From NCBI GenBank assembly GCA_030248225.1, contig JASANE010012513.1, forward strand, positions 1 to 64,000: a DNA stretch of 64,000 nt, given 5' to 3'. The stretch comes from Trileptium ribeirensis. Its lineage: Eukaryota; Nematoda; Enoplea; Enoplida; Thoracostomopsidae. Below are positions 1 through 64,000 of the stretch, in pieces (positions within the stretch are counted from its first letter, which is position 1; every line of letters begins with the position of its first letter). The position numbers and the translations under genes were made by a program. A model generated the notes under the pieces. That model was given only the letters and a program-made list of their open reading frames with translations. It was not told the origin of the DNA and ran no database searches.

Positions 1-718
1 TGCTTTACCGGTCGATTGCCATTTTATAATAGTCCTAAATTTTCTAAGGGGCTTACATGCTTATAAACCTCTTGGCCTGGTGCGACGCATATAGCAGTCC
101 TTGTGAAGGTCCTATTTTCATATATGAAATATATAATGAATTTAGTTTCTATTCAAAAAGATGGAACTATATTTTAATGGACTGTTTGCAAAATGTTTTT
201 TCGCCATAAATTTTGCTTATATTATCATGTCTTTTAAATATTACAGACATACCGGCTCTGGATAATTGTAAAACGTACATCTTTTTAAAATGCATGACGT
301 ACATATACTTACCGCATGCGTGACGCTTAAACAAACCCCAAAAACAATTCCGGTGTAAGCCGACCACATTATGTTGCTGTTTATCAAAGATGGTATATTT
401 ACAGTCTTTTAATCTAAAAGCCTGAAATCGCTTTATCGTTACATCAAAGTGTTATATAAGATCGCCACGAGTCTGGAGTTCAGCTTACGTGTTTTAGGCA
501 TGGTCCGGAAGAGCGATAGGTTTCATTTCTGATCTGGAAAATCATAAAATCTCTTTCATTCGTGTTAAATAACTATTTTATGCAAATAATGACTGCACAA
601 AAAAAACGAAATTGCGCTCATAGTACAAAAAACTGGGGCATTGCAATTTTCCATGTGGACATTCAAATACATATTCTAAATCACGCATAACATATATGTC
701 TAAAATATGCGTTTAATT

Positions 719-1052
719 CATACATGCCGAATGTATACTTTCAGAGGCTACCCCTGATGTCACGGACCCTTGAGACCCTGGTGTCCTTCTTGAGGGTACA
801 ACCCTACCCACACTGAAACTTGCACCCTCCTCTCCTGCGTGGAAGGCGCGGTGAAAATTTTTTTGCAAAAAGAGGGAAAATCAAAATTTGGCAAACATTG
901 TGGTGAAATTGGCAAAAATTACGGTGTGACGAGGGGGAGAGCGTGAAGTTCGTCAACTCTGTTGTCACCACCCTACCTAACTGATGATCTGCCCCCAGGC
1001 CTTGATCCATTTGACCCAGCTACCCCTGAAAGTCGGAGCGTCGGCATGTATG
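719..1052. mobile_element. MITE-like element in the left arm
   Basis: The ends are inverted copies of each other: tcatacatgccga at the left and tcggcatgtatga at the right, with a subterminal ctttcag/aggggtagc match. The body is a GC-richer island holding runs such as ggcaaaaatt. Related bodies occur at 20075-20410 and 31036-31310, so this is a dispersed non-autonomous family. It has no coding capacity. Confidence 0.6.
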
Positions 1053-3295
1053 ATTTAATTTAATGTACTTTATAAAAGTTACGATAAAAAATTGTGTAAA
1101 AACAATGGATTTGTGACAACCCGCTTAATGGAAATGCATTTCATGGCCTCTGTGTGGATCCATTAAGGTAATAATCGAACGTCTGCTTAAGCTGCGATAA
1201 GCGATTCTCTGCGACAGTAAATGATAAAGAATATATATCTATTTGAAAGGTAGCTCTATATATTAAAACCGGCCAGTAACATATGTAAACAGTATATACC
1301 AGCTCACTGATATAAGTTCTGTATATATCTAAGACCGTGACACTCTTGTGATAAGCAATAAAAAGTCGTGATCATACTTGTACTTTACACCAAATTCAGA
1401 CTTAATCAATCATTGCTTAATTTTGGTATGCGCATTCAACAACCTTACGCATTTAGCTGTTCGTAAAGTACTTCAACTGAATTAAATTTGCATTATACTT
1501 ATATAAATAGAACTCAAAATATAGTCACAGTTTACACGAGTAAAGCGAAAAAGATCCTATTATATTTTTATAGTATACCCTAAAATCATAGTGAAAGCTA
1601 GCTACAAATCAGCTCTGTTTTTGCAGGTACTTTGCGATTTCAATTAGGTATTCTTTGATAAACCTGCTAAGCCGTAGCTAAACATTTTAGATTAGGATCG
1701 TGCACAATAAACTAAAAGACTTTTATGTCTATATTAGTATGTTTCTACAAAGCACTAAAACGACCATACAGGGTGAAATGTGTACTGTAAGAGAAATTTG
1801 TATGTCTAGTTCAATTCAAAGTAGCAAACTGATCTAATAAATTTAATAGATCGCCGGGACGCATCAAGTTTTCTATGTTGTTGGGGATCCAAGGTGGCCT
1901 GAAAATCGAATCGATACCACAATATTACATTTTAGTGCTCACACATGAACAAGCGGTCTCATAAAATGCACACCTTATCGGTAGTAACAGCAATATTTAC
2001 ACGATTTATGCGTGAGGCTAGCTCCGAGGCATACACCATGGTTGTTCTTTTGTCAAAATCACGAACCGAATCGCGCAAAATTTCGCTGTCTAAATTAAGA
2101 TATACAGTATTCGCAGTTTAGCTTACGCGATATAATGGATTCTTGATGTACTAAAGCAACCTGCGTGCGCATACATTGGCCGACTCAGCACGCTTGTTCC
2201 AGGTCATAAAGTGCCATGCTCAGTAATACAACATTGTTGTTGTGTTGGTTGTGGTCTCTGAGTGTATTAAAGTCTCCGATAAAAACAGGATTACAATACG
2301 TGTTTTTTCAAAAAATCACGGTGACAAATTAAAATAGTAATAAATCGCAAAATGCATCAACATAGTACAGTGCTTACGTGTTGCTGCCATCGCAATAGTA
2401 TCTTGTCCATACTATAAGGTAAAATAGTAAGTTTATGGACTAATTTGACAAAAGAACAACCCAGAGGTACGCACTTAAAGTGAACACACAAATTCTATTG
2501 TTTGATATACCGTTTGTATAGTATTTGCGCTTCGCAAATATATTAACCCATTATGGCGTTTTAAAACAAATTGAACCAAAAGAATGAGTTCGTTTTGGCA
2601 TGAAACAATAAAACTTAAACCCTGCTGCGCTCTAGTGCAGGCTCTAGCCGAATACGGATTTAATGCGCATACGCGTAAAACGCAGTGCAACAAAAACCTC
2701 GTCTACGAATTCGCTTTAAGTGTAACGCAATTTATACAACATAATTGCTAATGGCTGTTTATCCTAGGTGAATGCAGACATTAATTCAACAATAAAACTA
2801 TGATATTTTTTCTGCTTTAAGGCAGAAGGCAGCGTAGGTTCGATAGCTTTATCAGGTATCTCTTGGAGAATGGCTATGCACGTCAGGGTATCACGCCTAT
2901 ACTTTAGCAAAAACACAGAAATTTAGCAGCAGGTCGTTAGTCATTTATCTACTAAAATCAATTTATCCAATTTTTAGCTTACGATAGATCATCATGTTAC
3001 CTAGCTGCGATACACGGCAGACAAAAACTTAAACGTATATGAACAGCAACAAATAAAACTCAAAAAATGAATTAGTGGATGTTCCTCAATTTTTGAACAT
3101 TGGATGGTATCATGGTATGCAAGATACAAGTAAAAAAATTTCATTATATTCTCTTTACATTAACAGATAGTTGGTTTAAATGATCGGGATTTTCCGGGAC
3201 AGATAAGGTTCAGGTTATGATAGTAGTCATATTTAATCTTTTATTAGCAAGAAAACACATAGTATGGTAAAAGTTTAGACCAACGTAATTTTATA

Positions 3296-4050
3296 CTCTG
3301 AGTGAAGATGATTATGATCGCAGGAGTTACAATTTCGTGAAAAATAGCTACAGCGTCTCGGCTATGATCCGGACCAGGCTGGCGAAGTCATTAGGTCGGA
3401 CGAAAGTAATTTTAAATTGAGCGGCCACATTAACTGGCATAATTGTGTTTATTGGCTTGCAGGAAACCCTTATAACACTATCCAAAACTATCTGAATGCC
3501 TCTGGTCTAGCATTGTGTGTCGGCTTGTGCTCTAGTGGACTTTTGGGCCGTTCTTTTTCGATGGTGTCGTGAATACAGACAACTATCTAATGATGTTGAA
3601 AAAATGAAGTTTATCCTAATACTCAACAGATACCAAATATAAACAGGTTTAACTTTATGCAAGATAGTGCGGCTCCTCATTGCGATGACTTTGGACTGAT
3701 GATTGGATGATACCTTCTCTTATCGTTGGGTGCGGCGCCCAGGCCCTGTCGAATGGCCTGCTCGTTTTCCTGCCTTTTCCGACATTTTTTCAGTGGGATG
3801 TATTGACGGAGAAAGCATATAAACGCTAACTACAAACCCTGTTGTGCCTAAAAGAAGTTATATCAGAAGATCTCTCCCTTCTGGAACATGAGATGGTTCA
3901 AAAAATTTATCGAAGTGTGTTCTTTCAACAAGAAGAATACATTGATCTTGGAGGCGCCACGTTCATACTTAAAGTAAGTGTTAGTCATCAAAAACCTATA
4001 AAAACATGTATGAGAGTACATCGCACGCCACCAATACACTTTTAGATATG
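3296..4050 (+). pseudogene. Decayed DDE transposase (IS630/Tc1-mariner-like), left arm
   Basis: Pieces of a transposase catalytic domain are readable in shifting frames. A SDESNFKLSGHINWHNCVYW-like segment near 3395-3460 carries the first catalytic Asp. A GPFFFxGxVNTDNYL segment lies near 3545-3590. An FMQDSAAPH segment near 3655-3685 carries the second Asp. An RRPGPVEWPARSP segment sits near 3730-3775, and a tail with VYRSVFFQQEEYIDLGG-like sequence lies near 3900-3960. These are standard landmarks of invertebrate transposases with the QDGAPPH signature. Stops and frameshifts break the reading frame throughout and no N-terminal DNA-binding domain is readable, so it is dead. The host element's ends were not identified. 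Confidence 0.75.
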
Positions 4051-4985
4051 TTTATTATTTGGCGTAGAAACAGCTGAGCCAAAATATCACGACATGGATT
4101 CTGACAGCTCAGACTTGATAGGAAGCAGTTCAAATCTTTTAAGACAGTTGCATTACGTCACAAACCTCGTTGAGTAGCACAAACGCGACAAGCTTATGTC
4201 GATAGAAAAACTTACGCTTTTGTAGCTCAAAATCTTGGCATCCATATCCCAAAGCGACTCAACGACCGGATTTAACACAACGGCACCTTATATGCCAAAT
4301 AAGACTGCTGAAATATTATTTGTGCTCAGGCTTTTTGTTACTTCATAGCACAGAGAATGAACTTTTGCCCCAGCTGTGATGCGCATGAATGGACTAAAAA
4401 TATTCCGATTGTCCCTATCTACTATATAGCGCAACCACAGCGTTGGGAAAGGGTACCGCGACGTCTGCGGTGAAATAAGACCTGCTTGGCTTGACTCTAC
4501 CATAAGGTCAAATTCTTCCAGATAAACCCATAACTTTCACCTATAAAAAGAGATAGTAGTACAAATATGTGTATCAAACAAAAAGTAACAGACGGTAGAA
4601 ATAAAAGACACTTAAAAAATTACCAACCGCGTATTCTGTAAAAATTTAACGGGAATTCTTATTCAGCTGAAGTCTGCGAAATATTTGTAGAAGTAACGTT
4701 ATACGAAGTCCGAATATGCTTGGGTAATGCTCTTTACAAATGCGAGCTTTACGCCGGGCACAAGTGCAGGTTTGTGTAATGTTACCTATCTGACAAAATG
4801 TTGTATTGGAGCATAGTTAAATTTGTGCTGTGTTCACCAAGTTTCATTAACCCTTTGCACATTTAGTTGCTCTGAAGCAACTTAATACAGTACGCACATT
4901 GTATTGACTCAGTTCGTTGCGAAGCGTACGTTTGACTGCGTGTTGTTATTAGATCAAGTTTTGAGAAGCTTGAAGGATCCGAGCA

Positions 4986-5065
4986 ATAGCGTAGTTTAGC
5001 TCAGCAGCTAACTAACACAACTTTAAACTTAAATGGCTCTGGTTCGATTCAGTGCGCCTGCAGCA
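4986..5065 (+). other. tRNA-like fragment (possible SINE head), left arm
   Basis: The sequence has an A-box-like tagctcagcagctaa followed about 45 bases later by a B-box-like ggttcgattc, the internal promoter layout of a tRNA gene. A paired acceptor stem and T-stem cannot be drawn, so it is not a working tRNA. A tRNA-derived SINE remnant is the simplest reading. Confidence 0.35.
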
Positions 5066-5626
5066 GGGCAGCAGTCTCTTCAACGATAATCAAAATGCAA
5101 ACTAATTCATGAAGTAAAGGGTTAACTATTGCCGCGCTCACAGATAAATATGTGCACTCACTGCAACTTCACTCATTGTTGTTACAAAAATCATGCAATT
5201 GGCAGAATTATTGCACTAAATATATTACAATAATACGAATTATTGCTACATGTTTCAAAACTATTTTGTAGCAATAAGCATGCTCATACGTACTACAATG
5301 TGCAGTAAGTGCTACATTTTTCTCTGAAGGCTGCATATCTATGCTGTTTCCATGAAATTTACGTAATAAATTACCTATTAAGTTAATCATGCTGTCATAA
5401 CCACTCATTATATTATATTTTGCATTCGGAACCTAGTTGAGCAATCAAACTCTGAGACAATAATATATTGTTGGTTAACTTTTTTACGACAATAACCCTC
5501 AGTACGAAAGAAACATAGGAAACTGAAAAAGATTGGTATAAAATCTGCTTGTTATAGGATCTCTTGGTATAGATTCTACTTCATGTATATTCTTCCTGGT
5601 ATAACTTTGTTGAAATGGAATATGAC

Positions 5627-5882
5627 TACAGTGGAATCTGTTTTTAAAGCATGAAATCTGGTTGATAAGGAATATTCTTGGTATGCAGTTTACTTAGCGC
5701 GACATCTTTGAAATGGAATATGACTGCAGTGGAAATGGTTACAGTGGAAGTGAAAGTCGCTACAGTGGAAATAGAATATGACTACGGTTGAAATGGAATA
5801 TGACTACAGTGGAATTTGTTTTTAAAGTATGAAATCTGGTTGATAAGGAATATTCTTGGTATGCAGTCTACTTAGCGAGGAA
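5627..5882. repeat. Short direct repeats within the left arm
   Basis: A segment of about 75 bp (tttttaaagcatgaaatctg to tatgcagtttacttagcg) recurs after about 175 bp with few changes. Between the copies lies a run of gaaatggaatatgactac-type short repeats. The mirror copy is at 8208-8475. Confidence 0.7.
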
Positions 5883-6871
5883 TCTTCGTTTCGTTGCACA
5901 ATTTGCCAATACAGACACATGTAGTAAACTACCGACCATAATATAAAGTTTGGACAAAATGTTATCAATTGTTTGGGTCATTAAAAGAAGTAATTACGAG
6001 CTTGTTTATAGGAAGTGTGTTCCAAAAAAATGGAAAACTCATTAATTGCTTCATATAGCCACTTTTTTATTCGGGTTTGTAATACTTGGGCTATTTGTGA
6101 AGTGCTCCATTTATGTCTTATATTTTGCTTTAAAAACCACATGTACACACAGAAAAATAGTAAGCTTTAAACACAATGTTATAGTTGCTCCAATTCCTAT
6201 TTAACTTTTTCGAATGGGATACAAAAATTGTGATAGAGCTAAAAGCAATATCAGTATCTGTGACAAATATGAAAATAAATGTCTAAATATGAAACTAAAG
6301 TCTGTGATAGATAAAGTGTTAAACCTAAATTCTGGGATAAACTTTTGAAGTCAAATATGAAACTGTAAAGCTAGAAGCAATATTAGAGTACTAAGATAAT
6401 CGGGTTTATATTAGCAATATTAATGTCCTATTTTATGCCTGAGTACTGTTGAAACGAAGTAAGCTGTTTGCATATACCAGCACGCATATTAGATACTTTG
6501 TCTGATTTCCGCAAAAAATTCATATATGATATAGTGTACAAATATGGCGTCATTATATTCAACCAGCTTTGTTTGGTGAAAACGGGTTGAACTGCTAATG
6601 AAATATTTGTAGTATAAGGCGTTGTAGTATAGGCATGACAAAAATAGCCTTTTCTCTGTCTAGTCGCCAACCACACAACTCGGCTTGCGGCAGTCCATTT
6701 ATCGGAGTTATCTCTCAGCAATACCAAACTTTCCGAGTCTTCAAATTCCTAACACAACATAACGCTAAAACAAATGTGTATCCCAAAAATACCTTGAATA
6801 GTCCTAAAATGGTTAAAGTCCCGGATGATTAAAGGGTTCAATAGTGTATACTTTCACACTAACGTGACCTC

Positions 6872-7222
6872 GCTTAAAAATCTTTTTGAATTTTTACAAT
6901 ATAGAACTTGTCATGTTTCTGTGCTTAATTTTATTCAAAATTTATTTAATAGCAATCTATTGATTTATATATACAATACTGTGTTTTTCTTTGATTGATC
7001 CAAATGCACACACAATATTAATGAGTATGCGAAGTTTACAGTACCTTTTGCTGTCCAGCGGTAAATAATTCCCTCGTTAAGAATAGCAATACTTGAATTT
7101 TGTTAGTATCATTAAGTAGTTTGGCCGTCGTTATTGCTATTCGAAATATTTTTGAGTCAAATTATATGCCAGAATATTGTCATTTATAGATCGCCAATTG
7201 TTATACATTTTGCATGCGTATT
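6872..7222. other. Spacer at the centre of the giant palindrome
   Basis: This 351-bp AT-rich stretch separates the two arms and is not part of the inverted match. It has no ORF of note and no recognisable motif. Confidence 0.8.
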
Positions 7223-8207
7223 GAGGTCACGTTAGTGTGAAAGTATACACTATTTAACCCTTTAATCATCCGGAATTTTAACCATTTTAGGACTATTCAA
7301 GGTATTTTGGCAGAATACACATTTGTTTTAGCGTTATGTTGTGTTAGGAATTTGAAGACTCGGAAAGTTTGGTATTGCTGAGAGATAACTCCGATAAATG
7401 GACTGCCGCAAGCCGAGTTGTGTGGTTGGCGACTAGACAGAGAAAAGGCTATTTTTGTCACGCCTATACTACAACGCCTTATACTACAAATATTTCATTA
7501 GCAGTTCAACCTGTTTTGACCAAACAAAGCTGGTTGAATATAATGACGCCATATTTGTACACTATATCATATATGAATTTTTTGCGGAAATCAGACAAAG
7601 TATCTAATATGCGTGCTGGTATATGCAAACAGCTTACTTCGTTTCAACAGTACTCAGGCATAAAATAGGACATTAATATTGCTAATATAAACCCGATTAT
7701 CTCATACTCTAATATTGCTTCTAGCTTTACAGTTTCATATTTGATTGCAAAAGTTTATCCCAGAATTTAGTTTTAACACTTATCTATCACAGACTTTAGT
7801 TTCATATTTAGACATTTATTTCATATTTGTCACAGATACTAATATTGCTTTTAGCTCTACACAATTTTATATTCGATTCGAAAAGTTAAATAGGAATTGG
7901 AGCAACTATAACATTGTGTTTAAAGCTACTATTTTTCTGTGTGTACATGTGGTTTTTAAAGCAAAATATAAGACATAAATGGAGCACTTCACAAATAGCC
8001 CAAGTATTACAAACCCGAATAAAAAAGTGGCTATATGAAGCAATTAATGAGTTTTCCATTTTTTTGGAACACACTTCCTATAAACAAGCTCGTAATTACT
8101 TCTTTTAATGACCCAAACAAGTGATAGCATTTTGTCCAAACTTTATATTATGGTCGGTAGTTTACTACATGTGTCTGTATTGGCAAATTGTGCAACGAAA
8201 CGAAGAT

Positions 8208-8475
8208 TCCTCGCTAAGTAGACTGCATACCAAGAATATTCCTTATCAACCAGATTTCATACTTTAAAAACAAATTCCACTGTAGTCATATTCCATTTCA
8301 ACCGTAGTCATATTCTATTTCCACTGTAGCGACTTTCACTTCCACTGTAACCATTTCCACTGCAGTCATATTCCATTTCAAAGATGTCGCGCTAAGTAAA
8401 CTGCATACCAAGAATATTCCTTATCAACCAGATTTAATGCTTTAAAAACAGATTCCACTGTAATCATATTCCATT
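8208..8475. repeat. Short direct repeats within the right arm
   Basis: This is the inverted counterpart of 5627-5882: two copies of the same 75-bp segment flanking a run of gtagtcatattccatttc-type repeats. Confidence 0.7.
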
Positions 8476-9017
8476 TCAACAAAGTTATACCAGGAAGAAT
8501 ATACATGAAGTAGAATCTATACCAAGAGATCCTATAACAAGCAGATTTTATACCAATCTTTTTCAGTTTCCTATGTTTCTTTCGTACTGAGGGTTATTGT
8601 CGTAAAAAAGTTAACCAACAATATATTATTGTCTCAGAGTTTTGATTGCTCAACTAGGTTACGAATGCAAAATATAATATAATGAGTGGTTATGACAGCA
8701 TGATTAACTTAATAGGTAATTTATTACGTAAATTTCATGGAAACAGCATAGATATGCAGCCTTCAGAGAAAAATGTAGCACTTACTGCACATTGTAGTAC
8801 GTATGAGCATGCTTATTGCTACAAAATAGTTTTGAAACATGTAGCAATAATTCGTATTATTGTAATATATTTAGTGCAATAATTCTGCCAATTGCATGAT
8901 TTTTGTAACAACAATGAGTGAAGTTGCAGTGAGTGCACATATTTATCTGTGAGCGCGGCAATAGTTAACCCTTTACTTCATGAATTAGTTTGCATTTTGA
9001 TTATCGTTGAAAAGACT

Positions 9018-9100
9018 GCTCCCGGCGCACTGAATCGAACCCGAGCCGTTTGTGGTTAAAGTTGTGTTCGTTAGCTGCTGAACTATGACTATGCTATTGC
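9018..9100 (-). other. tRNA-like fragment, right arm
   Basis: This is the counterpart of 4986-5065. On the minus strand it reads agttcagcagctaacg and then gggttcgattc. It differs from the left copy at more positions than the flanking palindrome does. No complete cloverleaf can be drawn. Confidence 0.35.
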
Positions 9101-10013
9101 TCTGATCCTTAAAGCTTCTCAAAACGTGATCGAATAACAACACGCAGTTAAACGCACGCTACGCAACGAACTGAGTCACCGCAATGTGCGTATTGTATTA
9201 AGTTGCTTCAGAACAACTAAATGTGGCAAAGGGTTAATGAAACTTGGTGAACACAGCACAAATTTAACTATGCTCCAATACAACATTTTGTCAGATAGGT
9301 AACATTACACAAACCTGCACTTGTGCCCGGCGTAAAGCTCGCATTTGTAAAGAGCATTACCCAAGCATATTCGGACTTCGTATAACGTTACTTCTACAAA
9401 TATTTCGCAGACTTCAGCTGAATAAGAATTCCCGTTAAATTTTTACAGAATACGCGGTTGGTAATTTTTTAAGTGTCTTATTTCTACCGTCTGTTACTTT
9501 TTGTTTGATACACATATTTGTACTACTATCTCTTTTTATAGGTGAAAGTTATGGGTTTATTGGAAGAATTTGACCTTATGGTAGAGTCAAGCTCAACAGG
9601 GTCTTATTTCACCGCAGACGTCGCGGTACCCTTTCCCAACGCTGTGGTTGCGCTATATAGTAGATAGGGACAATCGGAATATTTTTAGTCCATTCATGCG
9701 CATCACAGCTGGGGCAAAAGTTCATTCTCTGTGCTATGAAGTAACAAAAAGCCTGAGCACAAATAATATTTCAGCAGTCTTATTTGGCATATAAGGTGCC
9801 GTTGTGTTAAATCCGGTCGTTGAGTCGCTTTGGGATATGGATGCCAAGATTTTGAGCTACAAAAGCGTAAGTTTTTCTATCGACATACACTTGTCGCGTT
9901 TGTGCTACTCAACGAGGTTTGTGACGTAATGCAACTGTCTTAAAAGATTTGAACTGCTTCCTATCAAGTCGAGCTGTCAGAATCCATGTCGTGATATTTT
10001 GGCTCAGCTGTTT

Positions 10014-10795
10014 CTACGCCAAATAATAAACATATCTAAAAGTGTATTGGTGTGCATGTACTCTCATACATGTCTTAATAGGTTTTTGATGACTAACACT
10101 TACTTTAAGTATGAACGTGGCGCCTCCAAGATCAATGTATTCTTCTTGTTGAAAGAACACACTTCGATAAATTTTTTGAACCATCTCATGTTCCAGAAGG
10201 GAGAGATCTTCTGATATAACTTCTTTTAGGCACAACAGGGTTTGTAGTTAGCGTTTATATGCTTTCTCCGTCAATACATCCCACTGAAAAAATGTCGGAA
10301 AGGGCAGGAGAACGAGCAGGCCATTCGACAGGGCCTGGGCGCCGCACCCAACGATAAGAGAAGGTATCATCCAATCATCAGTCCAAAGTCATCGCAAAAT
10401 GAGGAGCCGCACTATCTTGCATAAAGTTAAACCTGTCTATATTTGGTATCTGTTGAGTATTAGGATAAACTTCATTTCGCAACATCATTAGATAGTTGTC
10501 TGTATTCACGGTACCATAGAAAAAGAACGGCCCAAAAGTCCACGAGAGCACAAGCCGACACACAATGTCAGACCGGAGGCATTTATATAGTTTTGGATAG
10601 TGTTATAAGGGTTTCCTGCAAGCCAATAAACACAATTATGCCAGTTAATGTGGCCGCTCAATTTAAAATTACTTTCGTCCGACCGAATGACTTCGTCAGC
10701 CTGGTCCGGATCATAGCCGAGACGCTGTAGCTATTTTTCACGAAATTGAACTCTGCGATCATAATCATCTTCACTCAGAGTATAAATTACGTCGG
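10014..10795 (-). pseudogene. Decayed DDE transposase, right arm
   Basis: This is the mirror copy of 3296-4050. Two open pieces are clearest. One at 10378-10563 holds the GPFFFYGTVNTDNYL and FMQDSAAPHFA motifs. The other, at 10014-10235, holds the C-terminal tail ending in an EEYIDLGG-type motif. Some positions are better preserved than in the left arm, for example the frame through PFFFYGTVN, but it is still interrupted. Both copies point towards the centre of the palindrome. Confidence 0.75.
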
Positions 10796-12988
10796 TCTAA
10801 ACTTTTACCATACTATGTGTTTTTTCTTATAAAAGATTACAGACGACACGATCATAACCCGAACCTTATTTGTTCCGGAAAATCGGTATTATTTAACCAC
10901 TATTTACAAATGTAAAGAGAGTACAGGCAAGTTGGTTTACTTGTATCTCGCATACTATGATACCATCCAATGTTCAAAAATTGAGGAACATCCACTAATT
11001 CATTTTTGAGTTTTATATGTTGCTGTACATATACGTTTAAGTTTTGTTGCCGCGTATCGCAGCTAGGTAACATGATGATCTATCGTAAGCTAAAAATTGG
11101 ATAAATTTATTTAGTAATAAATGATGAACGACCTGCTGCTAAATTTCTGTGGTTTGCTAAAAGTATAGGCGTGATACCTCGACGTGCATAGCCATTTTCA
11201 AGAGATACCCGGTAAGGCTATCGTACCTACGCTGCCTTCTGCCTTAAAGCAGAAAAAAGATCATAGTTTTATTGCTGAATTAATGTCTGCATTCACCTAG
11301 GGTAAACAGCCATCAGCAATTATGTTGTAACACCTACGACACTGAAGCGAATTCGTAGACGAGGTTTTTGTTGCACTGCGTTTTACGCGTATGCGCATTA
11401 AATTGTGTTTTGGCTAATACCTGCACTAGAGCGCAGCAGGGTTGAACTTTATTGTTTCAAGCCAAAACGAACTCATTTTTTGGTTCAATTTGTTTAAAAC
11501 GCCATAATGGGTTAATATATTTGGCTAGCGCACACACATATAAATGGTATATTTAAATATAATTTGTGTGTTCACTTTAAATGCGTACCTCTGGGTTGTT
11601 CTTTTGTCAAATTAGTCCATAACTTACGATTTTACCTTATAGATGGACACGATTTGCGATGCAGCAACACGTAAGCACTGTACTATGTCACTATTTTGCG
11701 ATTTATTACCATCGCAATTTGTCACCGCGATATTTTGAAAACACGATTGTAATCCCGTTTTTATCGGAGACTTTAATACACTCATAGACCACAACGAACA
11801 CAACAACACAGTTGTATGACTGAGCATGGCACTTTATGACCTCGAACAAACGTGCCAAATCGGCCAATGTACGCGCACGCAGGTTGCTTTAATACATCAA
11901 GAATCCATTATATCGCGTAAGCTAAACTGCGAATACTGTATATCTTAATTTAGACAGCGAAATTTTGCGCGATTCGGTTCGTGATTTTGACAAAAGAACA
12001 ACCATGGTGTATGCTCTTAAGCTAGCCTCACGCATAAATCGTGTAAATATTGCTGTTACTACCAATAAGGTGTGCATTTTATGAGACCGCTTGTTCTGTG
12101 TGAGCACTAAAATGTAATATTGTAGTATCATTCAATTTTCAGACCACCTGGATCCCCAACAACATAGAAAACTTAATCGTCCCGGCGATCTATTAAATTT
12201 ATTAGATCGGTTTGCTACTTTGAATTGAACTAGATCATACAAATTTCTCTTACAGTACACATTTCACCCTGTATGGTCGTTTTAGTGCTTTGTAGAAACA
12301 TACTAATATAGACATAAAAGTCTTTTAGTTTATTGTGCACGATCCTAATCTAAAATGTTAGCTTACGGCTTAGCAGGTTTATCAAAGAAGATACCTTAAT
12401 TGAAATCGCAAAGTACCTGCAAAAACGGAGCTGATTTGTAGCTAGCTTTCACTATGATTTTAGGGTATACCTATAAAAATATAATAGGATCTTTTTCGCT
12501 TTACTCGTGTAAACTGTGACTATATTTAGTTCTATTTATATAAGTATAATGCAAATTTAATTAGTTGAAGTCTTTGCGAACAGCTAAATGCGTAAGGTTG
12601 TTGAATGCGCAGTACCAAAATTAAGCAATGATTGATTAAGTCTGAATTTGGTGTAAAGTACAAGTATGATCACGACTTTTTATTGCTTATCACAGAGAGT
12701 GTCACGGTCTTAGATATATACAAAACTTATATCAGTGAGCTGGTATATACTGTTTACATATGTTACTGGCCGGTTTTAATATATAGAGCTACCTTTCAAA
12801 TAGATATATATTCTTTATCATTTTACTGTCGCAGAGAATCGCTTATCGCAGCTAAGCAGACGTTCGATTATTACCTTAATGGATCCACACAGAGGCCATG
12901 AAATGCATTTCCATTAAGCGGGTTGTCACAAATCCATTGTTTTTACACAATTTTTTATCGTAACTTTTATAAAGTACATTAAATTAAA

Positions 12989-13332
12989 TCATACATGCCG
13001 ACGCTCCGAGCTTTCAGGGGTAGCTGGGTCAAATGGATAGAGGCCCTCGGGGGCAGATCATCAGTTTGGTAGGGTGGTGACAACAAGTTGACGAACTTCA
13101 CGCTCTCCCCCTCGTCACACCGTAATTTTTGCCAATTTCACCACAATGTTTGCCAAATTTTTGCCAATTTTCCCTCTTTTTTTGCAAAAAAATTTTCACC
13201 GCGCCTTCCACGCAGGAGAGGAGGGTGCAAGTTTCAGTGTGGGTAGGGTTGTACCCTCAAGAAGGACACCAGGGTCTCAAGGGTCCGTGACATCAGGGGT
13301 AGCCTCTGAAACCCTGCGTTCGGCATGTATGA
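12989..13332. mobile_element. MITE-like element in the right arm
   Basis: This is the palindromic counterpart of 719-1052, starting tcatacatgccg and ending cggcatgtatga. It was present before the arms formed, or was carried along when they did, because it sits at the mirror position. Confidence 0.6.
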
Positions 13333-14046
13333 ATTAAACGCATATTTTAGACATATATGTTATGCGTGATTTTGAATTGTATTTGAATGTCCACATGGAA
13401 AATTGCAATGCCCCAGTTTTTTGTACTATGAGCGCAATTTCGTTTTTTTTGTGCAGTCATTATTTGCGTCAATAGTTATTTAACACGAATGAAAGAGATT
13501 TTATGATTTTCCAGATCAGAAATGAAACCTATACGCTCTTCCGGACCATGCCTAAAACACGTAAGCTGAACTCCAGACTCGTGGCGATATTATATAACAC
13601 TTGATGTAACGATAAAGCGATTTCAGGCTTTTAGATTAAAAGACTGTAAATATACCATCTTTGATAAACAGCAACATAATGTGGTCGGCTTACACCGGAA
13701 TTGTTTTTGGGGTTTGTTTAAGCGTCACGCATGCGGTAAGTATATGTACGTCATGCATTTTAAAAAGATGTACGTTTTACAATTATCCAGAGCCGGTATG
13801 TCTGTAATATTTCTAAACAAACATGATAATATAAGCAAAATTTATGCACAAAACATCTTGCAAACAGTCCATTAAAATATAGTTCCATCTTTTGAATAGA
13901 AACTAAATTCATTATATATTTCATATATGAAAATAGGACCTTCACAAGGACTGCTATATGCGTCGCACCAGGCCAAGAGGTTTATAAGCGTGTAAGCCCC
14001 TTAGAAAATTTAGGACTATTATGAAAATGGCAATCGACCGGTAAAA

Positions 14047-16847
14047 GCTGTGGCCATTGTATTGGCGGTAGGTGTAAAAAAACTTCTGCTACACTTTTAA
14101 GTTTTATTTTATTTGAAATTGCAAATTTAGGAGATTTTGAAAACTTCAAAAAGTTCCCCAACTGAACTGTGAATTACTAATTGGGTTCAGATGACCATAT
14201 GTATATTTAGAAATACCTGTACACATACATAGCTTACTATTAAACAAAATTATGAAAATTACGTATTCTAAACTACCGTATTGGTAGTTTGGGAATTACA
14301 TTTAAATACGATAAATTCGGTGGCATACATAGCTCAGCAACAGCTGATCTAATGGGTGCCGGCGAGGACTCAAAATTTTTATTTTAATTGGAACTGGTGC
14401 GGTTTTGCGATCGAGACTCCACGTAAAAATTGTTACTGAAAAAACATATTTTCACTACAATAACTAAATCATAACTATATTATAGCTAATAGTTTGGCTT
14501 ATTTCAGACGGTGTCAATGAACCGTCTTTGCTTTTTCGTTTTGCTGAAGGTTTCCGCCACCCCGTGGAGTCATTTTACATAGGGCCTACAGGATACCCTA
14601 GAAGCACCGCATTGGCAAGCATAAAACACCGAAATACTACATTGCCAAAATAAGGTATCTAGGGGTGTGCCCGACACCCTCATATTTTGTTATATGGTGT
14701 GGGTGTCACTGTCACCGTCTTTACGGTATAGTCTACATTGCAGGGGAACAAAAGTTCAAACTGTTGGGGACATTATAACGTGAATCCCGCACAATTATAA
14801 CTCTACGTTATAAAGTATGTAAATTCCGTAATTTTCATAGCAACATCTATAACTCTGGAACACAATTCGAATAGTTTCGGCATACAGGGGTATAAAAGCG
14901 TTTGCTCTTGTGATCTCGCTGCCATACAGAAACCAAACAACCCGTCTTTGAGGCCAAGATTTGAAGGGTTTTAGATCTCATCAAGTATTGGTTTGATCTA
15001 CTCAAACATAAATATTTGTCATTCCAAGCATTGATTACTGATACTTTTGAGAAAATGCACTTTTAGGCAATTTACGCTATAAGAATTAATTAAATATGTC
15101 CAAGCAGTTTCGACGGTAGTTGGGATCTTGTCAATCGAGGCACTTGGTGTATTTATAAAGAGCAGACGTATATGTATTGCATTGGTGCTGGGCACCGGCT
15201 GCATTTTTCGGTGGATGACCGACCGCCGAGGCGGTAATATGGTCGACCGGAAAAATGATCGGCTAGCGACTTTTTCGGTTGATATCCAACAGTACGGCTG
15301 TGGAGTTCTCGGAGATTAAATTTTGCAAAATTTTTATGTGATATTTATAAAACAATATATTTTTCCGCGCTGTTTCTGTACGAAATTGGATTCATCCACT
15401 ACGCAGTTACATGTAAACCCGCTATGCTCTGTATAGCTAGACGGCCGGCTGGCAAAACCATTAACGGCTTAGATTCGTCGCGGCCGCAGGCGCCGGCTCC
15501 TCTGACCGGTTTCCAACACTAAATAGCATACGTAAGTTCTTTTGTCTATATACGTACAAATGTCGTATGATGCACAAGTGGTTACCTGAATCCCAACAGA
15601 ATATACATCAGTGGAGTTGGCTTCAAGTAACAAATAATTAATCAAATTGTTCGCAAAGTCGTATCACAAATTTCGCCAAAAGTTCATGCTCATACAGAGT
15701 GATGCGCTCAGTCGTCAAGTAAAACACGAAAACTGTTTACAGCAATCGTTTAATTATGTCTGCTGTTTAGAGCAGAACCACCAAAACACGATCCCATTTT
15801 TTCCAGATGATACCAGCCACTGCTAGACTATTACAGTCAGTTCATAAGCTCTGAATTGGTTCTTCATACAGGATAGGGTAGACTCGTATAAATTCTTACC
15901 TTGCCTTACCAAAAGACATTACTTTTCTGCAGCTAACTGTATAAGGCTAAAGTTCTTACTTATGTTTGCAGAAGTTATTAAGTTTCTGACGCTAACGTAG
16001 GAAGACAAAAGCGAAGACAATTCAGTGAAACATGCAGCAATGTTTCGACGACTTTAAACATATACAAGAAACTGAAATGTGTGTACTAATTTTAAAATGT
16101 TTTACAATTTTAAATATATGTACTCTCCAAAGCGAAATTGGATTCTATTTCATTTCTCGATTTAAAATGAATTTGTAATTTCGATTGAGACAATTTCATT
16201 GCATGTTTGGCGAGGAAAATTGATTTTAAATTCACCAAAATGAATTTGATTTCAGACAATTGAAATTCATTTGTCAAAACTGAAATCAAGCTCACTAAAA
16301 CTGAATTGACTTACGTGAATTTAGATTCAGAAGATAGATAAGTTTTAAGCCAGCCAAAACCGAATACAAATATCAAGTTTGACATTCATTGATTGGATTT
16401 GATATAATTGTTCGGACAAATATTATTTTAAGCTTATAGACCGAAAGTGTTTTCAGTCACTTTGATTTGAGTTTTGATAAATGGATTTAAATTTGTTTAA
16501 ATTAAATTCTTTTCGATTGATTTAAAATCAGTTTTGGCCCATAAAATGAAATTAAATATATTCAATCAAAAATGAATCTAGTTTTAAATGGAGAAATGAA
16601 AAGTAAATCAGTTAAGGTTTTTTTATCATATTGCAGCACATATTTTATCGTTGTTTCCGTATAATAAGAAATGGAAAGTAAATCGAAACAAGAAAGCACA
16701 TTTAGATAAGACGTATTAGAAATTTTTTTCTTATAAAAAACTAAAATTAAAGAAAAGCATTCACAATTAATGTCTTGACCAATCACAACTATGTTACTCA
16801 AATATATTTTTAATATAACAGGTAAATTCAACTGCAGCGTTAGCTAA
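14047..16847. other. Unique AT-rich DNA, no gene recognised
   Basis: No ORF above about 90 codons and no protein motif is visible. At 14500-14730 there are short hairpins of the type ggtgtgcccgacacc, like those in the MITE at 23132-23554, so a worn relative may lie there. From 16130 to 16560 the sequence is a loose A/T-rich run rich in gaatttgatttca-like words. Confidence 0.6.
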
Positions 16848-18105
16848 ATTGCTACAGCTGTAGTTATAGTGACCAATGCAACTGGTATAAAATGTGTAAT
16901 AATGACACCAATTAGCACTACAGCAAGGTCAGTCACTATAGCAATAGTATGTGTAATCACAACAAAACCAATGTATTTGAAATCTTTATTGCACCAATTT
17001 TGTAGTGATTACATAGGCTACAGCGACCTGACCTTGCAATAATACTAATTGGTGTCATTATTACATTTATTATAGCAGTTGCATTGGTCATTATAACCAC
17101 AGCTGTAGCAATAGTTAATGCTGCGGTCATGGTTATAATGACCAATGCAACTGGTATAAAATGTGTAATAATGACACCAATTAGCACTACAGCAAGGTCA
17201 GTCACTATAGCAATAGTATGTGTAATCACAACAAATCCAATGTATTTGAAATCTTTATTGCACCAATTTTGTAGTGATTACATAGGCTATTGCTACAGCG
17301 ACCTGACCTTGCAATAACACTAATTGGTGTCATTATTACACTTTTTATAGCAGTTGCATTGGTCATTATAACCACAGCTGTAGCAATAGTTAATGCTGCG
17401 GTCATGGTTATAATGACCAATGCAACTGGTATAAAATGTGTAATAATGACCCCAATTAGCACTACAGCAAGGTCAGTCACTATAGCAATAGTATGTGTAA
17501 TCACAACAAATCCAATGTATTTGAAATCTTTATTGCACCAATTTTGTAGTGATTACATAGGCTATTGCTACAGCGACCTGACCTTGCGATAATACTAATT
17601 GGTGTCATTATTACACTTTTTATAGCAGTTGCATTGGTCATTATAACCACAGCTGTAGCAATAGTTAATGCTGCGGTCATGGTTATAATGACCAATGCAA
17701 CTGGTATAAAATGTGTAATAATAACACCAATTAGTACTACAGCAAGGTCAGTCACTATAGCAGTAGTATGTGTAATCACAACAAAAACAATGTATTTGAA
17801 ATCTTTATTGCACCAATTTTGTAGTGATTACATAGGCTATTGCTACAGCGACCTGACCTTGCAATAATACTAATTGGTGTCATTATTACACTTTTTATAG
17901 CAGTTGCTTTGGTCATTATAACCACAGCTGTAGCAATAGTTAATGCTGCGGTCATGGTTATAATGACCAATGCAACTGCTATAAAAAGTGTAATAATGAC
18001 ACCAAATAGTACTACAGCAAGGTCAGATCACTGTAGCAATAACCTGTGTAATCGGGACAAAAACAGTGCATTTGAAATAATTATGGCACCAAATTTGTAG
18101 CCATA
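16848..18105. repeat. 275-bp tandem satellite with dyad symmetry inside each unit
   Basis: About 4.5 head-to-tail units. The period is 275 bp, seen as landmarks at 17290, 17565 and 17840; the first unit is about 6 bp shorter. Each unit contains inverted segments: ccaatgcaactggtataaaa...taataatgacaccaatta on one side and its complement taattggtgtcattatta...ttggtcattataacc on the other. Because of this symmetry, similar open stretches of 77-100 codons appear on both strands. The translations are low-complexity hydrophobic (I/V/A/T) and I do not take them as genes. Confidence 0.9.
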
Positions 18106-18260
18106 GTATACATTTGTGAGAAATGTTGTGTAGAAATAATCAAGCACATACGTGCTACAATGTTCACTAAGTGCACACATTTTTCTATGAACGCTGTATT
18201 ACACCAGCTGTTTTTTTTTCAAAGTTTAAAATTATTTACCAGTAACTCTATCGAGATTGC
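18100..18260. repeat. Satellite flank shared with the palindrome arms
   Basis: The stretch around 18147-18212 (catacgtgctacaatgttca, then cacatttttctatgaa) resembles 5278-5350 and its mirror near 8740-8830 (catacgtactacaatgtgca, then ctacatttttctctgaa). The match is diverged, suggesting a common dispersed element at both places. Confidence 0.5.
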
Positions 18261-18385
18261 AGAGCGTAGTGAATCATAGGTACACCTACGCATTTTGCAT
18301 GCACAGCCAATCAGCTCTCGATAGCATTCGCCGATATTTATTTAGTATTGATTTAGATATCACACAATGATGCACAAGTTAGAAC

Positions 18386-18655
18386 AAAACTGACACCGCC
18401 AATAAGAGTTTTTCATGCCCGAAAACCCCCAAGTGCAAGCTATCAGTATCCCAGGACGTCACAATAAAATTAGGAATTTTGGGTCGAGGTGTCGTGGGGG
18501 CGCCATACTCCCGTACCCATGGATTGCAGACTAAAACCAACACCGGCAATCAGTTTTCCGTACCCGAAAACTCCCAAGTGAAACCTTTCAGCCACCGAGG
18601 TCGTCAGAACAAATTCTCCAATTTTGGGTCAGAGGGTGCCATATCTCAAACCCCA
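18386..18655. repeat. Two diverged direct repeats of about 140 bp
   Basis: The motif order aaaac-acaccg-caat, cccgaaaacccccaagtg, cgtca-aacaaa, aattttgggtc occurs at about 18391 and again at about 18534 with many substitutions. No coding potential is seen. Confidence 0.6.
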
Positions 18656-19305
18656 TAACCCCAGAACCGGAGCCTTAATGAAAAAACAAAAAAGTGGCAT
18701 CGACATTTACCATTTTACTATGAAATAACACCATCCAGAGAAAAAATTCGAAGGTTAAAATAAAAATAACCTTGGTTCCACGAAGGGTATTAAAATGGGG
18801 TAAAAAACCATCATTTCGATTTCTGACCAGGGAACCAGACCTCAAATCCAAAACACTCGGGAATGTACACGGTGAATCGACTACGTATGTTCGAACGAGC
18901 CCAACATCATGAAAATCGATATAGTTGTTCCCGAGCTATGGCCGATCACACACAGACGGAATTTAAAGTTTTTACCCCTGCAACGCACAATGTCCGCTGC
19001 GTCACACTACGCTTTCACTGCGCTCATATTAAATTAAAATGTTTACAAGTTACGTTGGGAAACACGGCTCAAAAACTCCATTATTAACATGTTGACAAAA
19101 CACTTAGTGTACAACTTTACATTTCTTTTGATAATCCATTGTCGCAATGCAGCGTATGATCCTATGCTTGGCGTATTATGCACAGTGTCGATAACCTCTA
19201 GTAGTAACATAGACTTTTTGCTTAGTAGATACTACTAGATCTATGATTGGAATGATGCCTTTTTCCTAGAGAACTTTCTGATTTAACAGATATATAATTT
19301 TTCAG
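18656..19305. other. Probable intron or upstream DNA of the neuropeptide gene
   Basis: No signal-peptide exon could be recognised here. The 3' end has a splice-acceptor look: a T-rich stretch (atataatttttcag) ends at 19305 directly before the open exon. Confidence 0.45.
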
Positions 19306-19611
19306 TTTTACCCTGCACCGATTGAGAGCATAGACGATAAGCGCAATATGGATCCACTTTCTTTTAACGGACTTGGCAAGCGAAACCTGGATCCTATGTC
19401 ATTTAGTGGTCTTGGTAAAAGAAACATGGATCCTCTGTCGTTTAATGGATTGGGTCGGAAACGATCCATGGATCCATTGTCATTCAATGGACTTGGAAAA
19501 CGTGGCATTGATCCTCTTTCGTTCGGTGGGCTTGGTAAAAGAAACAGCGCAATGGACGCTATGTCATTTGGATCACTCGGGAAACGCGTAAGTTTGGATG
19601 ACAGCAAATAA
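19306..19611 (+). CDS. Buccalin/allatostatin-A-like neuropeptide precursor, 3' terminal exon
   Basis: This is a secreted precursor cut at dibasic sites into small amidated peptides. The exon opens after the acceptor ending at 19305, in the frame FYPAPIESIDDKR. It then gives six peptides, each ending in G plus KR or RKR, so the glycine would donate the C-terminal amide: NMDPLSFNGL, NLDPMSFSGL, NMDPLSFNGL, SMDPLSFNGL, GIDPLSFGGL and NSAMDAMSFGSL. A seven-residue tail VSLDDSK and TAA follow. The peptide pattern is close to the molluscan buccalins (GMDSLAFSGGL-amide), orthologues of arthropod allatostatin A. The exon has 101 codons. The start codon and signal peptide must lie on an upstream exon not identified here. 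The first ATG at 19348 is inside a peptide and is not the start. Codon use is ordinary and there are no breaks, in contrast to the transposon debris around it. An orcokinin/pedal-peptide relationship is a less likely alternative. Confidence 0.85.
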   Translation, partial: FYPAPIESIDDKRNMDPLSFNGLGKRNLDPMSFSGLGKRNMDPLSFNGLGRKRSMDPLSFNGLGKRGIDPLSFGGLGKRNSAMDAMSFGSLGKRVSLDDSK

Positions 19612-19714
19612 TATCACTAAAAACAGATTTCTCTATTGAGAATTGTCACAACTGCGCTATATTACGTCGAAAACGGTGACAGATGGAACATTTGTATCAA
19701 TTATCACTGGCCAT

Positions 19715-19720
19715 AATAAA
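19715..19720 (+). terminator. Candidate polyadenylation signal of the neuropeptide gene
   Basis: An AATAAA lies 104 bases after the stop codon at 19609-19611, a sensible 3' UTR length for this gene type. Confidence 0.5.
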
Positions 19721-20074
19721 CTAGGTTATCCTTGACTGTTTCAATTTTGGGTCTATCACTGATACTGCTTAATAGAGTTTGTCGTCTGGCACAATGCACT
19801 TACAAAGTGTTGTAGCTGAATTAAATACTAGACAATTCTCATATAAAGACTGGTCATCTCGCCGAAGAACAGTTATTTGTTTTCATTTGTTGGCTAGCTG
19901 TCGCTGCTTGAAGGTAAGGTGTATATTTTTTTCGACAAATCGATGCATTTCGGCTTTTTTGACGCTAAAAGCTTTAAACCATATTATCGTCCTGCGAACT
20001 GTATTAAAGGGCTGAAATAGGATGAGAAGACGCCAAATGAACAAATCTTAAAAGAATCTAGGTTATATATGGTC

Positions 20075-20410
20075 GTTGAGGATAGAAGGTTACCCCCTGA
20101 GGCTTGAACTCCCTTGGGAAGTCGCCGACCCAACCCCCGGCAGGTAGCCTGGTACTCCTGAGGATTTGCATCCTCTCTCCCGGAAGATTTTGGCTAAAAT
20201 GAGCAAAAATTGGACGAAAAATAGGCAAAAGGTAAGCCAAAATTGGTAAAATAAGCGTCTAAACGATTTGACAATTAGAGTTCCAAAAAACTTTAAATAA
20301 TTTACCCCCCTGGCCACGTTGCCCCTTCCCGAAACCCTGTTCCTTCTGGCGATGACCACACCCCTTCTCGTTCCCGCTACCCCGTTGGGACTTCGGAGCT
20401 CGCCTATGTA
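20075..20410. mobile_element. Dispersed MITE/SINE-like element
   Basis: A GC-rich island with gcaggtagcctggtactcct, aggatttgcatcct and gcaaaaattgg...aaaataggc. These words recur at 31036-31310 and, more distantly, at 719-1052. The right edge ends with a ctatgtatgaaa word like the family's atgtatga terminus. Exact ends are uncertain and there is no coding. Confidence 0.5.
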
Positions 20411-20569
20411 TGAAATAGGTGCTGCAGAAGCACTGTTACAAAATTTCTTTCAGTTTTTATCCGACAGTGTACGATCATATCAATGAAATATGAAACAATA
20501 TGGTTTACATAGAAATATGAATCATAACTTGAAATATGAAACATGAGATCAATGTAACCTTTAGGGGCG

Positions 20570-21036
20570 GAAGTGAAATGCATGCCATGCCGTTCTCGAT
20601 ATACTAAGCCTAAGCCTTAGTCTTAGCCTAAGCTAAGGTACCTATATGAGCCATGTACTCAGCCTACGTCGGAGGGTTGACGCCCCTGAACCTCCCGCTA
20701 TAAACTGTTGTTTTTCTAACGTTCTAACGTCCGGCCGCTAAAGCTGACATGGGCCAAACATGACAATATCATAACATGAGAAATTATCATTAGAAACCGT
20801 GCAGGAAATTTTTTTCGGTAGTCCGTGTCAAAACGGCCGAACATGTGGCATATACCTATCTAGCCTACGTTATAACGTGAGAAAGAAGACAGCTTAGGGG
20901 CCAGTTCGGGGCCCGGCAGTCCATAGTAGACTTAGAATTAGGTTTTCCATAAGATTCGTGTAAGGACCATAGCTTAGGCTAAAGCTTAGGCTCAGATCTA
21001 GTATATATATCGTGAGCGGCATACCATGTATTTGAC
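20570..21036. mobile_element. MITE with terminal inverted repeats and cttaggct subterminal words
   Basis: The left end atgcatgccatgccgttctc-gatatacta is mirrored at the right by tagtatatatatcgtgagcg-gcataccatgtat. Inside each end are repeats of the word cctaagc/gcttagg. A second, probably truncated copy is at 62350-62580. There is no ORF. Confidence 0.7.
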
Positions 21037-21220
21037 TTCTGAATTTAAAAGTTATATTAATCACTGAGTTGAAGGAAGGATTTTGCCAAATGTTATATTT
21101 TGCGCCTAGATAATAGAATTTAAATAAATATATATCGAGCTTTTGATTGTAGCTGATCCATATGATTTTGCATGCAAAATTTCAGAAAGTCGAGTATGGA
21201 TTTAAAACATGTACATGTAC

Positions 21221-21830
21221 ATATTTGGTAGGAAAATACAACTGCTGTTTCAGTTTGCTAATGCGCTTACGTAATCGTGTGCCAGCTGAGTCCGTTTTCT
21301 TGAAAGTTGGTATTAAAATTACATAGTTGGTAGGAAAGTAAAACTGCTGTTGCAGTTTGCTAATGCGCTTACGTAAGCGTGTGCCAGTTGAGCCCGTTTT
21401 CTTGAAAGTTGGTATTAAAATTACATAGTTGGTAGGAAAGTAAAACTGCTGGTGCAGTTTGCTAATGCGCTTACGTAAGCGTGTGCCAGTTGAGTCCGTT
21501 TTCTTGAAAGTTGGTATTAAAATTACATAGTTGGTAGGAAAGTAAAACTGCTCTTGCAGTTTGCTAATGCGCTTACGTAAGCGTGTGTCAGTTGAGTCCG
21601 TTTTCTTGAAAGTTGGTATTAAAATTACATAGTTGGTAGGAAAGTAAAACTGCTGTTGCAGTTTGCTAATGCGCTTACGTAAGCGGGTGCCAGTTGAGTC
21701 CGTTTTCTTGAAAGTTATTACTAAAATTACATAGTTGGTAGGAAAGTAAAACTGTTGTTGCAGTTTGCTAATGCGCTTACGTAAGCGCGTGCCAGTTGAG
21801 TCCGTTTTCTTGACAGTTAGCACTAAAATA
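21221..21830. repeat. 102-bp minisatellite, six copies
   Basis: The unit contains taggaaagtaaaactgctg, gcttacgtaagcgtgtgcca and ttttcttgaaagttggta. Its period is 102 bp, an exact multiple of three. This keeps a 230-codon stretch open on the minus strand (21874-21182) with a repeated KKTDSTGTRLRKRISKLQ motif. The outer copies are more diverged. I see no sign that this is a gene: it lacks a recognisable domain and its openness follows from unit length. Confidence 0.9.
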
Positions 21831-23131
21831 AAACAAATGTTTACAGTTTTATATGACGCAGCAAATTTGTGCATATACCTATCCGTTTCGGCAGTACAGG
21901 GTCATATTTACAGCTATAATTTCGCTTCATTAGTTATATATTTAGCTTTGTAAATTGTAGATCTATCGAATCAAGAACATTGAAATGAAGCATTCATGAT
22001 TAATTGTCTCAATCAACAAATAGTACAATACATTCGAAATATTCGTATTGTTATGAACCTAAGTATTGATGATAACCACAAAATAGTTTCATACCAAAAC
22101 TACGCTAAATATCTGTGTTCTTGAGCTAAAAACAAAAAGGTCAATATAAAATATCTAAAAGTCTAAAATGTTTTAGTAATTCTTTCATTGATATGATTTT
22201 CAAATGTTAATACTTTTGATTTAAATATTTCGGTATTTAAAATGGAGCAGCTGCGATTTCGAGTAGAATTTTGACGTCTCCACGAAGGTTCTATCTCAGA
22301 TCATTTTTTGAGAACTGTTGCACTTATGAAAACAAGTTTTTTTGCAATCAAGTTACGACTGTAAGATATTTGCTGTTTCATGCAAAAATGTGTGTGCCTG
22401 TTGAATTTTTTGACTAAAATACTGAATTCTACGCTTTAATACGAGCCCCTACTACCTATGGTAGTTGGCAATAATATAGTCATATGCAACACAAAATTAT
22501 AATACATAGTGGAAAACAGTTACTTATAATTAATGCAACAGTCGAAACAAACGTAAACTAAAACCTTTAACCGTATAATGAAAGAGTAAACTTAAGATGG
22601 CAATCGCTTTTGTCAAAAGAGGATGGTAAAGGGCGCAACTTAAATTTACTCATGCATAAAGGTAAAGTGAGTAGTGTTCCTGGATGTATAGTTTTAACTT
22701 TTAAAATAAAACTGATAGTATGATTGCAAAAACGCATACATTAAATATCGCCACAGGATAGAATATATGCCGAAATAACTTTGTGTTGGCAATTTACAGG
22801 AAAGCGCTCAGGCCGTATGCTTTCGCAGCGAATGAGACAAGGCAGAAATTGTTTGAATGCACAGTGATAAAATATAAATGTTTAATCCGCCCGGCATGTT
22901 TAATATTAACATCTTATGAACCAATCAAGACATTTACACGGGGTTGTTTACTTATGGTCGCCTATGGTCTGACCGGGAACGGATATCACTTTCATCAATC
23001 TAACGCACCCATGGTGTGTGGCAGATATTCTTTAAAGAGGGCACCCCTCCGTTCTTGTGGCTGTAAGAAAATTTCAGTTACATCTGAAAACACAGGATCC
23101 ATATTAAAATATGTTGTATATCTTTTATTAA
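21831..23131. other. AT-rich DNA without a recognised gene
   Basis: The longest open stretch, 22783-23163 plus, starts at TTG, has no known motif and runs into the repeat at 23132. I treat it as chance. Confidence 0.6.
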
Positions 23132-23554
23132 GTCGTTTACGGTATAAAGCACTTCGCATGTGAAAGTTTTGTCACCTTTGGGTGCCTCTGTCATCATCCG
23201 TTATATGGTGTCTTGGACAACATGGTGTTTCCGATGGTATTATAAGATAACTTACATAAGTAGTATAGTGTCGATAATAGTAAAGTGTAGTTTACATCAA
23301 AAAATTATATGTTGTCAGCTACACAATACTGTTATTTACACACCTTATATAATGTGCTTGTGGATACCTAATGTGCTTATCACCATCAGTATTAAACAAT
23401 AGATAGATTTAGACAATGTAATTGAGTTGATGATGTATCATACACCATCTATTTCATTGTATAGTGCAGGTATACACCGCATACCACAAGATGGTTTTGC
23501 TAAACCATTGGAAACAAAACTTTCATATGGTGTCCTTTATAACGTAAATGCCGC
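23132..23554. mobile_element. MITE with about 40-bp terminal inverted repeats and ACACCAT hairpins
   Basis: The left end gtttacggtataaagcactt followed by atgtgaaagttttgtc is inverted at the right as gacaaaactttcatatgg-like sequence followed by cctttataacgtaaatgccgc. Inside are several short dyads built on ggtgt/acacc, such as gatgatgtatcatacaccat. A second copy was split by the 26-kb LTR element (34188-34487 and 60698-60828). There is no coding. Confidence 0.75.
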
Positions 23555-25556
23555 AAATGTTGGTTTGGATGAAATTTATAACTAGGCCGACCAATGATAT
23601 TATGTCAAACTGTTGGCCGACAGGGAAGCAAAATCGTGTCCCAAAAACCCATTTTAGCTCTATACTCATTACATATTTAAGATTTAGATAAGCAATCGTT
23701 AACAATAAACATTATATGACTATAGATGTTTTTGAGACTGTTGGTAAAGATGAATTTATTAATTTGAACGTGTCTGTGACAGATATACTCTTTTTGGAAT
23801 GGTACTGTATCTCTTGGCACTAGACATTGTTTCTAACACTATCACTTAACGCCACTCAGGGTTTTACTTGGCCCAACCATTCGAAAAATAAAGCTGGCTA
23901 ATAGATTACCATCCCAGTCGAGGTTGTTTTAGTAAAATGATACCGGAAAAACAAATGAATATTTCATTTAACCAACCCAATGCGTGCCTGACCTCATGGA
24001 TTCATCTGTACCGAAGATAGCACAGCTAATTCGTCGTACATCACTCGGGCAAACACAATTTCCAGCCGATACGAAACAAGATTTGTAGCAACATTAAATG
24101 TTGTTGCACGGCTATGCGGCAATTATCCTATAGCATGCATGAACTTTTGGTAACACTCTCGTGACAATGTGGCGCTCAAGACAGTATTCAAGGTATTGAA
24201 GCAGCTGCAATTATAGTTTATTTAAATTCGTGGAAAACCTCTACGAATGCCTCGCCAACCAGCTACTGTAATTACACTTGCACGGCTTAGTAATGCGGTA
24301 ATCAGATAATGCAACATTCACATTAAAGTGCGTGCATCGACTACACACTCTTTGGAAGCTATCTTGCCAGAATAAATTGTAGATGCTCGCATACCGGTTA
24401 GACGCTGCTTGTCGACAGCGTCCTGACATATTCTACAAATTGATGCAACTGGAAAACCACCAGCTAACCATTAGTGCAAGTGCATCTACAAAGAGCTGAA
24501 AATGGGATGCCAAAATCTACAAACTGATGCACATAGAATATAATCACCTAGAAGTTGAGCAACTGGTTTAATTATTGTATTAAATATTTATAACAAATTT
24601 ATAACAAATAATAAATTTATTATATATTTAATATAATATTTATTTATTATATTTTTGAAAACAGTTATTTTTTCAGTATTTTCTTTATGTTTATGGTCGT
24701 GTAACCGTTTTCTAGAAAACAGGAAAGCCGTAGTAACACAATCAAAAATAGCTCCAAAATTTCTACAAAATTAGAAATTAAGCAAATTCAGCAGTATTTT
24801 GCCTCAATAAGAATTGTGTTAGAACGTGCCGATTTCTCAGAATTCATTTATATAAGTTTTATAAAATAGAACGATGTTTTTGATATAATGCTGAATAAGA
24901 AAATTTTACCAATCATGTATTGAAAATTAAGCTCCATGGATTAGGAAAATCGATGTGTGAGAAGTTTATATAACCCTGATCAGAAAATTGTATTATCGCG
25001 CTTATTCTGTTGTCCGATAATACTGTTTTATTGTCCACAGTTTTTAAAGCCCACTAGAGCATAAATGTAAGTTTCGTGTGTCATTTTTAATATATCTACC
25101 CGCGAACTCACATATTTACGTTATAAATGATTTGACCTATAATTGCAGTCAACTATATAGATTCTAGCGGGGGGAAGGGTTAAAATGATTTGATACAAAA
25201 TGCTTCAGTTTTACAATTTATTCCGATGCCGATTCCGAGCCGATGCAAAATATTATACAATTGAAAGCCATTTATTCTGAATTTAAGTCAAAAACACAGT
25301 CGATGGATGTTTAAACAAATAGAAATTCATGTCGTATGTGACATATTTGTGAAAGAATTTCTGCAGAACTGTGAAAGAACACTTAATACAGTAGAAGATA
25401 CGAATACTACAGAGAATTTCGCTTAACACTATAATTGTTGGTACAGCCACTGCCAGGGCGCCGTCAATAAGTCGAACATAAGGAGTATTAACGATATTAT
25501 ACTGAATACCTGAGTCATATCAGCCAAACCGTTCCCTGATAATAATCTAAAGTACA
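23555..25556. other. AT-rich DNA without a recognised gene
   Basis: Only short open stretches are present. At 24590-24660 there is an almost pure A/T run built from taataaatttatta-like words. No motif is recognised. Confidence 0.6.
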
Positions 25557-25736
25557 TAATATTATAACACATATATTATAACACATATATTATAACACAT
25601 ATATTATAACGCATATAACACATATATTATAACACATATATTATAACACATATATTATAACACATATATTATAACACATATATTTTAACACATATAACAC
25701 ATATATTATAACACATATATTATAATATTATAACAC
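25557..25736. repeat. 14-bp A/T microsatellite (acacatatattata)
   Basis: About a dozen near-identical 14-bp units, acacatatattata, with two places where part of a unit is missing. Confidence 0.95.
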
Positions 25737-26183
25737 ATGAGGATTGTTAGCATAGGAGTTTTCATAAATAATTAACAGTTCAAGTGAAACTAACGTTATA
25801 TGCAATAATTTTATATCTATATTTTAGGTGTACAGCCGAAAGATGGCGCACTGATTACGCGCTAATGCTAAAGATACGCTGCTAAGACTTGAATTTAGTA
25901 CATTAAGAACGGTGCGGCCTATGCGTTATTAAAATATAACTCATGTATAGTGCTTGGGGGTATTAAGAACACCGAAAATATTTCGTGTCGCCTAATAAGG
26001 ACATTAACACTTTTAATCGTAAAATCACAACAACTAAGCAAAATTGAAAAAAGTTTTTTACATATTCCAAATCTGCGCCATGGCATAATGTCTTAAACGA
26101 AAAATTGCGCCACAGCATCTTGTTGCCAAACAGAAATAAGCTAAAATAAAAAATTGCCTTTTTAGCCGGACTTCGGCGAATAA

Positions 26184-26421
26184 GGACATTGTATCCGGGT
26201 AAATGTCCCCGTCGTTCCGGGTAATAAGGACAATGTGGATAACAAGATTTTCCATCAATTAACTACCCGCAAATAAGTTCGTCAATCATAATCGGTAACT
26301 CAGGACAGTGTATCCGGGTAAATGACCCCGTCGTTCCGGGTAATAAGGACAATGTGGATAACAAGATTTTCCATCAATTAACTACCCGCAAATAAGTTCG
26401 TCAAGCATAATCGGTAACTCA
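26184..26421. repeat. 119-bp tandem duplication
   Basis: Two adjacent copies (26184-26302 and 26303-26421) differ at only a few bases. Each contains tatccgggtaaatg, cgttccgggtaataaggaca and catcaattaactacccgc. They lie in the left subterminal zone of the 25947-32155 element and carry its gtaataaggaca word. Confidence 0.9.
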
Positions 26422-26929
26422 ATGATTAGCAGAATCATTGTAATGTCTCAGAATAAGGCAACTAGAGGCTTGTTGCTGTTAATTGTGCCGACAGAACGGA
26501 AACAGTTATAGATGCTTTTATAACCGTATATATATCATGTTTGAAATATGTAGTTTTAGATAACACAAATATGTAAAGATCCCTCAGCTGTCATAATATA
26601 TGTATGCAATATCACTTTTTTCTCATTTGTGCAACACAAATCTTGAAAAAAATATCACACCGTTTTCCTTGGTAAGAGATATTCTCATGCTGCCAGCGAC
26701 TATTTAGCTTCGCTGCATTGCTACCATTTAGCTCCTGTGTTACGCTGTTTGTCTTTGTTCCACGACATGTCGCATCCAGGACATATCCATGCGCCATCAG
26801 GGATGAATATATTTTTCGAACCAGAACGGGGCCAAATGTTACTGCTCTCGTCTGTATTATCGAGTTTTCCGTTTTATTTGATCAGAATATTAGTCGAGGT
26901 ATGATCTGGCTAGCAAATTATTAAAAGCA

Positions 26930-29900
26930 ATGGCGCTAAACACGATAGTCTCAACGCATTGTCTAGTATTTTCTAAGCAATCCGTACAAACTTTTGTGAC
27001 AATATTCACATGTCCTGGCGCTGTTATAAATATTGCTCCCTTCTTACCCTGCTGTAATCACAATCTGCTTTTTCTATATATTGACAGGATCTGGGTACAG
27101 GCAACAGATGACAGAATAGACAATGAAGCTGTTTTTAATGTTTTTAATTTCGAGCCCGTACATAGCTGTAAATACATTACTGTTAATAGTTATTTTTCTC
27201 TTAATAGTTATAAGTGTGTTTTGATTAATGCTCGATCCATTATGAATAAGCTCAATGAGCTGGAGCTATTTGTTAACATGTATAGTTTTGACATTATTTG
27301 TTTAACTGAAACATGGATAGACGGCTGCTTTATTGATGACAACGTTTTGTTTCTGCCAAACTTCAACGTTTTTCGGCGGGATAGAGTTGGCAGGCGGAAT
27401 TACGGCAACATTGTGTACAACCTTTGACTCAAATATCGAGGATTTGATAATGTGTGAACTTCGAGTTGCTGATGCTCCTACTCTTGTGACTTTATTGGCT
27501 TGCGTCTATCGCTGACCAATATCGTCTGTCGAAAACAATGCTAGGATTGCTTCCGTTATGGAAAATATTTCTCACGGCAGTGACTATTGGTTAGTATGCT
27601 GGCGTGGTGATTTCAACCTGCCCAACATCGACAGGAATTCTTGTCAATGGCCTGCTAGCGATGACTGGTTTATGGATTGCATGTTGAGCGGAAGTCTAAT
27701 TCAGCACGTGAATGCTCCCACGCGTGCTGCGAACACTCTTGATCTGGTCTTCTCCAATAAACCCGATGCTGTTTCCAACGTAGAAATACTCGCTGCTTTG
27801 AAATCGTCCGACCATTTCTGTGTATCTTTTTCGTTGTCAAGTCGCAGTCACGGGGCCGACGATCGATTATCTCATGCACGGATACGCGACTGGGCTTGGG
27901 CCCCCTGGACACGAATATATCGATTTCTGAAATCTTGTGATTGGGTCACACCGCTTTCTTTAAATGATGTCTCTCTTGCCTGGGAGTCAATGTCTTCAAT
28001 CATTAGTAACTGCATTGAATCATTCGTTCCTCTTAAGTCTTCAAGTCGGCATCGCAAACCATTATGGGCCGATAGCTTATGTTGGTCTGCGCTACGTTCC
28101 AAGCATAATGCATTTCGTCGATTTAAACGCACTAATTCACAAGCGGCATATGAAAACTATCTTCTCAAATCAGACATTGCTGCTCATAAAGTTGATAATT
28201 CTATCGAGTATATGAACAAAAGCTTGCTAACAACATTGACTCTGATAGCAAGTCTTTTTTCGCATATGCGCTCAGTCGGCGCAAAGTCAAGCCGTCTGTG
28301 GGTCCTATGAGACGCCCCGGCAAGTCATTATCGGTCTCTTCAGCTGACGATGCCAATATTTTCAACGAATATTTCACCTCTGTCTTTAACGCTGATGAAT
28401 ATATTGACCAGTCCATACTTTATAAAACTTCCCATAGGCTTTCCGATCTGGTGTTCACAGTGGGTGAATTTGAATTTGTGAAACCTGCATAGCTCTGTCC
28501 AAACTTAAATTATCTGCATCTCCTGGTGTTGATAACATCAATAATTCTTTCCTTTAAAACTGCAGATATGACCTTGCTGCCCCACTGTATAATCTATTCA
28601 ACCTTTCGATGTCTACCGGCCGTTGGCCTGAATGTTGGGGTCTGGCTAAGGTGGTACCAATCTTTAAAAAAGGCGACAAATCTCTACCTGAAAACTATCG
28701 ACCGATCAGCCTGACCTCATCCGTCCGCAAGGTTCTAGAATCATTGGTCCGCGCTCGTTTGTTGGCATTCCTTCAAGACAATCATTTAATCTACGGCTCG
28801 CAGCATGGATTCACGACGAAACTCTCAACTACTTCTCTATTGCTGTCATATATATCCGGATTTTGCAACTCAATGTGTCGACTCTAACGATTGGGTTGAT
28901 GTAGCATACATTGATTTCCAGAAAGCATTGGATAAAGTCAACAATGGGGGCCCTACTATCGAAACTAGAAATGTATGGAATTTCGGGTTCTCTTCTGTCA
29001 TGGTTTCGTGAATATCTGTCAAGTAGACGCCAATCTGTCTGCGTCAATGACACAATGTCAAATTGAAAAAATGTTAGTAGTGGTGTTCCGCAAGGAACTG
29101 CGCTTGGCCCTACTGTGTTTGTTAACTTTATTGACGATATCGACGACAGCGTGAGTTGCGCTATCTACAACTTTGCGGATGATATCCGTCTGGCACGCCG
29201 TTTCATTCGAAACGCTACGCTTGATTCGTTTGACTTGTTTCAATACGATCTAGACAGTTTTTCTCTACATTGTCGCAAATAGTGTCTATCGGTCAATGCT
29301 GCTAAATCCCACGTTATCCACCTTGGTACGAACAATCCGTCGTCAATGTATTCTCTTATAGATGATTGTCTTGATATTACTGGATGCGAAAAAGATCTAG
29401 GTGTCATGTTTAGTAGTGATCTCAAGTTTTCCGAACATTGTGCGTATGTGTCAGCGAAGGCTCACAAAGTAATCTATATGATACGCAGAACAACATCCTG
29501 TTAAACAAAGAAGATTTGGGTCGCTTTCTATCGGTCTTTGATTCGCCCTCATGTGGAGTACGCCGTTAATGTCTGGTGTCCGTACCTCTCCAGAGACATT
29601 GATTTAATCGAAAAAGTTGAACGCACGGCAACGAAACTATTACCCTGAATTCGCCACTTCAGCTATAAGGAACGCTTACGATACCTAGGAATACAGTCGC
29701 TTGCTGCACGTCGCCTTCGAAGTGATCTTATACTGGTTTATAATATGATCCACGGCCGTGTTAATATTGAGATATCCACCTTCTTTGTTCCCGGTTTCCC
29801 AACAACCAGGGGTCATGATCTTAAATTGCAAACGAGGGATATTCCCCGGCTTGATCTCCGGAAAAACTTTTTCCCCCACCGGGTTGTTAGGGAATGGAAT

Positions 29901-29984
29901 AGATTTCCACCAGATGTAGTGTGGGCACCGTCGTTGTCATCATTCAAGCAGCGTCTCCACGCTTCGAATCTATTGCCTCAATAA
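26930..29984 (+). pseudogene. Broken non-LTR retrotransposon (CR1/L2/Jockey group): endonuclease and reverse transcriptase
   Basis: An apurinic-type endonuclease begins near 27215 with NARSIMNKLNELE and CLTETWID. It continues after a frame change at 27558 with WRGDFNLPNID and ends near 27810 with SSDHF. Reverse transcriptase motifs follow: VPIFKKGDKSLPENYRPISL (about 28650-28710), YGSQHGF (about 28790), YIDFQKALDKV (about 28910), GVPQGTALGP (about 29083) and the catalytic box as NFADD (about 29170). The frame shifts several times. A C-terminal piece typical of the group (NFFPHRVVREWNRFP, then SLSSFKQRLH) ends with a stop at 29982-29984. No gag-like first ORF is recognised, so the copy is probably 5'-truncated. 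Frameshifts and stops make it inactive. It lies inside the 25947-32155 element. Confidence 0.85.
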
Positions 29985-31035
29985 TTGCATATTTGTATTT
30001 CAACATCACCTACCTCACGCCTGCGAGGGGAGTTTCTGCCGAACGACGGTACGCTATCCCATCAATATGAAACGAACAATGACAAAGCCTTCAAAAAAGT
30101 GTACCTATAGGAGAAGAAAAGGTACGTAAAGGTACGTAGATCTATATAGACATTAAACTTCTCTGTTTTCCCACGTCTGCCATTCGTTTTCGACTACGCC
30201 TAGCGAGAAGTTATTACCGCTGGGTTTACCCTATGTAATACCAAACAAAAATGCAGAACGTGGTTATGACCCCTCTAGATCCTAAACTCAAAGATGGAAA
30301 CATACAAACGTTGTTCAAGTTATAGGCAGGAATAACCGTCATCTATGAATCATTAACCTATTGCGATAGATTCTACTCTGAGCAAGACACAGTTGAAACA
30401 GTGCTAAATTTGAAACCATTAGCTCTGCTAAGTTTTGTGCTGAAGATAGATTATCAGTTGCTAGGTTCCCGCGCTAACCCAAAGTTTTGTTACAGCAACA
30501 GCAACGTTCAGGATGCACGGTTGGATTAAACAATTTTTTTATCCATTGATTGCAGTTAACCATCGGCACATAGTGGTAGGACCATTGCTCTGTATGTATC
30601 CCTTTCGAAGAGGCGGGATAAAATAAAACACTTTTAACATAACTTTCACAGTGCGGTGGGCCTGTGTTATTGCAAAAACAGGACTGAAATCTATCCGATA
30701 ACGGCTTTAACATCTGAAGCGAAGCAAAAATCCAATATTTTGTCAAAATCGCGTAGGTAATTTTGTTGTTGATTGCTTAAGTATGATGCATGGTGTTTTA
30801 AATTTTAACCGTGGTGTACCTATAAAGTGCATATATACTGTACAGACAACATTTTCCTTTCGAAATAAGGGGAACATATTTTCCAGATCAAAACGCCCAA
30901 ATGTTACTGCTACCGTCTGTAACTTTGCATAGAATAGAACGATTTGTTTAAAGTTCAGCTATGAATAATTGATGTCTATAAATTGAGTTTATTACCGTTT
31001 GAACTAGGTGTTAATCACGGTTTGATCTGAATCAT
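29985..31035. other. Non-coding DNA between the LINE and the next repeat
   Basis: No gene seen. The words ccaaatgttactgct and cgtctgta near 30897-30920 also occur near 26831-26857, a diverged repeat flanking the LINE on both sides. Confidence 0.5.
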
Positions 31036-31310
31036 ACATGCTCGTAAAGGGGGATAGTGGGACTATCCCATGGGGCTCAGACCACCCTCCACACTGGAAG
31101 GGGACCTGGGAATTTTTTCCCAGGGTGATAAGGACTTGCCCGTAAGGTACTGACCGCCTCCGTCCCCCTGGAAGGTAGCCTGATCCTTCGAGGCTCCGCG
31201 CATCCTGCGCCGAAGACCCGCGGAAAACGGCAGCAAAAACTGAGCGGAAAACGGCAGCAAAAATTGGTGGGGAATAGGCAAATATTGGTGGAAAATATGA
31301 AAAATAGGTA
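31036..31310. mobile_element. Dispersed MITE/SINE-like element (same family as 20075-20410)
   Basis: It starts tcatacatgctcg, like the tcatacatgccg terminus at 719. It shares ggaaggtagcctgatccttc, gcatcctgcgccgaaga and gcaaaaattgg with 20075-20410. A 25-bp stretch, cggaaaacggcagcaaaaa, is duplicated at 31219-31263. There is no coding. Confidence 0.5.
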
Positions 31311-31319
31311 TCAATTGGG

Positions 31320-31400
31320 GACTGTGTGGAATGCGACTGTATAGAATGAGACTGTCTGGAATGAGACTGTGTGGAGTGTGACTGTGTCGAGGCCGACTGT
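31320..31400. repeat. 18-19-bp minisatellite (gagactgtgtggaat)
   Basis: About four imperfect units of gactgtgtggaatga occur in tandem. Confidence 0.7.
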
Positions 31401-33526
31401 TGAATAATTTAAGCCTTAACTGTTGATAGTTTAATCATGTGAACTTTAACGTTTCAGTTTTGAATACAATCTCGTTTCTTTAGTGTAAAATTTTTGAAAA
31501 TCATATAGGCTAGCTATCGAAGTTGCTATTTAGCTTAAGTACAGACGACGGCCGACGACACCATTCAATCTGGATTAAAGCTATAAATCCACGACTATAT
31601 ATGCCAGACAAAACAGGTGTACTGACACTAAAATTTCTTTCTTGTTTTCAACTTTACTTTTATGTGGCAAATTGTAGATCTAAACAATTGTCCTTATTAC
31701 CCTACCGAGTGTCCTAATAGCCCGACCAGCTGGTCCTTAATACGCGGATGTTGTCCTTATTACACGGTTCGAAATGCAAGAAGCTTTGTTCGATAAACAT
31801 ATTTTTTTGTTAATGTAACACACACAGAGATTGGCTACAATCTTTTCAGTTAGTTGTAAAAAAATTACGCTAATAGTCAATCCATTAAAAGGTTAATCGA
31901 AAAACAGCTTAGCACCACAAAGATCGTATTGAAAACAAATTACATAAAAAAACTAAACAACATTCGATTGATGTTGTTTATTGAATGAAGAGTACATATA
32001 TAGACCGAGATGGCGCAATATTCGTGTGGAGCAGAGGTACAGCTATTCGTCAACCCAAGTCACGTGCTCGTGTATAGCGCCAATCAGGAGATAGGTGGGC
32101 TCAAATTAAAAGTTGTCCTTATTACCCGGGTTGTCCATAATACCCCCAAGCACTATATGCGTGCATATTTGTCAGATTTCCAGCGGCTTGCTCGCAAGGT
32201 AAACATGCTAAAAATTCTCTAATTTGCCTGCCCGTGTCAGTGATAGAGAAACTACTGGGTTGAACTATTTTCATAAAAAATTTTTTTCAGTTGGACGCGT
32301 AACAGAATCTAAATATGCACTTATTGCTTGTGATTACGTTGCTGTAATGATATCAATAAATATAATAATATAATATTCATAATAAAATATCAATGTATAT
32401 TCAAAACATTGACTATTTGATTTGTTCGTGTAAATGTTTCAAATGTCAACGTATTGATTATTTGGTTTTTATAATAACGAGAAAGTATCTATTTTGTACT
32501 AAAAGTTTTATAGCAATTCGAATCAAACCGCTCACACTCAGATATTAATTCACTTCCGGACATTTACATGATAATTCAAAATCAGAAGTGTAAAGATACC
32601 CAATCCAAACAAAAATCGGAGAGAAGGATATTTTTGAACACCATTTCCGGCCATGATTTTGGTTTAACAACTGTGAAACTGGGCATTTTTGAAACATTTT
32701 GGATATTTCTATGACTTTTTTCAAGATTTTGCGAAACATGGAATTAGTGCTAAAATCAAGTTAGCCGAAATTTAACCAACGGAATCATGAAATTAGCAAG
32801 TAATTTAGTTAATCAATACCTTTTTATTAAAGTATTATGTTCTATTTTGTGTTGCTTTGTAATATATATCCAAACATTTCATTCTCAATATAGCTGAAGG
32901 AATGAAGAAATTCACTGGTAAAGCATATTCATTTTTCATTCAAGCCACAGTTATTTAGGTCCGAAAAGTTCAAAAAATTAAAAAGATACGTACTGCAAGT
33001 AAATTTTACGGAATACTGAATATCACGGGATTTGCCATGTAAATTAATGAAATTTGGCATAAATCCATGAAGATCCAGAAAACCAAACAAGATTTAGCTC
33101 AGCCTGAGGGCGATAAAAATAATTTTAGTAATATCCGAATTAATTTAAAATTAATTAATCAATTAAACTTAATTAATTAATTAAAATTAATTTTACATAA
33201 GGTTGCGCACCCGACCGAATTCTTATACAAATTCGCGTATCTGACAGAGCTGGCGTATTATTTCTATAATAGGAACATGACTGTTTGAATTTTTACACCC
33301 GGATAAATATTGGCGGGCGCACCATGACCGCTTGAACCACAGAATCGCCTCGATTGTCGAAAACCGCTATTGGAACGTTATATTGATACAACGCCTTGAC
33401 CATGGAATTTTTATTTGTACTGTTGTTCATATATTGTATGCGGATTTGCGGGAATGTTGCTAGTGATATTGTATGCACTAATTGGAAGTGGTAGAGGAAT
33501 CAAGTATTACCATGGAAACGTGAATC
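31401..33526. other. AT-rich DNA without a recognised gene
   Basis: It includes the right subterminal ttgtccttattac words up to 32155. Beyond that is unique DNA, with a ttaattaatta-rich dyad at about 33140-33195. No supported ORF. Confidence 0.6.
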
Positions 33527-33826
33527 CGTCAAATTTTGGGGCACCGATTTTATGACCTGACATGATCTTGTGAAATTGTTTCGTATCGAAGACCTAGCCC
33601 CGAAATTTTGGGGTACCATTTTTATGACTTGACATGGTCTTGTGAAATTGTTTCGCATCGAAGACCTAGCCCCGAAATTTTGGGGTACCATTTTTATGAC
33701 CTGACATGATCTTGTGAAATTGTTTCGCATCGAAGACCTAGAGCCGAAATCTTGGGGTACCAATTTTATGACCTGACATTATCTTATGGAATTGTTTCGA
33801 TTCGAAGACCTAGCTCCGACGATAAG
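33527..33826. repeat. 72-bp minisatellite, about four copies
   Basis: The unit contains ccgaaattttggggtacca, tatgacctgacatgatcttg and gtttcgcatcgaagacctag, with a 72-bp period (landmarks at about 33564 and 33636). The last unit is diverged. Confidence 0.9.
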
Positions 33827-34187
33827 CATGTGATTGGACGGACCAAGCCGATCCAAACGTTTTTTGATATACATAAATTTATATTCTTTTTGAAACGAAA
33901 AAACCATCGTAGATCGCTGTTGTTATTTGTATCCCACAGGTACATTTTTGGTTATCCCTACCATTTTGCGGCGGCACTTTATTTATTTGTTCCTATAAGC
34001 CCAGCTTTAATCAATTTTTTAATTCTACCCTTACGGTTGTCCGTAATAAAATATTCTTTTAAAACTATGAAATTCATAAACTTGAAATACTACTGCTACC
34101 CTATTTTTATTACGGTATTTGCAGCATTTCCATCCAGATTATGTTTCCCAGGTTTCTCGCTTTGTTTATAGCGGGACTTAGACATTA

Positions 34188-34487
34188 TGCGGCGTTTACG
34201 TTATAAAGGATCACCCATGTGAAACCTTTGTCCCCCAATGGTCCAGATCACACCATCCAGTGGTATACGGAATATACCTGCACTATAGAATGCAACAGAC
34301 GGTGTACCAGACACCATCAACTTAATTATAGTGGCTAAATTTACCTATTGTTTATTACTGACGGTGTCAAGGACACCATCCACAAACACATTATATACGA
34401 CGTGTAAATAACAGCATGGTGTAGTTAACACCATATAAATTTTATAGTGTTGTCTACAGCATACTATTATCAACACTACACTACCTA
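34188..34487. mobile_element. Left part of a MITE interrupted by the 26-kb LTR element
   Basis: It begins tgcggcgtttacgttataaa followed by a gtgaaacctttgtc word, the same terminus as 23132-23554. It holds several ggtgt...acacc hairpins (about 34300, 34360 and 34420). It ends with ccta at 34484-34487, the target-site copy beside the LTR. Confidence 0.8.
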
Positions 34488-36068
34488 TGTAACAGCCCGA
34501 GTTTTACGTGGAATCTTAAACATTCAAAATCCGGCCAGAAGGGCCTCAAATTTGGGGAATAAAGGGCGATCGGATACCGGTGGAGCGTGATCCAGGAATT
34601 CATTGATATGTCATTGATACTTGTGTTCAATAAAATAAAAATATTGTATCGTATTCTATAAATGTGTTATCACGCTCCACCAGCCCGAGGTGCGCGGGGT
34701 GATTACGCACCAAAATTGAATCGAAATCTCATGGTTAGAGTATCCGATCGATCCCAGGTGATTATGATTTTATGAATAATAAAATATTTGTGCAATTCAT
34801 TGGTGTTGTAGTGCTGTACGGATGCGTAGTCGAGTCGGCCGGGGACAAGGGGAAAGATCTCACGATTTTATCACCGCTCAGACTTAACAATTTTGTTGAG
34901 TAGGTGCCCCAGGGTCGTTTCCGGTGCGCATCCGTCAATGGTACATATTCATGTTTATTGTTGAATAATCGAATGCATATTGTGTATGGTGCCAAGTGTC
35001 AGGATGGCTCAGGGTGCCGTGCGAAAACCCCAGGACAAAAATGCGTTTTCGAGTTTCTATGACATCTTGGGACCTGGGAAGATCTATCCTGACACGACGG
35101 GAAATGAAACAGTTACCTTGTTACCGTTTTGTTATATGATATATGCTTTAAGGGACGTTTTTAATACATGGGAAAAACGACAAGAATCGATCTAAGATGA
35201 TAAAACTTCACTTTTCAATGGGTATAAGAATTTTAAAATTTTAAGGGTTTCCACAGATCTCCAACACAAAGGGGGACATTAAACTATCATCAGGACTCTA
35301 TAAGGCTTTAAAATCTCTCGTTCGGGTCAACTTACTCCCAACCCGTAAATACTTATGGACCCCCGATCCCGCGTTTGAACACCCAAATTTTCGGACCCTA
35401 AAGCACCACATTCCGAACCAAAACTTCTCGATTTTTGGAGCTCTGTACATTAATTGGGTCCTATACTAACTATATTATTGAAAACCGGGGCCATCCGCCC
35501 CAACGGGTCTGCGCCGGACCCCCATAAATCAAAAGGGAACCAAAACATTTCTATTTTACACGCAGAAACGGGCCTCTAACGTGCCTCCGAGGGGAATTAC
35601 GTTAAAATTGGGGCTCTCATGAGCAGGCGACCAGCCAGGGCATGGATATGATCCCGCCCCCGGCCGTCTGCTCCCTTTCGTTCCTGAAATATAAACAAAA
35701 ATAATAAAAAAATTTTATACACATAGGGCGCCTGAAGCGCTGATATATTTCTGATATTTTAAAACCCCGCGCCGACCAGCGCGAGGTTCTGCCTTGTTTA
35801 CGTGCTATTTGGCACATTTCGGCCACTGTGCATTGTGGCCTGTTGTTATTGCTGGCGGCAGTTTCGTTTTTGGCAAATGCTACATAGACCGGCTGGTAGC
35901 AGGGTTGGCTACATTGACATACGGTACAGATGGTGGTTTGTTGTGTATCTACGTCGACGTTTGATCTTTATATATATGTATCGTTTCAAGTTTTCAAAAA
36001 TTTATTTAAAATTTTAAATTCTAAGGGTCTAGCATTGACAACCAACATAAAGGGGGGTAGGTAGACAG

Positions 36069-36076
36069 TATAAAAG
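36069..36076 (+). promoter_or_regulatory. Candidate TATA box of the 5' LTR
   Basis: TATAAAAG lies about 30 bp upstream of a purine-flanked ccagtcgag that could hold the start site near 36104, close to a cccgattccacgatcggg stem. The same arrangement is present at 58611 in the 3' LTR. Together with the downstream AATAAA it would place an R region of about 1.1 kb in the LTR. Confidence 0.5.
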
Positions 36077-37178
36077 AGACTACCCGATTCCACGATCGGG
36101 ACCAGTCGAGTTTTAAGTTATTAGGAATTGGCGGTTGTCGCCATTTGAGCTTATTTTATTAGGTTTTTGCTTTTGTTTTGGTTTGAACATACCAGGGTTG
36201 GTTTCTCGCCGTGCCTCCACGGTGGAGAGCCTTCCCTGGTGCTAGCTTCTGTTCGATCCTACCAAGGGCCGTCCTTGCGGGCGTTGGGGTGTCGGAAGGA
36301 TGCCCCGCGCGTCCGTAAGGGCCGGGCCCCGTCAAATTCGCAAAATTATCGCAAACGAATCAAAATTTGGGTTCTCGCATAGCTCGACTGGTTCCCCGCT
36401 CCTCGGACGTTTTCCTTCTTTCACAGGTCCGAGGAGTGATTAAAATTGTTAGCTTGATTTAGGTAAATAGTAGTGCATAAAAGCAAATGGCAGTGCATAA
36501 AATTTCTAGGCTAAGGAAAATTCAATGACGATAGTTCTGTTCTACATGATAAGGACCAAAATTTCTCTAACTAGGTCTTAGCCAAAATTTATGGGCGGTA
36601 AAGAGAATGACACGGGAGGCGTAGCCGTTTGCATTCGCGGGTGACACGCGTTGTCCTTTACTTGTCTGAGGTCGCACAGCAGCGGCGAATCCTCATTCGC
36701 TCGCTGATTCTTTTGGTTCCGGTTGGTGTGCGATGCAAACGACTGCGGGCCCGAACGTGACGAAATTTTAGGAGGATCATTAGCCGAGCATAGAACGAAA
36801 CAGGGACTGGAGCTGGCGGCGACCTAAATTGTACTGAATTTTGGTGGGACGTAGGTTTTCTAACCGTGCAACTACGAGGAAGATCTATGTCGGCACCCAC
36901 TCCCGGAGCTCTCTGGGAGCGAGTTTCGAATCAGTTGGGTAGGTCGCCGGCCACTCCAGTCGCTGTTGAAATTTTTGAACCCTCGGTCCCGTTTTCATGC
37001 AAAGTTTAGATCACTACAGGGGACCAATCATTGTGATTTAGCAAACGTAACTAGTCATTTGAACATCAGCATTCTTTCGTCAAAGACCGATTAGGCTCTA
37101 CTAGAACGAAAACTGTAAGGGTATAGTACTTAGAAGGGAATATAGCGTGTACCTCGGGGTATCTTGCAAGGTAACCGA

Positions 37179-37184
37179 AATAAA
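37179..37184 (+). terminator. Candidate polyadenylation signal in the 5' LTR
   Basis: AATAAA sits in a T-rich context (aataaatgtttgtcattt). The same word is at 59721-59726 in the 3' LTR, where it could end the genomic RNA. Other AATAAA words exist near the 5' end of the LTR, so the choice is tentative. Confidence 0.35.
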
Positions 37185-38165
37185 TGTTTGTCATTTATAC
37201 ATGTTGTAAATAATTTGGAGTGCACCCCAATTGGGTGATAACTATGAAGTGTGTAGTGTGCAATGAAAAATGAGCCAATAGTAAATCGCTTGAATGGCCG
37301 TGACGTTTTTGAAGCAGTTAGGAGTTCGGTTTAAATTCCTGTCCCCAGTAGAAACTCAGAAATTATTTTCAACAGAGCTCCCTCAGGACCTTTGAACCAA
37401 GGTCAGCTTTGTATCACTGTGAGCAAGCCACCCACCCCCGCGCCCCGTCGAATCAATCCGCTAACGCCAGCTCGCTCGCTTCTCCGTTTTGGGCCCGAGC
37501 CGGCAATCCTCCTGCACCCCGCATTCTATCCATGTTTTGCCCTAACTGCCTGGAGCGCTCACGCTGCAAATGCTCCCAGCATAATCGTAGCTTTGCGCAG
37601 CCCACATCACAATATGTGACACTCGTAATCATAGGTGAAACATCCAAGGGACTGGGGCCCTCGCCTCAGTGTCCTCTGCGTTATCACAACTACTCAAGAT
37701 TTAGGGAACATACCTCGACTAGGCCCTGTAGAAATTGTGCGCGCTTACAGTCTAAGCTTCAGGTGGTGCAACGCACCCAGATCAGAAACGAGACAACAGC
37801 GCGTAGGGACACACCGACGGGGAAGGTCGCTAGGACCACGTTAGGACCAAAGAACCCCGCTTAGGGAATTAAGTGGATAATGAGGGAAAGGCGAGTCAAC
37901 CTTATTACCTGTGAGCAGGCTTAGGGGTTGACTCTCCCTCGGGGGACCTTCATGCCACTAGATACGTGGGCCATTATAGGGGCCAGGCCGAACACCCTGG
38001 TTAACCCGCCGGCAGCCTGCTAAGCTAAGCGGTTCCCTTAGGTCATCGCATAGATCACCGGGGAGTCGTGGAAGCCGGGGTTGTCCGGGCACCACACGCT
38101 AAAGGAAAACAGTGGTGCAGCTGGGATCCCTTAGGGCCAGAACTGGTCCTAATACATAAATTTAG

Positions 38166-38183
38166 TGGGGGCCACGCCGTGAG
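38166..38183 (+). other. Candidate primer binding site
   Basis: TGGGGGCCACGCCGTGAG begins nine bases after the 5' LTR. The TGGGGGC start is what a proline tRNA end (CCCCCA with discriminator C) would pair with, and later bases match a typical tRNA-Pro end only in part. The host tRNA-Pro sequence is unknown, so this is tentative. Confidence 0.4.
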
Positions 38184-39968
38184 GAGTCCTTAAATTTTCA
38201 GGACTAAGAAATTTTCTTTTTAGGGTATTAGCTGTCAGACCTCTCGCGTGCTAGGTGGATCTGGATAGTTCTTGTTCATCATTAATTAAGGAAGGACAAA
38301 ATTCGCTGTGTAACTGTAAGGAACAACAAGGTTGTATGTGTATGTATCAGGCCGTATTGTTGGAGCTGTTGTCACTAATGTGCGGTCAGGTAACAGTGAT
38401 ATTTGTGCTAATCGGGCCAGTACATAGTACAGTAGACTGGTGTCGTCCGTGCTACCCAATGGGTACGAGGCTGTATTATGATGCATTTTCTCTTCATCTA
38501 AGGATAGTAGAGTACGTGTGCGGTATGGAGCACTCGGCTGTTGTAAGAGTAGAGGATGACTGTAACGTAGGCAGCCTCGCTGTTGGGAAGTGCGGACTGA
38601 GTATTTTGTTAGTACAATTGTTTTCGAATGGATAGCCGAAAGAAACAAACACGGAATTGGCTGATGCCTGTCTTGGAGTAAATTGAGGGAGAAGCGGGGG
38701 TGACGTTAGCATCATCGGGCGTAGGCCGTGTTGAGAGTGTCATGAGGCCTTTCTAAAACAGTGATATACTCATTTGAATAAATTAACAGGCCTAGTAGTA
38801 ATTTTAAAATTGAAGTCATTGATTAACCATCGCTATTATAGCTAATTGTATACGCTACTGGTGTTCGTAACAGTGCTCTTAACGGTTATTAGCATCGGAC
38901 AATTGTTTGTAAGGATTTTAATCGACGGGAGACGTTTGGTCGACGACTCGGTCTCTTCATCGTGGTGCCAAATTTATTCACCACCGTCAAGAAATCAGTC
39001 TCGTCATTAGCGTTGCGCTGTCTCGCACGACGCATTGACACCGAACAGTAAATTTACGTTTTGGGACGTTTAGCTTCAATTTGGACAGTCAACAGCTGAT
39101 TTTGGCGTGATTTCTGGAATTCATCAGAGCGACAGTTTTGAGCCGATCATTGACATTAAGTGCCTCATCCGAGAGCCACTACGCGCGAGCTGCCACTCCG
39201 CTTCGATCTAACCGACTCAGACAGTGAACCGTCAACAGAACGATTCGAGAAGAAGTGCCGCTGCAGTTTTAAAAGACAGTGATAAACATTTCAGTTGTGG
39301 TCAGTTTATGATGTATTTCATATTTTTTCGTGTACTCATTTGTTAATTTGATTGAGGTCCCGTTGGGAATCGCCACTATTGTCAGTGTACGGTGTCAGTA
39401 TCTAAAGTTGTTGCTATTTTCAATTGGATTAGTGTATCGCACGCACCTCTAACCCTAATTTAAAAGGGGAACCTATTCGGGTGTGAATCAAAAATTGACG
39501 GTGGACATTTTCAATTCCCAAGAGTGGATAGCGTTCTGTTTTTACCACCGGTGGGTGAAAGTTTTGACTTTTCCTGTGAGAATAGCGAGTTTATCGTAGC
39601 TGATCTGCTGGACTATCGACAGCTGGGGATCAAGTTAACCTAGGACTAAGCTTTACCTTGACTTCGAGTATTGTAGGACCCAAGATATGTGATTCCAAGT
39701 TGAGTGAAAGCATATGTGAAGGGCCACTCATTTATCAGATTTCGTCATTCAAAGTTCCTAAAGTGAAGCGAAAATTTACACAATCAGTCACATACTTAAG
39801 GAATAGGCACACAGGTACAGTGAAGTTTATTAACAGTAGAAATTCCGCAATAAAGCAAACACTTATATCTAATTATACATTTAACATCCGTGTTTAGGTC
39901 AGGTTTGAACCACGGACGCCCTACAGTTCAAAACAAATAGGGATTATTGATAATTCGGAATAAAAAAA
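38184..39968 (+). other. Long untranslated leader of the LTR element
   Basis: About 1.8 kb lie between the 5' LTR and gag. The open stretches here (38255-38635 and 39658-39897) start with GTG or TTG and have no recognisable domain. Splice donors, packaging or internal ribosome entry sequences could lie here, but none can be named from the sequence. Confidence 0.6.
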
Positions 39969-41309
39969 ATGTCGTTACCAGCGAGCGCAAATAGAACGCC
40001 GATTAGCGGCACGTCAGCAACAACAAATGTAGGAGGTGGCACGGCCACCACGGCTGGTAGTACAAATGGACCCAGCCCCACTGTAGCAGGAGACCCACTA
40101 GTAGCAATCCTACAGCAGCTTATGGAACGGACAACCACAACGGCACCAATTAGACAGGTGGGCGACATTCCACAGTTTTCAGGAGCTGACGGACAGGACT
40201 TTGAGGCATGGCTAGCCACCTACGACAACTTGACGGACGCAAATGGATGGACATTAGAACAGAAACTCATCTGTTTCCCGACTGTACTAAAGGGCGAAGC
40301 GCTTAAGATTTACGAGAGTTTCCCGGACTGCCAGAAACAAACTTACGAAGCCCTTTGTTACAACATGGGCTTCATGTATTCTTCTTCGCAGCGAGACGAA
40401 GACGCATTGATTACGCTACGCATGCGCATACAGGGAGAACGAGAATCAGTCGCCATGTACGGACTTGACCTCCAAAACCTAGTGGACAAAGCATTCCCGG
40501 AGGTCGAAGGCGAACAACGTGACGCGCTATTACAGAAGTTCCTGCGACAAGGACTGAGGAAGGAGTTGAAATCTGGCGTTATAGGGAAAACTTATCCATC
40601 TTTCAAACACATGATGGATAAGCTCAAGTACAAAGAGGACGCCATTATAGCGTCCCAAAAGGATATTATCGGAGTGCCGGTTCGCAAAAGCAGCCGGTCT
40701 AAAACAGTTAATTACATGACACAGGGAGGTGAAAATAGCCAACTAGTGGATCAAATACGTGAGGCACTCGATGAGAATAAGCGCACTACAGCCGGCAGCG
40801 ATGCTACTATCGCTCGGCTCATCGATCTACTAGACAAGCGCACAGAGCAACACCAGTTAAATGTGATGATGCAAAATAACGGAGCACCGCAGATAGGCGC
40901 AAATGCAATATCACCGGCAACACCAGTAGGAAATCAATGCTTTCGATGTGGCTATCTAGGACATTTCGCTAGAGAATGCCCGTATTTCCGAATGGACATA
41001 TATGATCCATTGCAAAACGAGTATACGCGTTTAGCCACGCGAGCAGCGCCTAACTACGCGTACGGTGCACCACCACCACCCGCTGTCGAATATGCTAGGC
41101 CGCCACCGCAGTACAATAATCGTCCTCGCTATCGAATAGTTGAACCTAGAGGTGGAGCACGCTACTCGCGACGTGATGATTGGAACAATACAGCAAATCA
41201 GCGGGGATATACTGGTTATGGGCAGCAAGGATACTATCGCCCAGAACCCGCAAATTACAACATGTATGGAAACGGTGGTCAGACCGAATATTATAACCGA
41301 TCTCGCTGA
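39969..41309 (+). CDS. gag: Gag-like capsid/nucleocapsid protein
   Basis: It forms the particle and binds the RNA. The start ATG at 39969 follows an A-rich aataaaaaaa. Residues about 1-55 are Thr/Gly/Ala-rich. A capsid domain of the retrotransposon-gag type follows from about residue 60 (DIPQFSGADGQDFEAWL) to about 225, with the usual Leu/Trp pattern. One CCHC zinc knuckle, CFRCGYLGHFAREC, has C324, C327, H332 and C337. The C-terminus is rich in Tyr, Pro, Arg and Gly. The ORF ends at TGA 41307-41309, but the same frame stays open to a TAG at 41568-41570 and the composition continues (Asn/Tyr/Arg/Pro-rich). The intact product may therefore have been about 533 residues, or the TGA (followed by C) may be partly read through. 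Confidence 0.9.
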   Translation: MSLPASANRTPISGTSATTNVGGGTATTAGSTNGPSPTVAGDPLVAILQQLMERTTTTAPIRQVGDIPQFSGADGQDFEAWLATYDNLTDANGWTLEQKLICFPTVLKGEALKIYESFPDCQKQTYEALCYNMGFMYSSSQRDEDALITLRMRIQGERESVAMYGLDLQNLVDKAFPEVEGEQRDALLQKFLRQGLRKELKSGVIGKTYPSFKHMMDKLKYKEDAIIASQKDIIGVPVRKSSRSKTVNYMTQGGENSQLVDQIREALDENKRTTAGSDATIARLIDLLDKRTEQHQLNVMMQNNGAPQIGANAISPATPVGNQCFRCGYLGHFARECPYFRMDIYDPLQNEYTRLATRAAPNYAYGAPPPPAVEYARPPPQYNNRPRYRIVEPRGGARYSRRDDWNNTANQRGYTGYGQQGYYRPEPANYNMYGNGGQTEYYNRSR

Positions 41310-41587
41310 CGTAGCGCAAATGGGTATAACCAACGAAACAACGGGTATAACCCAACATATGGTCGACGCTATGCAGCACCACCCCAACCATTGTCGGCCG
41401 AAGCCGCGCCGTTCCGACCGCGCACGCCTAGTAATGGTTGGAACAACGCAAATCAGTTAGGAGCAGTGCCTCGAAATAGACCCGCGCAGGCACCAATACA
41501 TAATAACGAAAGAGTTGATCGCCGTAACGCCGGCGTAATGTCAGTGACCAAAGCAGTAGATCCTGAGTAGCACACCGCTTAGATGTC

Positions 41588-43831
41588 ATGCGACATGAAA
41601 TGTCTACGCTTGAAGAACGCGCAGGAGCTGGCTTAGGCACCCGTTCAGCACAAGTTAACTTGATGGTCACTGAAGACGAAGCAACGCAAGAACAGAATAG
41701 CCCAAATTTCGGAAGTGAGCAAGCATACCCAGATGAAATTGAAACAGAACCAGAGGTATATCAAGTAAATTCATTGCAGACAAGTAGGGGCATACCACGA
41801 GAGTGGTCACAAGCGATCAGGTCGCGGAGTGGCATAGAACCGAAGCAAACACATGAAGAAGAAACACTTGCATACGGAGAATACAACTACAGTGAAGTAC
41901 AAAGCAACACTGAACCAATACGGCGCTCGGCTTTGTTGTTTCCAACCCCTGGCGCGCAGGGTGTGACCCGAGACCTTGTGAATAATGGTTGGCCAACCAA
42001 CTTATTTGTATATCCCGATAGGAAGTCAGCGCAAGGAGATGAAGAGTACCGAGATACCGAGCAGAGGAGTGAGAGGGGAGGAGGAACCGAGAACCTAATG
42101 GAACCAAAGGAACCTAATGATCCTGATGTGCCGAGTGAGAAATATGGGAGGTGGCCGTTCGGACTTCGGGGGCCGATTAATAGGGCATCCGTGTCTAGCA
42201 ATGACCCAAACGCTGGCACGTGTAACCCATCTCAGGCGGCTGAACATCGGATGGAACCTAAGAACCTAATGGATGGAGAACCTAATGAAATGGAACCTAG
42301 AGAGACGCCGTTCGTACTTCGGGGGCCGATTAATAGGGGTCGCGTGTCTGGTAATGGCTCTAGCGCCGACACGGTACAACCTGGGGAAGCGACTTTCTAT
42401 AGGCTTATTCAAAATTGTATATGTGAAGCGGAACCAGAAGAACCTGTGGAGGAACTTATGGACCTAATGGAACCTAATGGACTTGCGGATACCGAGAACC
42501 TAATGGAACCTAGCGGATGGAATGGAATACCGAGGAACCGAGAACCTAGGGAACTAAATGAACTTAAGCTAGCGGATGCATCCAACTTAACTAAACTGAC
42601 TTCCACCAATTTAGGGCGGCCGTGTGAAGCCCCTGTAGCTTTTCAACCGACCGGGGAAGACCGCTCGTGGACACTGGTCAGGTGCGATGGAGACCTTCGG
42701 AACACGGGTCAGTCCGATTGTCCTAACTCCGTTCAAAATTCGAAAGCGTATGTGTACCCTAGTATCTTTAGAGGCCGGGGAAGACCGCTCGTGGACACTG
42801 GCCAGGTGCAAGGGAGGCGTCGGGAAGTGAGCTGTCCTGATTGCCCCAGCACCGTTCAAAATTATAATATGTATGTAGGATCAAATTCGAACAGAGTTCG
42901 GTCCCTAAGTGTAGGAGCCGTAGGGCCCGACCGGGTCGGGAGCCGCGGTTATCGTTTGTCGTTGCATAGTAGCTCAAACCGGCAGGTGAGTATGTGTGCG
43001 TTTGAGTCTGAGTCGGCTAGGACCGACACCACGGGAATGTGTGTAGAACCGGGGGTAGAAACTGTGCAGTATGTGAGTGAAAAAGGTTCGGGGCTACACG
43101 GAGACAACGCCGAGCCGAGTGCCGAAAACATTACAAGCCTGGAACATCACGATAATCGAGCTAGCATCTATGAAACTATGGAACCTAATGACCAGATGGC
43201 GGAACCCAATGATACTGACGGAGAACCTAGTAACCTAAAGAAGAATTATACCGATAAGGAAGGACCAGTAGTAACCAACAAAAGCTCGAAGATTGTGGTA
43301 ATAACACCTATGGTAAACAATATAGCACAGAGAGCAAATGGGACAGAAAACCAACGATTGGAGAGTAAAACAGAAATTGTAGCATGCCAACTGAGTACAG
43401 AAGAAGCCCACGCATTAGGGATTGACTCGACCGGATCGCCGGTTGACTTGACTACGATAATTGAACGAGCATTAAAATCACCCGAACCACTAGGGAATGT
43501 AGACACTTTTGGCCAAGTTGGCCTGGACACCGCAATTAATAACACCGATACGAATTTGATAGCATTTAAGTACAAATTAGATCACAGGAATACTCGAATG
43601 TACAAACAACAAATACTAGATATCATACTGAGGAGATTGCACGCATTAGATGGCACCAGTGAAATAGTAGAACCATTGATCTTGCAAGAATTACCTAAAG
43701 AGGAGCGATTAGTGCTGCTGGGACCGGATTCAGAATTAGTACCAGCAGTTAAACCTGAATGTCACGGAAAGTTCCCCATTACATTCTCGCACTACCTAAG
43801 CCACGTTTTGGGGAAGATCGGATGCCGGTGA
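41588..43831 (+). CDS. Repeat-bearing ORF of the LTR element, function unknown
   Basis: 747 codons from ATG 41588, in a different frame from gag. I recognise no domain. The middle (about residues 155-340) is built from degenerate repeats of the words MEPN and NLMEP. A longer repeat, FxLRGPINR, appears twice (about 42160 and 42310). A second duplicated block contains GRGRPLVDTGQVQ and SCPDCPSTVQN-like segments (about 42650-42860). The last 200 residues are not repetitive and look like an ordinary folded region. It lies between gag and env, where retroviruses normally have pol. Near the 3' end the next ORF opens in another frame, so both may once have been one gene. It could be a Gag extension, but this is not shown. 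Confidence 0.6.
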   Translation: MRHEMSTLEERAGAGLGTRSAQVNLMVTEDEATQEQNSPNFGSEQAYPDEIETEPEVYQVNSLQTSRGIPREWSQAIRSRSGIEPKQTHEEETLAYGEYNYSEVQSNTEPIRRSALLFPTPGAQGVTRDLVNNGWPTNLFVYPDRKSAQGDEEYRDTEQRSERGGGTENLMEPKEPNDPDVPSEKYGRWPFGLRGPINRASVSSNDPNAGTCNPSQAAEHRMEPKNLMDGEPNEMEPRETPFVLRGPINRGRVSGNGSSADTVQPGEATFYRLIQNCICEAEPEEPVEELMDLMEPNGLADTENLMEPSGWNGIPRNREPRELNELKLADASNLTKLTSTNLGRPCEAPVAFQPTGEDRSWTLVRCDGDLRNTGQSDCPNSVQNSKAYVYPSIFRGRGRPLVDTGQVQGRRREVSCPDCPSTVQNYNMYVGSNSNRVRSLSVGAVGPDRVGSRGYRLSLHSSSNRQVSMCAFESESARTDTTGMCVEPGVETVQYVSEKGSGLHGDNAEPSAENITSLEHHDNRASIYETMEPNDQMAEPNDTDGEPSNLKKNYTDKEGPVVTNKSSKIVVITPMVNNIAQRANGTENQRLESKTEIVACQLSTEEAHALGIDSTGSPVDLTTIIERALKSPEPLGNVDTFGQVGLDTAINNTDTNLIAFKYKLDHRNTRMYKQQILDIILRRLHALDGTSEIVEPLILQELPKEERLVLLGPDSELVPAVKPECHGKFPITFSHYLSHVLGKIGCR

Positions 43832-44561
43832 AAACACTATTCTACCGCAGGGCATAGCTGTGTCGGAGCGGATATGCCATGCCCACCAGTTGCTCAGGGC
43901 CCGGGTGGCTGGAACGGCCCGACTCGACCGACGGTGGGACGCTGCCGTTTTGTCAGGGCTGTTAGGGTTCGCATCTCCGTTCCTGCACACTATGCCTGGA
44001 ATACACGTCAGCAGTTGCATGTTAAACCACCTAGAGGGACTTTTAGAGATCGTTGCCCGGGTTATCGACGCAATGAGCATTACACAGGCAATCACAGAAG
44101 TGTATCGGTCTCAAATTCCTATCCTTCAAACATGCATCGTATGCGAGGAACGACATAATCCAAATTTCATGCCTGGGGAAGAGTGTGCTTTTATCACTTA
44201 TCACGGTGAATGGGATTACACTGGGAATCTGTCCGCAGATTATGGAACCATTAGGCGGGACGGGACAGTATCTATTCGACCAAATAGCACACAAGGATTA
44301 CACACGGCCTACGAACTCATAGCGTATAGGGAAGCCAACTTGGAGTTTCTAGAAACCATTATAGATGCGCCGTACCTATTAGACCACCTAGTTACGGAAT
44401 TTGACGAAACCGGACCTAAGGTTCCGGTGCAGTCACTACATCGCATCGTGTATGCTATAATGGCTAATGCCCTTTTCATCGATATAGATAGTAAACCAAA
44501 GCGCGAGGAACTACTCGACTATTATGGTTGCGCAACCTGCCCAGAACATTTGGCAGAATGA
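43800..44561 (+). CDS. Small ORF between the repeat-bearing ORF and env
   Basis: The frame is open from 43800 to TGA 44559-44561, about 250 codons. No good ATG lies near the beginning, so it may be reached by a frame change from 41588-43831 or by splicing. The sequence is non-repetitive, with a C-x-x-C pair (CIVCEERHNP) and a GEWDYTGNLSADYGT segment. I recognise no family. It overlaps the start of the envelope ORF by 38 bases. Confidence 0.5.
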   Translation, partial: ATFWGRSDAGENTILPQGIAVSERICHAHQLLRARVAGTARLDRRWDAAVLSGLLGFASPFLHTMPGIHVSSCMLNHLEGLLEIVARVIDAMSITQAITEVYRSQIPILQTCIVCEERHNPNFMPGEECAFITYHGEWDYTGNLSADYGTIRRDGTVSIRPNSTQGLHTAYELIAYREANLEFLETIIDAPYLLDHLVTEFDETGPKVPVQSLHRIVYAIMANALFIDIDSKPKREELLDYYGCATCPEHLAE

Positions 44562-46341
44562 CCCAATGGACGACACGGACCAGGTCCCAAACATGGACCA
44601 TGACGCGGACATAACATTTATCGACGAAGAGGAACTTGAAAGTGAGTTGAGTGCCGTACTCAGTGATGCCAGCAGTGACGAATTGGACATACCAGCGATT
44701 GACTCATTTGACTCCGACGACCTCATCTCTGAGCCAAGTTTCTCCGTGGACACCGAGAATGCCAGCAATGGACATGATAATGCTAACGACGGGAGTGACC
44801 GGGCATCACCGACCAGGTCGGTACGGTCCTCTCCACACGTATTCGGACAGGGTATCGAAGCTGCGGTCGGATTCCTAAATAAGGGAACTAGAATAATGGG
44901 ATTGCTACTTGCTCTACTAACCCTTCATCAATTAGGTCAAACTCACGCTATTGCTACACCATTCTCGGATCAGGTCGCACGCTTAGGAGCTATGGTAAAT
45001 CAACAAGTGGGTACGTTAATCGAACCGCAAGACTTAGTAATAACCGCTTCGCAATCTACCTTTTTACCAATAATTTTACGGCTATCCTTAGATGGACTAC
45101 AACCTAGCAGGCAAGCCACTGGTATGGCGTGGTGTGTATACACTCCTCGGGGTAAACCATGTTTGGGGAATTGTTGTCCCAATCCAAATTGTACTACCAT
45201 GCCGGATTTACAACAGAAAGTACAGGAGTTAGAAAGAGAATTAAGAAGCACATATCAAGGTGTACTAGATACTAGTTACTACATGGCACTAATGCGCGAA
45301 TATTGCGAGGCGAATTCTCATCTCTGTGAGGAACCTAAAGTCAGAAAGAAGCGATTTCTCGCTGCATTAGCTGGAGCCGCAGGCGTAGTAACAGGATTTT
45401 TAGGTGTCGGTGTAGCGTTCACCAACGCTGTACACCTTAAGGACTTAAATAAGCAGGTGCTAGCGTTATCTAAAGAAATGAGGAACACATATAATGTCGC
45501 TTATGGTAATTCGCGAGCGATCATGAAATTAACGCACGCTAATGAGGAGTTATACTCGTTTTTACATCATGAGATGCAGGAGGTAGTTACTATGATCGAT
45601 CAGGTAAGATGCCAGGAGCAACGCTACGTAACTGAGGTTCATCGCGAGCTAGTAAACCACATGTTTCGCACCAGCCTTCGATCATCGGTCGACGCAGTCA
45701 TGGAAGCCATGATGAGTGGTCAATTATCGCCTAAGGTAGTGGACGCATCCACGCTTAAGAACTTATTCCAAAAGAACTCGCAGATAGCGCAGACGATTTT
45801 AACACGCGAACCTGCATTGGCATACCAATTTGGACAAATCTACCCAGTGCACATCGATCTAGGCTCATTTAAATTTGCTTTCATACTGCGGGTCCCATTA
45901 GTCACGTCGGACGATGTCCGACCCTACTTTCGCATATATAACGTCGGCTGGAACGTCCCAGAACGCAGTGCTCACATGAAATTACCATTACCTGATTACG
46001 CTACGCGGATTGAACGCGCACGCTATGAAGTGCTAAAACTGCATGCTTGCAACACACGACCAGGCATTGCCTTCTGTGAAATACACGCCTTAGCAACGGA
46101 CCATACGTCGCGTTGTTTGGACTGGATCATCATGGGTGAGGACGCTCCAGAGGAAGCTCATCAACTCTGCAAGAACAGTGCATTGGTCGGGCCAATGGCA
46201 AACCATACAGATGTCTACACCACGGCACAAGGAGTTTTAATTCGAACTGCTGAACGTAAGGCTGTCGTCTCCAAGAAGAAACATCTCAGCCACGTTACCC
46301 GAGGGGAGACAATTAACATTGCTGACAACGGAGATTTGTGA
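44524..46341 (+). CDS. env: Envelope-like glycoprotein, main ectodomain
   Basis: Described by feature only. 605 codons from ATG 44524. Codons 1-120 are acidic (Asp/Glu/Ser) and probably internal. A hydrophobic segment at about codons 125-143 would act as an internal signal or membrane segment. The following region has cysteine pairs, with a Cys-Cys-Pro cluster near codon 218. A tetrabasic furin-type site RKKR is at codons 274-277. Directly after it is an Ala/Gly/Val-rich stretch like a class I fusion peptide, followed by a heptad-rich helix, as in many viral fusion proteins. There is an N-x-T glycosylation site at about codon 561. The ORF stops at TGA 46339-46341, before any membrane anchor; the same frame continues into the anchor encoded with pol. 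The family (errantivirus/baculovirus F or other) is unresolved. Confidence 0.75.
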   Translation: MVAQPAQNIWQNDPMDDTDQVPNMDHDADITFIDEEELESELSAVLSDASSDELDIPAIDSFDSDDLISEPSFSVDTENASNGHDNANDGSDRASPTRSVRSSPHVFGQGIEAAVGFLNKGTRIMGLLLALLTLHQLGQTHAIATPFSDQVARLGAMVNQQVGTLIEPQDLVITASQSTFLPIILRLSLDGLQPSRQATGMAWCVYTPRGKPCLGNCCPNPNCTTMPDLQQKVQELERELRSTYQGVLDTSYYMALMREYCEANSHLCEEPKVRKKRFLAALAGAAGVVTGFLGVGVAFTNAVHLKDLNKQVLALSKEMRNTYNVAYGNSRAIMKLTHANEELYSFLHHEMQEVVTMIDQVRCQEQRYVTEVHRELVNHMFRTSLRSSVDAVMEAMMSGQLSPKVVDASTLKNLFQKNSQIAQTILTREPALAYQFGQIYPVHIDLGSFKFAFILRVPLVTSDDVRPYFRIYNVGWNVPERSAHMKLPLPDYATRIERARYEVLKLHACNTRPGIAFCEIHALATDHTSRCLDWIIMGEDAPEEAHQLCKNSALVGPMANHTDVYTTAQGVLIRTAERKAVVSKKKHLSHVTRGETINIADNGDL

Positions 46342-49300
46342 CTGTGGCACAATAACTATACCCAGCTCGTGGTCGGGCCACTTATGCTGGCTAGCACACT
46401 AGACGCGCAGGAAGTCACAATCCATATTGGGCCTAACATCACTGTCCATGACTTTCCGGACATACCGCTCAAACCAATTGCTTGGAGCTCGTTGGAACAC
46501 GCTAAAGCGACGAACTTACAGGTCCAACAAATAGCAGACGAGCAGTTGAAGAAGGTAATTGACTTCCCATACATCACTACCACTGGCGTAGCTCCTTATT
46601 TATGGATGCTCATCGTGCTAGTAGCTGCTGGCATTGGGGCCATAATCTACTTTAGGAAGAAGGCTGGATTCTGTCCCAAATGCATCAAGGGGCGCCTACA
46701 GCGTTGGTGGCAACAACGACCATGTGCTCGGGAGGAACTAAGGCGACCCGAATTGCACATTAAGACGGAAAATGAGTATGGCACCACAGACACGTCCCGA
46801 CCAACAGTTTCAGCTCCAGCTGCTTCCACTGAGCACCTCGAATTACGTACAATGAGCCCTCGCCGCTCAGCACGATTAAATGTTACCAATGAAGATGAAA
46901 GCGTCGTTCTAGTAGAGCCTACTGAATTATTCGCAGTATCTGAGCGATCCCAACGTCGAGGACATCGCACCGCAGCATACCACCGACAAGTCAACGCGAT
47001 ACATCATATGGACGCACCCTTACTCATCAATGCTTTTGTATACCGCACGCCAGCACTTACACTAATAGATACAGGTGCAGACGTGTCCATCGTATCACAA
47101 TACTTGGTAAATAATTTAGGCCTCCAGCCGCAACCTGACGATTCCACCAGGATAGTATCTGCCACCAAACAGGAACTAACTTTAGACGGCAGCATAAGTG
47201 TACCTTTGTCGATCGGGTCCATAAAGGTACAAACCAAATTCTTTGTCACTAAAACAGCACCTTATCACTGCATCATAGGAACAAATTTTATGTCCCAACT
47301 GCCAAAGTGCATCATAAATTTTAAAGAACGTTGCTTAGAAATAGCAGTGGACGAGGAAGAAGCTAAAATACCTTTTGCAGGATTAGAACGGTACGACCCA
47401 CCACTAATTGCAGTAATGTGTCGGAAGCTCACCACAATAGAACCAAACACTGAAACATTCATTAATGCGATCCCAGAAATAGCCGAAACAGGCGTAGGAC
47501 CGGCACTATTTGTGCCCGCACCAGAAATGGTTGACATCGCAATGGCACATGCATTAGTGTTAAGAAGCCAAAGAACCATACCAATCGCAGTAATTAATTT
47601 CGGGAACACACCAGTCACTATTTATGCCGGACAAACGATAGGTCACATTGAGGTAATGATGAATCCCAACGTGCAATTCTTGAAAGACACAAACAAAAAT
47701 TTGGTCCGGTACGAGGAGCACAAACCTGCCAAGCAATTAAATAACATTACTGCACACCCTGAAAGAATCATCCAATACATAGAGGCAGGGAAAAGGTCAA
47801 TTGACCATGAAAGAGCTCAAACGGTCTTGAGTAAAATAGATTTCGATAAGACCCTACTGTCCCCGTTTGAGCTAAAACAGTTGAAAACCGCAATTGCTGA
47901 AAACGCAGATGTGTTCAGCACGCATGATTTTGATTTAGGACGCTACACAGAACATAGGCACCGCATAGAGACCGGAGATGCTAAGCCAATTAAGCAAGCA
48001 CCGTATCGATTAGCACATTCCTTACGTGAACCGCTTAGAGAGGAACTCAATAGTATGCTAGATGCTGGACTAATATCACCATCGAGCTCACCTTGGGGAT
48101 CACCAATAGTGTATGTAACCAAGAGTGACGGCTCACTCCGACTCTGTGTGGACTTTCGGAAGGTAAACACGGTAGCAGAACAGGACGCATATCCATTACC
48201 TAGAATAGATGATATTCTGGGATGCCTCAGAAATACTAAACTAATGTCCAGCTTAGATCTAAATAAGGGTTTCTGGCAACTAGAATTAGACCCAGAGACG
48301 AAGGACAAAACATCTTTTGTAACAGTTCATGGGCAATATGAATACAACGTCTTACCATTTGGATTAAATTCATCCCCAGGAGCTTTTCAACGTTGCATGT
48401 CCATGATTTTAAAAGGGTTAGAATGGGAAAAATGCTTAATCTATATAGACGACATACTAGTATTTTCACCAACGTTTGAGGATCACCTAGCAGACCTAAT
48501 TAGGGTGTTCGATCGTTTTCGCAGAGCAAACTTAAAATTAAAACCATCAAAATGCCACTTTGGCCGAGGCAGCTTAAAATATTTAGGACACATAATCAGT
48601 ACAGAAGGTGTAAAACCAGACCCAGAAAAGGCAATAGCAATAGAAGAATTCAAACGCCCGGAGACATTGAAGCAGCTTCAAAGTTTCCTGGGACTAGTAG
48701 GTTACTATCACAAATTCATACCAAGCTACTCAGATATATGCGAACCACTGAACGAACTGAAACGCAAAGACGCGGTATTTAAATGGACTCCTAAGTGTCA
48801 GGATGCATTTAAGAAGCTAAAACAAGCGCTATTAGATGAACCAGTACTAATAAATCCCGATTTTACACAGCCGTTCATTTTGCAGACGGACGCTTCAGGA
48901 TACGCAATGGGTGCAGTGCTCTCGCAGAAAACTAAACAAGGTCTTAAACCCAGTGCGTACGCGAGCAAGGCTCTGCTAGATTATCAACGCCGTTACCCCG
49001 CAATCGAAGCTGAGGCTCTCGCAATCAGATGGGCAGCGCTACACTTTAAGCATTACCTCGTAGGACACAAATTTCATGTCGAAACCGATCACAAGCCGCT
49101 AAAAGCCTTGTTTGACAAGCCGCCTAGGAACTCACGCTTATCCCAATGGCGTAGTGAATTACTACTTGAGTTCGGAGGATTTGAAATACTATATAGACCA
49201 AGTAAAGAGAACGGCAATGCCGATGCTTTGTCGCGGGATCCTAGATACGATCCATCTCTTGGTGAGGAACAAGGAAATACCTATGAAATACTGATGATGG

Positions 49301-49452
49301 GTCGAGGACGACCCACCGGCTCTCGTCCACCAACAACCTGCGCCGCATGGGATCAATCGCACTTGCCGTATCTCGTACGCACAGTAACCCCGCTCGCAAC
49401 AGGGGCGCCAACAGCAGTAATAGGAAGTCCGATTGCTCCCCCAGGACAGTGA
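46342..49452 (+). CDS. pol: Envelope membrane anchor fused in frame to protease-RT-RNase H
   Basis: This frame follows directly after the env TGA. It begins with an ectodomain-like stretch containing an N-x-T site, then a transmembrane segment at about 46594-46656 (YLWMLIVLVAAGIGAIIYF) followed by basic residues and CPKC. Next come a linker and an aspartic protease (LIDTGADVSIVS, D at 47068). The reverse transcriptase carries DFRKVN, LDLNKGFWQLEL, LPFGLNSSPGAFQR and the catalytic YIDD at 48442-48453. The RNase H carries LQTDASGYAMGA, EAEALAIRWA and VETDHKPLKAL. The motifs are of the Gypsy/Ty3 type and intact by eye. The ORF ends at TGA 49450-49452 and the same frame continues into integrase. 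No ATG lies close to the start; the first is at 46384. Expression by readthrough or splicing is possible. Confidence 0.9.
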   Translation: MWHNNYTQLVVGPLMLASTLDAQEVTIHIGPNITVHDFPDIPLKPIAWSSLEHAKATNLQVQQIADEQLKKVIDFPYITTTGVAPYLWMLIVLVAAGIGAIIYFRKKAGFCPKCIKGRLQRWWQQRPCAREELRRPELHIKTENEYGTTDTSRPTVSAPAASTEHLELRTMSPRRSARLNVTNEDESVVLVEPTELFAVSERSQRRGHRTAAYHRQVNAIHHMDAPLLINAFVYRTPALTLIDTGADVSIVSQYLVNNLGLQPQPDDSTRIVSATKQELTLDGSISVPLSIGSIKVQTKFFVTKTAPYHCIIGTNFMSQLPKCIINFKERCLEIAVDEEEAKIPFAGLERYDPPLIAVMCRKLTTIEPNTETFINAIPEIAETGVGPALFVPAPEMVDIAMAHALVLRSQRTIPIAVINFGNTPVTIYAGQTIGHIEVMMNPNVQFLKDTNKNLVRYEEHKPAKQLNNITAHPERIIQYIEAGKRSIDHERAQTVLSKIDFDKTLLSPFELKQLKTAIAENADVFSTHDFDLGRYTEHRHRIETGDAKPIKQAPYRLAHSLREPLREELNSMLDAGLISPSSSPWGSPIVYVTKSDGSLRLCVDFRKVNTVAEQDAYPLPRIDDILGCLRNTKLMSSLDLNKGFWQLELDPETKDKTSFVTVHGQYEYNVLPFGLNSSPGAFQRCMSMILKGLEWEKCLIYIDDILVFSPTFEDHLADLIRVFDRFRRANLKLKPSKCHFGRGSLKYLGHIISTEGVKPDPEKAIAIEEFKRPETLKQLQSFLGLVGYYHKFIPSYSDICEPLNELKRKDAVFKWTPKCQDAFKKLKQALLDEPVLINPDFTQPFILQTDASGYAMGAVLSQKTKQGLKPSAYASKALLDYQRRYPAIEAEALAIRWAALHFKHYLVGHKFHVETDHKPLKALFDKPPRNSRLSQWRSELLLEFGGFEILYRPSKENGNADALSRDPRYDPSLGEEQGNTYEILMMGRGRPTGSRPPTTCAAWDQSHLPYLVRTVTPLATGAPTAVIGSPIAPPGQ

Positions 49453-51207
49453 AACCCCGAGGCAATCCCATCGCAACTAGTTCCTGACACGCAGATAACG
49501 GCAGTACCCCCAGCAACACTCACGCAGCAAGCAGCTACGCTAAGCGCGATCCCAATTAGGATGCAGCAGGCAGAAACACCAGTAATGTCAGTACACACTA
49601 CAACCATATCGAGTTCTGGAGTCGGACCTCAGGCTCGGGGATCTAAAAGGCCACACCGGCCTGAGTCGGAAACCGTAGGACTAAGAGCAACCACATTACC
49701 GACAGAGCAGGAATTTGATAGGCTCATGAAATTAATGATGCATTATGAAACTGAGATATTACCAACAGTAAGGATCGAGGACGCACAAGACACCCACGAA
49801 AACATATATTTACCATTCTTTTCAAATCTCCCAGATTTTAACCTAGTACGGCTCTTGCCGTACATCCAAAGAAATGACCCAGAACTGGGTCCTATTTGGT
49901 GGTACTTATACAACAAGACACGGCCCAAGGCCGAATTGGGCGCACTAAGAATAGAAATGCGGGCTCATTACTTCGAACTAGCCCAAGACACGAAAATATT
50001 ATACATGCATCCACTACAACCAGGGGACATAAATTACAAATTGTGCGTCCCAATTACACTAGTACAGCAGGTACTCAAACACGAACATAACACATTATAT
50101 GGAGGACATCCTGGCCGCGATCGGCTACTAGCAAAATTAAAGCAATTTTACTACTGGAAGGGTATGTCGGAGCACGCACAACAATGGATCAGGCGATGCA
50201 CCCTATGCCAATCCGCGAAGGACCCAATTGCTCGGATAACCACCGGATTGGGTAGGGTTCCGTTGGCAAATCAACCAATGTATCGTGTATTCGTAGATAT
50301 ACTCGACATTCAAGTTCGGTCGCAAGCGGGTAACCGCTATGTTATTGCATTCATCGATCAATTCACAAAATTCGCAATAGCAGTCGCAATAAGGCACCAG
50401 GATGCACACACAGCCGCACACATATTTTTATATGAGGTAGTTAATAAGTACGGGGCTCCCAGTGAGTTATATTCTGACAGAGGAGGTGCTTTCACTGCGC
50501 ATATGTTTGAAAGCCTGTGCCAGGAAATGCACATATTTCGGCACATGAGTTTAGCTTATCACCCTCAGGCAAACGGAGAAATAGAAAGATTCAATAGGAC
50601 CTTACTCTATCTATTGCGAGTAAGTGTACCCCAAAATGATCATCATTCATGGGATGTATCATTGCCATTCTGCATAATGGCCTATAATTCTTCAGTACAT
50701 ACAGCAACAAAATATCCACCATTTTTGTTAATGCATGGATTCTATCCTAGATTGCCCGGAGAATACGACACGCATAGCGCAGCTACAGGATACACCGGAG
50801 CTCACTCATATAGAGCCAACGCGCAGCGCCGGATGGCTTCCATTAGAGAACGCGCATATCAATCAATGAGAGCCGCCCAGGAAGTAAACCGGCTAAGGTA
50901 CAACAGGCGAGCTCGCGAACCACGCTATCAAACAGGTGAGTTAGTTTGGGTTTATAGACACGACACTACACCAGGAACATCTAGGAAACTTACGCCTCGT
51001 TGGTGCGGACCATACGAAATACTAAGGATCACTCCGCCATGCATGCGTGTAAGAATGCATTCCAATCCGGAAGGCATGGAACATGTCGTGCACATTAATA
51101 GGACAAAACCATGTTTTAGGGCATTAGATCCGGTACCTAATGTAGGGGACTGGTTAAGCCAGGTACACGCTTCTGTATTAGAAAGGGGACTGAACGAACC
51201 AACTTAA
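49453..51207 (+). CDS. Integrase part of pol
   Basis: In the same frame as 46342-49452 after a single TGA; the first ATG is at 49561. The zinc-binding HHCC domain is visible (HEHNTLYGGHPGRDRL, then CTLCQSAK, about 50080-50220). The catalytic core has the first Asp in FVDILDIQ (about 50295), the second in LYSDRGGAF (about 50475) and the Glu in HPQANGEIERFNRTLL (about 50580). The C-terminal part has a GPYEI motif with a following Val-rich strand (about 51005-51060), as in the GPY/F module of Gypsy integrases. It ends at TAA 51205-51207. All catalytic residues are present. Confidence 0.93.
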   Translation, partial: NPEAIPSQLVPDTQITAVPPATLTQQAATLSAIPIRMQQAETPVMSVHTTTISSSGVGPQARGSKRPHRPESETVGLRATTLPTEQEFDRLMKLMMHYETEILPTVRIEDAQDTHENIYLPFFSNLPDFNLVRLLPYIQRNDPELGPIWWYLYNKTRPKAELGALRIEMRAHYFELAQDTKILYMHPLQPGDINYKLCVPITLVQQVLKHEHNTLYGGHPGRDRLLAKLKQFYYWKGMSEHAQQWIRRCTLCQSAKDPIARITTGLGRVPLANQPMYRVFVDILDIQVRSQAGNRYVIAFIDQFTKFAIAVAIRHQDAHTAAHIFLYEVVNKYGAPSELYSDRGGAFTAHMFESLCQEMHIFRHMSLAYHPQANGEIERFNRTLLYLLRVSVPQNDHHSWDVSLPFCIMAYNSSVHTATKYPPFLLMHGFYPRLPGEYDTHSAATGYTGAHSYRANAQRRMASIRERAYQSMRAAQEVNRLRYNRRAREPRYQTGELVWVYRHDTTPGTSRKLTPRWCGPYEILRITPPCMRVRMHSNPEGMEHVVHINRTKPCFRALDPVPNVGDWLSQVHASVLERGLNEPT

Positions 51208-51462
51208 CGAATTATCGCTGATAGAGATTTCGTTACTGAGATAGAACCCGTGGACGAAGTAGCAGTGCGCACTGTAAGAACAACAGTCAGTGATAGTTCA
51301 GACACCGAGAGTATAGAAATGGGTGACCCTAACGATCCTAACTTATATCGCAGGACTTATGCTGAGATTGAGGCAGAACAAGCAGCAGTGGAGCACATTG
51401 AGTATCGAACGGACGACTACGTCCGCAAAATCCACGGACGGTCAGGAATCGGATTCCTCTGA
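51208..51462 (+). CDS. Short acidic open stretch after integrase
   Basis: The integrase frame stays open after TAA 51205 to TGA 51460-51462. It encodes an acidic, Asp/Ser/Glu-rich stretch (DSSDTESIEMGDPNDPN). The composition resembles the following ORF and the frames overlap at 51450-51462, so this may be the true 5' part of 51450-52916 separated by a frame change. Confidence 0.35.
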   Translation, partial: RIIADRDFVTEIEPVDEVAVRTVRTTVSDSSDTESIEMGDPNDPNLYRRTYAEIEAEQAAVEHIEYRTDDYVRKIHGRSGIGFL

Positions 51463-52916
51463 CTGATCCAGATAGAGAAATAGAACCCTCTTGGCCACCG
51501 ATATCGCAGGAACAGGTTACTAGCCAAGAAGCTTTTTCATACATACCAGAACCTGGTAGCCGAGACACGCAGGTAGAATATGGACGACACACCGCGCCAG
51601 TAACAACGATGGAAAGAATAGTAGCTACCAGCGAGGAAGTTCCATTCGGTGTACCGACTGTAGGTGTAGGCATACTTGAAGGACAACACTTCTATCCCGC
51701 GGATGTTACGCTGTCCACTACACCTCGAGGAGCTTCAGGCGGAATTGTCGTACCTGGTCCATACACCTCAGGAGACCTGCGTTACGCAATTATTCTCGCC
51801 GCACAGGACCATCCGTTATTCCAATCTCGTCCAGCTGAACATATTATGGCATCGCGGCTGCGGGTACCAATGGAAATGTCAACTCAAACCGTAGGAGACT
51901 ATACCACAATACGTCCTTATAGCGCTCCGCCAGTAGCTGCCGACAGACCTATGTTTCCCCATCAATATGTTTTTCGCGAAGTAGCCTTTACTCAACCTCC
52001 AGGGTCACCAATGTCCAGCTACCTGTCAGAGACATCTGGTGAAGGTACCACAGTGGACGTGAGAGCAGCCGAAGCGGACGACGAACTAACTAGCCAGACA
52101 TCACAGGAGCCCTCTTCAGCTGAACGACGCGGTCAAGCGGGACAAGAAACATCCAGTAGTAGTTCCAGAACACCTACTACACAACCGGGAGCATCCGACT
52201 CACTAAGCGAATTTACGCTTGCGGAATCAAGTAGCGAACCACCAGCACCCCGAATGGGAATCGTTCACGCAGTAACCTTAGGTACCCCTCCCCGCACACG
52301 AGCATCGACAGAAGAACGAGGAAAGGCGCTTGTCGGACGGGCCACGCAACGGAAACAGGTTGTATCAACACGAGGAGGTTCGACCACCCAGTCTGGCCCC
52401 ACTGATCAGCCAGGACCATCCACGGTAACCATCACTGAGCAGGTACACCCCACTACTGCTGCTACTACCTCCTCAGGAACAATACGCCTTAGTACGACTC
52501 AAGCGACGGTCCCAACCAGACACTTACTACATCGCCAGGCCAGGGACCGGGTCTTTAGGCCATACGGCGCAGCATCCGACGAAGAGGTAGGAGACGCCTT
52601 ACGCAGACCCAGACGTGTAACTTTCCAGGAACCACGGACGACCATCATCGAAGCGGCAGGAACATCGACTAGACTAGCCTCTACTACACGCACACAATCC
52701 ACCACTGTCACCACTTCAATGACAAGCGCACCAACACCAACCCCACGACAGCTTTTAATGGAAGGACGCTCGCCAGATGGGACACAACCACCAACCTCAT
52801 TTCCCCGATGTCCTTCTAGCCAGGAATTACACCCTGCAGCTTGGCGACGACGAACACCCCGACCGCCACCACATGATGAGTCTGACTCGAACGACCCTGA
52901 CCTACGGGTGAACTAA
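51450..52916 (+). CDS. Ser/Thr/Pro-rich accessory ORF, function unknown
   Basis: The frame opens at or before 51450 and its first ATG is 51609, giving 435 codons to TAA 52914-52916. The first third looks moderately ordered (GVPTVGVGILEGQHFYPAD, then HPLFQSRPAEHIMASRL). From about residue 140 it is low-complexity, rich in Ser, Thr, Pro, Gln and Arg, as in disordered proteins. A basic RRPRRVTF segment lies near 52600. No domain is recognised. It sits between integrase and the NADAR genes, in the same orientation. Confidence 0.6.
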   Translation, partial: RIPLTDPDREIEPSWPPISQEQVTSQEAFSYIPEPGSRDTQVEYGRHTAPVTTMERIVATSEEVPFGVPTVGVGILEGQHFYPADVTLSTTPRGASGGIVVPGPYTSGDLRYAIILAAQDHPLFQSRPAEHIMASRLRVPMEMSTQTVGDYTTIRPYSAPPVAADRPMFPHQYVFREVAFTQPPGSPMSSYLSETSGEGTTVDVRAAEADDELTSQTSQEPSSAERRGQAGQETSSSSSRTPTTQPGASDSLSEFTLAESSSEPPAPRMGIVHAVTLGTPPRTRASTEERGKALVGRATQRKQVVSTRGGSTTQSGPTDQPGPSTVTITEQVHPTTAATTSSGTIRLSTTQATVPTRHLLHRQARDRVFRPYGAASDEEVGDALRRPRRVTFQEPRTTIIEAAGTSTRLASTTRTQSTTVTTSMTSAPTPTPRQLLMEGRSPDGTQPPTSFPRCPSSQELHPAAWRRRTPRPPPHDESDSNDPDLRVN

Positions 52917-53059
52917 TCCTAATCATACTCGCACGTACCTCAACACAAGTAAACACGACAGGCCAACAAAAAGGGGGGCAGACGAGGGGATCAGGAACAC
53001 ATTCACAGGTAACCAAGACTACCCTTACACTCAGGCTTATTTCGATATACACATTATAG

Positions 53060-54291
53060 ATGCGACGAAGCTGCAGCGCAAACGACATCCGAAGGCCGCT
53101 GATACCAAAAGGCGTGCCGCACGTACCGATGGTTTGTGGCAACGGCGTTTACCCGGCGGTGCCCATCTACCGCATTCAACGAGGGCCGCTCGTGCAAATC
53201 TTTGCCTCTAAAGGCACCTGTCGGCCCTGCTCGGCAACGAAACCACCACAATTGACACATTCGAGCATAACGGGCGGCGACTGTCCAGCGCGTCCGAACA
53301 CTTTCACCTCAGCATCCTGGAGCTGCTGGGCTTTGATAACGCCGGAAAGGAACTGGCTAAAGCGGACATCAGCCCAACGGAGCTGCAACTCCGCAGCATT
53401 GCATTACTTCGTCGGCTGCCGCTCAAAAGGCGGCATATGCTCCAGGCCTATTACCCGCACATCATGCGGCCAATTCTACTGGCCAAGTTCCCCATAATCG
53501 AATGTGCGGAAGAGCTGGAAGCCACCGGCGACCGACTTTTGCTCAGCGCGGCGTTTGACGACTTTTGGGGAACCGGCACGACCCACATCCAGTGTTGTTG
53601 TGACCGCACGTTCCACAACGTGACGGGTCGTCTGCTCGAAGAAATCCGAGCATATTATCGGGACGGCCTCGTGCGATGGCCCCAAGTCATCATCGTGGGC
53701 GACGAACAAGCGTTACCATTGCTCAACGTCGCCGACCAGCATAACTGGCTCGTGTTCGCTTGGCCGCGTATGGAGATGGCCGACCTGGTCCAATGGGCCA
53801 ACGCCTTCGTTACGCCACAGACGGACTGCGTAATTGTCCTCGGCGGCTATGGCAAACTGTGGCAGGCCGACCGCAAGGTCTATTCGCCCAGTGCGTTCAC
53901 CAAGCGCATTAAGCGGAAACTGGAGGTCCTCGAGCGACGCCTCCGCGAAAACGCAGCCGTCTATATCGCTCCGCCGCCACCACAGTGGAATGCTACGAAT
54001 TACACCAGCGACGCGTGGGCGACGGAGCTGCGCATGCGGAAGCTAAGCCTCACCGAGCAACACCAGGCCCTGCGGAACGTCATCATGCCCGCATGGTCGG
54101 TACCGTTAACGGCACCCGAAGCCTGGGATACGGTCGGACCGTTCAACCGGGGTGAGGATCGCCAGCGATGGGCCGAACCGGTGGTAGCGCCCGCTTATCA
54201 GAAGGAACTGGTCAATTGGGTGGGCTACTATGTTCGTTGCACCGGACTCTTTCGCCTCGGCGAGCAACGGAGATGCGACGAAGAAGAGTAA
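53060..54291 (+). CDS. NADAR-SGNH-like protein 1 (with one frame change)
   Basis: NADAR (YbiA/DUF1768) domains act on ADP-ribosyl or related N-glycosidic bonds. The N-terminal strand (GPLVQIFASKGT) is read from ATG 53060. Near 53205-53220 the frame must change, after which the domain continues: RRLSSASEHFHL (Glu at 53296), SPTELQLRS, HIMRPILLAKF, an LEATGDRLLL helix, DDFWGTG (Trp at 53566) and NVTGRLLEEIR. These are the NADAR landmarks. From about 53680 a second domain resembles SGNH hydrolases: IIVGDEQALP, FAWPRMEMADLV and DCVIVLGGYGKLW. The expected GDS serine is Glu (53704) and the GxND block reads GGYGKLW, so hydrolase activity is doubtful. ATG 53437 lies inside the domain and is not the real start. 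The frame change could be a mutation or recoding. Confidence 0.75.
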
Positions 54292-54551
54292 TGCTCATTT
54301 AGGAACTTATTCGCACGTGGGTACCTCCAGCTGAAAGAAACAGACAACTGGTTAGGAGTCATAGAACACCATAGAGCGGTAGAAAACACAACCCTTTAGG
54401 GCCTAAAGAATCCCGTCTGCGAACGCACGCGAGAGAATCAAGCACAGGACTAGAAGGTACGCAAGCCTTTGCATGTGGTTGCACTAGTATGCGTAGCGTA
54501 AACCGACTGTTGTGAGAAGGGACAAAACCTATAAAGGTTATATTATTACAG

Positions 54552-55879
54552 ATGGACAACAGCGTTCGGCAACGCGGTGAGGACTACAAAGACAACAACA
54601 GCGTTCGGCGACGCAGCGACAGTCAGGTGGACCATAGCGTTCGGCAACGCAATGGCAACGACATCAGACGCTCCGAAGGCGATCCAACCGGCGGGTATCA
54701 ACGACCGGACCGTACGCCCCGCCCGAAGCCACTACGTACCGCCTGCCTATCATTCCAACGTACCATGTCGACCTGACGAAGCCGTACGTTCCCTTCCAGT
54801 CGCACGGTACCGAGTGGCCGGAGCTGTCCAACATGCACGAGGCAGCGACGCCCTTCCACCATGACGGCACGACGGCCCCGACCGTCGAACAACACTACCA
54901 GGTAAGGGTGCTGCTCGTGCTTGGCCTGATAGAGGCGGCCAAAGAACTCATGGACATGATTGGGACGCCGCAGCAGATAAAAACCAGAGCGCGGGCGCTA
55001 AAGGACGAACTGATCGACAACATCACCAGTGCCCGGCTCAAACCGTTGTTGGAACACATAATGCGGCCCATACTGCTCTGCAAATTCAACATTCCCAGCT
55101 ACGCGCGGATCCTACACCTCACTGGCCAACGACCGCTCCTGGAGGTAACCACCGATACCTTCTGGGGTGTCGGACGTACGATCCAACAGCTGCGGCATGG
55201 TGAACAACCCAGGAATTGCCACAATGTCATGGGACGGCTCTTGGAAGAGGTGCGTGAGTACCTCACTTCTGGCTACGCTTGCTGGCCACATGTCATCATT
55301 ATGGGCGACGCGCTTCCGCTGCCGTTGCTGGAGATGGCCAATGACAATAAATGGCTGGTCTGCGCATGGCCTGGCACCACGCTAATACGCATGATTCAAC
55401 TCGCCAGCGCTGTCCTAACGCCGCTAACCAAGTGCGTCATCTTACTTGGAGGCTACCAATACATTTACCGGAAGGCGCAACCGGAGCAGCTCCATGCGAC
55501 CAACCCAAACGCAGCCTTCAAGAAGATCAAACGCCATCTGGGAATGTTATCTCGGCGAGTACCAGCGCGCACGCCCGTGATTCTCGCACCGTCAATACCC
55601 CGATGGGTCGCGACCAACCAGGATGCAACGTCCTGGACTATCGAATTCAAACGCATAGTCGCTAACCATCGGCAACAGCACGACGCATTCCACAACGTCT
55701 ACTTCCCAAAAACTGGCCAGTCGCTTTCAACGCCGCGGACGCCTGGGAACGAGACGAACCGCATATGGAATGGCAAGAGCGCCCACAGTTCGAGGAGCCA
55801 ATGGTTTCCAAGTACTGCCTGCGTAATTTGCGGGAGTGGGTTAGCCAGTTGGTACGCGATGCCGAACTTGGACGCTTAA
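54552..55879 (+). CDS. NADAR-SGNH-like protein 2 (paralogue of the preceding gene)
   Basis: The second copy of the same two-domain protein. The domain frame is open from about 54608 and includes KPYVPFQSHGTEWPELSNM (N at 54830), then TVEQHYQ (Glu at 54887), HIMRPILLCKF, DTFWGVG (Trp at 55163) and NVMGRLLEEVR. The SGNH-like part has IIMGDALPLP (the serine position is Ala, 55310), CAWPGTTLIRMI and KCVILLGGYQYIY. The only ATG in this frame, 54833, falls just after the conserved LSN. The real start is probably ATG 54552 in another frame, which encodes a repeated SVRQR-type segment (54555-54660), joined by a frame change before about 54735. The C-terminus after about 55720 departs from paralogue 1, perhaps by a further frame change. 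The two paralogues show a local duplication within the element. Confidence 0.72.
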
Positions 55880-57026
55880 CGCGGTAGGCGAGTGCAATAA
55901 GGGGCATAGAGCGTGGACCATTAGAAAAGTAGGAGTAAGCGTGCGAGTATTCAAGAAACATAGATAGTAGATAAGGATGGCTGGAACAAGAAAAGCGAAA
56001 AATAACGAGCTACGACGAACATAAACGCGGTATAGCAAATAACCGGTAGGACAGTGTAGGGCGAGCAAAGTAGTGCACAGACGCGAATCACCAAACTGTG
56101 CATCGCGAACGGACCAATGCCACTTCTGAATAACCTAATAATAGGGAGGCTTAGTACTTAAATTAAAGTGAATAAAGTATAACTTTAGTACAAACTAGAA
56201 TAGTCAAACTAATTATCACGAATAGTATAGGCGGCACCTAAGTAACCTGATCATGATAACATCCATTTCCAAAATTAGGGTAAACCGAGCGAAACCTAAT
56301 TATGAATTATCTAGCAAGACTACCGAAATTTCAAGAAATGGGAACTTTTGGGAATAGGCACCCCGGCGGCCGGACCATTTCCTGGGAGTTACCTGAAAAT
56401 AAAGAAGGGATCTATTTTCAAACCCGACCCCAAATGTGGAGGTACGTGCTAAAACATTGTAATTGTACATATATATATCTATATCTATATACATGAGTAG
56501 GTTATACAATGTCATGTTATATGCGGCAAGGAGCCACATGGCCGATCTTGCGAATAACAATAAGTGGCATTTTTTTCAGAAACATATCTTAAAGACCCAA
56601 AATTTCAGGAACAGTCATAAAATATTATAGGCCATAAGGGAAAACTTCCAAAATTACCGAAAATAAAGGGAGAAGGGACGCGTTTTTGGTGGTAAATTGA
56701 TCGTCTTTCTACGCTCGTTTTAGGAAATTTTAGCAAATTTTAACCAATTTTTGGGAAATTTTTGGAAAATTTTCGAAAATTACTGCAATTTCAAGCCCAA
56801 ATGGGCTAAATTTCACAAATTTCACGCCCAAACGGGCAAATTTCACAAATTTCACGCCCAAACGGGCCAATTTTCCGAATTTCACACCAATTTTACTCAA
56901 TTGAAATCAAGGGCTGTACATCACATGGAATTAATCACGCAAAACTTTCACTTTTTCTCATCACTCGACAAATTTAACTTACTACCATAAGTAAGGAGTC
57001 TATAAAATCCAAAAAATTTTAAGAGA
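55880..57026 (+). other. Non-coding 3' region of the LTR element
   Basis: No supported ORF. It includes A/T-rich words, an atatatatctatatctatat run at 56465-56490 and short repeats at 56790-56885. The bases before the 3' LTR (57010-57026, ccaaaaaattttaagaga) are the only candidate polypurine tract, and it is weak because of the internal tttt. Confidence 0.6.
56790..56885. repeat. 30-bp repeats (aaatttcacgcccaaacgggc)
   Basis: Three imperfect tandem units. Each contains the dyad gcccaaacgggc, which could form a short hairpin, just upstream of the 3' LTR. Confidence 0.8.
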
Positions 57027-60000
57027 TGTAACAGCCCGAGTTTTACGTGGAATCTTAAACATTCAAAATCCGGCCAGAAGGGCCTCAAATTTGGGGAATA
57101 AAGGGCGATCGGATACCGGTGGAGCGTGATCCAGGAATTCATTGATATGTCATTGATACTTGTATTGAATAAAATAAAATATTGTATCGTATGCTATAAA
57201 TGTGTCATCACGCTCCACCAGCCCGAGGTGCGCGGGGTGATTTCGCACCCAAATTTGGATCGAAATCTCTGGTTGGAGGTATCCGATCGATCCCAGGTGA
57301 TTATGATTTTATGAATAATAAAATATTTGTACAATCTTCGATTGGTGTTGTAGTGCTGTACGGATGCGTAGTCGAGTCGGCCGGGGACAAGGGGAAAGAT
57401 CTCACGATTTTATCACCGCTCAGACTTAACAATTTTGTTGAGTAGGTGCCCCAGGGTCGTTTCCGGTGCGCATTCGTCAATGGTACATATTCATGTTTAT
57501 TGTTGAATAATCGAATGCATATTGTGTATGGTGCCAAGTGTCAGGATGGCTCAGGGTGCCGTGCGAAAACCCCAGGACAAAAATGCGTTTTCGAGTTTCT
57601 ATGACATCTTGGGACCTGGGAAGATCTATCCTGACACGACGGGAAATGAAACAGTTACCTTGTTACCGTTTTGTTATATATATATGCTTTAAGGGACGTT
57701 TTGAATACATGGGAAAAACGACAAGAATCGATCTAAGATGATAAAACTTCACTTTTCAATGGGTATAAGAATTTTAAAATTTTAGGGGTTTTCACAGATC
57801 TCCAACAGAAAGGGGGACATTAAACTATCATCAGGACTCTATAAGGCTTTAAAATCTCTCGTTCGGGACAACTTACTCCAAAACCCGTACATACTTATGG
57901 ACCCCCGATCCCGCGTTTGAACACCCAAATTTTCGGGCCCTAAAGCACCACATTCCGAACCAAAACTTCTCGATTTTTGGAGCTCTGTACATTACTTGGG
58001 TCCTATACTAACTATATTATTGAAAACCGGGGCCATCCGCCCCAACGGGTCTGCGCCGGACCCCCATAACTCAAATGGGACCCAAAACATTTCTATTTTA
58101 CACGCAGAAACGGGCCTCTAACGGGCCTCCGAGGGGAATTACGTTAAAATTGGGGCTCTCATGAGCAGGCGACCAGCTAGGGCATGGATATGATCCCGCC
58201 CCCGGCCGTCTGCTCCCTTTCATTCCTGAAATATAAACAAAAATAATAAAAAATTTTTATACACATAGGGCGCCTGAAGCGCTGATATATTTCTGATATT
58301 TTAAAACCCCGCGCCGACCAGCGCGAGGTTCTGCCTTGTTTACGTGCTATTTGGCACATTTCGGCCACTGTGCATTGTGGCCTGTTGTTATTGCTGGCGG
58401 CAGTTTCGTTTTTGGCAAATGCTACATAGACCGGCTGGTAGCAGGGTTGGCTACATTGACATACGGTACAGATGGTGGTTTGTTGTGTATCTACGTCGAC
58501 GTTTGATCTTTATATATATGTATCGTTTAAAGTTTTCAAAAATTTATTTAAAATTTTAAATTCTAAGAGTCTAGCATTGACAACCAACATAAAGGGGGGT
58601 AGGTAGACAGTATAAAAGAGACTGCCCGATTCCCCGATCGGGACCAGTCGAGTTTTAAGTTATTAGGAATTGGCGGTTGTCGCCATTTGAGCTTATTTTA
58701 TTAGGTTTTTGCTTTTGTTTTGGTTTGAACATAGCAGGGCTGGTTTCTCGCCGTGCCTCCACGGTGGAGAGCCTTCCCTGGTGCTCGCTTCTGTTCGATC
58801 CTACCAAGGGCCGTCCTTGCGGGCGTTGGGGTGTCGGAAGGATGCCCCGCGCGTCCGTAAGGGCCGGGCCCCGTCAAATTCGCAAAATTATCGCAAACGA
58901 ATCAAAATTTGGGTTCTCGCATAGCTCGACTGGTTCCCCGCTCCTCGGACGTTTTCCTTCTTTCACAGGTCCGAGGAGTGATTAAAATTGTTAGCTTGAT
59001 TTAGGTAAATAGCAGTGCATAAAAGCAAATGGCAGTGCATAAAATTTCTAGGCTAAGGAAAATTCAATGACGATAGTTCTGTTCTACATGATAAGGACCA
59101 AAATTTCTCTAACTAGGTCTTAGCCAAAATTTATGGGCGGTAAAGAGAATGACACGGGAGGCGTAGCCGTTTGCATTCGCGGGTGACACGCGTTGTCCTT
59201 TACTTGTCTGAGGTCGCACAGCAGCGGCGAATCCTCATTCGCTCGCTGATTCTTTTGGTTCCGGTTGGTGTGCGATGCAAACGACTGCGGGCCCGAACGT
59301 GACGAAATTTTAGGAGGATCATTAGCCGAGCATAGAACGAAACAGGGACTGGAGCTGGCGGCGACCTAAATTGTACTGAATTTTGGTGGGACGTAGGTTT
59401 TCTAACCGTGCAACTACGGGGAAGATCTATGTCGGCACCCACTCCCGGAGCTCTCTGGGAGCGAGTTTCGAATCAGTTGGGCAGGTCGCCGGCCACTCCA
59501 GTCGCTGTTGAAATTTTTGAACCCTCGGTCCCGTTTTCATGCAAAGTTTAGATCATTACAGGGGACCAATCATTGTGATTTAGCAAACGTAACTAGTCAT
59601 TTGAACGTCAGCATTCTTTCGTCAAAGACCGATTAGGCTCTACTAGAACGAAAACTGTAAGGGTATAGTACTTAGAAGGGAATGTAGCGTGTACCTCGGG
59701 GTATCTTGCAAGGTAACCGAAATAAATGTTTGTCATTTATACATGTTGTAAATAATTTGGAGTGCACCCCAATTGGGTGATAACTATGAAGTGTGTAGTG
59801 TGCAATGAAAAATGAGCCAATAGTAAATCGCTTGAATGGCGTGACGTTTTTGAAGCAGTTAGGAGTTCGGTTTAAATTCCTGTCCCCAGTAGAAACTCAG
59901 AAATTATTTTCAACAGAGCTCCCTCAGGACCTTTGAACCAAGGTCAGCTTTGTATCACTGTGAGCAAGCAATCCACCCCCACGCCCCGTCGAATCAATCC

Positions 60001-60697
60001 GCTAACGCCAGCTCGCTCGCTTCTCCGTTTTGGGCCCGAGCCGGCAATCCTCCTGCACCCCGCATTCTGTCCATGTTTTGCTCTAACTGCCTGGAGCGCT
60101 CACGCTGCAAATGCCCCCAGCATAATCGTAGCTTTGCGCAGCCCACATCACAATATGTGACACTCGTAATCATAGGTGAAACATCCAAGGGACTGGGGCC
60201 CTCGCCTCAGTGTCCTCTGCGTTATCACAACTACCCAAGATTTAGGGAACATACCTCGACTAGGCCCTGTAGAAATTGTGTGCGCTTACAATCTAAGCTT
60301 CAGGTGGTGCAACGCTCCCAGATCAGAAACGAGACAACAGCGCGTAGGGACACACCGACGGGGAAAGTAGCTAGGACCACGTTAGGACCAGAGAACCCCG
60401 CTTAGGGAATTAAGTGGATAATGAGGGAAAGGCGAGTCAGCCTTATTACCTGTGAGCAGGCTTAGGGGTTGACTCTCCCTCGGGGGACCTTCATGCCACT
60501 AGATACGTGGGCCATTATAGGGGCCAGGCCGAACACCCTGGTTAACCCGCCGGCAGCCTGCTAAGCTAAGCGGTTCCCTTAGGTCATCGCATACATCACC
60601 GGGGAGTCGTGGAAGCCGGGGTTGTCCGGGCACCACACGCTAAAGGAAAACAGTGGTGCAGCTGGGATCCCTTAGGGCCAGAACTGGTCCTAGTACA
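57027..60697 (+). repeat. 3' long terminal repeat (3,671 bp)
   Basis: It matches 34488-38156 from tgtaacagcccgag to ggtcctagtaca, with a TATA box at 58611-58618 and AATAAA at 59721-59726. The 151-codon open stretch of the 5' LTR is also open here (59950-60405) with about eight amino-acid changes. LTR copies drift freely after insertion, so that ratio says nothing about earlier selection. Confidence 0.95.
58611..58618 (+). promoter_or_regulatory. Candidate TATA box of the 3' LTR
   Basis: TATAAAAG sits in the same context as 36069-36076. It could drive transcription into the flanking DNA. Confidence 0.4.
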
Positions 60698-60828
60698 CCT
60701 ATGTATACTTTCTGAAAATACGGTCACAAACACCATGATGTCAAAGACACCATACATTGGATGGTGGCAGAGACACTGACAGTGGACAAAACTTTCATAC
60801 AGGGGTCCTTTATAACGTAAACGCTGCA
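60698..60828. mobile_element. Right part of the MITE interrupted by the LTR element
   Basis: It starts with the second CCTA target copy and contains a ggtgt/acacc hairpin (catgatgtcaaagacaccat). It ends gacaaaactttcatac, then tcctttataacgtaaacgct, the inverse of the terminus at 34188. Joined in thought with 34188-34487 it gives a MITE of about 430 bp, the size of the intact copy at 23132-23554. Confidence 0.85.
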
Positions 60829-61193
60829 ATAGGACGAGAACTGCGTGACATTATATTCAATTAGGCTTTTCACAAAATTTGTTATTTAAATATTATACTA
60901 ATAGCTCAGCTACTAGTATTTCCCCAAATTAGGCGTAACCTGTAAAGTTGCATCAGATTTCACAAGAATGGAAAGTATTACTGTGCTGGGTCCAAGTTGT
61001 GCGTGTATACTTTTGGACGCCGTACCTGTCATCTAATTTTGAAAGATACAACCGTTTTATAACCTACAAAGTAGTGAAGCCCCTTTCTTAACGCATGGCA
61101 TATTTTTTGAAGTTGGCGAAACTGGGTAATATACCGGTATCAGTCAAATTGGACATACTACATTGAAGGGGTTAATTTATAAAATATTTAATA
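60829..61193. other. Short unique stretch
   Basis: No gene or repeat recognised between the MITE end and the minisatellite. Confidence 0.6.
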
Positions 61194-62240
61194 TTTCCGG
61201 GGGAAAAATCTGCCCAGGCAGATATTTCCTTGGGAAAATCTGCCCAGGCAGATATTTCCGGGGGAAAATCTGCCCAGGCAGATATTTCCGGGGGAAAATC
61301 TGCCCAGGCAGATATTTCCGGGGGAAAATCTGCCCAGGCAGATATTTCCGGGGTAAAATCTGCCCAGGCAGATATTTCCGGGGTAAAATCTGCCCAGGCA
61401 GATATTTCCGGGGGAAAATCTGCCCAGGCAGATATTTCCGGGGGAAAATCTGCCCAGGCAGATATTTCCGGGGGAAAATCTGCCCAGGCAGATATTTCAG
61501 GGGAAAATCTGCCCAGGCAGATATTTCCGGGGGAAAATCTGCCCAGGCAGATATTTCCGGGGAAAAATCTGCGCAGGCAGATATTTCCGGGGAAAAATCT
61601 GCCCAGGCAGATATTTCCGGGGAAAAATCTGCCCAGGCAGATATTTCCGGGGAAAAATCTGCCCAGGCAGATATTTCCGGGGAAAAATCTGCCCAGGCAG
61701 ATATTTCCGAGGGAAAATCTGCGCGGGTAGATACTTCCGGGGGCGAAAGTCTGCGCAGGCAGATATTTCTGGGGCGAAAGATCTGTCCATGCTGATATTT
61801 CCGGGGAGGGACGCGGAAATCTGCCCAGGCAGATATTTCCGGGGCAAAAAATCTGCCCAGGCAGATATATTTGCGGGAGGAAATATGTGCCCATGCAGAT
61901 ATTTCAAGGACGAAATATGTCGAGATATTTCCGGGAGAAATCTGCCCAGGCAGATATTTCCGGGGGAGACATCTGTCCAGGCAGGCAGATATTTCCGGGG
62001 GTACACAGAAATCTGCCCAGGCAGATATTCCAGGGCTAAAAATCTGTCCAGGCAGATATATTTCCGGGAGGAAATATGAGCCCAGGCAGATGTTTCAAGG
62101 ACGAAAGATATCGAGATATTTCCGGGAGGAAAAATATGCCCAGGCAGATATTTCCTGGGGAAACACCTGTCCAGGGCGATATTTCAGGGAAGGCGGTAAT
62201 CTGCCCAGGCAGATATTTCCAGGGGAGGGATCTGCCCGTG
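61194..62240. repeat. 30-bp palindromic minisatellite, about 30 units
   Basis: The unit is ggggaaaatctgcccaggca followed by gatatttccg. Each holds the near-perfect dyad ATCTGCC-CA-GGCAGAT. Units from 61200 to 61740 are almost identical; from 61740 on they diverge in sequence and spacing. Since 30 is a multiple of three, several frames on both strands stay open for 150-240 codons. I regard these as by-products. Confidence 0.95.
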
Positions 62241-62349
62241 ACACAGCTTACCTCGAAATACCAATTATCCTCATTTCCGAGATTTAATGGACGTTACCGA
62301 CTGAAAACATTTTCAAGTATGATTGTTTTCGGGGCCCATGTCAACTTTA

Positions 62350-62580
62350 GGGTCCGAAGTATAATGCATGCCATGCCGTTCTCGATATACTAAGCTTAAG
62401 CTTTAGTCTTAGCCTTCGCTAAGGCCACTATACGAGCCATGTACTGAGCCTAAGACTAAGTTGGGGGGCTGCCGCCCTTCGAAATCTTCGCTCTGAGCTG
62501 TTCTTATTTCTAACGTTATAACGTCGGGCCCTAAACTTGACATGGGCCGTCAAACGTATTGGTGACACCGTAACATAATC
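62350..62580. mobile_element. Partial second copy of the 20570-21036 MITE
   Basis: It shares atgcatgccatgccgttctc, gatatactaagc, agtcttagcct, gagccatgtact and cttgacatgggcc with 20570-20770. The right terminus is not found, so it is truncated or worn. Confidence 0.75.
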
Positions 62581-64000
62581 CCGATCGAGCGGCCTTCCAG
62601 CAACCATTTCGTTGAACAATAATCTCTGGTGCACTTATTCTTAATGACTCGTCTGCGCGTAATGAATGAAACGACAGTGCAATTTACTATGCTGTCGATC
62701 TTCGGACATGGTCAAGCCTGTTTTAAATCAAAAATTCTATTTTTACCGCCACTAAGCATGTATATAAACAGCAGTCATTTTGGGCACAATAAAAAAATTA
62801 CTTAATTCTTAGTCGTGCAGGATAGTGCCTGCGATAGGAGCTGAGGGAAACCAAAATACAGCGCATAAAAAGGAAGAAGCTGCGAGAGGTTAAAATATCA
62901 GGTTAAACATAATGGATCTTAGGCGCTGACTCGACTTGTCAGCCATTACGGCACACTTGTTCAGCTATAGAGAAGTCTAAGTCACCTCTAGAAGCTAGGA
63001 CGCAGAACTAAACTCAGTTTCGCTTATGCCGTATATATTAGCTCTCAATAGCACGGAACAAGGTTTTATTTAATATATTAATTTTAAATAAAGATAGATT
63101 AAACACATAAATATAAAATACAAAGTTACATGCTACTATACCTACTTTTTTGGTATATATATAAGCTACTTGATTTTAAAAATACTGTTCGCGATATATA
63201 CTGAGTTTCACATGAGCTCAATGTTTGAGATTGTAAAAAAATATGTGTTTGACCTACTCCAACTATTTCCTACTCAAATTCTCAAAAAAAAAACGAGACA
63301 AGTGATTTTTGATTTTGGCTATTTGGGGTACCTCAACATTTTAGCTTACAACAGTCGCATGAGATGCCGAATCACAAAGCCGCCGGTATGCAGAATTATA
63401 TACAACTTTGTTCGGGATTCATAGGTATTTATAAATATACATTTTGTATTGTTTCTACTGTTAAATATATAATCTTTCTGGCCATTTTACGTTATGTAAA
63501 CTTCAAAATATTATTTGCAACAGGAGTATGGTGTGGAATGGATTAACAAATTGTACTGAGGTTACATTTAGTACAATGCCATTAGCTTACGTCTTTGGGT
63601 GATCATTCATTTGACTGCAAGAGCTTCTGTTCGTGAACGAGAACTGTTGAATGATGATTGAAAACTGAAACAGTTCGGTTCAGAATTTTCGATATCTGTA
63701 CGAAATTGCAAGCAAGCTGAAATCTGTACTTTGCGTGAGAACCTTGTCTAGTGTCACTTTTAATATTTTTTTAAATGGAGACGCCTCTCCAGTTTTCTGA
63801 CAAATTTAGTTGAAAATTTCAGCGAATTTCAGTCCCGATAAGTAGAATAATATACATTGGTGAAACCATGCACCCAAAACTGATTGCGTTGAACAACACT
63901 GGTTAACTATAAAGTTCGAGCTTTAGTCAGACTCGACATTGAGCATGTATACAATGACCATAGTGCTCCAAATCCCGCAAACGAACTAGGTATAAATATT
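62581..64000. other. AT-rich DNA without a recognised gene
   Basis: The longest open stretch is 84 codons (63170-63424, plus), without a motif. No repeat shared with the rest of the window was noticed. Confidence 0.6.

Follow-up and report, generated by a model that had tools for sequence, protein, structure and literature searches.

A tandem pair of fusion genes with NADAR and probable SGNH-like domains in a giant Ty3/Gypsy-type retroelement of the nematode Trileptium ribeirensis

Related proteins in retroelements, viruses and hosts

A NADAR domain of the YbiA family is found at the N-terminus of Pol in a Gypsy lineage of the brown alga Ectocarpus (PMC12477816). Like the element described here, this lineage is a Ty3/Gypsy LTR carrier of NADAR, but its domain is single and lies inside Pol, whereas the nematode element has two separate downstream genes in which a NADAR domain devoid of its usual lysine is fused to an SGNH-like domain. 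Among the matches listed, from a largely open-access literature, that paper was the sole precedent for NADAR in mobile elements. It also describes NADAR-like domains in the ORF1 proteins of Tx1 LINEs from Crassostrea gigas, and its authors suggest that these handle the RNA intermediate. Set side by side by description, both systems have NADAR in a retroelement protein, although Tx1 is a non-LTR element.

The SGNH fold has precedents of its own. In bdelloid rotifers, the Vesta LTR elements carry a GDSL/SGNH ORF3 and the Penelope-like Athena elements carry GDSL derivatives (PMC5408684). Vesta shares with the nematode element an SGNH-type gene located 3' of pol, while the Athena-L derivatives, like the nematode pair, miss catalytic residues. 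Unlike those of the pair, the invariant residues of the Vesta-type LTR GDSL proteins are said to be intact, and PMC5408684 makes no mention of NADAR. The ORF1p of the CR1-type LINE ZfL2-1, an RNA-handling protein, carries an SGNH esterase (PMC3905857); it has the same fold in a retroelement but is an active enzyme from another element class.

Outside retroelements, SNA-3 of nematodes is a multi-NADAR protein of RNA biology, the first NADAR domain of which lacks key residues (PMC9303266). It is, like the pair, a eukaryotic NADAR with lost residues, but it is a host gene, and SGNH is not mentioned in that paper. Nidoviruses and other animal RNA viruses carry NADAR domains as well (PMC9503650); these sit within polyproteins, unlike the genes described here, and PMC9503650 mentions neither retrotransposons nor retroelements.

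Gypsy elements with NADAR and LTR elements with SGNH have both been described before, and the claim of novelty in the preliminary description, which knew of no such pair in an LTR element, has to be narrowed accordingly. The tandem fused NADAR-SGNH pair was not found in the literature among the matches listed.

The element and its copies

The window, which is the whole stretch of 64,000 nucleotides analysed, contains a retroelement of 26.2 kb at 34488–60697, bounded by 3.7-kb LTRs and a CCTA target-site duplication; all features below are on the forward strand. The 5' LTR (34488–38156) starts with TGTAAC and ends with ATACA, and is 98.2% identical to the 3' LTR (57027–60697) over 3676 aligned columns, both having TG...CA ends. 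CCTA is present on both sides, at 34484–34487 and 60698–60701, and a purine tract resembling a polypurine tract precedes the 3' LTR (57021–57026), in agreement with the earlier proposal of a retroelement carrier. The LTRs, the target duplication and the domain order of protease, reverse transcriptase, RNase H and integrase classify the element, at the level of sequence, as Ty3/Gypsy-type.

A gag-like ORF (39969–41309) contains a CCHC knuckle, recognized by eye outside the Pfam scan, and ends with an in-frame TGA in the window copy. It is followed by two ORFs without assigned function, at 41588–43831 and 43860–44561, neither of which matched a Pfam family above cut-off. Open-frame length indicates that the counterpart of the first of these in other copies probably shares one open frame with integrase; from the lengths, the expected end of that long frame would be the end of a low-complexity ORF located 3' of integrase (51609–52916, no Pfam match). 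The protease, reverse transcriptase and RNase H region (46369–49452) is recognized by Pfam gag-asp_proteas, RVT_1 and RT_RNaseH, and the integrase (49561–51207) by Integrase_H2C2 and rve.

Between gag and protease there is an envelope-like region (44524–46341), identified by motif only, with a furin-like RKKR site and the hydrophobic stretch LAALAGAAGVVTGFLGVGV, as judged from sequence and hydropathy; it has no Pfam family above cut-off. By hydropathy, a transmembrane-like helix follows it at 46597–46653, close to where the next ORF starts. The envelope gene of Ty3/Gypsy elements, if present, is usually 3' of pol, although this is not a defining trait. A literature search with literal terms gave no precedent for an envelope-before-pol arrangement, and no giant LTR element among the eight matches listed looked close.

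Searches of the nematode's own genome returned 115 match rows for copy 1, the upstream gene of the pair, and 103 for copy 2, with copy 2 directly downstream in 68 of the 115 copy-1 rows. Copy 1 also occurs in a subfamily in which its protein is only 61–63% identical. Integrase gave 79 scored matches, and at 45 of these places the pair is absent from the scoring, which covers the best candidates only; for this reason the 45 places were rejected as a sign of loss. Other NADAR genes of the same genome adjoin ORFs for a Pox_A32-like ATPase and a UPF1-like helicase in the few loci that were opened.

The dN/dS ratio is 0.115 for copy 1 (11 frames; not one of the 55 pairs reaches 1) and 0.098 for copy 2 (19 frames; again not one of 171 pairs), as measured on 11 of 26 copy-1 and 19 of 37 copy-2 frames after broken or short ones were left out. 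An artefact of choosing loci by protein similarity is an unlikely source of these low values, since dS would then be low too, yet its mean among copies is 0.63–0.69. The pair is part of this element family, and purifying selection keeps both genes. That the genes are passenger DNA, captured and useless to the element, is suggested by the broken frames of the window copies and by stops in 25 of the 103 copy-2 rows, but is largely refuted by a dN/dS of about 0.1 at such dS and by the persistence of copy 1 in the divergent subfamily, and it is highly improbable.

The two genes and their domains

Two paralogous two-domain genes lie between integrase and the 3' LTR, as first described. Copy 1 occupies 53212–54291 (359 amino acids, stop to stop) and copy 2 occupies 54638–55879 (413 amino acids); both of the starts initially assigned (53213 and 54735) miss the frame by one base, and reading from 53213 gives six stops. 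Over the full alignment the proteins share 36% identity. A core of 281 codons is 39.9% identical, with 52, 62 and 31% identity at the three codon positions, which speaks for coding constraint rather than chance.

Compared with many other copies, both genes have broken frames in the window: copy 1 is interrupted close to the N-terminus, and copy 2 towards either end. The probable N-terminal part of copy 1 (53060–53210, in frame 53060–53497) is out of frame with the remainder, whereas in one other copy, L098, a similar stretch (QRGP..FASKGT) is in frame with NADAR; copy-1 open frames at other loci are often about 410 amino acids long. A probable N-terminal extension of copy 2 with SVRQR/SVRRR repeats (54552–54776, from the frame listing) is likewise in a different frame here and in frame with NADAR in other copies. 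The C-terminal part of copy 2 (55714–55887) lies in yet another frame, 55666–55887, which matches the copy-1 C-terminus in blastp (E 2e-8). Seven further rows among 103 for copy 2 have the window-type C-terminus at residues 406–413, and therefore this break is common to a minority and was probably inherited. No clear transmembrane helix was found in the pair, the top hydropathy windows reaching 1.05 and, within a predicted core strand, a borderline 1.75.

The first domain spans 53212–53652 in copy 1 and 54815–55264 in copy 2, with the catalytic glutamate codons at 53296–53298 and 54887–54889. The NADAR motifs reported earlier are present: SEHF in copy 1, VEQH in copy 2, and FWGxG and NVxGRLLEE(I/V)R. 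Copy 2 matches Pfam NADAR (PF08719) at 48.6 bits (E 1.5e-12, cut-off 35.1) and the YbiA structure 2b3w in the PDB at E 0.005. Copy 1 reaches 22.7 bits (E 1.3e-4), below the cut-off, and the natural copy-1 member with a score shown is similar at 22.8 bits; the anticipated Pfam assignment thus held for copy 2, while copy 1, which misses the threshold alone, is assigned as its paralogue. When profiles built from the natural copies were compared with 80 bacterial YbiA sequences, the P value was 7.2e-9 for the copy-2 profile and 6.9e-6 for that of copy 1, and NADAR was matched at E≤1 in all ten natural frames scanned (best 2.4e-13). These comparisons confirm by sequence that the first domain of both copies is NADAR, copy 1 by clear paralogy.

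Other collections gave weaker relationships. Both copies matched the NCBIfam riboflavin N-glycosidase and copy 2 also an anti-phage NADAR model, all below the respective cut-offs. In PHROGs both matched the unnamed family phrog_1017, and copy 1 weakly phrog_25660; nothing matched in PADLOC. In a tblastn search against phage there were two matches of NADAR type, both weak (E 4e-3 and 0.8), and no relative appeared in the scans of viral contigs with copy 2, the two-copy alignment or integrase.

The second domain (53668–54291 in copy 1, 55271–55711 in copy 2) had been proposed to be SGNH-like. Profile comparison and one fold comparison favour this, while Pfam SGNH/GDSL matched neither window copy and, at E≤1, none of the ten natural frames. 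The profile comparison scored 30.9, whereas the best of 200 column shuffles reached 17.7 and response-regulator controls scored 12.3–16.0. In a second look at the fold of copy 2 with VIA, 12 of the top 15 rows were SGNH-type hydrolases by name, with PAF-acetylhydrolase and sialate O-acetylesterase among the top rows. In Foldseek the top match was CobU and a GDSL lipase came fourth, with no match reaching E≤1e-3; VIA was the only fold comparison to favour SGNH. The AlphaFold2 models, made with two sequences, had a mean pLDDT of 47 for copy 2 and 39.5 for the second domain of copy 1 alone, which was left unused. A PDB search with the second domains alone gave chance-level matches only, and one with a profile of ten natural frames gave none. 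On profile and fold comparison the second domain is probably SGNH-like, a grade set slightly lower because the probability reported by hhalign itself is 20%.

Altered active sites and possible functions

In NADAR enzymes, a lysine holds the diphosphate of ADP-ribose; it was shown to be essential for hydrolysis of ADP-ribosylated guanine (PMC11543638). The position of this lysine (K50/K95) is occupied by Val in 19 of 19 copy-2 frames (54908–54910 in the window) and by Leu, or Val or Ile depending on the alignment, in all nine readable copy-1 frames. It is thus replaced in all 28 readable frames of the pair, whereas all 80 bacterial NADARs compared keep it, as do all 28 of the genome's other NADARs that are readable at this site. 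The equivalent of W89 is absent in the eight frames tested and kept in 30 of 30 of those other NADARs. The first catalytic glutamate (E43/E88) is present in 19 of 19 copy-2 frames and, in the SEHF context, in nine of nine readable copy-1 frames, with two gaps; in some alignments the copy-1 glutamate is displaced by one column. At the second acidic position (E125/D171) copy 2 has Glu in 19 of 19 frames and copy 1 has Ser or Asn in nine of nine readable frames; Glu is found there in 21 of 30 other NADARs of the genome.

The second domain is changed in a comparable way. Where the block I nucleophile Ser would stand, 19 of 19 copy-2 frames have Ala (55310–55312) and 11 of 11 copy-1 frames have Glu (53704–53706); all 30 frames have Tyr in place of the block-III Asn. 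A lipid or sugar esterase that helps in crossing membranes or destroying receptors, the role suggested for the bdelloid GDSL ORF3 proteins, has precedents in PMC5408684 and PMC3905857 and is in line with the two esterases among the best fold rows, but these replacements, the lack of a clear transmembrane helix and the envelope-like region already present in the element make it very unlikely.

According to the preliminary description, the pair might counter a host defence by ADP-ribosylation or act in nucleotide metabolism. NADARs are known to remove ADP-ribose from modified guanine in DNA and RNA (PMC11543638, PMC11833690), and copy 2 at least could be an active hydrolase that strips ADP-ribose from element RNA, cDNA or signals, thereby countering a host defence based on ADP-ribosylation or NAD. 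Its two glutamates, together with an Asp in 18 of 19 and a Trp in 17 of 19 frames, are kept, and the NADARs beside ATPase and helicase ORFs look as if such domains were useful to several mobile elements. The proposal is weakened by the replaced lysine, the missing W89-equivalent and nucleophile Ser, and the missing second glutamate of copy 1, and no ADP-ribosyltransferase family was matched by Pfam in the eight element ORFs scanned. A hydrolase role is thus unlikely, if plausible; since both glutamates are kept, copy 2 might have weak hydrolysis remaining.

Alternatively, the pair might serve as a decoy that shields the element by binding, but not cleaving; its ligand would be ADP-ribose, a target marked with it or a host ADP-ribosyltransferase. 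That a site lacking its usual residues is under strong purifying selection would suit this, as would the retention of ribose-side residues in copy 2 with loss of the diphosphate side. Loss of the diphosphate clamp, however, should weaken binding of ADP-ribose most of all, and there is no known partner; the decoy is a rather improbable reading.

The preferred explanation, with a probability of roughly 0.45, is that the pair are pseudoenzymes used for binding, perhaps of RNA, and kept by the element family. Sequence, copies and selection show that the two genes arose by an old tandem duplication of one NADAR-SGNH-like fusion gene, probably captured from outside, and are kept as accessory genes by a family of giant Ty3/Gypsy elements with an envelope-like region. 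A mainly non-catalytic role is proposed because both domains, in the frames examined, have lost residues on which active members depend, Lys and the W89-equivalent in NADAR and Ser and the block-III Asn in SGNH. The most likely task would be binding of element RNA or ribonucleoprotein in packaging or reverse transcription, by each protein alone or by a heteromer of copies 1 and 2.

This binding role has parallels in the LINE ORF1 proteins with NADAR and SGNH domains and in the non-catalytic SGNH of Oskar. The OSK domain of Oskar binds RNA. It is termed a non-catalytic SGNH protein in PMC3905857 and resembles the pair in having the fold without catalysis, but Oskar is an insect host protein and has no NADAR.

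A more extended scenario is doubtful: the fusion would have been taken up and duplicated, and both copies would have turned into obligate pseudoenzymes that bind RNA or ADP-ribose marks together as a heteromer, with several kinds of mobile element armed independently against a host defence of nucleic-acid ADP-ribosylation. The NADARs beside Pox_A32-like ATPase and UPF1-like helicase genes would point to such a defence.

The extra genes of retroelements reveal what these elements need from their hosts or what threatens them there. A tandem pair at a dN/dS of about 0.1, with key residues gone from both sites, provides a clean and testable case of the reuse of enzyme folds by a selfish element, probably as binding proteins. 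With NADAR genes also near ATPase and helicase genes, whether animals direct nucleic-acid ADP-ribosylation against mobile elements becomes a testable question.

The pair and its host element

The element that carries both genes spans 34488–60697 (26.2 kb) in an assembly of 687 Mb and 20,229 contigs. The presence of LTR, LINE-like and envelope-like sequence suggests a eukaryotic source, probably an animal. It is bounded by a 5′ LTR (34488–38156) and a 3′ LTR (57027–60697) of 98.2% mutual identity with TGTAAC...ACA ends, is flanked on both sides by CCTA, and has a purine tract preceding the 3′ LTR. A Pfam scan detected aspartic protease, reverse transcriptase, RNase H and integrase (zinc-binding and core) in the Ty3/Gypsy order. 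An envelope-like region, identified by motif only, lies between gag and protease and shows RKKR, a hydrophobic stretch and then a transmembrane-like helix (46597–46653). The interval 39969–52916 comprises 4316 codons, near the 4314–4346 aa of the single open frame that includes integrase in 12 of the 79 scored integrase rows, a length that would fit a single polyprotein of gag, envelope and pol. An ORF at 41588–43831 contains imperfect internal duplications (42154–42826), a 30-bp minisatellite array follows the 3′ LTR (61172–62243), and ORFs at 26930–28310 resemble a LINE endonuclease by eye.

Copy 1 and copy 2, each a gene with a NADAR and an SGNH-like domain, both lie inside this one LTR element, in frames open from stop to stop at 53212–54291 and 54638–55879. 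The preliminary description assigned NADAR to both, which holds at the Pfam cut-off of 35.1 bits for copy 2 (48.6 bits) but not for copy 1 (22.7 bits); copy 2 also matches E. coli YbiA in the PDB (E 0.005), and the NCBIfam NADAR models gave matches under their own cut-offs. Their proposed paralogy is borne out by an alignment with 36% identity and by a 281-codon core with 39.9% residue identity, coding-type identities by codon position (52/62/31%), dN of 0.67 and a dS too saturated to compute. These values indicate an old duplication, both copies of which have been retained as protein genes.

Compared with many other copies, both genes of the window have broken frames. The N-terminal piece of copy 1 (53060–53497, compared with locus L098), the N-terminal extension of copy 2 (54516–54776) and its C-terminal piece (55666–55887, E 2e-8 to copy 1) lie in other frames. 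The C-terminal frame of the window's copy 2 is reached, to residue 406–413, by 7 others of the 103 copy-2 rows, and the break is therefore common to a minority; intact proteins are probably not made from this element copy. The copy 2 extension (54552–54776) bears SVRQR/SVRRR basic repeats, found also at L082, L086, L093, L094, L096 and L098, which possibly bind nucleic acid. Hydropathy windows revealed no clear transmembrane helix in either protein (the highest window reaches 1.05 for copy 1 and, within a predicted core strand, a borderline 1.75 for copy 2), a mild argument against an envelope-like job.

Occurrence in the genome

Searches of the same genome, in which 101 of 2787 first-look candidates were scored for copy 2, 113 of 2487 for copy 1 and 79 of 5652 for integrase, gave at least 103, 115 and 79 match rows, respectively; 78 of the 103 copy-2 rows have no stop within the match. 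Within this genome the data support a pair that travels with its element family. By coordinates, and with the window included, copy 2 is located 299–657 bp downstream in 68 of the 115 copy-1 rows, copy 1 follows integrase in 33/79 integrase rows (median gap 2022 bp), and one or the other follows it in 34/79. Because scoring was confined to the best candidates, a row that lacks the pair does not demonstrate its absence. Among the best 20 of 103 copy-2 loci, 19 have copy 1 upstream, in some only partially, and the twentieth starts close to a contig end. Five rows match copy 1 at 61–63% identity, and in three of these a scored integrase lies about 2 kb away, which shows that a diverged subfamily also carries the gene.

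The genome is rich in NADAR domains: PF08719 gave 2317 first-look candidates, of which 150 were scored, each at more than 123 bits. At some loci NADAR genes adjoin a Pox_A32-like packaging-ATPase ORF (L104 and L101 by Pfam match, L102 and L115 by eye), and L104 also has a TATA-binding-protein gene in two matched stretches (PF00352, E 1e-32); these four are putative Polinton- or large-DNA-virus-like elements. Adjacency to a UPF1-like helicase ORF (L129 by AAA_12, L117 by eye) may mark another element or gene family.

Selection and altered active sites

Natural open frames from the best 20 copy-2 loci, window included, were compared after shorter or broken frames were dropped, which left 11 of 26 copy 1 frames and 19 of 37 copy 2 frames. 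The ratio of mean dN to mean dS is 0.115 for copy 1 (dS 0.69) and 0.098 for copy 2 (dS 0.63), and it reaches 1 in none of the 55 and 171 pairs. Both proteins have been under strong constraint during diversification of the family.

The P. nicotianae NADAR active site is described as E43, K50 and E125, equivalent to E88, K95 and D171 of E. coli C7, where efficient hydrolysis requires K95 and Arg replaces it only partly (PMC11543638). The first Glu, a landmark of the preliminary description, is indeed kept in 19/19 copy 2 frames and, within SEHF, in 9/9 readable copy 1 frames. The Lys position is Val in 19/19 copy 2 frames, preceded by Arg in all 19, and Leu (+7) in 9/9 of copy 1, or Val/Ile under another alignment. 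With the W89 and E125 columns assigned by residue spacing, the second Glu is present in 19/19 of copy 2 and replaced by Ser/Asn in 9/9 readable frames of copy 1, while the W89 equivalent is gone from both (4 + 4 frames tested). Copy 2 has D in 18/19 and W in 17/19. As controls, E, K, D and W are all present in 80/80 bacterial proteins of the YbiA type, and 30 other NADARs of this genome keep E (27/27 readable), K (28/28 readable) and W89 (30/30), varying at the second Glu (21/30) and at W133, which is Phe in 9/30. In the SGNH-like part, the Ser position is Ala in copy 2 (19/19) and Glu in copy 1 (11/11), and the block-III Asn position is Tyr in all 30 frames.

The genes are paired, duplicated, selected and altered in their catalytic residues. 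Residual or full hydrolysis by copy 2, which keeps both glutamates, is less probable than the binding role preferred below. A decoy role is less probable still.

Precedents and proposed role

Published precedents include NADAR in oyster Tx1 ORF1 and Ectocarpus Gypsy Pol (PMC12477816), SGNH in CR1 LINE ORF1p (PMC3905857), a GDSL ORF3 in LTR elements of rotifers together with Athena-L GDSL derivatives described as lacking the catalytic residues (PMC5408684), and SNA-3 of nematode trans-splicing, whose first NADAR domain is described as without key residues (PMC9303266). The claim of novelty is accordingly narrowed: every ingredient appears in these sources separately, and the fused, tandem, catalytically degenerate NADAR-SGNH pair was not found in the literature searched. 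The reading preferred here, at a probability of roughly 0.45, is that the two proteins would act as binders, a pair of RNA- or RNP-binding pseudoenzymes.
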